A stretch of DNA of 51,774 nucleotides from Pseudomonadota bacterium. Its GTDB lineage: Bacteria; Pseudomonadota; Alphaproteobacteria; GCA-2731375. The notes below the pieces were generated by a model that ran no database searches, was not told the DNA's origin, and worked only from the letters and a program-made list of their open reading frames with translations. The translations under genes and the position numbers were made by a program. The number at the start of each line of letters is the position of its first letter. Positions within the stretch are counted from its first letter, which is position 1. The stretch is from contig JAQBYC010000019.1 in the NCBI GenBank assembly GCA_027623205.1, positions 1 to 51,774 of the forward strand, written 5' to 3'. This document shows positions 1 to 51,774 of the stretch, in pieces.

Positions 1-105
1 GATCCCAAGAGCGACTGGGGGTGGTCGGGAGGGGGAGCGGGTGGGTAAGTCAATCTCGAAAATGGTCTAGACAGCCCAAAACCTTAACTACGATTCTAAG
101 ACGCC

Positions 106-1005
106 TTATTTCTCTCCAAGATTCTTCCAGGTTTTGCCTCCGTCCAGACTCGACAGGATCGATTGGGCGCGGGTCTGTTGGTTACCTGTGATAGCGTAAA
201 GCAGCTTGGTGTTTGCGGGATCGACGGCCAGATGAGCGATATAACTTTGGCCGAAATTGTTGTTCACGACAGGCCAAACCAATTTCGGTTCGGAAGTTTT
301 TATGAGACCTGTGCCAATTTGATATGCGTAGACAGTCGCATCGGACGTGACATGGACCATGGTCGCGGTTCGTGAAACAAGATGCGCCGGTTTCCAGGAT
401 TTGCCACCGTCCGTGGATTTCGCAAGTCCGCGCTGGGTCGCCGCATAAAAGGTATTTATATCCTTGGCTGACGCCGCAAGATCGATCAGTCCAGCCGGAC
501 CAGGTCCGATTTTTGTCCAGGAATGTCCGCCGTCCCGGCTCATCTGAAGACCGCCGGACATTCCTACTATGATGCTTGGATCAGCCTTGCTGACATCCAT
601 TTGATGAAAATCCACTGGTCCATCGACGCCATCCGACAGTTTTTTCCAGGTTTTCCCTCTGTTGGTTGACGTGATAAAGCCCATGTTGCCGCCACCGGTC
701 GGGTGCCCGCTGCCAAAGAGCACATTTGGGTCCGTCGGGTGGGGCGTGAAACCCATATAGTCGTTCCGGTTCGCGGAAATTCGATCGGCGCTGCCATCAA
801 GGGCGACGGCGTATACGCCGTGGTGAGTTGCCAGATAGAGGCGCGATGTATCACCGGCATCGACCGCGATGCCATGAAAATGGGTGCTCCCCGCCAGTGT
901 CGCTACAGATGTCTCGGCTGCATGAAGCGGCTGATTGCCAAATATCAACATGCTTGGGATGGCGGCGGCGAAGAGTCGCAATAATCCGAAAGTCCTATGG
1001 TTCAT
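106..1005 (-). CDS. Secreted Asp-box (BNR/sialidase-like repeat) beta-propeller protein
   Basis: Predicted 299-residue periplasmic protein. Residues 1-30 form a signal peptide ending in a HAA-type cleavage site. At least four Asp-box motifs of the S-x-D/N-x-G-x-x-W type are visible (about residues 113-120, 156-163, 197-204 and 286-293), the signature of BNR/sortilin-like propellers. The sialidase catalytic Arg/Tyr set is not recognisable, so glycosidase activity should not be assumed. The start was placed at the ATG at 1005 because the signal peptide begins there; an upstream in-frame extension adds 25 residues without secretory character. It is the last gene of a minus-strand copper gene run, just downstream of the SCO-like gene, so a periplasmic binding or scaffold role in metal handling is likely but inferred. 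Confidence 0.8.
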   Translation of the reverse strand: MNHRTFGLLRLFAAAIPSMLIFGNQPLHAAETSVATLAGSTHFHGIAVDAGDTSRLYLATHHGVYAVALDGSADRISANRNDYMGFTPHPTDPNVLFGSGHPTGGGNMGFITSTNRGKTWKKLSDGVDGPVDFHQMDVSKADPSIIVGMSGGLQMSRDGGHSWTKIGPGPAGLIDLAASAKDINTFYAATQRGLAKSTDGGKSWKPAHLVSRTATMVHVTSDATVYAYQIGTGLIKTSEPKLVWPVVNNNFGQSYIAHLAVDPANTKLLYAITGNQQTRAQSILSSLDGGKTWKNLGEK

Positions 1006-1098
1006 TTTCGTCTCACTATTTGGTTGTTGGTGATTGATTTCAATTGGTCTGCATGCCTCGCGGCATGGGATCAGAGGCATGACGATCCGCCGCGCCCG

Positions 1099-1791
1099 TC
1101 ATTGTTTGAACATGCCTTGAATCTTGTTCCACATCCCCTGGCTTTTGCTTTTCCCGGCTCCATGTATGTCGTTGGTAAGGGCGTTGATGAACAACACCAG
1201 GTTGGTTGACTGAAACTGGAGACCGTGAAAGTTTGCCCGCCAGCGACCTTCCATGTCGATCACATGCGTGACGACACCATGGACTTGATAACCGTCCCCC
1301 TCCTGCGTGAATTTGTGGCCAAATCGCTCAACAAGCTCCCGCGTCGCCGTAATTCTCTGGGGACCGCTGGTTAGAAAAGCCCAATTCACCGGGTCCAGGC
1401 CGTGATCCCGACCGTAGGTTCGCATCACCTCCGGCGTATCATTCTTTGGATCTGTGGTGATGGTGACGAACCGCACCAGTTCACGCATGGGCGTCTGATT
1501 TGTCATCGCCTGAATTTCGGCGATGCGCTCCGCGTGCAGCGGGCAGATATCCGGGCAGTTGGTGTAGATAAAATGCAGGACGACGACCTTGCCCCGTAGC
1601 GCGGACAAGCCGACAGTGCGGCCATCGGCGTCCTGAAGTATGAAGTCCGGCGCTTCCCGGTCGAGGGACTGGAAGTATTTTTCCCTGTCCCGGAGCTGGT
1701 TTTCCAAGCTTTGCAGCGAATGAGCAGCGGCCTCATTAGCATTCGTCAACAAGAGAAACACTCCTAGTCCCAATGCCACAAGAATTCTCAT
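1099..1791 (-). CDS. SCO1/SenC/PrrC-family copper chaperone or thiol oxidoreductase
   Basis: A 230-residue protein with an N-terminal signal or anchor segment (residues 1-23) and a thioredoxin-fold SCO domain. The Cu-binding CxxxC motif is present as CPDIC (Cys79, Cys83), followed by the conserved aspartate-containing TTDP segment and a late His in the THVID stretch that would complete a Cys2-His copper site. SCO proteins deliver copper to the CuA site of cytochrome oxidase or act as periplasmic thiol reductases. The start at 1791 has a strong GGAGAAG ribosome site. An alternative ATG at 1881 overlaps the stop of the upstream membrane gene (TGATG) and would suggest translational coupling, but its extra 30 residues place a second hydrophobic stretch before the clear signal peptide. 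Neighbours are copper genes, fitting a copper role. Confidence 0.88.
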   Translation of the reverse strand: MRILVALGLGVFLLLTNANEAAAHSLQSLENQLRDREKYFQSLDREAPDFILQDADGRTVGLSALRGKVVVLHFIYTNCPDICPLHAERIAEIQAMTNQTPMRELVRFVTITTDPKNDTPEVMRTYGRDHGLDPVNWAFLTSGPQRITATRELVERFGHKFTQEGDGYQVHGVVTHVIDMEGRWRANFHGLQFQSTNLVLFINALTNDIHGAGKSKSQGMWNKIQGMFKQ

Positions 1792-1880
1792 CAAATCTTC
1801 TCCAAGCGCGGGAATTGAAAGCGGGACCGCGCTGACAGGCGCGACACCAACGATGGCAATCAATGCATTCGGTGACCTCA

Positions 1881-2702
1881 TCAAAGGGTTTCTCCGAACT
1901 CGTCGACCGCGATTTTCGCTCGCTGCCGCTTCCGGCGTTGATCGAGCAACAGCTTGACTGCGACGGGAACTAAGGTAAGCGTGCCGAGGGCAAGAATGGC
2001 GATCATTACCCGGCGGGCGTCCATTGACGCCATCTCGCCACCGAAATGAGCGAGCAGAAAGCTTGCCGGAACTATCCCTGCCAGCGTCGCCGCGGCGAAC
2101 CGCCATATGGTCAGAGGGGTAAGACCTGCGGCGTAGCTGACGATATCGAAGGAAATGAAAGGCATCAGCCGGGTCACGAATACGATCACCATCAGCATGT
2201 TCTGGGAACCCAGCAACCCTAGCGATAGCCGCGCGCCAAACCATCTGCGTAGCACGTCGTAGCCGACTAAGCGGGCAATGGCGAAGGCGATGAGGGCTCC
2301 GGTCTCGGATCCGATCGCAACATAGAGGGTTCCCCAAATATGGCCGTAGACGGCACCAGCCGCCAGAGCGATCGGCGCGCTGGGGATCGGGTTCAAGACG
2401 ATCGCTACGGCCAACAGGCCGATAACCGCGAGCGGTCCGAGCAATCCGAGCCGGGCTATGAGGTCCTGAAGGACCAGCCCGTCCAAGATCGCGGCCAGTG
2501 CGCCGGTCCAGGATAGGACTCCATAGCCCCCACCCAGAACGGCGACGATCACGATACCCGCAATGATCTTTCCACGACCAAACCCCGCCGATGATCGGCC
2601 CTCGTCCCGGCCGCACAACAAGGCGCCGCTAGGCACGACGCCACCGTCCTTCCTGTCTGTGCCTACCGTCTCGTCTGCCGCCACGCTGAGTTCCTTTCGC
2701 AT
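1881..2702 (-). CDS. TVP38/TMEM64-family (DedA/VTT-like) inner-membrane protein
   Basis: A 273-residue integral membrane protein. After a hydrophilic N-terminus of about 45 residues come several hydrophobic segments and the VTT-type core: a proline-rich NPIPSAP stretch, a glycine-rich AGAVYGHIWGT loop and a downstream RLMPFISFDIVSYAAGL re-entrant-like segment, ending in a basic cytoplasmic tail. The family is related to DedA proteins, several of which move lipids such as undecaprenyl phosphate across the membrane; the substrate of this member cannot be told. Its stop overlaps a possible start of the SCO gene, so the two are probably co-transcribed. TVP38-like genes occur repeatedly in metal and mercury resistance islands, which agrees with the context here. 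Confidence 0.82.
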   Translation of the reverse strand: MRKELSVAADETVGTDRKDGGVVPSGALLCGRDEGRSSAGFGRGKIIAGIVIVAVLGGGYGVLSWTGALAAILDGLVLQDLIARLGLLGPLAVIGLLAVAIVLNPIPSAPIALAAGAVYGHIWGTLYVAIGSETGALIAFAIARLVGYDVLRRWFGARLSLGLLGSQNMLMVIVFVTRLMPFISFDIVSYAAGLTPLTIWRFAAATLAGIVPASFLLAHFGGEMASMDARRVMIAILALGTLTLVPVAVKLLLDQRRKRQRAKIAVDEFGETL

Positions 2703-2751
2703 TCTGTCTTAACGAGGGTCCTGATCTCGGCGGGAGGCGTATGACCTCCCA

Positions 2752-2859
2752 TCATCGATCACGATAATTTTTCATCTCCATCGTCGTAGGCCATTGGCGT
2801 GGAAATGATCCGGTGGCCATGGCGCTCGCGGTCACCAGTGTTTTCAGATGAGCCTTTAT
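2752..2859 (-). pseudogene. Possible remnant of a small secreted protein with a mutated start codon
   Basis: In the 220-base gap between two minus-strand genes, an AAAGGA ribosome-site-like sequence is followed at normal spacing by ATA rather than ATG. The frame then reads like a signal peptide (K-A-H-L-K-T-L-V-T-A-S-A-M-A) before losing that character. A one-step frame change gives a plausible cleavage region (STPMAYDDG). This fits a dead small secreted-protein gene, but the evidence is only composition and position, so it could be chance. Confidence 0.22.
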
Positions 2860-2922
2860 GTCGTATCCTTTCTTTCCAAAGTTGAGTGTGAAGTGACGAA
2901 ATGGGAAACGGTCCGCCGTCCT

Positions 2923-3207
2923 TCATGCACTTGGGTCTGGGTCTCCCTTGGAATGAGCGCCCTCTGCTGGGATCTTGCTGCCGGATGCGCATGATTTGCC
3001 CCCAGATATGTTCATGCAGAGCCCTAGGGCGCACATCGCCGCGCAGGGAAGGACGGCCAGCAGGATGGACGCGGCACCCACTGCTTCCAGCCAACCCCAG
3101 TTCATTGCCATGCCGCCGGCCGCGATCCCGATGGCTAGAATTATCAGACCGCGTCTGCCGCCGATATAGGGCCAGATCGTGTTCACCATGCCTTGGGCGA
3201 GCGCCAT
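2923..3207 (-). CDS. Small Cys-containing membrane protein of copper gene clusters
   Basis: A 94-residue protein with two hydrophobic segments (about residues 18-36 and 40-60) and a cysteine-rich stretch just after and at the end of the second one (C-A-A-M-C-A-L-G-L-C-M-N) plus one more Cys in the hydrophilic tail. The start at 3207 has an AGAGGA ribosome site at good spacing. I do not recognise a named domain; short proteins of this plan, with the CAAMCALGLCMN-like segment, recur beside multicopper oxidase genes. The Met and Cys residues at the membrane interface could bind Cu(I), which is inference. It lies between the TlpA-like and TVP38-like genes in the same direction. Confidence 0.72.
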   Translation of the reverse strand: MALAQGMVNTIWPYIGGRRGLIILAIGIAAGGMAMNWGWLEAVGAASILLAVLPCAAMCALGLCMNISGGKSCASGSKIPAEGAHSKGDPDPSA

Positions 3208-3233
3208 CGACGTTCCTCTTGAACTTGATGTTC

Positions 3234-3920
3234 TCATTGGTCTTTCTGCTGCGTTTGATCTTCCGTGGACTGGATGGGCGCCGAGGCATGGGGCTTGTTC
3301 GGCTTTGTGAGATGTTCGCGAAGAAAGGCGATCAATTCCGGGCTGTCCCACTCGGCGGGGCCGACGAGCCTTCCCAATTCGCGGCCTTTTCGATCGACCA
3401 GCAACGTCGTGGGAATGCCAACGACACCAAGCTGGCGCATCACTCGACTGGATTTGTCGGCATAGACGCTGAGAGATTTGAGACCCAGCTCCCGGTAGAA
3501 CGCCTTGACGACGGGCGCGCCCTGACGATCGATGGAGAGCGCGACGACCTCGAAATCCGGCCCGCCGAGCATGGCTTGCAGACGATCCAATGTCGGCATT
3601 TCGCGGCGGCATGGTCCGCACCATGTGGCCCAGATGTTCAACAGCACCAGCCTGCCCCGAAAGTCGGCGAGGGTGAGCGCGCGATCCTCGCCGTCCACAA
3701 ACCGGAGCTCGGGAAGCGCCCGTGGCTCCTCCAGAAGCGTAAAGCTAAACCCTGCATTCGCAGACGGTTTCGCCTCTAAAGTAACCGCCGCCGATCGGAC
3801 CGCTGAGTTGGATGACGAAAAATTCCAGTACTTCGCCACAACGACGATGGTCAGCGTCACGGCGATCAGCAGGCTTGCCGCAGCTATCACTTTTTGAACA
3901 GTCACCAAATTCATGATCAT
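3234..3920 (-). CDS. TlpA/ResA-like membrane-anchored thiol-disulfide oxidoreductase
   Basis: A 228-residue protein with an N-terminal membrane anchor (residues about 10-30) and a periplasmic thioredoxin fold. The active site is WCGPC (Cys101, Cys104) and the cis-proline loop is GIPTTLLVD. A charged, Gln-rich tail follows the domain. TlpA/ResA proteins reduce apo-cytochrome c cysteines or copper-site cysteines of SCO/CuA proteins, which fits the nearby c-type cytochrome and SCO genes. Its ATG at 3920 overlaps the stop codon of the upstream dsbE fragment as ATGA, so it may be translationally coupled to it. A second ATG lies six bases further in (3914), and either could be used. Confidence 0.87.
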   Translation of the reverse strand: MIMNLVTVQKVIAAASLLIAVTLTIVVVAKYWNFSSSNSAVRSAAVTLEAKPSANAGFSFTLLEEPRALPELRFVDGEDRALTLADFRGRLVLLNIWATWCGPCRREMPTLDRLQAMLGGPDFEVVALSIDRQGAPVVKAFYRELGLKSLSVYADKSSRVMRQLGVVGIPTTLLVDRKGRELGRLVGPAEWDSPELIAFLREHLTKPNKPHASAPIQSTEDQTQQKDQ

Positions 3921-4081
3921 TCGCTCTCGGACACCGGTGCGGCCGGCAAAATCGTTTGGTTGGTTTTCTGCAACCGTCTGATCAAAGGAAGAAGCATCTC
4001 TTCGAGCGCTTTCGGCGTGATCGCACCAATATGCTTATCGGCGATCTGTCCATTCCGGTTGATGACGAAGGTCTCGGGCAT
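3917..4081 (-). pseudogene. dsbE: C-terminal fragment of a DsbE/CcmG thioredoxin (54 codons, still open)
   Basis: The frame reads MPETFVINRNGQIADKHIGA and on to a stop. It matches, with substitutions, the C-terminal third of the complete DsbE at 7392-7994 (VPETFIVGPDGRIAHKHIGA there). The N-terminal anchor and the CxxC active site are missing, so it cannot be a thioredoxin. The fragment is nevertheless intact in frame. It begins with an ATG two bases after the stop of the 46-residue gene, has a GGGAGG ribosome site and ends in an ATGA overlap with the TlpA-like gene. It may simply be a deletion remnant, or it may be translated as a short peptide that couples its neighbours. Confidence 0.75.
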
Positions 4082-4082
4082 G

Positions 4083-4223
4083 CTAATCCTCCCGGCGTCT
4101 GGTAAAGAACAGGTATTTGACGAGTGCCGCCACGGCCAAGATCGGCAGAACGGTGATCAGAACACCGAACCCGCCCATGAACCAACCGCCCATCATGCCT
4201 CCGCCCGTCATGTTGTTCATCAT
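4083..4223 (-). CDS. 46-residue Met/Gly-rich single-span membrane protein
   Basis: A short gene with a good AGGGAG ribosome site before a double ATG. The product begins MMNNMTGGGMMGGWFMGG, then one hydrophobic span (about residues 19-40), then a positive tail (TRRRED). Met clusters on the predicted periplasmic face resemble the methionine-rich Cu(I) sites of other small proteins in copper islands, including the SHOCT-type protein at 11946. It follows the cytochrome c gene by 24 bases and precedes the dsbE fragment by one base. No named family was recognised. It is too short for most gene finders but has codon structure and a ribosome site. Confidence 0.6.
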   Translation of the reverse strand: MMNNMTGGGMMGGWFMGGFGVLITVLPILAVAALVKYLFFTRRRED

Positions 4224-4247
4224 TGCAAAATCTCCCTATTCCGTTCT

Positions 4248-4940
4248 TCAGCATCTCTCTTTGATGAATTGGCTAATCTCCGCTGGAGACGAAAACACAA
4301 GGGAAGCCCGGTCGACCCTCATGCCAGAGCCGACAATTACGGGGCGCTCTTTTGGCGGCCCCTTCGTACTCGTATCGCTTTTGAAGCGGAGATTGAACTC
4401 CCAGTATTTTGAGATTTCCCCGGTTGCCGTCGTTATCTGGTAGGTGTCTCGACAATGGCTGAGCGCCGTCACCTGAAATTTGGTTGGTGGATTTGAGCGA
4501 TCGGCGGGATCGGCCCTGCTGGTCGATTTCACCGACGACACTCCACTTCCCGACCCGAGTTGCTTCAAGTAGGCGACAATGTCCAGGCGCTCAGCGGCGT
4601 TGTCCATACCGCGTATTCGCATTGATGTGCCGGGTACCATCGACCCTGGATCGCGGAGCCAAAAGTTCAGCGTCTTATCGCTCCAGACAATTCCGGAGCT
4701 CCTGATCGCCTCTGAATAGCGGTCGAAACTCTCGATGGCGCCGGCGTTTTTGCCCCAAATGTTCGAAAGGCTCGGGCCGGTCTTGTGCAGACTCGGTTCC
4801 ACCGAATGGCACGCGACACACTTGAGAAACGCCTTCCTTCCCTGATCGGGATTACCGGCGGCCAAGACACCCGAGGCGCTAAAAAGCAGCGCGGCAATAG
4901 CTGCAAGTGCGCGCGACGCGAGAAAACTCTTGCCCTTCAT
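4248..4940 (-). CDS. Periplasmic class I cytochrome c with an unusual C-terminal domain
   Basis: A 230-residue protein with a signal peptide (residues 1-28, cleavage after VLAAG-like sequence). The heme site CVACH lies at 41-45 and a likely axial Met in the VPGTSM stretch near residue 107, so residues 29-130 form a complete mono-heme cytochrome c of the cyt c2/c550 type. A linker rich in Ser and Arg leads to about 90 extra residues containing two cysteines, one of them the last residue (KERC). I do not recognise this second domain. The start at 4940 was chosen because the signal peptide starts there; its ribosome site AAAGGA sits in the end of the multicopper oxidase gene. It is directly downstream of the oxidase and is a plausible electron partner of it, by inference. 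Confidence 0.85.
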   Translation of the reverse strand: MKGKSFLASRALAAIAALLFSASGVLAAGNPDQGRKAFLKCVACHSVEPSLHKTGPSLSNIWGKNAGAIESFDRYSEAIRSSGIVWSDKTLNFWLRDPGSMVPGTSMRIRGMDNAAERLDIVAYLKQLGSGSGVSSVKSTSRADPADRSNPPTKFQVTALSHCRDTYQITTATGEISKYWEFNLRFKSDTSTKGPPKERPVIVGSGMRVDRASLVFSSPAEISQFIKERC

Positions 4941-4956
4941 TCGAACCGCTTTTCCT

Positions 4957-6369
4957 TTATGAGACACGGACAATGCCCATCATGCCGGCGGCCAGGTGTT
5001 CGGCGATATGGCAATGGAACATCCAGTCGCCGGGATTGTCCGCGACAAAAGCGATATCAGCGTTCTCGCGCGGCGCAATCAAGACGGTATCCTGCCACTC
5101 GCGGTATGGCGTTTGCCGCCCATTTCGTGAGATAACACGGAAGGAATGGCCGTGCAGATGGATCGGATGATACCAGGCGGTCTCGTTCCGCAGGGTCAAG
5201 ACATGGGAGCGGCCCTGCTCCAGTGTCAGCAATGGTTCCATCACCGGCCCTTCGAAAGCCACGCCGTTGATTGTCCACATCTTGCCGCCGCCCATCATCC
5301 GGCCCATCATTCCACCACCCATCATCCCGCCACCCATCATCCCGCCACCAAACGCAACCTCGTGGCGCTTTGCGCGCGCGATATCCGGTTCCGGCATGGT
5401 GTTTGCCAGCAGGCGAATGGAAAATACGGGCGGTCTTGCCCGCAATGCCGGCTTGTCCGAATAAACAATATCGATCAGCCTGTAAGTCTGAGACGGGTAG
5501 AACCGGTCGACGACCGTAAACGACTGTCCTGACTCGTTTGCCATATCAATAATGAGATCGATCCGCATCGCGGGGCCCAGAACAACCAGCCCGTTTGCTG
5601 GGCCATGGGGCTCCACCGGTTGACCGTCGTAGGCGATGATGCGCGGCCGATGAGCGCCGAAGTCCAGTCCAAATATCCGCGCATTTGCCGTGTTGATGAG
5701 CCTCAGCCGTATACGCTCGCCGGCGCGAACCTCGAAACTATCCGGCATTTGGCCGTTGATCGTCACCGTGTTCCCAAGGCGGCCCGCCATTCCGGCGTCC
5801 ATGCGATTGCCGAAGTCGTCCGAGATCGCTGCATTGGACAAAAGCCGCCAATCATCGAGCACCCAGGTTATGTCGCGATCCACCTCGATCGGTTCACGCT
5901 CTTCGACGATCATTGGGCCGGAAAGTCCGCGCCCGATCTGCTCGGCGCTGTTCGTGTGCGGGTGATACCAATACGTTCCGGCGTCCGGAACATCGAACTC
6001 GTAGGTGAAGGTTTCGCCGGGCGCGATCGGTTTCTGGGTGAGGTGTGGGACACCATCCATGGCGTTCGGCAGCCGCAGGCCGTGCGAATGGACCGTCGTC
6101 TCTTCGTCGAGGCGATTTTCGACAGTAAATTTCAGGCGTTCGCCCTGGCGTACACGAATTTCCGGCCCCGGCACCTGGCCGTTATATGACCATACGGTCG
6201 TCTGGGGATATGCTTTTCCGGCTAGGGCAGCACGGCCGGGTTCCGCCCTGAGCGGAAAGTCCGCCGTCATGGGCGCGGCAAGCAGAGACCGAACCGGCAT
6301 CGAAGCCGCAAGGGAAACGCCTAGTCCCGCCCGCACTACAGATCGACGGGAAACAATCGTGTTTCGCAT
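4957..6369 (-). CDS. Tat-exported multicopper oxidase (CueO/CopA-like) with Met-rich loop
   Basis: A 470-residue three-cupredoxin oxidase. The N-terminus carries a twin-arginine signal (SRRSVVRAG, residues 7-15). All four copper-ligand motifs are present: HSHG (94-97), WYHPHT (134-139), HPIHLHGH (401-408) and HCHIAEH (452-458), giving a type 1 site and the trinuclear cluster. A GGGMM-type repeat block (about 341-364) replaces the Met-rich region that binds Cu(I) in CueO. The start at 6369 has a GGAGG ribosome site and begins just before the Tat motif; a 32-residue upstream extension is rejected. Such enzymes oxidise Cu(I) to less toxic Cu(II) in the periplasm. It is followed by the cytochrome c gene and preceded by a small secreted Cys protein. 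Confidence 0.93.
   Translation of the reverse strand: MRNTIVSRRSVVRAGLGVSLAASMPVRSLLAAPMTADFPLRAEPGRAALAGKAYPQTTVWSYNGQVPGPEIRVRQGERLKFTVENRLDEETTVHSHGLRLPNAMDGVPHLTQKPIAPGETFTYEFDVPDAGTYWYHPHTNSAEQIGRGLSGPMIVEEREPIEVDRDITWVLDDWRLLSNAAISDDFGNRMDAGMAGRLGNTVTINGQMPDSFEVRAGERIRLRLINTANARIFGLDFGAHRPRIIAYDGQPVEPHGPANGLVVLGPAMRIDLIIDMANESGQSFTVVDRFYPSQTYRLIDIVYSDKPALRARPPVFSIRLLANTMPEPDIARAKRHEVAFGGGMMGGGMMGGGMMGRMMGGGKMWTINGVAFEGPVMEPLLTLEQGRSHVLTLRNETAWYHPIHLHGHSFRVISRNGRQTPYREWQDTVLIAPRENADIAFVADNPGDWMFHCHIAEHLAAGMMGIVRVS
5285..5350 (-). repeat. Short tandem repeat coding the Met/Gly block of the multicopper oxidase
   Basis: The plus strand shows CCCATCAT at 5291, 5303, 5318 and 5333 with 12- and 15-base spacing, encoding GGGMM units on the minus strand. 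Such a repeat can change unit number by slippage and so alter the number of Met ligands. Confidence 0.75.
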
Positions 6370-6513
6370 TCGAACGGCCCTCCATCCAACAGATATCCAC
6401 TGAGACAGCCTGGCCGACAAGCGGCCGTACTCCGCGGAAAAACTGACCCAGGGTACCATTGGCACCGGGCCAACAGCGCTGGCGGCCCCATCGGGAACTA
6501 CCGCCGCGCTTTT

Positions 6514-6861
6514 CTAGATGGAGAGTCGGGGAGGATAAGGATCGGGCGTGACGGATAGCCCAACATTGGCTGTTGGGATCGACCGTAAATACGTAGCCAG
6601 CGGTTGCCGCCCAAACTCCGGCGTTTCAAAGACAATGCCTGTGAGGCCGACGCAAAAGACGGTCGGGCAGAGCGCGCTCATGGCCGGCGAGGCGCCGCAA
6701 TCGTCGCAGCGGTCCAGTGTCGGAGTTTCAGCGTGTCCAGCACAAGAGTCTGGCGAAGCCACGGCGAAGGCAGCCATGGCAATCCCCTGCATCGGCAAGC
6801 CGATCACGAAAGATAGCGCCACCAAAGCGGCGCAAAGGCGTTGAAACCGAACTCTGTTCAT
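6514..6861 (-). CDS. Small secreted Cys-containing protein of copper loci (DUF2946-like style)
   Basis: A 115-residue protein with a signal peptide (about residues 1-30, ending MAAFA). The mature part has cysteines spaced as C-A-G-H, then C-D-D-C-G, then two later Cys, and ends in a proline motif (DPYPPRLSI). It is the first gene of the minus-strand run with the multicopper oxidase. The protein at 9893 has the same general plan, with secretion signal, paired Cys and a terminal proline-rich motif. Short proteins of this type, sometimes annotated DUF2946 or CopL-like, are common next to copper genes; the assignment is by appearance only. A metal-binding or sensing role is inferred from the Cys and His residues. 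Confidence 0.65.
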   Translation of the reverse strand: MNRVRFQRLCAALVALSFVIGLPMQGIAMAAFAVASPDSCAGHAETPTLDRCDDCGASPAMSALCPTVFCVGLTGIVFETPEFGRQPLATYLRSIPTANVGLSVTPDPYPPRLSI

Positions 6862-6966
6862 AGGTCAACGACGTAGCATGGGTAGGAATTATCTTCAAGA
6901 AACGTCTGTTCAACCCTTCGCGACCAGATGCCACATTGGTGTCCGCCGATGTCGATGCATCTCAAA

Positions 6967-7150
6967 GGCAGTGTCAGGGGAAACCGGCTTGAACTGGTGA
7001 GGCGCATTTCGCAACGTCCTTTAATGAGACATCCATTCCGATATTTCAAGACGACACCCGAGATCATCCGCTTGGCCGTGATGATGTATTTCCGGTTTCC
7101 GCACCTCTGGCGGGCTGTCGATCACGAAGGCGAAGGGCCGGAGCCACTCT
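6967..7150 (+). mobile_element. Remnant 1 of an IS6-family insertion sequence
   Basis: The left end GGCAGTGTCAGG at 6967 is an IS6-type terminal repeat. From ATG 7024 the frame reads HPFRYFKTTPEIIRLAVMMY followed by FRFP, the conserved N-terminus of IS6 transposases. It then jumps in frame to HLWRAVDHEGE, which in complete transposases lies about 50-60 residues further on. The rest of the transposase and the right inverted repeat are missing; the sequence runs into the ccdA remnant near 7150. The element therefore cannot transpose by itself. It sits between the copper run and the ccdA remnant. Confidence 0.8.
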
Positions 7151-7391
7151 GTAACCGACGGCCGATGCGTCCAACTGATTTGAGACGCCGCGGGACCGAC
7201 CCGGTAAAGACCGCCACCTGCAAGAATGGAATGCCTAAACCACGGGCATAGACAATCAACAACGATGCGCTCCCTGCGACGGTGCCGTGGGCGTCGCTCA
7301 AAGTAGGAACACTGCCAAGAATGGGGCCGATACACGGTGTCCAGCCAAAAACAAAGGCCCAAGGCGCGCTAACACCGGCGATCTCGAGCAT
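7151..7391 (-). pseudogene. ccdA: Internally deleted and truncated ccdA (cytochrome c biogenesis membrane protein)
   Basis: The first eight residues (MLEIAGVS) look like the normal start of CcdA and overlap the dsbE stop codon (TAGATG). They join directly to APWAFVFGWTPCIGPILGS, which in CcdA/DsbD family proteins lies after the third or fourth membrane span and carries the second conserved Cys. Roughly 110-120 residues with the first Cys are missing, and the C-terminus is lost where the IS6 remnant begins. One conserved Cys alone cannot carry electrons across the membrane, so this is a dead gene. Intact CcdA would have supplied reducing power to DsbE/TlpA in the same cluster. Confidence 0.78.
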
Positions 7392-7994
7392 CTATTTCGA
7401 AGCCTCTTGCCGCAATTGACGCACGATAGGCAAGATTTCCTTTTCCAGAGACTTGGCGGTTATCGCGCCGATATGCTTGTGGGCTATGCGGCCATCAGGT
7501 CCAACAATGAAGGTCTCGGGAACGCCATAGACGCCCCAATCGATGGCGACCCGGCCCGAGATGTCAGCGCCGGTTCGCGTGTACGGATCGCCGAGCCGGT
7601 CGAGCCAGTCGGCCGCGTCTTGTGGCCTGTCCTTATAGTTCAGGCCATGAATGGGCACGACGCCCTGTTTCCCCAGGCGCATCAGCAAGGGATGCTCGGC
7701 CCGACAGGCAACGCACCAGGAGGCGAACACGTTGACCAGTGAAACCTCGCCCCTCAGATCGGCCGTCTTCAACCCAAGTTGACGGCCCTGCACCGGCGGC
7801 AGATCAAACGCCGGTGCAAGCTTGGCAATCAGCACGGATGGGATTTCCTTTGGGTTTAGGTACAGCAGCCCGATACCCAGAAATACGAGGATTATCGCCG
7901 TGATGGTCACAGGCAGAAAATTAAGCGCCCGAATCCTTGATCCACCTGTCGCTATCGTGGTTTCGGTGGTCTTTGCTACTCTCTCATTTGTCAT
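7392..7994 (-). CDS. dsbE: DsbE/CcmG-type thioredoxin for cytochrome c maturation
   Basis: A 200-residue protein: cytoplasmic N-terminus, one membrane span (about residues 28-46), then a periplasmic thioredoxin fold with active site WCVAC (Cys94, Cys97), the characteristic GVYGVPETF cis-Pro segment and a C-terminal helix. CcmG/DsbE reduces the heme-binding cysteines of apo-cytochrome c before heme ligation. It lies between the Rieske gene upstream and the ccdA remnant downstream, the usual ccdA partner order. A second, truncated copy of the C-terminal part is found at 3917-4081. Electron supply must now come from another CcdA or DsbD, because the adjacent one is broken. Confidence 0.9.
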   Translation of the reverse strand: MTNERVAKTTETTIATGGSRIRALNFLPVTITAIILVFLGIGLLYLNPKEIPSVLIAKLAPAFDLPPVQGRQLGLKTADLRGEVSLVNVFASWCVACRAEHPLLMRLGKQGVVPIHGLNYKDRPQDAADWLDRLGDPYTRTGADISGRVAIDWGVYGVPETFIVGPDGRIAHKHIGAITAKSLEKEILPIVRQLRQEASK

Positions 7995-8062
7995 TCCGAC
8001 AGTCCTCTAATCTAACGAAATCTGGCTAGAATCCATCTTATACAGATGGTTTGCGGTGCTTC

Positions 8063-8611
8063 TCAGCCGATTTCTACTTGTCCATCATCCAGAAAACGAT
8101 ACGGCGGCAGGTCGAGATTTCGTGGTGCAGGGCCCTTGCGAATGCGGCCGGAGGTATCGTAGTGGGAGCCATGACATGGGCAGAACCAACCACCCCATTC
8201 ACCTCTTGGGCTCGCCGGCCCTTGTCCCAGCGGCACACATCCCAAATGGGTGCACACCCCGACGACAATCAGCCATTCGGCATGCTGGGCCCGCGCAGCA
8301 TCCGCTTCCGGGTCGGGCAAATCATCGCCGTCGTCACGGCGCGCCAAGGCAATTTGTTCCGCGATACGATGGTCGATGAAGACCGGCTTGCCACGCCAAC
8401 CTACGGTGATCCTTTGCCCTACTTCGATAGGCGTCAGATCGACCTCGACGGAGGCCAAGGCGCTCACATCGGCTGACGGGTTCATGCTATCGATGAACGG
8501 CCACGCCAGCATGGCGGTGCCGATGGCGCCCATGGCGCCGGCCGTCACGAAGATGAAATCCCGCCGCCCATTTCCTTCCTCGTTCCATGTGTGGCTTTTT
8601 ATCGTCATCAT
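8063..8611 (-). CDS. Rieske [2Fe-2S] protein, ubiquinol-cytochrome c reductase type, without cytochrome b partner
   Basis: A 182-residue protein with a Tat-like RRDFIF motif (16-21) and an N-terminal membrane span, then a Rieske domain with both cluster motifs intact: CTHLGC (120-125) and CPCHGS (144-149). These supply two Cys and two His ligands plus the stabilising disulfide. Length and plan are those of the bc1 subunit (PetA). No cytochrome b or c1 gene follows; the neighbours are a YVTN propeller upstream and dsbE downstream. It is therefore an extra Rieske protein, either an alternative subunit for a bc1 complex encoded elsewhere or part of another periplasmic electron path. An AGAGGTG ribosome site precedes a double ATG. 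Confidence 0.9.
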   Translation of the reverse strand: MMTIKSHTWNEEGNGRRDFIFVTAGAMGAIGTAMLAWPFIDSMNPSADVSALASVEVDLTPIEVGQRITVGWRGKPVFIDHRIAEQIALARRDDGDDLPDPEADAARAQHAEWLIVVGVCTHLGCVPLGQGPASPRGEWGGWFCPCHGSHYDTSGRIRKGPAPRNLDLPPYRFLDDGQVEIG

Positions 8612-8681
8612 CAGTCACCTCTTTTCTTACCCGAACCGTGACCGTGTTGCTCAAAGCAGTGCAGTTGCTTTTGTGCGTCCA

Positions 8682-9764
8682 TCATTGGATGTGCTTTTTG
8701 TCAGGCACCTGCACCATCTGATGGCCCTTGCCGCCGATGGAGATTTCATCGGTAATCGCCAAAGAGCTTTGATCAATCACCCATACCTTGGGTTTCTCGG
8801 CGCTGGCGACATAGAGCTTGCCGCCCTTTATGGCAGACAGATGATAGGGTGCGGGATCGGTCCGGACGCTCCGGTATGTGTTGGTGCGCAGATCCACGAC
8901 GACCACTTTGTTCTCGTCCATGGCGGCAACAAACAGGGTCTGCCCATCGTCCGATAGGTCAATGCCATGCAGTCCGCCGCCAATGGGTATGGTCTTGACG
9001 GTCTTGCCGCTAGCCGTGTCGACGACGGATACCGTGCCGTCATCGACATTGTTGGCGTAGAGCGTCCCGCCGTCGCGCGACAGCACGATATGCTCTGGGC
9101 TGTTTCCCACCGCATAGTTGCGGCGGACGATCCAGCGTTTGGTGTCGATTTCACTGATCGTCCCATTCCCGGCGTTACTGACGTAGGCGCGCGCGCCATC
9201 GGGGCTGAACCTGGCGTAGTTGGGCAGCGGTCCGGTCGCAATGGTTGTCACGACGGTAAAGGCGCCGAGATCAACGATAGTGATGGCGTTCTGCCCCGGC
9301 TGGGTCGCGATTACGAAGCGGCCGGACGGGCCGACCGCCACATGGTGCACCCCGCCAGGCACATCGACCCGGCGCACCACGGCATGGTCCGGTATGCTCA
9401 AGATGGACAAAGTACTAACCGCCGTCTTGTCCGCGTCGTCCTGGCTTTTCGGGGCGTGATGGGCGGCGTGTTCATCGGCGGTTACGCCCTTCGGCTTCGA
9501 CGGCGCCTTGCCGGCCGGCCGCTCGTCATAGCTGCCGGCCACCAGATAGCGGCCATCGGGCGTGGCGGCCAAGCCATGCACTGCCGGCAGGTCATTGATT
9601 TCACCCAGGATCGCGTTTGTTCCCGGGTCCACGATGACAATCTTGTCATCGCTGCCCAGCGGCACATAAACGCGATCATTGGCGGCCGCGGGTGCCGCAA
9701 GACCGGCGGCCAGTATGGCCATCGACAGAAATCCGAATGGTAAAGCACTGGAGAATGAAGGCAT
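8682..9764 (-). CDS. Secreted YVTN-family beta-propeller protein
   Basis: A 360-residue protein with a signal peptide (residues 1-28, AAPAAAND junction) and repeated YVTN/YncE blades of the pattern D-x-K/T-I-x-I-V-D-P/L-x-T-x-x-I-x-G-x-I, for example at the N-terminus and in the segments VSVVDTASGK and VVVVDLRTN. A His-rich insert (HAAHHAP) near residue 105 interrupts the blades. The start at 9764 has an AGGAGGAGG ribosome site. Such propellers often bind redox partners or metals in the periplasm; the function of this one is unknown. It is followed by the Rieske gene with a 70-base gap, so co-transcription is likely. Confidence 0.85.
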   Translation of the reverse strand: MPSFSSALPFGFLSMAILAAGLAAPAAANDRVYVPLGSDDKIVIVDPGTNAILGEINDLPAVHGLAATPDGRYLVAGSYDERPAGKAPSKPKGVTADEHAAHHAPKSQDDADKTAVSTLSILSIPDHAVVRRVDVPGGVHHVAVGPSGRFVIATQPGQNAITIVDLGAFTVVTTIATGPLPNYARFSPDGARAYVSNAGNGTISEIDTKRWIVRRNYAVGNSPEHIVLSRDGGTLYANNVDDGTVSVVDTASGKTVKTIPIGGGLHGIDLSDDGQTLFVAAMDENKVVVVDLRTNTYRSVRTDPAPYHLSAIKGGKLYVASAEKPKVWVIDQSSLAITDEISIGGKGHQMVQVPDKKHIQ

Positions 9765-9892
9765 TGCCTCCTCCTGATGTTGAAAGTTCGTGTTTTGGTC
9801 TGTGTTGCATGGCACTCCCGTCGCCGGGGTACCGAGATCGCAAACCCGCCTAAGGGCGGAAAGAGGCGGCCGCCGGAGACTGGCCGCCAGAG

Positions 9893-10255
9893 CTAGGAAT
9901 AAATTGGGGGAGGACTATCGGGTGCCCGGTCCAGGCCAGACGCGGCGTGCATTGCGCGATTAGGAAACGGCAGGGGAACAAAATCGCCAATTTTGGCGAC
10001 GGCGGGTAAGGTGCCGAAAACCGTACAATTGACGTGGCTCGCGCAGACCTCCCGCGGTGCATGCGTTGCATCGCGGCTCCCGGTGTCCGCGTGCAGCAGG
10101 CTCGCGACCACAATGTCACCGGTGCCGCCGAATGACTTGCCGGCGTGCGCCGGAGATAGGGCCAAACTTATCAAAGTCACGCACACCACCGCCGCCCAAG
10201 TGAACCTGGAGCATCTAGCCCGGATAACGCGGGCTATGCGGCATAAGAGTGACAT
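9893..10255 (-). CDS. Small secreted protein, second copy of the copper-locus Cys/Pro-tail plan
   Basis: A 120-residue protein with a long basic N-region and hydrophobic core (signal peptide to about residue 38, SPAHAG). The mature part has two cysteines six residues apart (CASHVNC) and ends in APDSPPPIYS. The general design resembles the protein at 6514: export signal, Cys/His, and a proline-rich C-terminus. No domain is recognised. It precedes the YVTN gene on the same strand and may be the first or second gene of that transcript. Function is unknown; periplasmic metal binding is a guess from context. Confidence 0.55.
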   Translation of the reverse strand: MSLLCRIARVIRARCSRFTWAAVVCVTLISLALSPAHAGKSFGGTGDIVVASLLHADTGSRDATHAPREVCASHVNCTVFGTLPAVAKIGDFVPLPFPNRAMHAASGLDRAPDSPPPIYS

Positions 10256-10326
10256 CGGATATTTTTCACTTCCTGTCTGATAACGCCTATAACATCAGGC
10301 AACGCGCCGCTTGGCATTGATATTGG

Positions 10327-11037
10327 TCAATTCGTAGGCGCTGGCGTGCCACGGATATTCTCCGATACTTGCGAGGCGTCCGAGATGGCGCGCCCGCTGG
10401 CGATATAGCCAATACCGAAATACCTTGGTAGGTATCGATATTCCGCCAGCGTTTCCCGCATCACATCCCATGGCCGACGCTTGGCGACCGCCATGGATAC
10501 GGCAAACGGTCGGACCAGCCAGATCATGAGCGGAGCTAAATAGCGAAGCCAGCCAGGCGGCAAGCGTATGTCGGCGACGACAAGCCGCCCTCCGGGCCTC
10601 AGCGCCTGCTCGGCGCGCTTGATCACAGTTGCGTAGCCGGGTTCGAGAGTCAGGGCAAAGGTCGAAATGACCCCATTCAGGTTCGACGGGAATTCAAACG
10701 CCGCCGCGGATGACTGAACAAGCGTGACGTTGTCCCAGTTTTGTTTGCGCACCCTGCCTGCGGCCTGTTCCAACATGGCGTCCGTAAGGTCGACGCCGAT
10801 GATCCGGCCTGTTGGTCCGATCGCATCCCGCATTAGTCCGAAGTTAAGTCCGGTGCCACAGCCAATTTCCACAACCGTATCGCCAGGCCGCAAATGCAAC
10901 GCTCGCACCGCTTGTTGCCGGTGATCCCATAAGCGAAAACCGAGCAAGTAATAGAGATTGGCCGTAAAATCGTACAGCGCGGCACGCTTCCGATACACGC
11001 TTCGCACTTCGTCCCGGTGGGTAAAGTCACGTATCAT
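10327..11037 (-). CDS. Class I SAM-dependent methyltransferase (UbiE/phospholipid methyltransferase-like)
   Basis: A 236-residue soluble Rossmann-fold methyltransferase. Motif I is VVEIGCGTGLN (about residues 55-65), followed by the acidic motif II end (GVDLTDAML) and the post-motif region RPGGRLVVADIRLP. A hydrophobic patch near residue 165 (WLRYLAPLMIWLV) suggests membrane association, as seen in phosphatidylethanolamine N-methyltransferases of the PmtA type. The substrate cannot be decided. The ATG at 11037 has a GAGGTGA ribosome site; a GTG three bases earlier is also possible. It lies upstream of the small secreted protein and YVTN genes in the same direction. Confidence 0.82.
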   Translation of the reverse strand: MIRDFTHRDEVRSVYRKRAALYDFTANLYYLLGFRLWDHRQQAVRALHLRPGDTVVEIGCGTGLNFGLMRDAIGPTGRIIGVDLTDAMLEQAAGRVRKQNWDNVTLVQSSAAAFEFPSNLNGVISTFALTLEPGYATVIKRAEQALRPGGRLVVADIRLPPGWLRYLAPLMIWLVRPFAVSMAVAKRRPWDVMRETLAEYRYLPRYFGIGYIASGRAISDASQVSENIRGTPAPTN

Positions 11038-11098
11038 CACTCACCTCGCAATCAATCGCGATGAAGCAACCCATGCGCGGAACCAAGCCCGTGATGGA

Positions 11099-11221
11099 TC
11101 AATCGAGCCGTTTCCCCATGCCACTATGACGATCGACTTTGAATGTCTGCATCCGAGAACCGTCAATGGTAATGATCTGAGCGGTAATCGTGTCCTCGTC
11201 TTTTTGCGTCACTTCGGTCAT
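11099..11221 (-). pseudogene. C-terminal fragment related to the Met/Gly-repeat protein at 20177
   Basis: About 40 codons reading DTITAQIITIDGSRMQTFKV then DRHSG and a short tail. The C-terminus of the intact protein at 20177-20716 reads DKIVADITTVDGSLVRRLEV then DRHSG. The match in spacing and in the VDRHSG motif is convincing over 35 residues. The signal peptide and Met repeats are absent. A longer open frame continues upstream to about 11431, but it overlaps the start of the divergent cytochrome gene and its N-terminal part has no similarity, so I read this as a remnant. Confidence 0.5.
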
Positions 11222-11347
11222 TTTGCGCGGCCCTCGGCCCGCTTGTGTGGTAAATAGGGTTTCCACTGACTGGAATGTCAAGGCCGCTTCATCTGGAGGC
11301 ACCTGCGACGCGTCGACGCAGCCAGGACGACGCAGGTGGACTGGGCC

Positions 11348-11378
11348 TTTACCTTCCAGGTGCTGGAACGACGATATT
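11348..11378 (+). promoter_or_regulatory. CueR/HmrR-type (MerR family) operator-promoter
   Basis: TTTACC (11348-11353) and GATATT (11373-11378) are separated by 19 bases, the over-long spacer typical of MerR-family promoters. The spacer holds the split dyad CCTTCC-N7-GGAACG (5 of 6 pairs of the CCTTCC/GGAAGG copper operator). It lies about 50 bases upstream of the cytochrome c gene at 11430 and points toward it. No merR-type gene is in the window, so the regulator must lie elsewhere. Confidence 0.6.
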
Positions 11379-11429
11379 GAGGTGGCGGGCATCACATCAG
11401 TTGAGCGAGGCGCATTTGCGTTACCCATC

Positions 11430-11900
11430 ATGAGCAAGAAACCAGTAAAGAAAATCAATTTCGTGGAACGAATAAGGGAAAAGCTGCCGGCACTGCTGGT
11501 TTTGGCGGTGGTCGTCGGCGGCGTTTTGGTCTTCATATATCAATCGACGAACCAGGCCGGTTCGGCGGCGCTGGTCGATGTGAAGGTTCCCGCTCTTTCC
11601 GCCATCGGTACGCAAGGCAAGACGGCCTTCGCCAAGAACTGTGCCCAATGCCACGGCGACAATGCCGCCGGCGGGCAAGGCGGGCCGCCGCTAATACATA
11701 AAATTTATAATCCCGGGCATCACGCCGATGGCGCCTTTTGGCTCGCTATGCAGCGGGGCGTATCGCAGCATCATTGGCGTTTTGGCAATATGCCGCCGCA
11801 ACCCCAAGTCGGCGAGGACGTAGCCAAGGCGATCATCGCCTATGTCCGCGAGCTGCAGGCCGCAAATGGCATTAGCTATCAGCCCCACCGCATGAATTAG
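11430..11900 (+). CDS. Membrane-anchored mono-heme cytochrome c
   Basis: A 156-residue protein with one N-terminal membrane span (about 20-38) and a periplasmic cytochrome c domain. The heme motif is CAQCH (71-75), and a late Met (GNMPPQP) is the likely sixth ligand. The layout resembles cytochrome c proteins of copper clusters (CopC-like c-type or cbb3-like mono-heme subunits). The ATG at 11430 has only a weak ribosome site; a long upstream open frame was rejected because it lacks protein-like sequence and spans the operator. A CueR-like operator precedes it and a SHOCT gene follows after 45 bases. It may pass electrons from a periplasmic copper oxidase to a terminal oxidase, by inference. 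Confidence 0.83.
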   Translation: MSKKPVKKINFVERIREKLPALLVLAVVVGGVLVFIYQSTNQAGSAALVDVKVPALSAIGTQGKTAFAKNCAQCHGDNAAGGQGGPPLIHKIYNPGHHADGAFWLAMQRGVSQHHWRFGNMPPQPQVGEDVAKAIIAYVRELQAANGISYQPHRMN

Positions 11901-11945
11901 CGGTGCAAAATGGGTTCTAGGGCGCAAACCGCAAGGAGAGAGAAA

Positions 11946-12290
11946 ATGGCCAAATTTGCAGAATCAAGGCGCTGGTGCCACGGCGCGATGACGTTCGTAG
12001 TGACGGCAGGCTTGGCCCAATTCGCTATCGCCGATAGCCAGACCGGAGGCGGTTACCAGCATATGTGGGGTGGGGGTATGTCCATGATGTTCTTGGGACC
12101 TTTCATGATGATCGTATTCTTGGCCGTCATCGTGGTCATTGCCGTTCTGGCCGCCAGATGGCTTCTACCGGCATCGGGTTCGGCCTCGTCGTCTGGGTCG
12201 AGCGCCCGCACAATTCTTGATGAGCGTTTCGCACGCGGCGAGATTGACGCGGAAGAGTACCGGGCCAGATGCGCGGAGCTTGGGAAATAG
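11946..12290 (+). CDS. Small membrane protein with C-terminal SHOCT domain
   Basis: A 114-residue protein: a secretion-signal-like N-terminus, a Met/Gly/His stretch (HMWGGGMSMM), a membrane span (about 54-76), a Ser-rich linker and a C-terminal SHOCT motif (ARTILDERFARGEIDAEEYRAR). SHOCT is a short helical domain of oligomerisation found at the ends of many small membrane proteins, frequent in copper clusters. The start at 11946 has an AAGGAGAG ribosome site. It follows the membrane cytochrome c in the same direction and should share its CueR-like promoter. Met residues before the span may bind copper. Confidence 0.8.
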   Translation: MAKFAESRRWCHGAMTFVVTAGLAQFAIADSQTGGGYQHMWGGGMSMMFLGPFMMIVFLAVIVVIAVLAARWLLPASGSASSSGSSARTILDERFARGEIDAEEYRARCAELGK

Positions 12291-12368
12291 GGGCACCGTG
12301 CCGAATGCGCCCGCGCCCATACAGCTCTAAGTCCAACCAAGATCGGTGGCGAGAAAGGGACGGAAGCG

Positions 12369-12774
12369 ATGCGCGTTCCGACGAAACCAGTTCCCGCCTA
12401 TCCATGGTTCAATCGCGCCTTCTTCTGGAAGCGGAAAAAATCCTACGGCAAGGTCCTTGAACCGGGGCTGTCGTGGGGGCGGTCAACCCGGGGTGTTTGC
12501 GGCCCTGGCGCTGCTATCCGGCGCCCTGAACCGAAAGCGCTCGCCGCTCGATCCCGCGCTTTGATCTCTTGTGACCGTTCGAGTCTCGCAGATCGACCAC
12601 TGCGCCTTTTGCGTCAATATCAACGCCGCCACCTTGCTGAAACATGGCGTCGCCATGGATAAGGTCGAGGCCCTTTACGGGTGCGCGGAAGCAGCCTTTT
12701 CAATGACCTGGAACGCGGTGCGCTCGATCATACCGAGGGCATAACGTACTCGGACAAAGAGGTAACTAGAGCGT
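12369..12774 (+). pseudogene. Carboxymuconolactone decarboxylase/AhpD-like protein, broken by two frameshifts and a stop
   Basis: Pieces of one protein appear in order in changing frames. From 12369 comes MRVPTKPVPAYPWFNRAFFW and on to GLSWGRS. After a frame change near 12480, FAALALLSGALNRKRSPLDP runs to an in-frame TGA (12562-12564, where the family has Arg). It continues in the same frame with VTVRVSQIDHCAFCVNINAA, which contains the CxxC redox motif of the family. Near 12680 there is another frame change to SLFNDLERGALDHTEGITYS. The C-terminal helix region is missing. The intact protein would be a peroxidase-type CMD protein; this copy is dead. Confidence 0.8.
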
Positions 12775-12791
12775 GCCGCGGTTGCGGCCCG

Positions 12792-13496
12792 TCATACTGC
12801 GCCCATGGAGTTTCGTACGAGGAGCGGGAATACATTCAGGTGATTGTTCACCACCCTCACGCCAGCACTGTTTTCGGCTGCTGCGCCGGCGGCCCGGACT
12901 TCCTCGACAGACCCCGTCACGCCCCACAGGTCCGCGACGCCATCCGAGACGACGACATTGATGAGCTCGGCTCTGACGCCGGCATCCTCGAAGGCGGCCA
13001 AGATAGACGTGCGAACATCTTCGTCGCCCGCCATGGGAACCGGCGCGCGCCGCCAGGCTATGAGGCCATGCAGCAGATTGGCGCGGCTGACTATGCCAAC
13101 CACTTTCCCCTCCCGCATAACCGGGACACGTTTGATCCGATGTTCTTCCATCGTGGCGGCAACATCGTCCAACGCGGCATCATGGGTCACGGTTACCACG
13201 TCACGGGTCATGACATCGCGTGCCCGGCGACCATGTGCTTTGAGATAATCCACCGACTGCGCCTCCGGCGTGGCAAAAATTGTAAGCCACCAGGATGGCT
13301 GTCGGTCCGTACCAGACTCGGGGCGTCGCATCAAATCGCCCTCGCTGACGATGCCGGCGAGATTTCCGGCATCATCCACCACGGGAACGGCACTGATTGC
13401 ATGATCCAGCAGACAACGCGCAACCTCCTGCACGTCCGTGGTGGGTGCCACCGTGATCGGGGGGGATGTCATAATATCCTTGGCTTGCATTTCCAT
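12792..13496 (-). CDS. CBS-CBS-BON domain protein
   Basis: A 234-residue cytoplasmic protein. Two CBS domains (about residues 1-62 and 90-148) each carry the typical DIM/DVMTRDVVTV start and a G-I-V-S-E/R-x-D/N-L end. They are followed by a BON domain (about 155-225) with the VVVSDGVADLWGVTGS core. CBS pairs bind adenine nucleotides; BON domains often contact membranes or phospholipids. The combination is common in alphaproteobacterial stress and metal clusters, without an agreed function. A CueR-like dyad lies 130 bases upstream, which suggests copper induction. The gene end overlaps nothing; the dead CMD gene points toward it. Confidence 0.85.
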   Translation of the reverse strand: MEMQAKDIMTSPPITVAPTTDVQEVARCLLDHAISAVPVVDDAGNLAGIVSEGDLMRRPESGTDRQPSWWLTIFATPEAQSVDYLKAHGRRARDVMTRDVVTVTHDAALDDVAATMEEHRIKRVPVMREGKVVGIVSRANLLHGLIAWRRAPVPMAGDEDVRTSILAAFEDAGVRAELINVVVSDGVADLWGVTGSVEEVRAAGAAAENSAGVRVVNNHLNVFPLLVRNSMGAV

Positions 13497-13634
13497 TCCT
13501 CCTGAATAATCCGCACTGCACTATACGCCGAGTCCGGTCCAATATTGGAACTTCCTAGGTCAAACCACCTGAGGCCGCACTAGCGCCAACGGCGATCCGA
13601 GCCATGGCACGGCGTCGGTCGTCTATTACCTGGG

Positions 13635-13657
13635 CATTCCAGTAACCGGAAGGTCAA
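13635..13657 (-). promoter_or_regulatory. Second CueR/HmrR-like operator half-dyad with TTGACC
   Basis: Read on the minus strand, TTGACC (13657-13652) runs into CCTTCC-GGTTACT-GGAATG, a CCTTCC-N7-GGAAGG-type dyad with one mismatch. It faces the CBS-BON gene (start 13496). A good -10 at the expected 19-base spacing is not obvious, so promoter activity is less certain than for the site at 11348. Confidence 0.45.
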
Positions 13658-13769
13658 GAGACAGCGATCCTCCAATTCGGGCTACTGAATGCCGCGGCTC
13701 CTTCGCAAGGGTCGTTCTGTCGGCAGTAAACCGCCATTTGATGGCGAAACCAGGTGTTCTTCTGTCAGT

Positions 13770-14663
13770 TTAAATTGCGCTTGCCGCCCGGACGCGGATG
13801 GTGCGGGTCACCAGGACAATTCCGAGCAAAGTTGATGCGATGCCGCCCGCCTTCGTCCAGCCAATTGTATCGCCATAGAACAAGACGCCCATCGAAAGAC
13901 CAAATATGGGAATGAGGAAGCTGAAAGCGATAGCCCGGTTCAACGGGACTCTCTCGAGTACCGAGAACCAGAGCCAGTACACGAGCGCCGTTCCCGGAAG
14001 GCTCAGGCCAACCAGAGCGAATAGGAAACGAGTGGACCAGATGATGTCCTGGGGTTCCTCAAAAGCCCATGCGATGGCCGCCAAGGGCAGTGCGCCAATG
14101 AGCATTTGCAATCCCATGGCCATGAGAGCATCGACCCTACCGGCGATCCGCTTGATGAGCACATTGCTCACCGAGATGCCGAGTGCGGCAAGCAGGATAT
14201 AGGCGACCCCGATAGCGTAGTTTCCCGCCGGAGCGGCGAAGAGCCGCGGAGCCGCAATGATGACTATGCCGCCAAAACCCAGAGCCAGGCCGAACTTTCC
14301 GCCAAGATCCAACCGCTCTCCAAGGAAAATGCCGGCGAGAACGGCGGCAAGCAAAGGCTGAGTGTTCGCGATGACGGTGGCGATGCCCGGCGACACGAAC
14401 TCGGCGGCGTGAAACATCCCAAGAAACCCGAGGGTCGTAGCCCCGAGACCAACGGCACCTATGGTGGCCCAGGTGCGGGCACCCCTGGGCATCGGGCGGC
14501 CAAGAAGCAAGGCAAGTGCGATGAGCGACGTCCCCGCCAGGAGAGCGCGGATTGTGGCAAAAGTTATATGCGGGGCGAATGGTATTCCGGCGATGATCAG
14601 CGGAAAACAAATCGCCCATAGCAATATCACCAGAATAATTATTAGAACTTCAGATACCTTCAC
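13770..14663 (-). CDS. EamA/DMT-superfamily transporter (ten-span permease)
   Basis: A 297-residue membrane protein with about ten hydrophobic segments arranged as two EamA repeats. The first contains the WAICFPLIIAGIPFAPHITF start and the FLGMFHAAEFVSPGIATVIANTQPLL stretch, and the second contains the LIKRIAGRVDAL to IPIFGLSMGVLFYGDTIGW region. EamA proteins export amino acids, metabolites or drugs; the substrate here is unknown. It stands alone between a 273-base gap on the left, which holds the operator at 13635, and a small membrane protein gene on the right. Nothing ties it to copper. Confidence 0.85.
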   Translation of the reverse strand: MKVSEVLIIILVILLWAICFPLIIAGIPFAPHITFATIRALLAGTSLIALALLLGRPMPRGARTWATIGAVGLGATTLGFLGMFHAAEFVSPGIATVIANTQPLLAAVLAGIFLGERLDLGGKFGLALGFGGIVIIAAPRLFAAPAGNYAIGVAYILLAALGISVSNVLIKRIAGRVDALMAMGLQMLIGALPLAAIAWAFEEPQDIIWSTRFLFALVGLSLPGTALVYWLWFSVLERVPLNRAIAFSFLIPIFGLSMGVLFYGDTIGWTKAGGIASTLLGIVLVTRTIRVRAASAI

Positions 14664-14875
14664 GACTGCTGCATGTCCGTCGTCAAAATATTTGGGACTG
14701 TTGAGCCTGTTTCATGGCGGAGGATCTGGCTCATCCAGGTTTGATGTTAGGCCGCTTGTCGCTGATGGTTTAAGCGGCGGTTCCGGATGGTCAGTTTCTT
14801 GATTTTCTCCCTCGTTTCGATAAAGGCGGTATCGCGCCCGAAGTAAGCCGATAGCGGATATCGATGTCCACGACG

Positions 14876-15049
14876 TTATCGCCCAGTTGACTTGTGGCGC
14901 GCCAGCAAACCGATGGCGACAACGGCGCCGAGGGCGATTACGATTGTGCCTAGCACCCCGTAAAACATCGCATTCGACCACGCGACCCAAATTCCCAGCG
15001 TGCCCAGTACCGCTATAAATCCAAGAATTGTGATGACGAGATTTATCAT
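14876..15049 (-). CDS. 57-residue two-span membrane protein
   Basis: A short frame with a GAAAGG ribosome site and start MINLVITILGFIAVLG. Two hydrophobic spans (about 3-18 and 28-51) flank a WVAWSN turn, and the protein ends in a basic tail (ARHKSTGR). No family was recognised. It lies between the DMT transporter and the YVTN fragment, on the same strand as both. It is short, but the hydrophobicity pattern and ribosome site favour a real gene. Confidence 0.5.
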   Translation of the reverse strand: MINLVITILGFIAVLGTLGIWVAWSNAMFYGVLGTIVIALGAVVAIGLLARHKSTGR

Positions 15050-15152
15050 TTTGATGCCTTTCTCTTTCCGAACAGGTTTTTGCTTTCCTTCCCCAACAAC
15101 AAGTTGGGCATTCCAATGGCCGCGACCGGCCGTTCCGATCGATTCCGACCAC

Positions 15153-15371
15153 CTAGAAAATCGGTAGGAAGGGGGTCGGCGTAATCACGCCGCCGTCAGG
15201 GTTGCCCTCAGTGGCGATTCGGCCCGCTATAAGCTTGTTGTCAAGATCGATGACAGCGATGCTATCAGAGCCGTTCATGAACGCATAAGCGACGGCACCC
15301 CGGCATTCCGATCCAGACAGGCGTCGGGCGCTATCAAGCTCTTGTGCGAAGGGCCCGGCCGATGTTCTCAT
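15153..15371 (-). pseudogene. Probable YVTN propeller C-terminal fragment
   Basis: The last 45 residues (from AYAFMNGSDSIAVIDLDNK) look like a YVTN/YncE blade, with the DSIAVIDLD strand and a GNPDGG turn. The preceding 25 residues have no propeller character. The ATG at 15371 overlaps the stop of the hflC fragment (TGATGA). A complete propeller would need six or seven blades, so this is a fragment or a chance frame over old coding sequence. Confidence 0.4.
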
Positions 15372-16232
15372 CACTTGCCCTCGCCAGGCCGGGCTCGAAC
15401 GATATCGCCATCCGGGGCCATCCCCTTCAGAAATTTGAAGAGGTCACTGTCCGTGGAAAGGACCAGGGTCGTATTTTTGCCGATGATGGATTTGTAGGAT
15501 TGCATGGTCCGTGTGAATTCATAGAACGCCACCGCTTCCGGGCCCTGGTTGTAAGCCCTCGCGTAGATTTCGGTGGCTTTCGCATCCGCCACGCCGCGGA
15601 TCTCCTCGACCTTCCGGTAGGCTTCAGACTGGATCTTGTTCAGGTCACGCACACGATTTCCACGGATTCTGGCGGCCTCGCCGTTACCTTCCGACAGGAA
15701 GCGTTCCGCGATCTGCCGCCGTTCGCTGATCATTCGATCATAGATCTTTGGGCGCACGCTTTCGTTGTAGTTGATCCGCTTGAAACGTATATCAAGCAAT
15801 TCGATGCCGAACACCCGCACCTTTTCGGCTGCCGCGGTAAAAATCTCTTTCTCGACCAGTTTGCGACCCTTCTGGATTGGCACCAAGGCGCCCATATCCA
15901 GCTCTTTTTCCGCGTCTGTCAGAAGGGTATCGCGCAACGGTACGCGATCTTTGGTCGTGCGGATAATCTCGATCAACTCATGCTTGGCGACGGCATTACG
16001 GGTCTCGCTGCCGAGAATATCGTCCAGGCGGGACTGAGCGCTACGTTCATCACGCAATCTTAGAAAGTACTGGAGAGGATCGGTAATCCGCCAGCGGGCG
16101 AAGAGGTCGACCGCGATGTACAGTTTATCCTTGGTCGGCATGTCCGAGGGGTTGCCGTCCCATTCAAGAATCCGCTTGTCGATCGGATTCACGTCCTGGA
16201 TGAAAGGGATTTTTATCTTAAGTCCGGCGGTT
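15371..16232 (-). pseudogene. HflC-like SPFH/band 7 protein lacking its N-terminal membrane anchor
   Basis: From about residue 17 of the open frame the sequence is a good HflC: GLKIKIPFIQDVNPIDKRIL, the ARWRITDPLQY region, the AERFLSEGNGEAARIRGNRV helix and the C-terminal segment ending in SDLFKFLKG. The first 50 or so residues of HflC, with the membrane span, are gone. The first 16 residues of the open frame are antisense to the prs fragment that begins at about 16233. No hflK is adjacent. The core hflK-hflC pair is complete at 39788-41793, so this is a second, foreign and truncated copy. It has no credible start. Confidence 0.8.
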
Positions 16233-16712
16233 GCTCTACACGCGGCACCGGCCATCGCGGCCTGGATCCGGAATACCATACCGGACCCCGTTCTGGTTGG
16301 ACCCGACAGCGAGAGTGAGCAATGGGTCGCCGCCGTGGCGAACGATGCCGGAGCCCCCTTTATGGTGCTGGAAAAAACACGCCGCGGCGACCGCGATGTT
16401 CAGGTATCGGTGCCGGACATCGAGCGCTGGCGGGAATGCACACCGGTCCTGGTCGACGACATCATCTCCACGGCGCGGACCATGATCGAGACGGTCGGTC
16501 ACCTCAAGGCGGCCGCGATGGCCCCGCCGGTCTGTATCGGTATTCACGCCGTCTTTGCGGATAATGCCTATGACGAACTGAAGGCAGCCGGTGCTGGGCA
16601 GGTGGTGACCTGCAACACAATTCCGCACCCATCCAATGCGATCGATATGACCGGTCTTATTACGCTCGGCGTTCGGGATTTAGTTTCGCGGGCGCAAAAA
16701 TCTTCAAGTTGA
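16233..16712 (+). pseudogene. prs: C-terminal half of a ribose-phosphate pyrophosphokinase-like protein
   Basis: The frame from about 16229 reads LHAAPAIAAWIRNTIPDPVL, VGPDSESEQW, and then the PRPP-binding loop VLVDDIISTARTMIE, ending after the conserved NTIPHPSNAI. This matches the second phosphoribosyltransferase domain of PRPP synthase-like proteins, including the variant linked to phosphate/thymidine metabolism. The N-terminal domain, with the ATP-binding region, is absent and no ribosome site precedes the homology. It abuts the truncated hflC in opposite orientation, so both were cut at the same junction. Confidence 0.78.
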
Positions 16713-16756
16713 GTTCAAGCGCCGCATAATCCCGGTGCAGCGGGATGTTTATGGAC

Positions 16757-17842
16757 TCAGGAAATATCCATGACGCTGAGCCGCACGGCTCGCTTTTTGC
16801 GGTCCCGCATCACAGTCAGCTCGATCTCGCCGCCGATGCCCGCCGCCTCAAGGGCGGCGGCAAACTCAGTGAGGTTCTGTATCCGCTGCCCATTCACTTC
16901 GATAATGACGTCTCCTAGGCGGTTGTTCCGGCGGTCAACGCCTTCAAGGCCAGCGCCCTCGGCCGATGAGCTGGGAAGAACGTCGGCAATAACAACCCCG
17001 CGAAGTCCGAGCCGGGCGCTGATTGCTTCATCAAGGATTGCTATACCGATGCCGGGCCGGGGAAACTTGCCGTCCTTGATCAGTCCAGGCACGACACGGT
17101 TCACGATATCAACGGGGACCGCGAAGCCCACGCCCGCCGAACTTCCCGACCGGGAGACAATCGCGGTGTTGACTCCGATCAACCGGCCCGCCGAATCCAA
17201 CAGCGGCCCGCCCGAATTGCCGGGATTTATTGCCGCATCGGTCTGGATCACGCCATGGATCTCCCGACCGGACGCCGTGGGCAGGCGCCGGTCGAGCGCA
17301 CTGACGATACCCGTGGAGAGGGAGCGGCTGAGTCCGAAGGGGTTCCCGATGGCAAAAACCGCCTGTCCCACCTTCAGGTTCGCCGAATTGCCCACTGGTA
17401 TCGGCCGCATCCCGGCCCGAGCATTCGAAAGCTTCAGTACGGCAAGATCAAAATCTGGCGCCGCGCCGACAAGTTTCGCCGGCACGGCCTCCCCGGAGTC
17501 AAGCCGAACCGAGATACGGTCGGCTCCCCGCACCACATGAAAGTTCGTCACGATATGCCCCGCGCCGTCCCAGACGAAGCCGGATCCCGCCCCGCCGCCT
17601 GGTGCGCTTTGGCCACGTTCGTCAGTAGATACCGTTTCCGTGAAGATGTAGACCACGGCCGGGCCGGCGGCCTCGAACAGCTCCGTCGAAACCTGCTCGA
17701 ACTTGGCAAGCTCGCCGCGCGGCGCCACGATGCGTGGCTCATCCGCCGTGAGGAGCATCTCGCTTACAATAGGACCACCGACCCACATCGTGGCGATCAG
17801 TAGAGCCCAGATAATCAGCAGCAGCCTAACCCGCTCAGTCAT
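16757..17842 (-). CDS. Membrane-anchored HtrA/DegS-type serine protease with one PDZ domain
   Basis: A 361-residue protease: N-terminal membrane anchor (about 6-30), trypsin-like domain with the catalytic triad His102 (NFHVV), Asp132 (DFDLAV) and Ser210 (GNSGGP), then a single PDZ domain (about 270-360). Size and the single PDZ resemble DegS. The start at 17842 places the anchor at the N-terminus; an upstream ATG at 17890 would add 16 residues, and neither has a strong ribosome site. It lies just downstream of the histidine kinase on the same strand (63-base gap), so it may be part of an envelope-stress response to metal. A separate Do-type protease is encoded at 37684. Confidence 0.88.
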   Translation of the reverse strand: MTERVRLLLIIWALLIATMWVGGPIVSEMLLTADEPRIVAPRGELAKFEQVSTELFEAAGPAVVYIFTETVSTDERGQSAPGGGAGSGFVWDGAGHIVTNFHVVRGADRISVRLDSGEAVPAKLVGAAPDFDLAVLKLSNARAGMRPIPVGNSANLKVGQAVFAIGNPFGLSRSLSTGIVSALDRRLPTASGREIHGVIQTDAAINPGNSGGPLLDSAGRLIGVNTAIVSRSGSSAGVGFAVPVDIVNRVVPGLIKDGKFPRPGIGIAILDEAISARLGLRGVVIADVLPSSSAEGAGLEGVDRRNNRLGDVIIEVNGQRIQNLTEFAAALEAAGIGGEIELTVMRDRKKRAVRLSVMDIS

Positions 17843-17905
17843 TTTCTTTTCTTGCCCATAGTTGAAGAGCCTGTTGATTGCGCGGCTCAACGTCGTCGGA
17901 TCTTT

Positions 17906-19273
17906 TCATCGCGGTAGCCGCACTTCGACCCGGAGACCGCCTTCGCTTCGATTGGTCAGCGTGATATCGCCGCCGTGGGCGCGCAGGATCGTCCGCGCGA
18001 CGGTCAGGCCGAGGCCCGTTCCGCCGGTTTCCCGGCTGCGGGACGCCTCGAGCCTATGAAAAGGCCTAAACGCGTCTTCCTGAAGTTTTTCCGGGATGCC
18101 CGGACCATTATCGTCGATCCTGACAAGCACGCCGTCTTGGCCGTCACTCAACGATACATGAGCCTGACAGCCATACTTGATGGCATTGTCGATGAGGTTG
18201 GTAAAGGCGCGGCGCAGTGCGGCGGGCCGGCAGCCATAGGGTACGGCATCATCGCCGATATCCAACCTGATGGTATGCCCGGCATCCGCCATGTCGTTGC
18301 AGACGCGCTGGAGCAGAGTTCTGAGATCGACCATCGCGTGCGGTTCGCCATCAGCCTCGTCCCGTGCGAAGGACAAGGCCGAAGACACCATCTTTTCCAT
18401 ATCGTCGAGGTCGGAAAGCACCTTGCTCTGTTGTTCTTCGTCTTCGACAAGCTCGGCGCGCAGCCGTAAACGTGTTATCGGGGTGCCGAGATCATGGGAA
18501 ATGGCCGCCAACATCTGCGTTCGGTCTTCAACGAAACGCTGAATTCGCTTCTGCATCTCGTTGAACGCCCGTATGGCGTGGCGCATTTCGGCCGGGCCGC
18601 TCTCGGGTATCGGGGGTGCCTTGACATCGGTCCCAAGCCGATGTGCCGCGCGCGCGAATGCTCCGAATGGTCTGGTCAGGTGATACGCGACCAAGGTCGA
18701 CAAGGCGCCCACCGCCAGCAGCATGACCAGCATCGAGAGGGCGAAGCGAAACGACCAGAACGGCTCCGGCGACTCGACCGGCGCGACGAAGTTCAACCAA
18801 CTCCCGTCGCGCAACAGGAGGGACACCATCAGCGTCTCACCAAATTCCTCCGCCTGATGCTCTTCGCTCATGTGGGTCCGCCACGCCTCGGGCAGGCCGC
18901 CCACCGTATGGCGAAGCCTGAACACCTGCGCACCGCCAACGTCGAGATGAGCAACCAAGGCATCGCGAAGCACGTCCGCCTGCCAGTCGCGGTTTTGCTG
19001 ATCTTCAATGGCGCTTTCCTGGCTCCAGCTGACGTGGAGCTTGGCATAATCCGCGAACTCGATAATCCGCCGCCGTTCAGCATCCGACGCATTCTCGACG
19101 ATGCGCCCGATGGTCGCAATTCGCTCCCCGGCATGCTCTCCTCCGGTGAACAAGATCGCGCTGGTGCGATCGGTAAAATACAACCCCATGCTGAGAACAT
19201 GCGACAGCGTGAGGCCGATGATCAGCACCAGCAAGATTCGGGTGACGATGGTGTCAGGTATCAGATGTCTCAT
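17906..19273 (-). CDS. Sensor histidine kinase (EnvZ/OmpR-type partner)
   Basis: A 455-residue two-span kinase: membrane spans near residues 12-32 and 175-198, a periplasmic sensor region of about 140 residues, a HAMP linker (about 200-250), the dimerisation domain with phospho-accepting His260 (ISHDLGTP), and an ATPase domain with N box (NLIDNAIKYG), DNGPGIP and GGTGLGL. It overlaps the response regulator gene by 20 bases, so the two are translationally coupled. The sensor region has His residues but no clear copper signature. Location beside the divergent Met-rich/CopA genes suggests that it senses metal or envelope stress. Confidence 0.93.
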   Translation of the reverse strand: MRHLIPDTIVTRILLVLIIGLTLSHVLSMGLYFTDRTSAILFTGGEHAGERIATIGRIVENASDAERRRIIEFADYAKLHVSWSQESAIEDQQNRDWQADVLRDALVAHLDVGGAQVFRLRHTVGGLPEAWRTHMSEEHQAEEFGETLMVSLLLRDGSWLNFVAPVESPEPFWSFRFALSMLVMLLAVGALSTLVAYHLTRPFGAFARAAHRLGTDVKAPPIPESGPAEMRHAIRAFNEMQKRIQRFVEDRTQMLAAISHDLGTPITRLRLRAELVEDEEQQSKVLSDLDDMEKMVSSALSFARDEADGEPHAMVDLRTLLQRVCNDMADAGHTIRLDIGDDAVPYGCRPAALRRAFTNLIDNAIKYGCQAHVSLSDGQDGVLVRIDDNGPGIPEKLQEDAFRPFHRLEASRSRETGGTGLGLTVARTILRAHGGDITLTNRSEGGLRVEVRLPR

Positions 19274-20003
19274 CGTCCGTCACAACCGCCGTGAAAACGT
19301 AACCGCCGCCGCGCACGGTCTTGATCAGTTCCGGCTCTTTTGGGTCCTTCTCGATCTTGTGGCGCAGACGGCTCACCTGCATGTCGATACTTCGATCGAA
19401 CGGAACCTCGGAGCGTCCACTGGTGAGGTCGAGGAGTTGGTCCCGGTTGAGTACCCTCTGTGGGTGATCGGCAAAGACAACCAGGAGATCAAACTCGGCG
19501 GCACTCAGATCAACAATTAGCCCCTGGGGAGATTTGAGGCGCCGGAGGCGCAGGTCGAGCTTCCAGCCTGAAAAGCCGAGTATCCTCTTCCCCGCGGTAG
19601 CCGGCGTGGCAGGTGTATGTTGGGCCCGCCGAAGCACCGCTTTCATGCGCGCGAGCAGTTCGCGCGGATTGAACGGCTTGGGAAGATAGTCGTCCGCCCC
19701 CATTTCGAGGCCAATGATCCTATCTGTCTCCTCGCCCAACATCGTCAGCATGATGACGGGAATTTGTGACGTGGCCCGCAAATCCCGGCACAGTGACAGG
19801 CCGTCCTCGCCTGGCAGCATGAGATCCAAGACGACCAGGTCAATGTGCCAGTCTGAAAGAGCCCGGCGCATCTCCTTGCCGTCCTCCGCTTTAGTGACCC
19901 GGTACCCGTGCATGGTCAAAAAGCGTCCCAGCAGATCGCGTATCTCGCGATCGTCGTCCACGACCAATATGTGAGCTTTAGATCCCGCGCCCGGTGCATT
20001 CAT
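19254..20003 (-). CDS. OmpR-family response regulator
   Basis: A 249-residue regulator: receiver domain with the acidic pocket (VVDDD, 14-18), phospho-acceptor Asp60 (VVLDLMLPGEDG) and Lys in the LPKPFNPRELLAR segment, then a winged-helix DNA-binding domain with the RLRHKIEKDPKEP...VRGGGYVF end. It is the first gene of the regulator-kinase-HtrA run. The 173-base region upstream is shared with the divergent Met/Gly-repeat gene and contains three CCGTTAC-type boxes that could be its binding sites. No promoter for the regulator itself was picked out. Confidence 0.93.
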   Translation of the reverse strand: MNAPGAGSKAHILVVDDDREIRDLLGRFLTMHGYRVTKAEDGKEMRRALSDWHIDLVVLDLMLPGEDGLSLCRDLRATSQIPVIMLTMLGEETDRIIGLEMGADDYLPKPFNPRELLARMKAVLRRAQHTPATPATAGKRILGFSGWKLDLRLRRLKSPQGLIVDLSAAEFDLLVVFADHPQRVLNRDQLLDLTSGRSEVPFDRSIDMQVSRLRHKIEKDPKEPELIKTVRGGGYVFTAVVTDDETSDT

Positions 20004-20048
20004 GGGAACAATATATCTTCCGTCATAGACGTGATCGCGAAGAAATTT

Positions 20049-20124
20049 GTAACGGAACTTAACCGACGCCGGGCTTGTGACAGTCCGTTACCAAACGCCG
20101 CTCTGCCCGTGATGGGCCCGTTAC
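20049..20124. promoter_or_regulatory. Divergent control region with three CCGTTAC boxes
   Basis: CCGTTAC occurs at 20085-20091 and 20118-20124 on the plus strand, 33 bases apart (about three helical turns), and its complement GTAACGG at 20049-20055. An AT-rich block (TAATTATATT, 20131-20140) follows and could be the -10 of the gene at 20177. OmpR-type regulators bind repeated half-sites of this sort; direct evidence is absent. Confidence 0.45.
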
Positions 20125-20176
20125 AGATCATAATTATATTGATGGTATTCAAGGACACCAACCAAAAGGAAATGCC

Positions 20177-20716
20177 ATGAAACAGATAAGCAAGTCAGCC
20201 GCCGCCGCAATAGTCGGGTTGGGCGCTCTGGCGCTCCTCGCCACCCCAGGTTTTGCCGCCGGTGGCCCGAACACGGGAACCACGGAAGCGCCCGCACGGC
20301 TCGCCCATATGACCCAGGGTGAGGGCAAGATGGGCGAAGGGATGATGCAGCCGGGCTCCGGCGGACAGGGCAAGATGGGCGAAGGCATGATGCGGCCGGG
20401 CTCGGGTGGCCAGGGCATGATGGGCCAAGGGATGATGCGGCCGGGCTCGGGCGGTCAGGGCATGATGGGACCGGGTTCTGGTAAGGGCATGGGCCTTGGG
20501 CACCGGGTGGTTCCGGTCAAGCATCTCACGGCCGACGAGGTCCGCCATTTTCTGGAGCATCGCCTCGAGATGCGCGGCAACAAACGCCTTAAGGTCGGCG
20601 AAGTGAAAGACGCGGACGACGACAAGATCGTTGCCGACATCACAACCGTGGACGGCTCGCTGGTCCGGCGCCTTGAGGTAGACCGGCATAGCGGAGAAAT
20701 GAAATACGTCGAATAG
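20177..20716 (+). CDS. Secreted Met/Gly-repeat protein with PepSY-like C-terminus
   Basis: A 179-residue protein with a signal peptide (residues 1-28, GFAAGG). The middle (51-100) is a tandem 15-residue repeat of the type KMGEGMMxPGSGGQG, three full units and one partial, with about 15 Met residues. The C-terminal 70 residues (HLTADEVRHFLEHRLEM to VDRHSGEMKYVE) look like a PepSY-type domain. A clear AAAGGAAA ribosome site precedes ATG 20177. Met-rich secreted proteins chelate Cu(I) with thioether ligands, so a periplasmic copper sponge or chaperone is likely by inference. It is divergent from the two-component genes. A fragment of a relative lies at 11099. Confidence 0.82.
   Translation: MKQISKSAAAAIVGLGALALLATPGFAAGGPNTGTTEAPARLAHMTQGEGKMGEGMMQPGSGGQGKMGEGMMRPGSGGQGMMGQGMMRPGSGGQGMMGPGSGKGMGLGHRVVPVKHLTADEVRHFLEHRLEMRGNKRLKVGEVKDADDDKIVADITTVDGSLVRRLEVDRHSGEMKYVE
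20327..20461 (+). repeat. Three 45-bp tandem repeats in the Met/Gly-repeat gene
   Basis: Units at 20327-20371, 20372-20416 and 20417-20461, with a partial fourth unit after. They keep the reading frame, so unit gain or loss would change the number of Met sites without breaking the protein. Confidence 0.85.
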
Positions 20717-20864
20717 GAATCGTCGCGGCCGGACGAACTCAACGTCCGGCTGCCTCCCTAATCATTCGGATGGATTTCGGCATGTTGGAAAATGCAAATC
20801 GCGTTCTTATCGCCGCCAACGGTGCCCGTGGTACTGGCGGGATCATTCGGGCCGGCATTGGGCA

Positions 20865-21089
20865 ATGGGCAGCCATGGAATCCCCTGGTTCATGCTCATG
20901 GCGTTGATCACGACAGCTGCCGGCAGTCTCATCCGCTCATGGCGCGCTGCCCCTGCCGGGACTGGAAGCATGGCAAAGTCCGCGTTGAATTTTTGTTACG
21001 CCCGCGGAGACGTAAACAGCGCGAAACCGGCCGCTGCCAGTCAGGCGCCATCGCTTCTACTGGTCGAACGCGGCAGCAATGGAAATTGA
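20865..21089 (+). CDS. Degenerate SHOCT-like small membrane protein, possibly a pseudogene
   Basis: A 74-residue frame: a GIPWFMLMALITTAAGSLI span, a short Ala/Gly linker and ALNFCYARGDVNSAKP, which resembles a SHOCT domain (ALxILxxRYARGEIxxxEY) with several key positions changed. No good ribosome site is seen and the tail is unlike the family. The region 20717-21111 holds nothing else that I can support. It is probably a decayed copy of a SHOCT gene such as that at 11946, which commonly sits in this place in copper clusters. Confidence 0.35.
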   Translation: MGSHGIPWFMLMALITTAAGSLIRSWRAAPAGTGSMAKSALNFCYARGDVNSAKPAAASQAPSLLLVERGSNGN

Positions 21090-21111
21090 AACCAGTTGAA
21101 TGGAGTTTGCC

Positions 21112-21456
21112 ATGGGAACGCTACTGTATTTCGCCATGTGGGCCGGTCTCATATTCCTGATGATGCGCTTCGGTTGCGGCGCGCACATCATGGGACACGG
21201 ACACGGCAACAAACATGCCAAAACCGGGCCTGGCAATGCCGATGATCCAGGGCTCCGCTGGGTGCCCCCGAAACAGGATATCGATCCCGTCTGCGGCAAA
21301 ACGGTGACGACCGACAAGGCGAAACCCAGTGTTTATGCGGGCAACGTCTACTACTTTTGCGCACGCGAATGCCGGGAGGTGTTCGAGGCCGCGCCCAACC
21401 TCTACCTGGACGGTGACCATCCCGATCAAAAAAAATTGGAGCATTCCCATGCCTGA
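21112..21456 (+). CDS. Membrane-anchored YHS-domain protein
   Basis: A 114-residue protein: one N-terminal span with Met-rich face (about 2-20), a His/Gly stretch (HIMGHGHGNKH) and a YHS domain (about 58-100) with the DPVCGKTV motif, the Tyr-Tyr-Phe-Cys segment and a further Cys in ARECREVF. YHS domains bind heavy metals or heme and are fused to or encoded beside copper ATPases. ATG 21112 has a TGGAG ribosome site; an ATG 12 bases upstream is possible. The gene overlaps the DUF5676 gene by eight bases. The copper ATPase downstream carries its own YHS domain of the same type. Confidence 0.85.
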   Translation: MGTLLYFAMWAGLIFLMMRFGCGAHIMGHGHGNKHAKTGPGNADDPGLRWVPPKQDIDPVCGKTVTTDKAKPSVYAGNVYYFCARECREVFEAAPNLYLDGDHPDQKKLEHSHA

Positions 21457-21787
21457 AACCATGACCGCCGTTAAACAACATGCCCGCTCCGGCACGCCGC
21501 TGCCGGTGGGTGGTGTTTCGCGTGTCCCGGTCGTCGCGCTGGGTATGAGCCTGGGATCGTTCTTCGCACTGACCTACGTGTTGTGCGTGCTGTTCGACCT
21601 CTGGTTCCCGGCCCTGGCCATGAACCCGGTCTGGGCGCCGCTGCTGCCGGGCTTCACCTGGATTAGCTGGACCAGTTTCTTGCTGGGCCTGATCGAGGCT
21701 CTCGCATATGGCTGGTACGTCGCCCTGGTGTTCGGGCCGCTCTACAACTTTTTCGCGATGAGAGCCGGCACCGGAATTCGACGGTGA
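21449..21787 (+). CDS. DUF5676-type two-span membrane protein
   Basis: A 112-residue protein with a short polar N-terminus and two or three hydrophobic segments: VVALGMSLGSFFALTYVLCV, then LPGFTWISWTSFLLGLIEAL, then YGWYVALVFGPLYNFF. This aromatic-rich plan is that of the DUF5676 family found in copper and heavy-metal clusters. The function is unknown. The start lies inside the end of the YHS gene (eight-base overlap) with GGAG nine bases upstream, so the two are translated together. A 142-base gap separates it from the ATPase gene. Confidence 0.82.
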   Translation: MPETMTAVKQHARSGTPLPVGGVSRVPVVALGMSLGSFFALTYVLCVLFDLWFPALAMNPVWAPLLPGFTWISWTSFLLGLIEALAYGWYVALVFGPLYNFFAMRAGTGIRR

Positions 21788-21929
21788 GTTATGGATATTC
21801 GCCAGGTCACCGAAGCAGCTATGTCAATTCGCAGCTTGGTATTAAAGGTGATTGACTTCTATCATCCTATCGGTCGCTGAAGACTGCGATATTTTCTACC
21901 CAATGGAACCGCGGAGTAGGGATTACGCC

Positions 21930-24296
21930 ATGAACAAGAATAGTCATCACGATCATGGGCATCATCACGGCCCTGCAACCGCCTCGGCCGATGCCGTTAC
22001 GGCTAAGGACCCAGTTTGCGGCATGACGGTAAGCCTGGACGCGGCGAAGCCGAGCCGGGAGCACGGAGGTGAGACCTATCACTTCTGCTCGCAGAAGTGC
22101 CATGACAAGTTCGCGGCCGACCCGGAGCACTTCATCTCTGGCGCGCACAAGGAGCAACGCGTGGCCCTGCCGAAGGGCACCAAATACACCTGCCCCATGC
22201 ACCCCGAGATCGTGCGCGACGAGCCGGGCATTTGCCCAATCTGCGGCATGGCGCTGGAACCGATGGGGGTTCCCGCAGGCGATGAAGGGCCGAACCCCGA
22301 GCTTGTCGATTTCAAGCGCCGGTTTTGGATAGGCGCGGTGCTGACGGTTCCGCTCCTTGTTCTGACAATGGGTCCCTTTGTGGGGCTCGGCTTCGTGCGC
22401 GACATATTTGGCGAGCGTGCGACGCTCTGGATCGAACTGATTCTTGGCACACCGGTCATTCTATGGTCCGGCTGGCCGTTTTTTGTACGGGGTGTCAAAT
22501 CTGTCATAAGCCGCAACCTGAACATGTTCACGCTCATCAGCATGGGCGTTGGCGCGGCGTATCTGTTCAGCGTGGTCGCGGTGCTCGTTCCGGGGATTTT
22601 TCCGGGCGGGTTTCGCGATGCGGACGGCCACGTCGGCGTTTATTTCGAGGCCGGCGCGGTGATCGTCGTTCTGGTCCTGCTCGGACAATTGATGGAGCTC
22701 GGCGCACGCGAGCGCACGGGCTCGGCGATCCGGGCGCTTCTTGATCTCGCCGCGAAGACCGCCCGCGTGATCCTCGAGGACGGGCGGGAAGAGGAAATCC
22801 TGCTTGAGGATGTACAGGTGGGCGACCGCTTGCGCGTGCGCCCGGGCGACAAGGTGCCGGTCGATGGCGTGGTGGTCGAGGGCCGCTCGTCGATCGACGA
22901 GTCGATGATCTCTGGCGAACCCATACCGGTTGAAAAAGTCGAGGGTGACAGGGTAACCGGCGCCACGATCAACGGCACCGGTAGTCTGGTGATGGAGGCG
23001 AAACGCGTCGGCGCCGACACCATGCTCAGCCAGATCGTCGAGATGGTCGCAAACGCTCAGCGCAGCCGTGCGCCGATCCAGAAATTGGCCGATTCCGTGG
23101 CCGGCATGTTCGTGCCGGCAGTGATCGGAGTGGCGATCCTCGCCTTTATCGCTTGGTCGCTCTGGGGCCCGCCCCCAGCGCTCTCGTACGCGCTGGTATC
23201 CGCGGTTGCCGTTTTGATCATTGCCTGCCCCTGTGCGCTGGGACTTGCTACCCCGATGTCGATCATGACGGCGACGGGCCGGGGCGCGCAGGCGGGCGTA
23301 TTGATTAAAAACGCCGAGGCGCTCGAGCGTTTTGCCAAAGTTGACACCTTGATCGTCGATAAAACCGGCACATTGACCGTCGGCAAACCGAAACTCGTCG
23401 CTGTGCTTCCGGAGGCGGGCCATGATGAGGCCGAGGTGCTCCGCCTGGCCGCGAGCCTGGAGCGCGGTTCGGAACACCCTCTGGCGGAGGCGATCGTCAC
23501 CGGGGCTGAGGAGCGCGGTGTCGCCATTGCCAAGGCAGAGGCGTTCGAGGCGGTCACCGGCAAGGGTGTGAAGGGCGTCGTCGACGGCAAGCCGGTGGCG
23601 CTCGGCAACGCACGCCTGATCGCCGATCTGGGCCTCGACGGCGGCAGGCTTGCCGAAACGGCCAATGCGCGGCGCGATGAGGGCGAGACGGTGATGTTTG
23701 TTGTCATTGGTTCTGAAATCGCAGGCCTCGTGTCGGTCGCAGATCCGATCAAGGAGACGACCCCGGCTGCATTGAAGGCGCTGCACGAGCAGGGCTTCCG
23801 CATCGTCATGGCGACCGGCGACAACGAGCGCACGGCAAAGGCGGTGGCGGGAAAACTCGGAATTGACGAGATCCGCGCCGACGTTCTGCCCGAAGATAAG
23901 GCGCGCATCATCAAGGAGATGCAGGCGGAGGGCCGCAAGGTCGCGATGGCCGGTGACGGCGTCAACGACGCGCCGGCACTTGCCCAGGCCGACGTGGGCA
24001 TCGCCATGGGTACCGGCGCCGACGTGGCGATCGAGAGCGCGGGGTTCACCCTGGTAAAGGGCGATCTCAACGGCATCGTTCGCGCCCGCCGGCTGTCCCG
24101 GGCAACCATGCGCAACATCAAGCAGAACCTGTTCTTCGCCTTGATCTACAATGCCGCCGGTGTGCCCGTGGCGGCGGGCGTTCTCTATCCGTTCCTCGAT
24201 ATTCTGATTTCGCCAATGTTCGCGGCGGCGGCCATGAGCCTGTCGTCCTTATCAGTTGTCGGCAACGCGCTTCGACTGCGTTCGGTCAAAGTTTAG
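21930..24296 (+). CDS. copA: Cu(I)-exporting P1B-type ATPase with YHS and heavy-metal-binding N-terminal domains
   Basis: A 788-residue copper pump. The N-terminus is His-rich (HHDHGHHHG), followed by a YHS domain (about 27-68, DPVCGMTV) and a CPMHP-type heavy-metal-binding domain (about 85-112, with CPICGM). There is no classic CxxC HMA domain. The core is complete: TGE-type loop (SGEP), CPC membrane site (about 433, CPCALG) for Cu(I) binding, phosphorylation motif DKTGT (about 477), HP motif (EHPLAEA), GDGVNDAP (about 675) and the last spans with YN and MSLSSLS residues of the P1B-1 (Cu+) group. It pumps Cu(I) from cytoplasm to periplasm, feeding the multicopper oxidase. The start at 21930 has a GTAGGG ribosome site; an upstream in-frame extension of 26 residues is rejected. 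Confidence 0.95.
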
Positions 24297-24308
24297 AAAG
24301 CCGTCAAC

Positions 24309-24803
24309 ATGGCGCAACTATTGCAATCAACAGGGACTCTCGACCGGCACAAACTCCTCAAGCCCGTATATGTCGCCACAGCTTTGACTCTATTTGCCGA
24401 GGCCGTGTATTTCGTCATATGGGGCGTCGTTCTTTTCCCCGAAGGCAGCTTGGTGGGCAAATTAATTTGGACGCTGACCTGCGGCGTTGGCATGGGCGTG
24501 GTGATCGGCATTGCCACCATCTTACTCGTGGGCGAAAAGCGTAATCCGACCATTTCCATAATAACCGCAGCGGCGACCATGGCGATCATCGGGAGCAATT
24601 GTGGCATCCTTTGCAGCTTGATCGATGAACGGTTTGACTATTTTGGTGGTCCAGAGAACACAACCCTATTTATCGTAGGAAGCGTCTTTTTGGCAATCGT
24701 GGGAGGCGCGCTTTACGGGTGGCTCGTATATGCGCCGTCACGAAATCGCGTTTATGTCCGATCAGCGTCTCGTGGGTTCGCGAACACCGAACAGGAGGTC
24801 TAG
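24309..24803 (+). CDS. Four-span membrane protein of unknown function
   Basis: A 164-residue membrane protein with four hydrophobic spans (about 20-42, 48-76, 83-105 and 117-142) separated by short polar loops, including a GSNCGILCSLIDERFDYFGG loop with two Cys. No family was recognised. It starts 12 bases after the ATPase stop and ends exactly at the start of the next gene, so it belongs to the copper export transcript. A metal permease accessory role is only inferred from position. Confidence 0.65.
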   Translation: MAQLLQSTGTLDRHKLLKPVYVATALTLFAEAVYFVIWGVVLFPEGSLVGKLIWTLTCGVGMGVVIGIATILLVGEKRNPTISIITAAATMAIIGSNCGILCSLIDERFDYFGGPENTTLFIVGSVFLAIVGGALYGWLVYAPSRNRVYVRSASRGFANTEQEV

Positions 24804-25043
24804 ATGTCGAGCGAAAACAATCCCTCATTTTTCCACTCATTACGCTTCAGATATGGCCTAGGCCTTGCCGTCTTTCTTTGCGCTGCAGGATTTTTCCTGT
24901 GGCAGGAGCATGAGGCGCATATCAGAGGCTATCTGCCGCTGATCCTGATTCTCGGTGTGTGCGGTGGCATGCATTTCTTCATGCACGGTGGCCACGGCAA
25001 GCATCATCATGACGACGGCCCGCCGGACCAGGAAAGGAGGTAG
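24804..25043 (+). CDS. DUF2933-type small membrane protein with His-rich tail
   Basis: A 79-residue protein with two hydrophobic segments (about 17-33 and 42-60) and a C-terminal His-rich end (HFFMHGGHGKHHHDDG). This matches the DUF2933 plan, common beside copper ATPases and ICMT-like methyltransferase genes. The ribosome site is AGGAGG immediately upstream in the end of the preceding gene. The His/Met tail could bind metal. It is tightly packed, with two bases before the next gene. Confidence 0.8.
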   Translation: MSSENNPSFFHSLRFRYGLGLAVFLCAAGFFLWQEHEAHIRGYLPLILILGVCGGMHFFMHGGHGKHHHDDGPPDQERR

Positions 25044-25045
25044 CG

Positions 25046-25705
25046 ATGGAAAGCCCGTCATACGGCCTGTGGACCTTGGTCGCCATCAATTCGGCCATCT
25101 TCATTCTGTTCGGCTACAGCTTCTTCAAGCCTCAGACGAAGCGTGACTGGCGCTCGTTCGGGGCCTTCAGCGCGTTCCTCGTGGCGCTGTTCACGGAAAT
25201 GTATGGCTTTCCGTTGACGATCTACTTTCTCTCCGGTTGGCTACAAAGTAATTACCCGGAAGTGGATTGGCTTTCCCACGATGCGGGGCATCTGCCGGAA
25301 ATGCTGTTCGGTTGGCGCGCCTTCCCGCACCTCGGACCATTCCATCTCCTCAGCATGGTGATTATTGGCGCGGGCTTCCTTCTTCTCTCGGCGGCATGGC
25401 GCGTCTTGTACCAGGCGCAAAGGAAAGGGACGCTGGCCAAGACCGGACCCTACGCTTATGTACGCCATCCACAATATGTCGGCTTCATCCTGGTCATGTT
25501 GGGGTTTCTCTTTCAATGGCCGACGCTGCTCACACTCCTGATGTTCCCGGTACTGGTCTGGATGTATGTCCGATTGGCTCGTCATGAGGAGCAAGAAGCC
25601 ATCGCCGCATTCGGAATTGAATACGATGCCTATGCAGAGCGAGTTCCCGGGTTCATTCCTGGATTTCGCAGGCTCACCCTCGGCCACGAAGGGCGTGGAC
25701 CTTGA
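25046..25705 (+). CDS. Isoprenylcysteine carboxylmethyltransferase-like (ICMT/PEMT) membrane methyltransferase
   Basis: A 219-residue membrane protein of five or so spans. The C-terminal half carries the family signature: LAKTGPYAYVRHPQYVGFIL (SAM-binding R-H-P-x-Y), then RLARHEEQEAIAAFGIEYDAY with the conserved Glu-Glu and Y-x-x-Y. Bacterial members of this group methylate lipids or small thiols; the substrate in metal clusters is not established. AAAGGAGG precedes the ATG. Its stop is three bases from the left end of the IS6 element at 25709, so it is the last gene of the island. Confidence 0.86.
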   Translation: MESPSYGLWTLVAINSAIFILFGYSFFKPQTKRDWRSFGAFSAFLVALFTEMYGFPLTIYFLSGWLQSNYPEVDWLSHDAGHLPEMLFGWRAFPHLGPFHLLSMVIIGAGFLLLSAAWRVLYQAQRKGTLAKTGPYAYVRHPQYVGFILVMLGFLFQWPTLLTLLMFPVLVWMYVRLARHEEQEAIAAFGIEYDAYAERVPGFIPGFRRLTLGHEGRGP

Positions 25706-25708
25706 CCC

Positions 25709-26126
25709 AGGCAGTGTCAGAGCAAATCGGCTTGAGGCGGGTGGGGGAGTTCCGTCGTTTGCGGCGATGCCAAATCCCTTCCGTTATTTCAACAATTCGC
25801 CCGAGGTAATTCGCCTCACAATGATGATGTATGTCCGGATTCCGCTTTCGCTGCGGCAGATCGAAGATTTGCGCCACGGACGCGGCATCGATATCAGCCA
25901 TGAAACGGTTCGGCCCGCGGTTCGGGGCAGAGAGCCGCACGCAGCGCATTCATCACCGGTCATATTCACGGTGGCGATGGCATCTCGAGGAGGTTTTCGT
26001 GCGTATCAATGGCCAACCGCGTTGCCTCCGGCGGGCGGCGACGAAGGTCAGCGGAAACGCCGAACGCCAGGAGACCGGTCGCTGGCTCCGATTTTCCGCC
26101 ACCGCCCACGTTCCTCTGACAGTGCC
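25709..26126 (+). mobile_element. Internally deleted IS6-family element, both inverted repeats kept
   Basis: The left end GGCAGTGTCAGAG (25709-25721) and right end CTCTGACAGTGCC (26114-26126) are inverted repeats with one mismatch. Between them are IS6 transposase pieces: from ATG 25767 MPNPFRYFNNSPEVIRLTMM, PLSLRQIEDL and GIDISHETVR in one frame, then RWRWHLEEVFVRING in another. The 418 bp are about half the length of a typical IS6 element, and the C-terminal catalytic part is missing. Flanking 8-mers (TTGACCCA and CGCTAACC) differ, so there is no target duplication. The element could be moved only by a transposase supplied elsewhere. It marks the island-core border. Confidence 0.85.
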
Positions 26127-26128
26127 CG

Positions 26129-27283
26129 CTAACCGGCATAGCTGGGGCGGCGGGAGATGATCAGGTCGCGGTGAACATAGACGCTGAGTATCAGGCCGAA
26201 GCCGATCAATAGGGACATCATCGAGGTGCCGCCATAAGAGACCAGCGGCAGGGGAACCCCGACGACCGGGATCAGGCCCATGACCATGGCCATGTTGATG
26301 AAAACATACAGGAAGAAGGTTGAGATCACGCCGGCGGCCAACAGGCGGCCAAATTGACTGCGCGAGCGTACGGCGATGGCATAGCCGTAGGCTATGACCA
26401 ACATATACAGGCTCAATAATCCAAGGCAGCCTATGAGGCCGAATTCCTCGGCCAGCATGGTGAAGATGAAATCGGTTTGACGCTCCGGCAAAAAGGCCAG
26501 ATGGCTTTGCGTACCTTGCATAAAGCCCTTACCGAACAGCCCGCCCGAGCCCAGGGCGATCTTTGACTGCATGATATGATAACCGGCGCCCAAGGGATCG
26601 CGCTCCGGGTTCAGGTAGGTCAGCACCCGTTCCTTTTGATAGCCATGCAGCATGAACCGCCAGGCCAGCGGGATCGCCAACAGAACGGCGCCCAGAGCGA
26701 CGGCAAATTTCCACAGCCTCACCCCGGCCAACAACATGATTGCCGTCGCCGTCGCCAGCAGCAGGATCGCCGTGCCCAGGTCGGGTTGGCGCATGACCAG
26801 CGCGACGGGGATCAAGATCAACACAATGGGCACCACCAGCCAACGAATCCGGCCTACCTCTTCCAGAGGCAGGCCGTGGTAAAAGCGCGACAGGGCCAGA
26901 ACCAAGGCGATTTTCATCACCTCGGATGGCTGCAACTGGAACAGGCCCAGATCGACCCAACGCCGCGCGCCCATGCCGACGACACCCATAACCTCCACCG
27001 CCATTAACAGCAACAATGCCGCGGCATAGATCAAATAGGCGTGGCGCAGCCAGGCACGGATATCAATCAGCGCAATTAGCAACATCAAGCCGAGTCCAAC
27101 GGCAAAGCGGATCATCTGGCGCGATGCCCAGGGATGGATCTGGCCATTGGCGGCAGAGTACAACATGGCAAAACCGACCCCGGCGATCAGCGAGATCAAC
27201 AATATCAGCAACCAATTGATCTGCGCCAGCTTCTGCAGCAGGGTCAGATCAACCTGTCGGCTCATTTGTCCGCCCAGTGACAT
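26129..27283 (-). CDS. rodA: RodA, SEDS-family peptidoglycan glycosyltransferase of the elongasome
   Basis: A 384-residue ten-span SEDS protein that polymerises glycan from lipid II during rod elongation, paired with PBP2. Visible landmarks are GARRWVDLGLFQLQPSEVMK, the RQPDLGTAILLL segment with the catalytic-region Asp, and the C-terminal GVPLPLVSYGGTSMMSLLIG motif. The start at 27283 is used, with a possible internal start at 27265. The gene begins three bases after the PBP2 stop. Its own stop codon (26129-26131) is two bases from the right end of the IS6 element, so the end of this operon is the island border and its native terminator has been lost or displaced. Confidence 0.95.
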   Translation of the reverse strand: MSLGGQMSRQVDLTLLQKLAQINWLLILLISLIAGVGFAMLYSAANGQIHPWASRQMIRFAVGLGLMLLIALIDIRAWLRHAYLIYAAALLLLMAVEVMGVVGMGARRWVDLGLFQLQPSEVMKIALVLALSRFYHGLPLEEVGRIRWLVVPIVLILIPVALVMRQPDLGTAILLLATATAIMLLAGVRLWKFAVALGAVLLAIPLAWRFMLHGYQKERVLTYLNPERDPLGAGYHIMQSKIALGSGGLFGKGFMQGTQSHLAFLPERQTDFIFTMLAEEFGLIGCLGLLSLYMLVIAYGYAIAVRSRSQFGRLLAAGVISTFFLYVFINMAMVMGLIPVVGVPLPLVSYGGTSMMSLLIGFGLILSVYVHRDLIISRRPSYAG

Positions 27284-27286
27284 CGT

Positions 27287-29227
27287 TTAGGTTTTCCGCT
27301 CTTTTCCGCGACCACCGCCAGCCACACCCAAGGCTGATCGCCCCATCGGGTCGCCGCGCAGCACTTCGGTCATGATATCCTTGGTCAAAGCCGCCGCGTA
27401 GATGCCGGATCCGCCATGTTCGACCACAACCGCGGTCGCATAACGCGGCGCACCGACCGGCGCAAACGCAGTGAACAGGGCATGGTCGCGCTCTTGCCAC
27501 GGGGTTTCTTTGCTTAGTTTACCGCCGGCCTTTCGCTCGGCCTTGGTAATCCGGCGAACTTGCGCGGTGCCGGTCTTGCCGGCCATTTGGGCATTCAGTT
27601 CCTTATCCAGCTTGTACTTTCGCGCGGTGCCACGAGCGCCGTTGACGACTTCCGACATGGCGTCGGTGATAAATTTCAGATTGGCCGCTGAAACGCCCAT
27701 GGACTGGGCATCGGCATCGAATTTCCGAACGCCGCCGGCGTTATCCCGCCCATCGCCCGCCGCAGACCGGGCGCCATCACCGTCCAGCTTCCTGGAGTTC
27801 TGATGTCGCAACAATTTGGGGCGCACGGCCATGCCACCATTGGCCAGGCGGGCAGTCATGACAGCCAGTTGCAGCGGCGTCGCCAACAAATAGGCTTGAC
27901 CGATCCCGGTGATCAGGGTCTCACCCATTTGCCAGGGTACGCCGGTAACCGCCAGTTTCCAATCCTTGCTGGGCACCAAACCGTCTTTTTCACCGGTCAA
28001 CTCAATACCAAAGGCCTCGCCCAAGCCAAAGCGCAGGGCCATGTCGCCAATGCGGTCAACCCCCAAGCGACGGGCCAAATCATAGAAATAAATATCACAG
28101 GACTGGGCGATCGCCTGTTTCATATCGACCCAGCCGTGCCCTCCATAGCGGTGGCGCCAGCAGTGGAACTTGCTGGTGCCCAATTCGATCACGCCATTGC
28201 AAAAGACCCGATGGTCAGGTCCCGCGACCCCCGCCTCCAACGCCGCCAGGGCGACGATCATTTTGAAGGTTGAACCAGGCGGATACTGCCCGGATATGGC
28301 CTTATTAATCAATGGTTTACGTGGATGTTGCGCCAAGTTCTGCCAGGCCTTGCTGGACATGCCCAGGTTAAACGCGTTGGGATCATAACTGGGTGATGAC
28401 ACCATGGCGAGAATTTCGCCCTGATGAATGTCCATGACCACGGCGGCCGCGCTTTCATCGGCCAGACGGCGGGCAATCGCCTCCTGCAATCCAGTATCGA
28501 TGGTCAGTACAACGTCGTCGCCAGATTGGCCATCCTGTCGCGCCAATTCCCGTATCACACGGCCATAGGCGTTAACCTCGACCCGGGAATTACCAGCCTT
28601 GCCCCGTAGAGATTCATCGTAGATTTTTTCGACGCCGTTTTTACCGATGCGAAAACCCGGCAGTTCCAGCAATGGATCGCCGGTCAAATCAGCTTCCGAA
28701 ACGGACGAGACATAGCCGACAATATGGGCCGTTTCGAGCCCCTTCGGATAATATCGGCCTTCGCCGACATCAGGCTGTACGCCCGGCAAATCAGGCAATT
28801 GCACATTGACGTGGGCAAATTGCTCCCACGTCAGATTTTCCGCCACCTTGATGGGCACAAAGGGGCGTTTGCGCTTGACCTCGCGCAGCACGCGGTTGCG
28901 CTGATGCGAATTGATGGGAATGATATGGGCCAGACGGTCCAGTGTTTCAGCCACCCCTTTCGTTTGTTCCGCTATTAAAACAATCCTATAATTCTGCCGA
29001 TTAGAGGCTAGTTCCTGGCCGAAACGGTCCAGCACCAGGCCGCGCGGCGGCGCCAGCAGGCGCATGGAAATGCGGTTTTCTTCGGCCAGCATCTTATACT
29101 GATCGGATTCAAGGACTTGCAGATAATACATCCGCCCCATCAACAAGGCAGCCAGGCTTAGCTGCCCGCCCCCGAGTAGCGCCAGACGCCGGGTAAAGGC
29201 TTTGTGACGGCTGCCATCCCGTTCCAT
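27287..29227 (-). CDS. mrdA: PBP2, class B penicillin-binding transpeptidase of elongation
   Basis: A 646-residue class B PBP: N-terminal membrane anchor (about 15-35), dimerisation/pedestal domain, and a C-terminal transpeptidase with the three catalytic motifs Ser319-TFK, Ser376-CD and KTG (551-553). It cross-links peptidoglycan made by RodA. A low-complexity insert (about 475-508, rich in Asp, Gly and Arg) lies in the transpeptidase domain between the SxN and KTG motifs and is longer than usual. The gene is packed in the order mreB-mreC-mreD-mrdA-rodA, standard in alphaproteobacteria. Confidence 0.96.
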   Translation of the reverse strand: MERDGSRHKAFTRRLALLGGGQLSLAALLMGRMYYLQVLESDQYKMLAEENRISMRLLAPPRGLVLDRFGQELASNRQNYRIVLIAEQTKGVAETLDRLAHIIPINSHQRNRVLREVKRKRPFVPIKVAENLTWEQFAHVNVQLPDLPGVQPDVGEGRYYPKGLETAHIVGYVSSVSEADLTGDPLLELPGFRIGKNGVEKIYDESLRGKAGNSRVEVNAYGRVIRELARQDGQSGDDVVLTIDTGLQEAIARRLADESAAAVVMDIHQGEILAMVSSPSYDPNAFNLGMSSKAWQNLAQHPRKPLINKAISGQYPPGSTFKMIVALAALEAGVAGPDHRVFCNGVIELGTSKFHCWRHRYGGHGWVDMKQAIAQSCDIYFYDLARRLGVDRIGDMALRFGLGEAFGIELTGEKDGLVPSKDWKLAVTGVPWQMGETLITGIGQAYLLATPLQLAVMTARLANGGMAVRPKLLRHQNSRKLDGDGARSAAGDGRDNAGGVRKFDADAQSMGVSAANLKFITDAMSEVVNGARGTARKYKLDKELNAQMAGKTGTAQVRRITKAERKAGGKLSKETPWQERDHALFTAFAPVGAPRYATAVVVEHGGSGIYAAALTKDIMTEVLRGDPMGRSALGVAGGGRGKERKT

Positions 29228-29234
29228 GACGACC

Positions 29235-29747
29235 TCAACCCGGCTGAGTCAAAGGTTGCATGCGGGCCAGGAATAACGCGACCAGGGGATATGCGGCGGT
29301 GCCAATGGCATGGCTGACGACCAGCGGCACCGACTCGATTGCCGTGGTATGAAACAACGAGGCAAAAAACCAGTTAATGACCGCCGCCCCCGCGGCGATC
29401 AGCAAATATCCCAGCCAACTGACGGCAAAGGACTTGCCGGCCAAGGTGCGGCGTTGGCCCGCGGCGGCCCAATGCACCAGGATCAAAACCAGCGCATTCA
29501 ATCCCGGTGGCCCCCCACTCAACACATCCACCAGAAGTCCCAGCAGGAAGGCCGCGCCGGCGGGCATCAATTCCGGGCGAAAGACACTCCAGTAGTAGAC
29601 CGAAATCAGCGCCAGGACCGGCGCCGCCAGCGACGATTTGGGCAGGCCATAGGGTAACATCGCGGCCAAAACAAGAATTGCGGAGATCGAGATTGGCACC
29701 CCGGCTCTGACAAAATTTGCGGCCTTGTTCGCCAGCGAACTTTCCAT
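29235..29747 (-). CDS. mreD: MreD, rod-shape-determining membrane protein
   Basis: A 170-residue protein with about five hydrophobic segments, including FRPELMPAGAAFLLGLLVDVLSGGPPGLNALVLI, whose L-x-G-L-x-x-D-x-x-x-G motif is typical of MreD. It helps link cytoplasmic MreB to periplasmic MreC and the PBP2-RodA synthase. Its start directly follows the MreC stop without a gap, and its stop is seven bases before the PBP2 start, showing tight co-translation. Confidence 0.93.
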   Translation of the reverse strand: MESSLANKAANFVRAGVPISISAILVLAAMLPYGLPKSSLAAPVLALISVYYWSVFRPELMPAGAAFLLGLLVDVLSGGPPGLNALVLILVHWAAAGQRRTLAGKSFAVSWLGYLLIAAGAAVINWFFASLFHTTAIESVPLVVSHAIGTAAYPLVALFLARMQPLTQPG

Positions 29748-30683
29748 TTACCGATCCGTTCCGATCACCGGAGCGGTGCCATCAATGGCCGTGGAGTCTG
29801 CAGGATCTGCTATGCCCTCTCTCCGCAGTCCGATATCTCGCATCGGAACGGCGCGATAGCGCAGTATGGTGACGTATTCCAGCCTGGCCCATTCGACGTA
29901 GGGCTGGATGTGCGCCTCTCCATCGGTGATGGAAGATACAATGCCGACCGGCAAGCCTGGGGGAAAGACCCCCGCGTGACCCGATGTTACCACCCTTTCA
30001 CCCGGATTGACCTTGGCATTTGCCGCCAGGAATGTCAGCCGCGGGCGGGCTGAATTGTCACCGGCCAGTATGGCGCGATGGCGGGAATGTTCTATCGTCA
30101 CGGGCACCCGCGAGTTCAAATCAGTTAGCAGCAGCAGGCGGGCCGAATGCTGCCCGACCTCGACCACTCGCCCTGCAAGTCCCTGGCCCGTGGTTACGGC
30201 CTGTCCGCGTTCCACGCCATCCCGTCTACCGGCATTCAAAAGCGCCGACTGTACGAACAGGCCGCTGGTATCGCCGATCACGCGGGCGGAAATGAAATGA
30301 GGCGCGGGGTCCCGAGCCGGCTTTAACAGCGCCCGCAGGCTGGCGTTCTCCTGTTCCAGATTGCGGGCAATGGTTTGCCATTTTGCCAGCCGTGCTACTT
30401 TTTCGCGCAAGGCCTGATTTTCACGGCCCGTGTTCCAGAATTGCTCGATTTCGGCAATGGCATGGCGGGCAGAGATGACCGGCGCGCTCAACACTTCCAG
30501 GACCGGTGCGACGGCTTCGACCGCCATGACCCGCAATTGGCGAATGGCATCACCGTGGGTTTTGCCCAGAATTAGCAAGGCTACGGCAATGGTCATCAGC
30601 AGTAGCAGACCAAAGCGCTGCGCCATCCCACGTGCGGGCGCGGCGACCCGCGACAAACTGCTTAATCTTGGCCCTTTCGCCAC
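29748..30683 (-). CDS. mreC: MreC, periplasmic rod-shape scaffold protein
   Basis: A 311-residue protein: short cytoplasmic tail, one membrane span (about 25-42), a coiled-coil region (about 75-115, ENQALREKVARLAKWQTIAR then NLEQENASLRALLKP) and the beta-barrel domain with GLAGRVVEVGQHSARLLLLTD and SRHRAILAGD. MreC activates the RodA-PBP2 complex. It is the second gene of the mreBCD group, 65 bases after MreB. Confidence 0.94.
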   Translation of the reverse strand: MAKGPRLSSLSRVAAPARGMAQRFGLLLLMTIAVALLILGKTHGDAIRQLRVMAVEAVAPVLEVLSAPVISARHAIAEIEQFWNTGRENQALREKVARLAKWQTIARNLEQENASLRALLKPARDPAPHFISARVIGDTSGLFVQSALLNAGRRDGVERGQAVTTGQGLAGRVVEVGQHSARLLLLTDLNSRVPVTIEHSRHRAILAGDNSARPRLTFLAANAKVNPGERVVTSGHAGVFPPGLPVGIVSSITDGEAHIQPYVEWARLEYVTILRYRAVPMRDIGLRREGIADPADSTAIDGTAPVIGTDR

Positions 30684-30748
30684 TGCCGTTCCTGCCCGCT
30701 TGCTACCCTTACCGCTTCAGCCGCCAACACATTAACGCGACGACCCCA

Positions 30749-31795
<1,047 letters not shown>

Positions 31796-32169
31796 TTATT
31801 TCCGCCCCCGGCCTCTAAGGCCCTAAGTCATTCATAATAATACAGCGTCCTTCATTGACCCGTATTAAACGAATTCCATTAACCAAGTCTTAAGGTTAAG
31901 CAAACCCTTCACATGACAACGCATAACATCGACAAATTTACGCCACGATAGATAGAATGCCCAAGTGGTACCCATAGAAGTTAATTTGGGCAGCAATAAG
32001 GCAGACGAACCGGAACCAACACCTAACACAGGATCTGCCGACCAAACTTATTCGCCAGATTCCAAATAGTTATTACGACTAATTCGACTCACGCCGCAAG
32101 TGGAATTATGGCGGCGGCGCGCTGCCGAACCAAACGCGGCGAAGATTTCTGCCCAGCCGAGGTCTCGAT
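31796..32169. other. 374-base intergenic region between ilvC and mreB
   Basis: AT-richer than its surroundings, with no open frame of note. It must hold the end of the ilvC transcript and the mreB promoter. TATTAT-like blocks near 31835-31842 (minus strand) could be a -10, but no convincing -35 at 17 bases was found. No tRNA, no repeat and no clear terminator hairpin was seen. Confidence 0.5.
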
Positions 32170-33189
32170 TTAGTTTTTTGCCTTATCCACAAGACGGCCT
32201 TCGGCGATCCAGGGCATCATGGCGCGCAGCTTTTCGCCCACCACTTCCGATTGATGCTCCGACGAACGGCGACGCATTGCTTTGAACGAGGGCTGATTCA
32301 CCTTGTTTTCCAGCATCCATTGGGCCGCGAATTCGCCGGATTGAATGCGCGTAAGGACTTTACGCATGTTATCTTTGACATGCTCGTCGATGACGCGCGG
32401 GCCAGAGATATATTCGCCATACTCGGCAGTGTTGGAGACCGAGTAGTTCATGTTGGCGATGCCGCCTTCATAAATCAGGTCGACGATAAGCTTCATTTCG
32501 TGCATGCATTCGAAATAGGCCATTTCCGGCGCGTATCCTGCTTCCACCAGAATTTCGAAGCCAGCCCGCATTAATTCACAGACGCCGCCACACAGCACCG
32601 TTTGCTCACCGAATAGATCCGTTTCGCATTCTTCGCGGAATGTGGTTTCGATCGTCCCCGCGCGGCCGCCACCGATGGCGGAGGAGTAGCTGAGGCCAAT
32701 TTCCAGAGCATTGCCGGAAGCGTTTTGATGCACCGCTACCAGGCAGGGCACGCCAGCGCCACGGACGTATTCCGAACGGACGGTGTGGCCGGGGCCTTTC
32801 GGCGCGATCATGAATACATCCATGTCGTCCCGCGGCTCGATCAAATTAAAATGGATCGACAAACCATGGGCAAAGGCGATCGCCGTGCCCTGGCGCATGT
32901 TGCCGCATAAATCGTCAACCCAAAGATCAGCCTGGCCCTCGTCCGGGGTCAACACCATGGCCAGATCGGCCCAGGCGGCCGCCTCACCCGGCTGCATCAC
33001 CTTGAACCCCGCGGCTTCGGCCTTGGCGATGGAGCCGCTGCCCGGGCGCAGGGCGACAATCACGTTCTCACAGCCGGAATCCTTCAGATTATTGGCATGA
33101 GCATGGCCTTGGCTGCCGTAGCCGAATATGGCTACTTTTTTGCCTTTGATCAGGTTTACATCAGCATCGCGGTCATAGTACACGCGCAT
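32170..33189 (-). CDS. ilvC: Ketol-acid reductoisomerase, class I
   Basis: A 339-residue enzyme that converts acetolactate or acetohydroxybutyrate to dihydroxy acids with NADPH and Mg2+ in valine, leucine and isoleucine synthesis. Visible: Rossmann motif [12 protein letters not shown], the [11 protein letters not shown] loop, acidic metal ligands ([12 protein letters not shown] and [17 protein letters not shown]). Length is that of the short class I. The start at 33189 has AGAGGA eight bases upstream; a 12-residue upstream extension is rejected. It follows ilvH after 78 bases in the same direction. Confidence 0.96.
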
Positions 33190-33267
33190 GATTGGTATCC
33201 TCTTCGTTGCTGGTTTCGCCACCACGGCGGGGCAGGCATTATTAGGAGGTCGTTGCTGGGGCTCTAT

Positions 33268-33783
33268 CTACATGGCGTCCGCGCCGCGTGCAATGGCAAC
33301 GACACCTGTGCGGGAAATTTCGGCCAATCCAAGGGGTTGCATCAGGTCGATAAAGGCATTGATCTTGCCGCTATCGCCAGTGACTTCGAAGACGAACGAA
33401 TTCAGCGTCGAATCCACCGCCCGGGCGCGAAAGATATCCGCGACCCGCAGGGCCTCGATGCGGTTTTCGCCTTGGGCGACCACTTTCACCAAGGCCAGTT
33501 CCCGCTCAACCGAGGGCCCATCCTCGGTCAGATCGACCACACGGCACACTGGAATCAATCGTTCCAATTGGGCCCGGATCTGATCAATGATCATTTCGTT
33601 GCCGGAGGTGACGATGTTGATGCGAGAGCGGTCCCGGCCGGCGTCGACCTCGGCCACCGTCAGGCTTTCGATGTTATAGCCCCGGCCAGAGAATAGTCCC
33701 ACCACCCGGGCCAGGACGCCTGGCTCATTGTCGACAAGGACCGCGATCGTATGCTTGGGCGCAATTTTAGACAATTCACTCAT
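33268..33783 (-). CDS. ilvH: Acetolactate synthase small (regulatory) subunit
   Basis: A 171-residue protein with an N-terminal ACT domain (about 10-85, HTIAVLVDNEPGVLARVVGLFSGRGYNIESL) and the C-terminal ilvH domain (RELALVKV...GKINAFIDLMQPLGLAEISRTGVVAIARG). It binds valine and sets feedback control of the large subunit. It lies 84 bases after the large subunit gene and 78 before ilvC. Confidence 0.96.
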   Translation of the reverse strand: MSELSKIAPKHTIAVLVDNEPGVLARVVGLFSGRGYNIESLTVAEVDAGRDRSRINIVTSGNEMIIDQIRAQLERLIPVCRVVDLTEDGPSVERELALVKVVAQGENRIEALRVADIFRARAVDSTLNSFVFEVTGDSGKINAFIDLMQPLGLAEISRTGVVAIARGADAM

Positions 33784-33867
33784 GACATCCTCGATAGAAT
33801 TTAACCATCCGAACCACAGGTCCGGGCCGGTCCGTCTGGAAAATTTGGGCTGGCTGGTCCGGTGCGA

Positions 33868-35658
33868 CTAGACCAGCGCCATGCCTTCGCCGGTCACTTT
33901 CGGACGCTCCGCGGCGCCATCATCTCCCAAAATCATCTCGTTATGGGCCGCGCCGGAAGGCACCATGGGAAAGCAATTTTCCTCTTGCGCCACGCGCACG
34001 TCGGCGATCACCAGGCCATCGGTATCCAGCATTTTTCGAATGCTGGCATCCAGTTCACTGGGCTGCTCGATCACCATGCCCGTCGCACCGAAACATTCCG
34101 CCAGCTTGACGAAATCGGGCAAGGCCTCGCTATAGGTTTCCGAAAAGCGGCTGCCATGCATCAATTGCTGCCATTGCCGGACCATGCCCATCCAGCGGTT
34201 GTTCAGGATGAATATCTTCAAGGGCAGTTTATATTGCATGGCCGTGGATAGTTCCTGGACATTCATCATAAACGAGGCTTCGCCGGAAATATCCACCACC
34301 AGAGAGTTGGGATGGGCTATCTGAACCCCCACCGCCGCGGGCAGGCCATAGCCCATGGTGCCCAGGCCGCCGGAGGTCATCCAACGGTTCGGCTTCTCGA
34401 ATTTGTAGAATTGCGCCGCCCACATCTGATGCTGGCCGACTTCGGTTGTAATATAGGTATCGAGGTCCTTGGTGAGTTCGTACAGCCGTTGAACGGCGTA
34501 CTGCGGCTTGATAATGTCTGGGCCCTGGGTGAAAGCCAGGCAGTCGCGCGAGCGCCATTTCTGGATCGTCGTCCACCAATCCCGCAAGGCCGCCTCGTCG
34601 GGCGTGTAACCACCATCCTTCCAACACGCCAGCATCTGCTCGAGAACCCGACCAACATCGCCGATGATAGGCAAATCAACCCGGATATTCTTGTTGATCG
34701 AAGATGGGTCGACATCCACATGAATCTTTTTCGAACTGGGTGAAAAAGCATCCAGGCGGCCGGTGATCCGGTCGTCAAAACGGGCGCCAAGGCAAATCAT
34801 CACGTCGCAATCGTGCATGGCGTTGTTGGCTTCATAGGTACCGTGCATCCCCAGCATGCCCAGGAAGCGTTCATCCGAGGCCGGATATGCGCCCAGGCCC
34901 ATTAGTGTATTGGTGATGGGAAAGCCCGTCAGCCGCACCAACTCCTGCAACCGCGCGCAGGCCTCGGGGCCGGAGTTGATCAGGCCGCCGCCGGTATAAA
35001 AGATTGGCCGCTTGGCCCGGGCCATCATTTCCACCGCCGCCGCGACGGATTCCGCTTTGCCCACCGTCGGCGGGCGGTAGGTTTTGTGCCGCAGGTTCGC
35101 CAGATCAGGTTTTTCGTAGCGACCCTGATTAACGCAGATATCCTTGGGCAGATCGATCACCACCGGCCCAGGACGCCCGTTCGTCGCCACATAAAACGCC
35201 TCGTGAACAATACGGCCCATCTCATCCGTGTCCTGGACTAAATAGTTGTGCTTGGTGCAGGGCCGGGTAATGCCGATGGTATCTGCTTCTTGAAAGGCAT
35301 CATTGCCAATCAGGTGCGAGGCAACCTGGCCGGTCAAGCAGACGATAGGAATGGAATCCATCATGGCATCGGTCAGGCCGGTGACCGCGTTGGTGGCGCC
35401 GGGGCCCGAGGTGACCAGCACCACGCCGGGTTTGCCGGTGGCCCGCGCATAGCCTTCCGCCGCATGCACCGCACCACCTTCCTGACGGACCAGAATATGG
35501 CGGATACTATTCTGTGCGAACAGGGCGTCATAAATCGGCAGTACAGCGCCACCGGGATAGCCGAAAATGACCTCCACACCCTGGTCCGTCAGCGCCCGGA
35601 TCAAGATTTCCGCGCCGCTGAGAGTGGCTGTGTCCCCGTTCCGTTCCGTACCCGACAT
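33868..35658 (-). CDS. ilvI: Acetolactate synthase large (catalytic) subunit
   Basis: A 596-residue thiamine diphosphate enzyme that joins two pyruvates (or pyruvate and 2-oxobutyrate). The catalytic Glu lies in HILVRQEGGAVHAAEGYAR (about residue 57), the central FAD-binding-like domain in the middle, and the diphosphate-binding motif near DISGEASFMMNVQEL and NNRWMGMVRQWQ at the C-terminus. The GEAS variant of the usual GDGS motif is common in alphaproteobacteria. The gene is preceded by a 180-base leader with a strong promoter and two hairpins, pointing to attenuation control. Confidence 0.96.
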   Translation of the reverse strand: MSGTERNGDTATLSGAEILIRALTDQGVEVIFGYPGGAVLPIYDALFAQNSIRHILVRQEGGAVHAAEGYARATGKPGVVLVTSGPGATNAVTGLTDAMMDSIPIVCLTGQVASHLIGNDAFQEADTIGITRPCTKHNYLVQDTDEMGRIVHEAFYVATNGRPGPVVIDLPKDICVNQGRYEKPDLANLRHKTYRPPTVGKAESVAAAVEMMARAKRPIFYTGGGLINSGPEACARLQELVRLTGFPITNTLMGLGAYPASDERFLGMLGMHGTYEANNAMHDCDVMICLGARFDDRITGRLDAFSPSSKKIHVDVDPSSINKNIRVDLPIIGDVGRVLEQMLACWKDGGYTPDEAALRDWWTTIQKWRSRDCLAFTQGPDIIKPQYAVQRLYELTKDLDTYITTEVGQHQMWAAQFYKFEKPNRWMTSGGLGTMGYGLPAAVGVQIAHPNSLVVDISGEASFMMNVQELSTAMQYKLPLKIFILNNRWMGMVRQWQQLMHGSRFSETYSEALPDFVKLAECFGATGMVIEQPSELDASIRKMLDTDGLVIADVRVAQEENCFPMVPSGAAHNEMILGDDGAAERPKVTGEGMALV

Positions 35659-35705
35659 GATCTGCTCCTAACGCGGGTTGCCGTCCGGCGCCCATCGCCG
35701 GTCGG

Positions 35706-35759
35706 GTTCAACGCTGAATGGTTCAGCGCCGAACAATAAAGCCTCTCGAAAGAGAGGCT
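35706..35759 (-). terminator. Leader hairpins upstream of ilvI, candidate attenuator
   Basis: On the minus strand a perfect 8-bp stem with a TTTC loop (AGCCTCTC...GAGAGGCT, 35759-35740) is followed by TTTATTGTT, as in an intrinsic terminator. Next comes a second hairpin at 35734-35706 (GTTCGGCGCTGAA pairing with TTCAGCGTTGAAC, 11 of 13). They lie between the leader promoter and the ilvI start. The first could also be the terminator of the miaA transcript. Confidence 0.6.
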
Positions 35760-35825
35760 ATCACACATACCGCCACGCCATTTTTTCCACCTGTTTTCCA
35801 TCTGGAAAGCGCCGCGGGCGGGCGC

Positions 35826-35854
35826 AACATAATGCCTGATCAGCGTTGGGTCAA
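35826..35854 (-). promoter_or_regulatory. Sigma-70-like promoter of the ilvI leader
   Basis: TTGACC (35854-35849) and TATGTT (35831-35826) on the minus strand are 17 bases apart. The promoter overlaps the last codons of miaA and would start the leader RNA near 35819, about 160 bases before the ilvI start. Confidence 0.6.
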
Positions 35855-36778
35855 TAGATTTTGGATTATAAATGGAATGTTTTCTCTACTAATTCTTTCC
35901 GAATCTTGCGAATTTATAGTCATCCACGCACGCATCTTGTTTTTAAACCATGTTATCTGCCTTTTGGCATAGCGCCGCGTGGCCTGTTGCGCGGCGGCCA
36001 GTGCCTCGGCGCGGCCGATCTCGCCCCGGCAGCAACGAATAAGTTCCGGTACCCCCAGTGCCTTCATGGCGGGCAGACCGGGGTCCAGATCCATGGCCGC
36101 CAGTGCGGCCACTTCTTCCAGGGCACCTTGTTCCAGCATAGCCGCCAGGCGTTCATCGCAGCGGCGGTAAAGTTGTTCCCGCGGCCAGGTCAGGACCAAG
36201 CCATGCCAGGGCGGTGCCAGGGTAGCGGTGCTGCCTGGCCGCTGCTGCCAGGTTGCCAGCGAGACTCCGGTACCCTCGATCACTTCATAGGCTCGAACCA
36301 GGCGCTGCGAATCGGACGGCTTCAAACGGGCTGCCATGACCGGATCCCGCGCTTTCAGGGCGGCATGCAAACCGGCCGCGCCCAAAGTTCTCAACTGCGC
36401 CCGTGCCGCCTGACGGGTTGCTTCCGGTATATCGGGTATCTCCGCCAGACCTTGGGTCAGGGCCAGGAAATAAAGCCCGGTACCGCCGACGATGATAGCG
36501 GGTTGGCCAGCCTCGCGGGCATTCGCGATTTCGGTCTCGGCCAGTTCCAGCCAACGCCCCACCGAGAACGGCGCCGCCACGGATGTGATGCCGTACAGAC
36601 GATGGGGCACCGCAGCTGCTTCCTGGGCGCCGGGACGCGCCGTCAGAACCCGCAGTTCGCGGTAGACCTGCATGCTATCCGCGTTGATGATTATCCCATC
36701 AAGTGCCTGGGCCAGCTCCATCGCCAATCTGGACTTGCCGCTGGCCGTCGGTCCCGCTATCAGAATGGCATTGTCCAT
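35840..36778 (-). CDS. miaA: tRNA dimethylallyltransferase
   Basis: A 312-residue enzyme that prenylates A37 of tRNAs reading codons that begin with U. P-loop GPTASGKS near the N-terminus, the DSMQVYREL motif, VGGTGLYFLAL and the C-terminal tRNA-binding RRYAKRQITWFKN segment are all present. The start at 36778 was preferred to an ATG at 36805 that would overlap the divergent serB start. Its 3' end contains the ilvI leader promoter. Confidence 0.95.
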   Translation of the reverse strand: MDNAILIAGPTASGKSRLAMELAQALDGIIINADSMQVYRELRVLTARPGAQEAAAVPHRLYGITSVAAPFSVGRWLELAETEIANAREAGQPAIIVGGTGLYFLALTQGLAEIPDIPEATRQAARAQLRTLGAAGLHAALKARDPVMAARLKPSDSQRLVRAYEVIEGTGVSLATWQQRPGSTATLAPPWHGLVLTWPREQLYRRCDERLAAMLEQGALEEVAALAAMDLDPGLPAMKALGVPELIRCCRGEIGRAEALAAAQQATRRYAKRQITWFKNKMRAWMTINSQDSERISRENIPFIIQNLLTQR

Positions 36779-36803
36779 ACCGTCGCGTCTTTCATGGTGC
36801 ATC

Positions 36804-37679
36804 ATGTCTCAGGTTCTGACCCTTATAGCGAAGCCACTGACGGACGACCATGTCCGTATTGCGTTATCGGTTATGCCCTCGGGAACGAAGGTGGATTGGC
36901 TGGCTGCCGGACAAGCCTGCGATCTGCGGCATTCAAGCCCGAATTTTGCAGAAGAAATAGCGGTGCGCAAAGTCTTGGCCGGGGCGCCAGTGGATCTATT
37001 TTGCCAACCGGACGGTCCAGCGCGGCGCCGGCGATTGCTGGTGGCGGATATGGATTCCACCATCATCAGTACCGAATGTATCGACGAGATGGCGGATGTG
37101 TTGGGCCTAAAGGTGCGGGTCGCCGCCATTACCGAAAGAACCATGGCCGGCGAGATCGGTTTTGCCGAGGCATTGCGCGAACGGGCCAACATGCTGGCCG
37201 GCTTGACGGAAGCTGATCTGCAAGCGGTTTATGACCAACGTATCCGGCTTAACCCTGGCGCCAGGGAACTGGTCGCCACCATGCGCGCCCACGGCGCCCA
37301 TACCGCACTGGTTTCCGGCGGCTTCAGTTTTTTCACCGAGAAAGTCGCGGCCACCGCAGGGTTTGACTATCAACAGGGCAATCAGCTGAATTTTGTGGCC
37401 GGCCGCCTGGACGGCCATGTGGCGGAACCGATCCTGGGGCCTGAGGAAAAACTGGCGGCGTTGCACTCCCTGGCCGCGCAATACAACCTGGCTCCCGAGG
37501 CAGTCCTGGCGGTAGGTGACGGCGCCAATGATCTGGCAATGGTAAGAGCGGCCGGTTTGGGCATCGCTTATCACGCCAAACCGGTATTGGCACAGGCGGC
37601 CATGGCCCGGATCGATCACGGCGATTTGACCGCCCTGCTGTATCTACAAGGCTATCGGGCCACACAATTCCAAAGTTGA
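36804..37679 (+). CDS. serB: Phosphoserine phosphatase
   Basis: A 291-residue HAD-family enzyme for the last step of serine synthesis. Nucleophile motif DMDST (82-86), motif II SGGFSFF, Lys region and motif III GDGANDLAMV are visible. The N-terminal 75 residues form the usual regulatory ACT-like region. The ATG at 36804 is the best start in the short divergent gap with miaA. It converges on the Do-type protease gene with only four bases between stops, so no separate terminator is seen. Confidence 0.94.
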   Translation: MSQVLTLIAKPLTDDHVRIALSVMPSGTKVDWLAAGQACDLRHSSPNFAEEIAVRKVLAGAPVDLFCQPDGPARRRRLLVADMDSTIISTECIDEMADVLGLKVRVAAITERTMAGEIGFAEALRERANMLAGLTEADLQAVYDQRIRLNPGARELVATMRAHGAHTALVSGGFSFFTEKVAATAGFDYQQGNQLNFVAGRLDGHVAEPILGPEEKLAALHSLAAQYNLAPEAVLAVGDGANDLAMVRAAGLGIAYHAKPVLAQAAMARIDHGDLTALLYLQGYRATQFQS

Positions 37680-37683
37680 AGGA

Positions 37684-39225
37684 TTATTCCTTCTTCTTGT
37701 TTTCCTTATCCTTATCCATCTCCATCGCGTTTTCATCCAGTTGCACCGCTACGAAGCGCCGGTTACCAGTACGCGGTTGCACCAGCAACAACACGGATTT
37801 CACCTTTTTTGACGTGCGCACCTTGTTGGCCGCACTAATTTCCGCAATCTGTTTAGCGACATCAGCCGGCGTCATGACTGGGGTCTGTTGCACCTCAACG
37901 ATCAGGTCACCAGGGCTAAGGCCAAATTTCGCGGCCGAACTGTCGCCTGCGACTTCCAGTATCAAAACGCCCTTGGCGGCTTCGTCCATTTTGAAGGATT
38001 CGCGCGCTTCCTTGGTCAGGGCGGAAAGGCGCATCCCCAACAATTTCACATCCGTGACCGGCTCCGGTTTGGCGTCTCCTTGGGCCGATTGCGCCAGTTT
38101 TTCTTCGCTTTCCTCCATCTCGGCAATGGTGACCTCAAGTGTGACGAGCTTGCCCTTGCGCCAAGCTTCTACCTTGACTGTTTTGCCGATGCGCGTGTCG
38201 GCGACGATCCGGGGCAGGGCCCGCATTTCATCCACGTCCTTGCCATCGAAGCGCAAAATCACGTCGCCTTGCTCAATGCCGGCCTTACCCGCCGGGCCGT
38301 CCGCCCCCACGCCGGCGACCAGGGCGCCGCCGGCCTTTTCCATTCTCAGGCCTTCGGCAATTTCGTCAGTGACGGTTTGAATACGGACGCCCAGCCAGCC
38401 GCGCCGGGTACGGCCAAATTCAGCCAGTTGCTTAACCACGCGGTTTGCCAAGGCAGAGGGAATGGCAAAGCCGATGCCGACGCTGCCCCCTGTCGGCGAG
38501 TAAATCGCCGTATTGATGCCAATGACCTCGCCGTCCAAGTTGAACAACGGGCCGCCCGAATTGCCCCTGTTGATGGCCGCATCGGTCTGAAAGAAATTAT
38601 CGTACGGCCCGGAATTGATGTCACGGCCTCGCGCGGAAATTATACCAGCCGTAACAGAACCGCCGAGGCCAAATGGATTGCCGATCGCCAGCACCCAATC
38701 GCCAACCCGCGATTTTTCCGAATCTCCCCATTTTAACGCCGGCAGCTTGCCTTTCGGCTCGACCTTCAACAGGGCCAGATCGGTCTTGACATCGCGGCCC
38801 ACCAAAACGGCATCAAGGCGTGTACCATCGGACAGACGGACACTGATTTCGTCCGCTTCGGCGATAACATGGTTGTTGGTGACCACCAGACCGGTGGCGT
38901 CAATAATAAAACCCGAACCTAACGAGGTTGCGCGCCGGGGCCCACGGTTCTGTGGCCGGTTTCGTTCCAGGAATTCCTTGAAGAACTCCTCGAATGGCGA
39001 GCCGGGAGGCACCATGAATTCGGGCTGACCCTTGTCGCCTTTGACCACTTGGGTGGTCGCTATGTTGACCACGGCTGGCGACAGGCTGGCGGCAAGATCA
39101 GCGAAACTTTCTGGGGCGCTACGGGCCTGTCCCGCCGCCGGCAGCAGCAACCCAATGGTTGCGGCCGCAGCGGCAAGGGACGTGATGACGGGGGTGGTCC
39201 AGCGACTTTGTAAAATGCCGATCAC
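37684..39225 (-). CDS. Do/DegP-type periplasmic serine protease with two PDZ domains
   Basis: A 513-residue protease/chaperone using a GTG start at 39225 with a GGGAG ribosome site eight bases upstream; an ATG at 39285 adds 20 residues of unlikely signal. Signal peptide about 1-36, trypsin-like domain with His119 (TNNHV), Asp149 (KTDLAL) and Ser223 (GNSGGP), then two PDZ domains (about 255-350 and 385-480) and a highly charged Lys/Glu tail. It degrades or refolds misfolded periplasmic proteins. The neighbours hflK/hflC act in membrane-protein quality control. The 320 bases upstream (39226-39545) hold no gene, only the leader of this gene and the DUF2065 end. Confidence 0.93.
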   Translation of the reverse strand: MIGILQSRWTTPVITSLAAAAATIGLLLPAAGQARSAPESFADLAASLSPAVVNIATTQVVKGDKGQPEFMVPPGSPFEEFFKEFLERNRPQNRGPRRATSLGSGFIIDATGLVVTNNHVIAEADEISVRLSDGTRLDAVLVGRDVKTDLALLKVEPKGKLPALKWGDSEKSRVGDWVLAIGNPFGLGGSVTAGIISARGRDINSGPYDNFFQTDAAINRGNSGGPLFNLDGEVIGINTAIYSPTGGSVGIGFAIPSALANRVVKQLAEFGRTRRGWLGVRIQTVTDEIAEGLRMEKAGGALVAGVGADGPAGKAGIEQGDVILRFDGKDVDEMRALPRIVADTRIGKTVKVEAWRKGKLVTLEVTIAEMEESEEKLAQSAQGDAKPEPVTDVKLLGMRLSALTKEARESFKMDEAAKGVLILEVAGDSSAAKFGLSPGDLIVEVQQTPVMTPADVAKQIAEISAANKVRTSKKVKSVLLLVQPRTGNRRFVAVQLDENAMEMDKDKENKKKE

Positions 39226-39545
39226 GTTTTTTCTCCCTGGTATAAAGGTGGCAAGGATGGGTTGCCATCCCGCACCGGATTCCATGGCCTAGTCGGTTGG
39301 CCTAAGAGGTATTGCCAAACACAACGACTTGCAAGTCAACCATCGCACGGCAACGGCCATGAATGCTGCTGAACCGTGATGTCGGTATTAAATCTGGCAA
39401 AACCATGGCGTCGTTGCTTTTTCATGATATTGCGGATCACTTCATTGTGAAAGCTTGCGCGGCTCGCCAAACTGAACGGTCGCATGGACCAGACCGGCAG
39501 ACTGACTTGGATCAGAAAAGTTCCTGGCTGCAAACGCGGCCCCAG

Positions 39546-39737
39546 CTATAAAAAAGTCTTCACCACCCATATGATGCCGACGCCAAAGGTCGCTGCGCCC
39601 AGGCCGCTAAGGCGCAAGGCTTCGTCCGGCTGCTGGATCATTACCACCATCAAACGCTTCATGCCGGCCGGAAAGGCGGCATACAGACCGCCTTCCAAAA
39701 CCAGTATCAGGCCCAGCACCACGAACAGGTCGATCAT
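39546..39737 (-). CDS. DUF2065 small two-span membrane protein
   Basis: A 63-residue protein with spans at about 4-22 and 43-60 and a polar loop (GMKRLMVVMIQQPDEALRLSG) between them. The plan and position directly after hflC are those of DUF2065 in many proteobacteria, where it is thought to assist HflKC-linked membrane quality control, although its job is not established. It starts 50 bases after the hflC stop. Confidence 0.85.
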   Translation of the reverse strand: MIDLFVVLGLILVLEGGLYAAFPAGMKRLMVVMIQQPDEALRLSGLGAATFGVGIIWVVKTFL

Positions 39738-39787
39738 GGCGCCCGAGACTCCAAATAATGGCGGCGGCTATTGGATATCAGGGCCTG

Positions 39788-40678
39788 TTACTTTGCCGCG
39801 CCTTCGTCCGTGCGCCCCATACTGTCACCGAAGTAGCTGAAGAAATCGCTGTTCGGTGACAAGACCATGGTGGTGTCGCCTGATTGCAACGCCGTCCGGT
39901 AGGCTTGCAGGGAACGGTAAAAGCCGAAGAACTCCGGGTCCTGCTTGTAGGCGTCGGCAAACACTTTGCTCCGCAAGGCATCGCCCTCGCCGCGCGTTAT
40001 GTCGGAGGTTTTTTGCGCGTCGGCCAGCAATATGGTGCGCTGGCGGTCCGCGTCGGCGGTGATCTTCTGACTACGCTCCGCACCCTCGGCCCGGATTTCC
40101 GTGGCAATGCGTTTCCGCTCGGCCCGCATCCGCTCATAAACCGCCTGGCTGTTGGCGGCCGGCAGATCGGCGCGCTTGATCCGAACATCGATGATTTCAA
40201 TGCCCATTTTCAGGGCCTCGGCATTCACCAGGCCACGAATTTCGTGCATCAGCTTGGCGCGCTCGCCCGACAGTATGGCTTCAAAGCCGACCCGGCCAAT
40301 AACGTTACGCAGGCTGGAATTGATGATGGGGGAAAGCCTGGTGCGGGCCGTGATCTCGTTATTGACGGTCTGGTAGAATTTCAAGGGATCAGCAATGCGG
40401 AAGCGGGAGTAGGCGTCAACCACGATCCGCTTCTTGTCCGCCGCCACTGCTTCCACCGGCGGCGCGTCAAAATCCAAGATCCGTTTTTCCATGAATTCCA
40501 CGTTCTGGACGAACGGCGTTTTGAAGTTCAGTCCGGATTCCTGAACAGTTTTCACAGGATTACCAAACTGCAGCACCAGTGCCTGCTGGGTCTCGTGTAC
40601 GCTGAAAACGCTGCCATAGCCGACCACCCCCAGTGCGACCAGGATGATGGCCAATATTGTCGCGACATTCCGTTTCAT
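39788..40678 (-). CDS. hflC: HflC, SPFH/band 7 protein, modulator of FtsH
   Basis: A 296-residue protein: one N-terminal membrane span (about 5-25), band 7 domain with VHETQQALVLQFGNPV and YSRFRIADPLKFYQTV, a long Glu/Arg-rich helix (MRAERKRIATEIRAEGAER), and a C-terminal segment. With HflK it forms a large membrane cage around the FtsH protease. Its ATG overlaps the hflK stop by one base (TAATG), so the two are made together. An incomplete HflC-like gene is also in the island at 15371. Confidence 0.95.
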   Translation of the reverse strand: MKRNVATILAIILVALGVVGYGSVFSVHETQQALVLQFGNPVKTVQESGLNFKTPFVQNVEFMEKRILDFDAPPVEAVAADKKRIVVDAYSRFRIADPLKFYQTVNNEITARTRLSPIINSSLRNVIGRVGFEAILSGERAKLMHEIRGLVNAEALKMGIEIIDVRIKRADLPAANSQAVYERMRAERKRIATEIRAEGAERSQKITADADRQRTILLADAQKTSDITRGEGDALRSKVFADAYKQDPEFFGFYRSLQAYRTALQSGDTTMVLSPNSDFFSYFGDSMGRTDEGAAK

Positions 40679-41793
40679 TATTTCGCCCCCGCATTTTGGC
40701 CAGTCCGGCGCTGCAGCTCCGGCAGGGGCAGATAGGGCAGAACGCCCTGACTGCCGCCTTCATTGTCAATCAAGATCTTGTTGGTGCCTTGCAATACGGT
40801 TTCCATGGTCTCCAGATAGAGCCGCTTTCGGGTAACCTCCGGCGCCAGTTTATATTCCCGCTGAATGGCAAGATAGCGGGACACTTCACCCTCGGCCTGG
40901 GCCACGGTCTGTTTCCGGTAACCTTCCGCCTGTTGCTTGATGCGCTCCGACTCACCGCGGGCGCGGGGCAGGATGTCGTTGGAATAGGCCTTGGCTTCAT
41001 TCACCAGGCGTTCTTCATCGGCGCGGGCCGCCTGAACATCGCGGAAGGCATCGATCACCGCGGACGGCGGATCGGCCTTGGCCAGTTTAACCTGGGTGAC
41101 AACGATGCCGGCCTTATATTCATCGAGTGTTTCCTGCATTAATTTCAGGGTCTGCAACTCGACCTCGTTGCGGCCTTCGGTCAGAACGGTATCGATTTTC
41201 GAGCGTCCCACGACTTCGCGCATGACGCTTTCCGCCACCGCCTTGACGGTGTTCTCCGGCCGCTCGATGTTGAACAGAAAGTGCCCGGCGTTGCTGATCT
41301 GCCACAGCACCGTGAAGTTGATGTCGACGATATTTTCGTCGCCGGTCAACATCAGGCTTTCCTCCGGCAGGTTGCGCAGCGCCGAGGAGCGGCCTATGTC
41401 GCCGGCGCTCTGGAAACCGACTTCAACCCGATTGACCCGGGTTACTTTCGGCGTCAGGGCGGATTCAATGGGCGCGGGCAGATGATAGCGCAGACCAGGC
41501 GTGGTTTGTTCAATGAATTTGCCGAAGCGAAGCACCACGCCCTGTTCGTCGGGGCCAACCCGGTAAAAGCCGGAGGCCGCCCAGGCAGCGATCAGCACCA
41601 GGAAAATCAGGAATACACCCCGACCGCCCCAGCGCCCGCCGGGCAGCAAGCCCTTGAAGCGGTCCTGGCCTTTGCGCAAAAGCTCTTCAAGATTTGGCGG
41701 CTGTGGGCCGCCGCCCTGGCCCCACGGCCCCCGGCCGCCGCCTTGCCAGCCGCCGCCACCGCCGCTACCACCGCCTTGATTGCTCCACGGCAT
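40678..41793 (-). CDS. hflK: HflK, SPFH/band 7 protein, modulator of FtsH
   Basis: A 371-residue protein with a Gly/Pro/Gln-rich N-terminus (about 1-45), one membrane span (about 58-78), the band 7 domain starting at VGPDEQGVVLRFGKF, a long charged helix and a short tail. The start at 41793 has a GGAG ribosome site; a much longer open frame upstream is antisense to mrp and rejected. Divergent from mrp with a 163-base gap. Confidence 0.95.
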   Translation of the reverse strand: MPWSNQGGGSGGGGGWQGGGRGPWGQGGGPQPPNLEELLRKGQDRFKGLLPGGRWGGRGVFLIFLVLIAAWAASGFYRVGPDEQGVVLRFGKFIEQTTPGLRYHLPAPIESALTPKVTRVNRVEVGFQSAGDIGRSSALRNLPEESLMLTGDENIVDINFTVLWQISNAGHFLFNIERPENTVKAVAESVMREVVGRSKIDTVLTEGRNEVELQTLKLMQETLDEYKAGIVVTQVKLAKADPPSAVIDAFRDVQAARADEERLVNEAKAYSNDILPRARGESERIKQQAEGYRKQTVAQAEGEVSRYLAIQREYKLAPEVTRKRLYLETMETVLQGTNKILIDNEGGSQGVLPYLPLPELQRRTGQNAGAK

Positions 41794-41956
41794 GAAATCT
41801 CCAATCCCCGATTGTCGGAATAATGATGCAGTCAGTACGTCTTTACAAAACACGGCACAGGACGCGTTGCCACAGCCTGCCAAGACGTTATATGACACCT
41901 TGCGGCGCTGGGCGCAACGGATGCCTGATGGAGCCGAGAATTTGGGGAGCAGGGAA

Positions 41957-43060
41957 ATGGCGCGGGTGAGCGAAGACGACGTATTGGAGGCGCTGCGGCG
42001 GGTTGGCGACCCGGCCCGTGACGGCAATGTGGTCGATCTGGGCATGATCACCGGTTTGGTCGTGCGGGACGGGAATGTGGCGTTCTCCATCGAAATCGAG
42101 GCGGCGCGCGCGCCGGAGATGGAAAGTCTGCGCCGCGCTTGCGAGCAGGTGGTCGCGGGCCTGCCCGGTGCGTTGTCGGTCACCGCCGTGTTGACCGCCG
42201 AACGCGCCGCGCCGCCGCCGCAACAACAACCGCAACCGCCGCAACAACCTGGGGGCCAACGGGCGCCAAGAATTGGCCGCCATGGCAGTGCCGGGAGCCA
42301 GAAAATGGAGCTTCCAGGGATCAAGGCGGTGGTCGCCGTGGCTTCTGGAAAGGGCGGCGTGGGCAAATCCACGGTCACCGCCAATCTGGCGGTGTCCCTA
42401 CATCGTCTGGGCCTGAAGGTCGGCATCCTGGACGCGGATATCTATGGCCCCTCCATGCCGCGTATGCTGGGGATCTCGGGGCAGCCCCGCTCCGACGGCG
42501 AAAAACTGGAGACCATGAGGGGCCATGGGGTGGCCTGCATGTCCATCGGGTTTCTGGTGGACCCGGATCAGCCGACCATCTGGCGCGGGCCCATGGTGAT
42601 GGGCGCGCTGGAACAATTGCTGGGCGACGTGAACTGGGGCGAACTGGATATACTGCTGGTTGATATGCCCCCCGGCACAGGTGACGCCCAGTTGACCATG
42701 GCGCAAAAGGTGCCCCTGGTGGGCGCCATCATCGTCTCCACCCCTCAGGATATCGCCCTGATTGATGCGCGCAAGGGGCTGAACATGTTCCGCCAGACGA
42801 ATGTGCCGGTCATGGGGATTATCGAGAATATGAGCTATTATCATTGTCCCAGTTGCGGCCACCGCGCCGAGATTTTCGGCCATGGCGGCGCGCGTGCGAC
42901 GGCGGCGGAACTGGGTTGTGATTTTCTGGGCGAAATTCCCTTGCATATCAGCTTGCGCGAGACTTCTGATGCCGGTACGCCCATCGCGGCGTCGGATCCG
43001 GCCTCGCCTCAGGCCGAAGCCTTCATGGCGATCGCCAAAGAAGTAAAACAGCGTTTGTGA
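41957..43060 (+). CDS. mrp: Mrp/ApbC-type Fe-S cluster carrier ATPase
   Basis: A 367-residue protein: N-terminal FeS-assembly (MIP18-like) domain (about 1-85), a Pro/Gln linker (PPPQQQPQPPQQP), then a ParA-like ATPase with deviant Walker A GKGGVGKST (131-139) and the cluster-binding Cys297/Cys300 (YYHCPSCGH). It delivers [4Fe-4S] clusters to target enzymes. ATG 41957 has GGGGAG seven bases upstream; the open frame extends upstream but without domain similarity. Confidence 0.94.
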   Translation: MARVSEDDVLEALRRVGDPARDGNVVDLGMITGLVVRDGNVAFSIEIEAARAPEMESLRRACEQVVAGLPGALSVTAVLTAERAAPPPQQQPQPPQQPGGQRAPRIGRHGSAGSQKMELPGIKAVVAVASGKGGVGKSTVTANLAVSLHRLGLKVGILDADIYGPSMPRMLGISGQPRSDGEKLETMRGHGVACMSIGFLVDPDQPTIWRGPMVMGALEQLLGDVNWGELDILLVDMPPGTGDAQLTMAQKVPLVGAIIVSTPQDIALIDARKGLNMFRQTNVPVMGIIENMSYYHCPSCGHRAEIFGHGGARATAAELGCDFLGEIPLHISLRETSDAGTPIAASDPASPQAEAFMAIAKEVKQRL

Positions 43061-43087
43061 GACGCCGCGTCAGGCAGCTGAGCGCCA

Positions 43088-43447
43088 TCAGGCCGCCAGG
43101 GTCTTGTCGATTTCATCGACCAGATCCCGCAGATGGAAAGGCTTGGAGAGAACTTTTGCGTCCGAGCGGGCGGATTCCCGGTTGCGCAGGGCAACGGCAG
43201 CGAATCCGGTGATGAACATGATGCGGATGGCCGGGTCCACCGCCACGGCGCGGCGGGCCAATTCGATGCCGTCCATCTCGGGCATCACGATATCCGCCAG
43301 CAGCAAATCAAACCGCCCTTCCGCCAGAACAGGTAATGCCTCATCGCCCTGGCTGACGGAAAAAACCTCATGGCCCGCCCTTTCCAGGGCGCGGCCGAGA
43401 AAGTGCCGCATGGAATCATCATCTTCCGCTAAAAGAATCTTCGCCAT
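43088..43447 (-). CDS. cpdR: CpdR-type single-domain response regulator
   Basis: A 119-residue receiver-only protein: MAKILLAEDDDSMRHFL start, acidic pocket at 8-10, phospho-acceptor Asp52 (LLLADIVMPEMDG), the Thr in FITGFAAVA and Lys in VLSKPFHLRDL. It closely resembles CpdR, which when unphosphorylated directs ClpXP to degrade cell-cycle proteins in alphaproteobacteria. The start at 43447 has a GAGG ribosome site. It converges on mrp. Confidence 0.88.
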   Translation of the reverse strand: MAKILLAEDDDSMRHFLGRALERAGHEVFSVSQGDEALPVLAEGRFDLLLADIVMPEMDGIELARRAVAVDPAIRIMFITGFAAVALRNRESARSDAKVLSKPFHLRDLVDEIDKTLAA

Positions 43448-43730
43448 CAAAATCCTCAATACCCGCTCGTCTCTCTACCACCAGAGACCTAAAATGACGC
43501 CTCAATTTGAGTTCACGATAGTCGGACATGCCTAGCAAAGAGTAAAGATGCTCCTTGCAATCTATTATGTTTTCCGTTTTCACCATCGATCAACCGATCC
43601 CGGCCCTATGGTTTTCGCGCCGCCGCGTGCTAGCATCCCTTTTCGGACACGGCCCGGTATGGCTATAACTTGCCCGCCGAATGTGTTGCATATGATTTCG
43701 GATACCTGACTACCGGATGGGGGCTGGTGG

Positions 43731-44633
43731 ATGACAATGGGTAAAGCGGAAACCTCGCCACCGCCGTTCACCGTGATCGGTCCGGCCAGACAGTCGGTGC
43801 CCGTCGTCTTCGCCTCGCCCCATAGCGGCCAATATTATCCGGGCGATCTGATGGCCGCGACGACACTGCCGGAACTGTTGTTGCGCCGCACCGCCGACAA
43901 TTTTGTCGATCAATTGTTCGCCGCCGCGCCAGACCATGGCGCGCCTTTGTTAAGGGCCGCCTATGCCCGCGCCTACCTGGACCTGAACCGGGAACCGTGG
44001 GAACTGGATCCGCAGATGTTCGATGAAGTCCTGCCCAGCCATATCAACGCCACCTCGTTGCGGGTGGCGGGCGGTCTGGGCACCATCCCTCGATTGGCCG
44101 CGGACGGGCGTGATATATACCACCAAAAACTGGACTTCACCGAGGTGCGGCAACGGCTGAACCGGGTATATTTTCCCTACCATCATTCGCTGTCCCGGAT
44201 GATCGAAGATACCCAATTGGCATTTGGCTACTGCCTGTTGATCGATTGTCATTCCATGCCCTCGATGAGCGGCCTGGGGCCGGCCCACCACGGTGGCGAT
44301 CAGCGGGCTGATATAGTGCTGGGCGACCGTTTCGGCGCCACCTGCGCCCCGGAATTGACCGATTGTGTGCATCGCACCCTGTCCGGCCTTGGTTTCCGGG
44401 TGCGGCGCAACAACCCCTACGCGGGGGGGTTTACCACTTATCACTATGGCCGTCCGCGCACCGGCGTGCATGTCCTGCAGATCGAAATCAATCGGCGGCT
44501 ATACATGGACGAGGTGCAGGTCGTTCCTTTGCCCGGCATGGAACGCATCCGTCTGGCCATGACCGCGGCAATCGCCGCCGTTAGCCGCCTGCCCGCGGCG
44601 TATTTTGAAACCCTGGGTGCGGCAGCCGAATAA
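43731..44633 (+). CDS. N-formylglutamate amidohydrolase family protein
   Basis: A 300-residue enzyme of the HutG/FGase type: VVFASPHSGQYYPGD near the N-terminus supplies the zinc-site His, followed by the DHGAPLLRAAYARAYLDLNREPWELD block and a IDCHSMPSMSGLG segment with further metal ligands. The family hydrolyses N-formyl-glutamate or similar N-acyl amino acids. In alphaproteobacteria a gene of this type is often next to cpdR without other his-degradation genes, so the substrate is open. The 283 bases upstream (43448-43730) contain only the promoter region. Confidence 0.85.
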   Translation: MTMGKAETSPPPFTVIGPARQSVPVVFASPHSGQYYPGDLMAATTLPELLLRRTADNFVDQLFAAAPDHGAPLLRAAYARAYLDLNREPWELDPQMFDEVLPSHINATSLRVAGGLGTIPRLAADGRDIYHQKLDFTEVRQRLNRVYFPYHHSLSRMIEDTQLAFGYCLLIDCHSMPSMSGLGPAHHGGDQRADIVLGDRFGATCAPELTDCVHRTLSGLGFRVRRNNPYAGGFTTYHYGRPRTGVHVLQIEINRRLYMDEVQVVPLPGMERIRLAMTAAIAAVSRLPAAYFETLGAAAE

Positions 44634-44696
44634 TCAAACTGGCATGGTTCTTGCGACGCTCTGCATAAGGAAATGTCGCGGGGGCACGAGAGGGTC

Positions 44697-45374
44697 ATGG
44701 CAAGCAGACGGAACATTGTGCCGGCGTTGATGCTGGGTTTGGTGTTGTGGTGGCTGGCGCCGCCGCCGCCGGCTACGGCACGCAGCAAATCGCAAATGGC
44801 CGAAAATAGGCACGAAACCCTGTTGGACGGCACAACCGAAAGCCTTGATTGCCGCCGCATGGTGTCTGCGGCGGAAGCCCGCCACCGTATCCCCGCACAG
44901 ATGCTGGCCGCCATTTCACTGACGGAATCCGGGTACTGGCAGGCCGAGCCGGAGGCATTTGTTGCCTGGCCCTGGACCGTTTATGCCCTGGGCGCGGGGC
45001 GCCATTTTCCAAATCAGGCCGCTGCGGTCGCAGCCGTGCAGACTCTGTTGGCCCAGGGCGTGCGCAATATTGACGTGGGCTGCATGCAGGTCAACCTGCT
45101 CTACCATCCCAATGCCTTTGCCAACTTGGACGAGGCGCTGAACCCCGCCGCCAACATCGATTACGCGGCGCGATTGCTGCGGCGGTTGTTCCTGCGGCAC
45201 CATTCCTGGACCCAGGCAGTGGCGCATTACCATTCCGCCACCAAGGCGTTGAACAAACCCTATCGCCGCAAGGTCATGGATCAATGGCATAAGGAGCGAC
45301 GCCGGGCCGATAAGGAACGCCGGCAGGTGGTGCAGGCCGCCTATGAGCGCCGCAGGGCCGCCAGCCGGCGCTAG
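44697..45374 (+). CDS. Lytic transglycosylase (SLT domain)
   Basis: A 225-residue secreted protein: signal or anchor (about 6-28), then an SLT fold with catalytic Glu77 (ISLTESGYW), the QVNLLYHPNAF motif and NPAANIDYAARLL; an Arg-rich tail ends the protein (about 195-225). It cleaves peptidoglycan with formation of 1,6-anhydro-muramic ends. ATG 44697 has GAGAGG upstream; an earlier ATG at 44673 is possible. Confidence 0.87.
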   Translation: MASRRNIVPALMLGLVLWWLAPPPPATARSKSQMAENRHETLLDGTTESLDCRRMVSAAEARHRIPAQMLAAISLTESGYWQAEPEAFVAWPWTVYALGAGRHFPNQAAAVAAVQTLLAQGVRNIDVGCMQVNLLYHPNAFANLDEALNPAANIDYAARLLRRLFLRHHSWTQAVAHYHSATKALNKPYRRKVMDQWHKERRRADKERRQVVQAAYERRRAASRR

Positions 45375-45442
45375 CGCATCTTCGGCTTTCGCTGAACTAG
45401 ACCAGCCCGCCCCAGAGTCGGCTGCAAGCGGCCTGGCGCGGA

Positions 45443-45931
45443 TCACGTAATTTCGTCGATTTGCTCGATGCTTAGATTGCCCGGCACGACGGTGACGGGA
45501 ACCCGCATATTCGCGGACATGGGGCCGGCCAGGGCACTAACCAGGGGGCCGGGGCCATCTTTCTCAGCCGAGGCGCCCAGCACCAACAAGCGGATTTCCG
45601 GCTCGGCCTCCAGCAACGCCAATACTTCGTCCTGCTTGCGACCTTCGCGAATGGCGAATTCCGGCATAATGCCCGACCATTGACTGACCTCTTCGGCCAG
45701 GGTTTGCAGAACCTCCTCCGCTGCTTCCCGCGCTTCCTCGCGCATCAGGTTTTCCACCGCCACCCAATGCTGAAAGTCAGCCGGTTCGATAACGTATAGC
45801 AGAACCACGCCGCCGCCCGTGCGCGCCGCCCTGCGAAAGGCAAAGCGCAGGGCCAATCGACATTCGGGAGAATCGTCAACCACGCACATAAATTTCCGGC
45901 GCGTCAATTTGCCCTGTTGCAACTCTTCCAT
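45443..45931 (-). CDS. Universal stress protein (UspA family)
   Basis: A 162-residue protein with a UspA fold: FMCVVDDSPECRLALRFAF at the N-terminus, VVLLYVIEP strand, REGRKQDEVLAL and the C-terminal LVLGASAEKDGPGPLVSAL stretch. This last has a G-x-x-x-x-x-G-P loop close to the ATP-binding G-2x-G-9x-G(S/T) pattern but not exact. It converges on the lytic transglycosylase gene. Confidence 0.86.
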   Translation of the reverse strand: MEELQQGKLTRRKFMCVVDDSPECRLALRFAFRRAARTGGGVVLLYVIEPADFQHWVAVENLMREEAREAAEEVLQTLAEEVSQWSGIMPEFAIREGRKQDEVLALLEAEPEIRLLVLGASAEKDGPGPLVSALAGPMSANMRVPVTVVPGNLSIEQIDEIT

Positions 45932-46001
45932 GATTTCGCCCTCTTCATCACCAATATGGTGCCAGCACTGCGATGTAAGAGCAACCAGAATGCGGCGGCG
46001 A

Positions 46002-46979
46002 TCACTTCAGCAGGATGTTGGTGATTTCGCGCAGTTTTGTCCGGGCGCGCAACAAGTAGAAGCCCTGGGCGGCGAGATGGCTGGGCAGAAATTGGGAATC
46101 CGGGCTGCCATTCACCACCACAAAGGGCGATAATTCCGCCGTCAACCGCAGACTTTCCAACATATTGGCCCAGGCGTTGGTCAACTCCCGCTCGGCCAAA
46201 ACGTGGCCAAAATCCAGGCCCAATTCCCGGATAATCAGGTAGTAGGCATAGCTCTGCCCCTTGATGCCATAGAACACGTCGTCGCCACGGGTATCGATCA
46301 GGTCGCCCGCATGTTCGGCGATATGGCGGTCCAGATTGGCGGACGAAGCCCCCATGTCCAGGGCGAAACGGTCCAGGGTCGCGAGCAGATTGTCGGCCCG
46401 CTTTTCGAATACCGCCTTGCCGTCCGCCAGACGCTGACTATAGGCCCGCAGGGAACGGGCAGCCTTGCGATAGCGCGCTTCCGAAGTCGTGGTCGGGGCC
46501 AACGAGGTGGATAGATCAAAGACCCAGATATTGCCGGCATATTGCAACTGACCGGCGGCTTCCTGCAAATCCTCGTCGGTCTGGGAGGTGCCCCGTGTGC
46601 GGCCGATCTGGTCGGTCAGTTCAAAGGCAAATCGGGCCAGCGCGGAAACAATGCCCTGTTGAAAATTCGGCATATTGTCCAGAGCCGCCGGCGGCAGAAA
46701 GAAGGGGTCGTTGGCAACCCAGCGATTTTCGTCAACTTCCCGCTGGATCAAGGCAGCCGTCATGGCCACGGCGCGGCTGCCCCCTTCGGGCAAAATGGCG
46801 GCGGGTGTCTGATAGGCGGTATCGTCGTCGATGGTATGGGTGATCAACATGCCAACGGGATAGTAAAACAGCGCCGCAACCAACAAGGCCACGCCAATGC
46901 CGCCCGCCGTACGCAGGCGGTTGCCGCTGAAATTCGGCAGCAACTGCCGGGCCTGCCCCATCAACCGATCCGTTACCAT
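46002..46979 (-). CDS. DUF2333 family membrane protein
   Basis: A 325-residue protein with one N-terminal span (about 27-47), a periplasmic region containing TAALIQREVDENRWVANDPFF and the helix-rich remainder with a YGIKGQSYAYYLIIRELGLDF segment. This is the plan of DUF2333, found in many alphaproteobacteria; no function is known. It is followed by the UspA gene after 70 bases on the same strand, so the two may be co-transcribed. Confidence 0.85.
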   Translation of the reverse strand: MVTDRLMGQARQLLPNFSGNRLRTAGGIGVALLVAALFYYPVGMLITHTIDDDTAYQTPAAILPEGGSRAVAMTAALIQREVDENRWVANDPFFLPPAALDNMPNFQQGIVSALARFAFELTDQIGRTRGTSQTDEDLQEAAGQLQYAGNIWVFDLSTSLAPTTTSEARYRKAARSLRAYSQRLADGKAVFEKRADNLLATLDRFALDMGASSANLDRHIAEHAGDLIDTRGDDVFYGIKGQSYAYYLIIRELGLDFGHVLAERELTNAWANMLESLRLTAELSPFVVVNGSPDSQFLPSHLAAQGFYLLRARTKLREITNILLK

Positions 46980-47127
46980 GATAATGGTTCCCTGCTTTTA
47001 TCCGCACGCCTTAAAGCAACTATGTCGTCCTCACATAGTGGGCCCGGAGGCGGCGATCAACAGGACAAGCGCCCGGATAGTACGACCCGAAGTCCGGACG
47101 CTGGCGAAGCGCCGGCAATTTATCCGC

Positions 47128-47161
47128 CTATTTAGACCATTTTCGAGATCGATCTAAATAG
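47128..47161. repeat. Inverted repeat at the end of the PAS kinase gene
   Basis: CTATTTAGA (47128-47136) and TCTAAATAG (47153-47161) are perfect 9-bp inverted repeats around a 16-base loop. The right arm contains the kinase stop codon. There is no T-run, so it is a weak terminator candidate. The loop holds a 17-base sequence that also occurs at 53-69. Confidence 0.5.
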
Positions 47162-48689
47162 CAGACGGCAAGGTAATGCGAAAGGTGGAACCAAGCCCTG
47201 GCTTGCTTTCCACCGCGATGACGCCGCCTTGCAACTCCACCAGTTCCTTGCAGAGCTGCAGGCCCAGGCCGGTGCCCTTTTCACCTTCGGTGCCGGCGGT
47301 CGAGGCGCCGGTTTCGAATTCAAACAGTTTGCTCAGGCGTTCCGGCGATATGCCGATGCCACTGTCGCGAACGGCAATGATGATTTTACCATCCTGTCGG
47401 TTGGCCTCTACCCAGACGTCGCCGCCCTTCTTGGTGAATTTTATCGCATTGGCGACCAGATTGCGCAGTACGGTTTCGACCATCTGAGGGTCCGCCAGGG
47501 CCGTCAGCAGGGCGCTTTCCCGGCGTTCGGCGGTAATCTGTTTGTTGGCCGCTCCGGTGGCGTTGAAGGCCAACGCCTTGTCAATGGCGCTGGCCACATC
47601 AAAGGGGCGCGGCTCGCTTTGCAGCCCGCCCATTTGCAGGCGCGACCAAGCCAACAGGGTTTCGAGCAAGCCGTTGGCCTGGCGCGCGGACTCATGCATC
47701 ATTCCCGCATATTCAGCGATTTCTTCCGGGCGCAGGGTGGCGGCGTGATCGCTGAGAATTTCGGAAAAGCCGAGCAGGCTGTTGAATGGCGTGCGCAGGT
47801 CATGGGCGATGATGGAGAACAGGCGGTTTTTTTGCCCGTCGAGGCGCTCCAGTTCGTCCCGCTGTTTGGCGAGGTCCCGTTCCGCCCGCATATGCTGGCC
47901 AATGTCACAGGCAACGCCCGAAACACCTGTGATGGCGCCATTATCGTCGAACATTGGCGACATGCTCAAAGTTATCGAAATGGTATGGCCATCCTTGTGA
48001 GTGCGTTGCGCGACCTGCTGCAGTACCCGCTCGCCGCCTAACACCTTCCGCCATAAAGTTTCCTGGTTCTCGGCCTGTGCCGGATTGCCAGACAGCAACT
48101 GGAATGGCTGGCCGACCGCTTCCTCGGCCGCATAGCCGTAAAGCTGTTCCGCGCCTGCATTCCAGGACGTAATGATGCCCTTTGGCGAGAGGCTTAGTAT
48201 CGATGCTTCGGATGACGAGACAATCGCCGCCAATTCCTTGGTCGCGCGCTCCGCCTGTCGTTGGGCCGTGATATCCCGAGTGATGGAAATGCACCCTCCA
48301 TTGGGATGGCGAAAGCCCTTGATTTCCAGTATTCGCCCGTCGTGCAGGGCATGTTCGACGGCCATGTCCCCTGCGGCCACTTGTCCAAGCCGCTGGTTGG
48401 TCAACGCCTCGACCTCGCCTTCACCATAAAAGCCATTGGCCGCCAGATGCCTGATCAGGCCGCTGATTGGCATCCCGGCTTGTAACATTCCGGGTGGAAT
48501 CTGCAGAATTTCGACGCCGGTTTTGTTCCAGGCCGTCAGCCGAAAATCTTCATCGAAGACCATGACGCCCATGGGCAGGTAATCCAGGCTCTGTTCCAGG
48601 GTAACCGGCGGGTTAAAAGCCCTCGTGTCGCGCGGCGAATTGATGCCCTCGGCGATATTCTTGGCCGCTCCACCTGCCGAATGGTTCAT
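47154..48689 (-). CDS. Cytoplasmic PAS-PAS sensor histidine kinase
   Basis: A 511-residue soluble kinase: a first PAS-type region (about 30-140, LDYLPMGVMVFDEDFRLTAWN), a second PAS/PAC (about 150-268, with GISVSGVACDI-like end), a coiled linker, HisKA with His296 (FSIIAHDLRTP) and an ATPase domain (NLVANAIKFTKKGG, DSGIGISPE, GTGLGLQLCKELVE). No membrane span or partner regulator is adjacent. The first Cys-containing PAS could bind a cofactor, which cannot be judged here. Confidence 0.92.
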   Translation of the reverse strand: MNHSAGGAAKNIAEGINSPRDTRAFNPPVTLEQSLDYLPMGVMVFDEDFRLTAWNKTGVEILQIPPGMLQAGMPISGLIRHLAANGFYGEGEVEALTNQRLGQVAAGDMAVEHALHDGRILEIKGFRHPNGGCISITRDITAQRQAERATKELAAIVSSSEASILSLSPKGIITSWNAGAEQLYGYAAEEAVGQPFQLLSGNPAQAENQETLWRKVLGGERVLQQVAQRTHKDGHTISITLSMSPMFDDNGAITGVSGVACDIGQHMRAERDLAKQRDELERLDGQKNRLFSIIAHDLRTPFNSLLGFSEILSDHAATLRPEEIAEYAGMMHESARQANGLLETLLAWSRLQMGGLQSEPRPFDVASAIDKALAFNATGAANKQITAERRESALLTALADPQMVETVLRNLVANAIKFTKKGGDVWVEANRQDGKIIIAVRDSGIGISPERLSKLFEFETGASTAGTEGEKGTGLGLQLCKELVELQGGVIAVESKPGLGSTFRITLPSAI

Positions 48690-48940
48690 ATCATCATCCT
48701 AAATATCTTAGCCATGGTCCGGGCAGCCCAAACAGGATCAGGCCCTCTGCAATCCAAATGCATCACGATCGCACCTTGCCGAATTCTTAATATGCGGAAA
48801 GAATGGTTAACGAGTGGTTACCAAACGCCGGCCAATCGTAAAATCAAGGTTGGTTTGCTGCGGCCAAGATGATCGCGAATGTGGCGTGCGAACGGGCGCG
48901 TGAACTTCGTGAATGTCTCGGAACAGAAGGAAGGACGGCC

Positions 48941-49615
48941 ATGATTAAGGCCATTACCTGCATCAAACGAAAGCCCGGCATGACGGTCGAGGACTTTCAA
49001 GCCTATTGGCGAGGCGAACATGCGGCGGTGGTAACCCAACTGCCCAGTATTCGCCGCTACATTCAATCCCACGCCCTGTTGGGCGGCTACCGCAAGGGCG
49101 AATTGCCCTATGACGGCATAGCCGAAATCTGGGTCGATGACGTGGCTGCGCTGCGGACCATGGCGGGGACGGAAGCCTATGCGGCTGTGCAGGCCGACGA
49201 AGAGAATTTCATTGACCGGTCAAAAATGGCCCTGCTCCTGACCCAGGAGCATGTCATCAAGGACGGCCCCATTCCTGATGGCGCGGTGAAGAATATCGAA
49301 TTCGTACCGCGCAAAACGGGCATGGATGTGGCGGCCTTCCAGGCTTATTGGCGTGACGTCCACGGCCCCATCGCGGCAAGGATCGAGGTCATTCGCCGTT
49401 ATGTGCAAAGCCATGTCTTGTTGGGCGGCTATCGCGATGGCCGGGAACCGCCCATTGATGGCTGCGCCATCACCTGGTTCGATTCCGTGGCGGCGATGCG
49501 GCAGTCGGCGCAAAGCGAAGCCTATGACCGCACCCGCGAGGACGAACCGAATTTCTTGAATACAAAGACCGAAATCGACTTCATCATCACCACCGAACAC
49601 GTCATCGTGGCCTGA
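48941..49615 (+). CDS. Tandem EthD-domain protein
   Basis: A 224-residue protein made of two similar halves (about 1-110 and 112-224). Each begins with a K-R/K-P/T-G-M-x-V-x-x-F-x-x-Y-W-R motif and contains a H-A/G-x-x-x-x-x-x-x-x-I-R-R-Y-x-Q-S-H block, the ferredoxin-like EthD fold. Members accompany oxidative degradation of ethers, polyketide-like or aromatic compounds, often acting on reactive intermediates. ATG 48941 has an AAGGAAGGA ribosome site. It lies just upstream of the carboxyltransferase gene (22-base gap) and is likely co-transcribed with it. Confidence 0.88.
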   Translation: MIKAITCIKRKPGMTVEDFQAYWRGEHAAVVTQLPSIRRYIQSHALLGGYRKGELPYDGIAEIWVDDVAALRTMAGTEAYAAVQADEENFIDRSKMALLLTQEHVIKDGPIPDGAVKNIEFVPRKTGMDVAAFQAYWRDVHGPIAARIEVIRRYVQSHVLLGGYRDGREPPIDGCAITWFDSVAAMRQSAQSEAYDRTREDEPNFLNTKTEIDFIITTEHVIVA

Positions 49616-49637
49616 GCCAGGGGAGTGGCGAACCGTG

Positions 49638-51158
49638 ATGCGCAGGGATGTTGAAAAGATACGGCAGTTGCGGGCGGCGGTGCTGGATGCGGCCCGGCCG
49701 GAGGCGGTAGCGAAACGGCGCAAGACGGGCCATTGGACCGCGCGGGAGCAGCTCGACGGCTTCCTGGATCCCGGCAGTTTTGCCGAATATGGCGCCCTGT
49801 CGCGACCCGTGCGCGATGACATGCACGGCGCCGCCGACGGCTTGGTTATGGGCACCGGCCAGGTAGACGGCCAAGCCTGCGCCGTCATGGCCTATGACTA
49901 TACGGTCTACGCCGGCACCCAAAGCGTGATCAATCATAAAAAGCACGATCGTATATTCGAGCTGGCGGAACGTCTGCGCCTGCCCCTGATTTGCTGGCTG
50001 GAAGGTGGCGGCGCCCGGCCCCACGACCTGACCGCAGGCAGCGGCCTGGGTCTGGATCTGACGACCTTCATGGCCTTTGCCCGGCTATCGGGCCATGCGC
50101 CCCTGGTGGGCATCGTGACGGGACGCTGTTTCGCGGGCAATGCAAATTTGGCCGGTATGTGCGACGTCCTGATCGCCACCCCAAAGGCCAACATCGGCAT
50201 GGCAGGCCCGCCCCTGGTGGAAGCGGCCCTGGGCGAAAGCTTCACGCCGGAACAGATTGGACCCGTGGCTGTGCAGGAACCCAACGGCGTCATCGACCTG
50301 CTGGCGGCGGACGAAGGGGAAGCCATTGCCCTGGCAAAGCAATATCTGAGCTATTTTCGCCCTCCGTCCGGTACCCGGGAAGCCGCCTCATACGAGGCGC
50401 CGGACGGGGCCGCCCTGCGTGACCTGATCCCGGACAATCCGCGCCGGGCCTACAACGTGCGCAAGGTGATCGAGGGCATCGCCGATCTGGGTTCGGCGCT
50501 GGAATTGCGGGCCAAATTTGGCCGCGCCATCGTCACCTCGCTGGCGCGCATTGAAGGCCATCCGGTGGGCGTCATCGCCAATCAACCGATGTTTCTGGCC
50601 GGCGCCATCGACAGCCCGGCGTCAGACAAGGCGGCCCGTTTCATCCAACTTTGCGATGCCTATGATATCCCCATGCTGTTCCTATGCGATACGCCGGGCC
50701 TGATGGTTGGGCCGGAGATTGAGAAAACCGCCCTGGTCCGCCATTCGGGCCGTCTGTTGATCAACCTGGCCTCGGCCACGGTGCCCTTCATGACTGTCAT
50801 CCTGCGCAAGGCCTATGGTCTGGGCGGCTATGTCATGGGCATGCGCGGCCTTGATCCGGCCCTGTGCGTTGGCTGGCCAACGGCGGAATTCGGCGGCATG
50901 GGCCTGGAAGGCGCGGTCAACATCACCCACCGGGCCGAATTGGCGGCGGCGCCCGACGAAGCCGCACGGGCGGAGATCCATGCCCAGGCCACGGCCGAGC
51001 TGAAGCGCAGGAATACGGCGATCGAGATTGCCGCAAAGTTTGAGATCGATGATATAATCGATCCGGCGGATACCCGCTATTTTCTGGCCCGGACGCTGCA
51101 AGCCATGCCAACACCGCCCGTCCGAAACGGGCGGAAAAGAGCCATCGACGCCTGGTGA
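49638..51158 (+). CDS. Acyl-CoA carboxylase carboxyltransferase subunit
   Basis: A 506-residue protein of the propionyl/methylcrotonyl-CoA carboxylase beta type: N-terminal carboxyltransferase half with LICWLEGGGARPHD and CFAGNANLAGMCD oxyanion-hole Gly loops, and the C-terminal half with PMLFLCDTPGLMVGPEIEKT and RKAYGLGGYVMG. There is no biotin carboxylase or biotin carrier domain, so partners must be encoded elsewhere. The substrate cannot be told from sequence alone. It is between the EthD gene and the TauD-type dioxygenase. Confidence 0.88.
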   Translation: MRRDVEKIRQLRAAVLDAARPEAVAKRRKTGHWTAREQLDGFLDPGSFAEYGALSRPVRDDMHGAADGLVMGTGQVDGQACAVMAYDYTVYAGTQSVINHKKHDRIFELAERLRLPLICWLEGGGARPHDLTAGSGLGLDLTTFMAFARLSGHAPLVGIVTGRCFAGNANLAGMCDVLIATPKANIGMAGPPLVEAALGESFTPEQIGPVAVQEPNGVIDLLAADEGEAIALAKQYLSYFRPPSGTREAASYEAPDGAALRDLIPDNPRRAYNVRKVIEGIADLGSALELRAKFGRAIVTSLARIEGHPVGVIANQPMFLAGAIDSPASDKAARFIQLCDAYDIPMLFLCDTPGLMVGPEIEKTALVRHSGRLLINLASATVPFMTVILRKAYGLGGYVMGMRGLDPALCVGWPTAEFGGMGLEGAVNITHRAELAAAPDEAARAEIHAQATAELKRRNTAIEIAAKFEIDDIIDPADTRYFLARTLQAMPTPPVRNGRKRAIDAW

Positions 51159-51186
51159 GAAACCAATAGCCTATGAGGATCAGGTC

Positions 51187-51774
51187 ATGAGCATTACCTT
51201 TCGGCCCATCAATGCGGCCATTGGCTTCGCCGCCGAAGTGTCTGGTATCGATCTGCGGCAGCCCTTGGACCACGGCGGCTTTCTGCCGATCCGCGATGGC
51301 CTGGATCAATATGCCGTACTGGTTTTCCATGACCAGGATCTGGATGAAGAAAGCCAGATTGCATTTTCCCGCCATTTTGGCGAGCTGGAAATCTCGATCC
51401 GCCGCCACCGGCCCCGAGCTGTTGCCCATGATGAAATCTCGGACATCACCAATGTGGCCCCGGATGGCAGCATCTACCCCATGGATAGCGAACATATGTC
51501 CTATAATCTGGGCAATCAGCTCTGGCATGCGGATTCATCCTTCAAGAAGGTACCCGCCCTGGTCTCGCTGTTGCATGCCCGCGAAGTCCCGCCCCAGGGC
51601 GGCGCGACCGAGTTCGCCGATCAGCGCGCGGCCTGGGATGCGCTTTCAGCGGAGATGCAGGCCCGGATCGACGGCATGGTCGGTGAGCACAGCCTGGCCC
51701 ATTCCCGCGCGGCCATGGGCTATGACGCCAAGGAGAAATTTCTGGCTGCGGAAAAGGCGGAAGTACCGCCCGTG
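51187..51774 (+). CDS. TauD/TfdA-family 2-oxoglutarate dioxygenase, cut by window end
   Basis: The first 196 residues of an Fe(II)/2-oxoglutarate dioxygenase. The HxD iron motif is seen at His114/Asp116 (WHADSSF), preceded by the DLDEESQIAFSRHFGELE segment and followed by the GGATEFAD motif typical of TauD/TfdA. The distal His and the 2-oxoglutarate Arg lie beyond the window. The start at 51187 has a GAGGAT ribosome site 28 bases after the carboxyltransferase stop, so the three plus-strand genes appear to form one transcript, probably for breakdown of an aromatic, sulfonate or aryloxy compound. Confidence 0.9.
   Translation, partial: MSITFRPINAAIGFAAEVSGIDLRQPLDHGGFLPIRDGLDQYAVLVFHDQDLDEESQIAFSRHFGELEISIRRHRPRAVAHDEISDITNVAPDGSIYPMDSEHMSYNLGNQLWHADSSFKKVPALVSLLHAREVPPQGGATEFADQRAAWDALSAEMQARIDGMVGEHSLAHSRAAMGYDAKEKFLAAEKAEVPPV

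Follow-up and report, generated by a model that had tools for sequence, protein, structure and literature searches.

We describe a decayed insertion sequence of the IS6 family that separates a copper gene segment from rodA in the draft genome of a member of an uncultivated genus of the Rhodospirillaceae. The element covers positions 25710-26126 of the forward strand (417 bp) in the window, which is the complete stretch of 51,774 nucleotides analyzed here. Synteny is broken at the rodA junction, IS6 DNA is present to either side of the break, and the element is probably a dead recombinant IS6 copy at this chromosomal break, made by the exchange of flanks between IS6 copies.

The terminal inverted repeats of the element were located at positions 25710-25722 of the forward strand (GGCAGTGTCAGAG) and at positions 26114-26126, read on the reverse strand (GGCACTGTCAGAG). 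They are identical at 12 of 13 positions and at 17 of the first 25 bases, and 12 of 13 was reached by none of 200,000 random pairs of 13-mers taken from the window at distances of 250-900 bp. Two pieces of a transposase gene, at 25767-25916 and 25912-26079, match the NCBIfam model transpos_IS6 with E values of 3e-7 and 0.003, respectively; both matches are below the family cut-off, and the pieces are in two different frames. When compared with a 235-residue IS6 transposase annotated on a Sulfitobacter plasmid, which was used as the reference, residues 5-51 are kept and the sequence then continues from residue 56 onward in another frame. By eye, GNAERQETGRWL is also retained, followed by a jump to the right end. 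The frame is broken by a 20-bp deletion in the HETVR-FWWN stretch.

The element shares with the IS6 family (IS26, IS257, IS6100; NCBIfam NF033587, Pfam PF13610) its related short terminal repeats, in which the GG tips and the TGT motif given in a review of the family (PMC7986276) are present, and its transposase fragments stand in the right order. It differs from the family in having a length of 417 bp, outside the ~700-890 bp given in the same review, no working transposase, and no 8-bp duplication. The DDE transposase of ~235 residues expected of an IS6 member is absent from the element, where fragments in two frames were found, and a search of the genome returned two fragments and no whole IS6 transposase. 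The element is a relic of an IS6 member and not a working member. The first-pass annotation of this DNA had described a half-length IS6 element with both inverted repeats and a broken transposase, which is what was found; its length, given there as ~418 bp, was measured to be 417 bp, with both ends in place. The gene boundaries it gave were also confirmed: the genes of the island stop at 25705, and the rodA stop codon begins at 26129. The relic starts 4 bp past the first of these stops, and its right end is separated from the second by 2 bp.

The rodA gene (26129-27283, reverse strand; stop codon at 26129-26131) belongs to the FtsW/RodA family and is located at the end of the elongasome operon. 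It was found in nine of the 10 genus-mates, with no copy in G007 and a partial copy in G003. In six of these nine genomes (G001, G002, G006, G008, G009, and G010), rodA is followed by an Lrp-type regulator and then by further genes of the same block. Other sequence follows rodA in G003, G004, and G005 and in the family member G011, as judged by eye. The DNA of the 417-bp element matches two of the 10 genus-mates, G009 and G010, in each case on a contig other than that of rodA. The joining of an accessory segment to rodA, as proposed in the first-pass annotation, would be at odds with island-free relatives that have the window's sequence after rodA; no such relative was found, and the Lrp block is what most of them have at this place.

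In the genome of the window, the Lrp block is located on a separate contig, C13, and is colinear there with the sequence that follows rodA in each of the six relatives with the block. The Lrp/AsnC domains of the Lrp gene on C13 were confirmed. The Lrp gene stops at 13019, and the similarity of C13 to these relatives is over 6 bp later, by C13:13025. An IS6 fragment starts ~110 bp beyond this point; it has no recognizable left end and shares 84% identity with the window element across 263 bp. The old neighbor of rodA had been predicted to lie beyond the left end of the island; it is not in the window, and was found instead beside the IS6 fragment on C13. The two broken ends also share a 15-mer, AACCGGCATAGCTGG, which stands at the 3' end of rodA in the window (26131-26145, forward strand) and occurs again at C13:13122-13136. 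When one mismatch or fewer was allowed, these were the only two places of this sequence in the 5.0-Mb genome, both at broken ends. The 15-mer on C13 extends into the last codons of rodA, an overlap that a simple insertion would not give. By eye, 11 of the 15 bases agree as well with the subtype-A left end, a subtype described below. The 15-mer on C13 may be the tail of rodA, or a diverged subtype-A left end that, with a small deletion, matches by chance.

Two subtypes of IS6 relic, A and B, are present in the genus, and the window element is a mosaic of the two. The part on the island side (25710-25818, forward strand) is of subtype B, and the part on the rodA side (25823-26126, forward strand) is mostly of subtype A; a B-like patch near offset 233-275 of the element means that this right side is not purely A-type. 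Among 92 informative sites, the change was placed at offset 109-114, with 27 of 28 sites being B-like to the left and 15 of 64 to the right, and none of 20,000 shuffles produced a change point as strong. Four other pairings of reference copies gave change points at 108-126, for which 0, 0, 3, and 16 of 20,000 shuffles were as strong. The window element agrees with the B copy from G010 at 55 of 60 sites in the first bin (1-60) and at 56 of 65 in the second (61-125). Over offsets 126-232, it agrees with the C13 fragment instead (at 36 of 40 and 64 of 67 sites).

A core of 69 bp (25853-25921, forward strand) has exactly the same sequence in the IS6 fragment that lies next to the displaced Lrp gene on C13 and holds the scar of the 20-bp deletion; on both sides of this core, the two copies are clearly less alike. 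Since the 20-bp deletion is common to the window relic and the C13 copy, that part of the decay is older than the join, or else conversion spread it. The loss of the transposase core had previously been placed after the join, and for this part of the decay that order does not simply hold.

The 8-mers that flank the relic, TTGACCCA and CGCTAACC, match at one of eight positions, and the reported lack of an 8-bp target duplication is therefore correct. The same comparison was made for four two-ended relics of the genus, namely, those of the window (417 bp), contig C66 of the same genome (216 bp), G010 (161 bp), and G009 (484 bp). None of the four has matching flanks (1, 2, 1, and 1 of 8 bases). 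Because the other three two-ended relics examined also lack a duplication, its absence is no special mark of an island border and need not signal one. Each flanking 8-mer was then searched for beside IS6 ends, with three mismatches or fewer allowed and reversed patterns as the control. This gave three hits (two in the control) and two hits (none in the control), respectively, and none was at a known IS6 relic. The matching 8-mer anticipated at the other border was thus not found within three mismatches; the C13 fragment, having lost its left end, is incapable of supplying one.

The segment joined to rodA contains a gene for a copper P-type ATPase (CopA; 21852-24296, forward strand) and ends with a gene of the isoprenylcysteine methyltransferase (ICMT) family (25046-25705, forward strand). 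The ICMT gene was found in one of the 61 genomes searched, that of the window, and was not found in the 60 other relatives. Cassettes similar to the CopA-ICMT cassette are carried by plasmids of Roseovarius, Roseibium, and Halomonas. With the cassettes of Roseovarius indicus pRIdsm_02 and a plasmid of Halomonas sp. KO116, the window shares the row CopA-DUF2933-ICMT, with DUF5676 upstream, at 73-77% DNA identity over ~40% of the query; the ICMT gene is 660 bp in the window and 648 and 660 bp in the plasmid cassettes. In those plasmids ICMT is followed by a YfcC family gene or NhaA, whereas in the window the IS6 relic follows. The restriction of ICMT to the genome of the window and the likeness of the cassette to plasmid copper cassettes mark the right end of the segment as accessory. 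Contig C4 of this genome (L240, 5308-7818) holds another copper ATPase gene, which is more distant (58% protein identity) and of a type common in the genus. The middle of the segment (window 10327-16279) holds methyltransferase, CBS-BON, EamA, and SPFH genes, which have no obvious tie to copper.

A second IS6 relic in the window (6967-7185, forward strand) has a left end only and retains transposase residues 2-28 and then 96-123. It has the same orientation as the relic at 25710, and the two bound ~18.5 kb with copper genes. The relic at 6967 was considered as the left border of the island and rejected; genes for SCO1, a redoxin, and a multicopper oxidase sit to its left. As copper-related genes continue beyond this relic, the window does not show the left border of the segment. 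Partial counterparts of region 1-6960 are scattered at separate places in relatives. On contig C38 of G009, CopA and its next gene are found near genes for ccdA and TlpA; in the window, these two groups of genes are at opposite ends of the segment. In this one case, the gene order does not support a circularly permuted island; ICMT was not found there, and by eye a MerR-like gene lies between. In a ccdA-like gene of the window (7140-7391), the 3' end is truncated by the relic at 6967, and an internal part that is present in G009 is missing as well.

We propose that a subtype-A IS6 copy most likely once lay between rodA and its ancestral neighbor, the Lrp-type block. This copy would have swapped flanks with another IS6 copy, located beside the plasmid-type copper segment, through homologous recombination by the host, presumably of the RecA type. 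The product in the window would be copper segment-B/A hybrid IS6-rodA and that on C13 would be Lrp block-IS6 fragment-other DNA, after which internal deletions may have shrunk the element to 417 bp. A plain reciprocal exchange should have left a product with a left part of subtype A and a right part of subtype B, but the C13 copy stays A-type up to its end at offset 328. The exchange would therefore have occurred in the 69-bp core with a partner that was already hybrid, or conversion took place. That neither flanking 8-mer has a partner was also counted against recombination between IS6 copies, as were the missing left end of the C13 fragment and the reach of its 15-mer into the last codons of rodA.

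The outcomes described in the IS6 review (PMC7986276) include replicative deletion, inversion, or cointegration as well as recA-dependent recombination between IS6 copies. Of the IS6-mediated replicative joining of an accessory segment to a core operon, as first suggested, the synteny break with IS6 DNA on both sides and the accessory right end stand; simple replicative joining explains the mosaic relic less well than recombination between two IS6 copies does. Direct replicative joining is possible but, in our judgment, unlikely. Here, replicative transposition (deletion, inversion, or cointegrate) would have broken the spacer between Lrp and rodA directly, leaving one copy per side, and the B-type left half would come from later conversion. 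Such an event, whose outcomes are among those in the review, agrees with the presence of related IS6 DNA to either side of the break, with the 20-bp deletion in both copies, and with the occurrence of AACC and more target sequence at both junctions. However, the 8 bp that should be shared are only partly alike (GCCCAACC and CGCTAACC, 5 of 8 by eye), and the B/A mosaic demands an extra step. The shared lesion lies within the transposase gene, and hence the copies would have had to move before it arose or be helped in trans.

The arrangement could also be an artifact of assembly, in which partners were swapped inside the 69-bp core, the true order being Lrp-IS6-rodA with the copper segment beside another IS6 fragment. 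A misjoin would likewise produce an identical core flanked by divergent arms whose partners are exchanged, and the draft genome consists of 228 contigs, several of which end in repeats with 64-67 exact shared bases. This is close to the length of the core and was counted against recombination between IS6 copies. On the other hand, 69 bp is spanned by ordinary short reads, both contigs cross the core without a break, and the switch from B to A is upstream of the core, so that a hybrid copy is present on the copper side in any case. We regard a misjoin as improbable. It is very improbable that the relic is a mere bystander, with IS6 remains already present in the spacer when the break arose by other means, and with ordinary conversion among relics as the source of the mosaic. 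IS6 relics are indeed common: a DNA search found them at five places in the genome of the window and at more in G009 and G010, most of them away from rodA. A bystander would nevertheless have to account for IS6 DNA on both sides of one break, where synteny ends within ~110 bp of it on C13 and within 3 bp of it in the window.

The junction provides a clean case: the break of a conserved operon neighborhood can be followed to its two ends, each of which carries IS6 DNA, and recombination between two IS6 subtypes is recorded in the element itself. The rearrangement is real but ordinary in kind, and since the mechanism is already well known, its general interest is modest. A broader reading, which we offer as a speculation that is more doubtful than the account of this junction, is that dead, transposase-less IS6 relics might serve as portable homology in the genus, still recombining with one another long after the end of transposition and attaching accessory segments of plasmid type to core operons.

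The relic also resembles the IS6-family MITEs, for which two examples of 227 and 336 bp are given in the IS6 review (PMC7986276), in being two-ended, without a working open reading frame, and of similar size, as are the 161-, 216-, and 484-bp relics of the genus. It differs in that the copies from its own genome and from G009 and G010 vary in their internal deletions, with the 20-bp deletion alone being shared, with C13. Each aligned relic has internal deletions of its own, and there is consequently no sign of one short form that multiplied. The two relics of the window, in the same orientation and with copper genes between them, are reminiscent of the pseudo-compound transposons and translocatable units of IS6/IS26, the left copy being a partial relic within the copper gene region. 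In contrast to those, the outer flanks are unmatched (ATCTCAAA and CGCTAACC), copper genes lie on both sides of the left copy, and the left halves of the two relics are of different subtypes.

In a family-wide search of 15 genomes, G010 was the richest in IS6; its best copy has a nearly full IS240 domain with one stop codon. Contig C66 of the window's genome carries two B-type relics in the same orientation and ~8.6 kb apart (L221, 1690-1905 and from 10264), the first of which is the 216-bp form with both ends. Past the IS6 fragment, the end of C13 (L002, 1764-1936) contains a repeated stretch of ~120 bp that is also found on C219, C227, C81, and C209, and from there the contig runs into a REP-like repeat at its end. 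This REP-like repeat, of ~70 bp, is likewise located at the start of the window (1-73); it occurs at many places in the genome, often at contig ends, and also in relatives.
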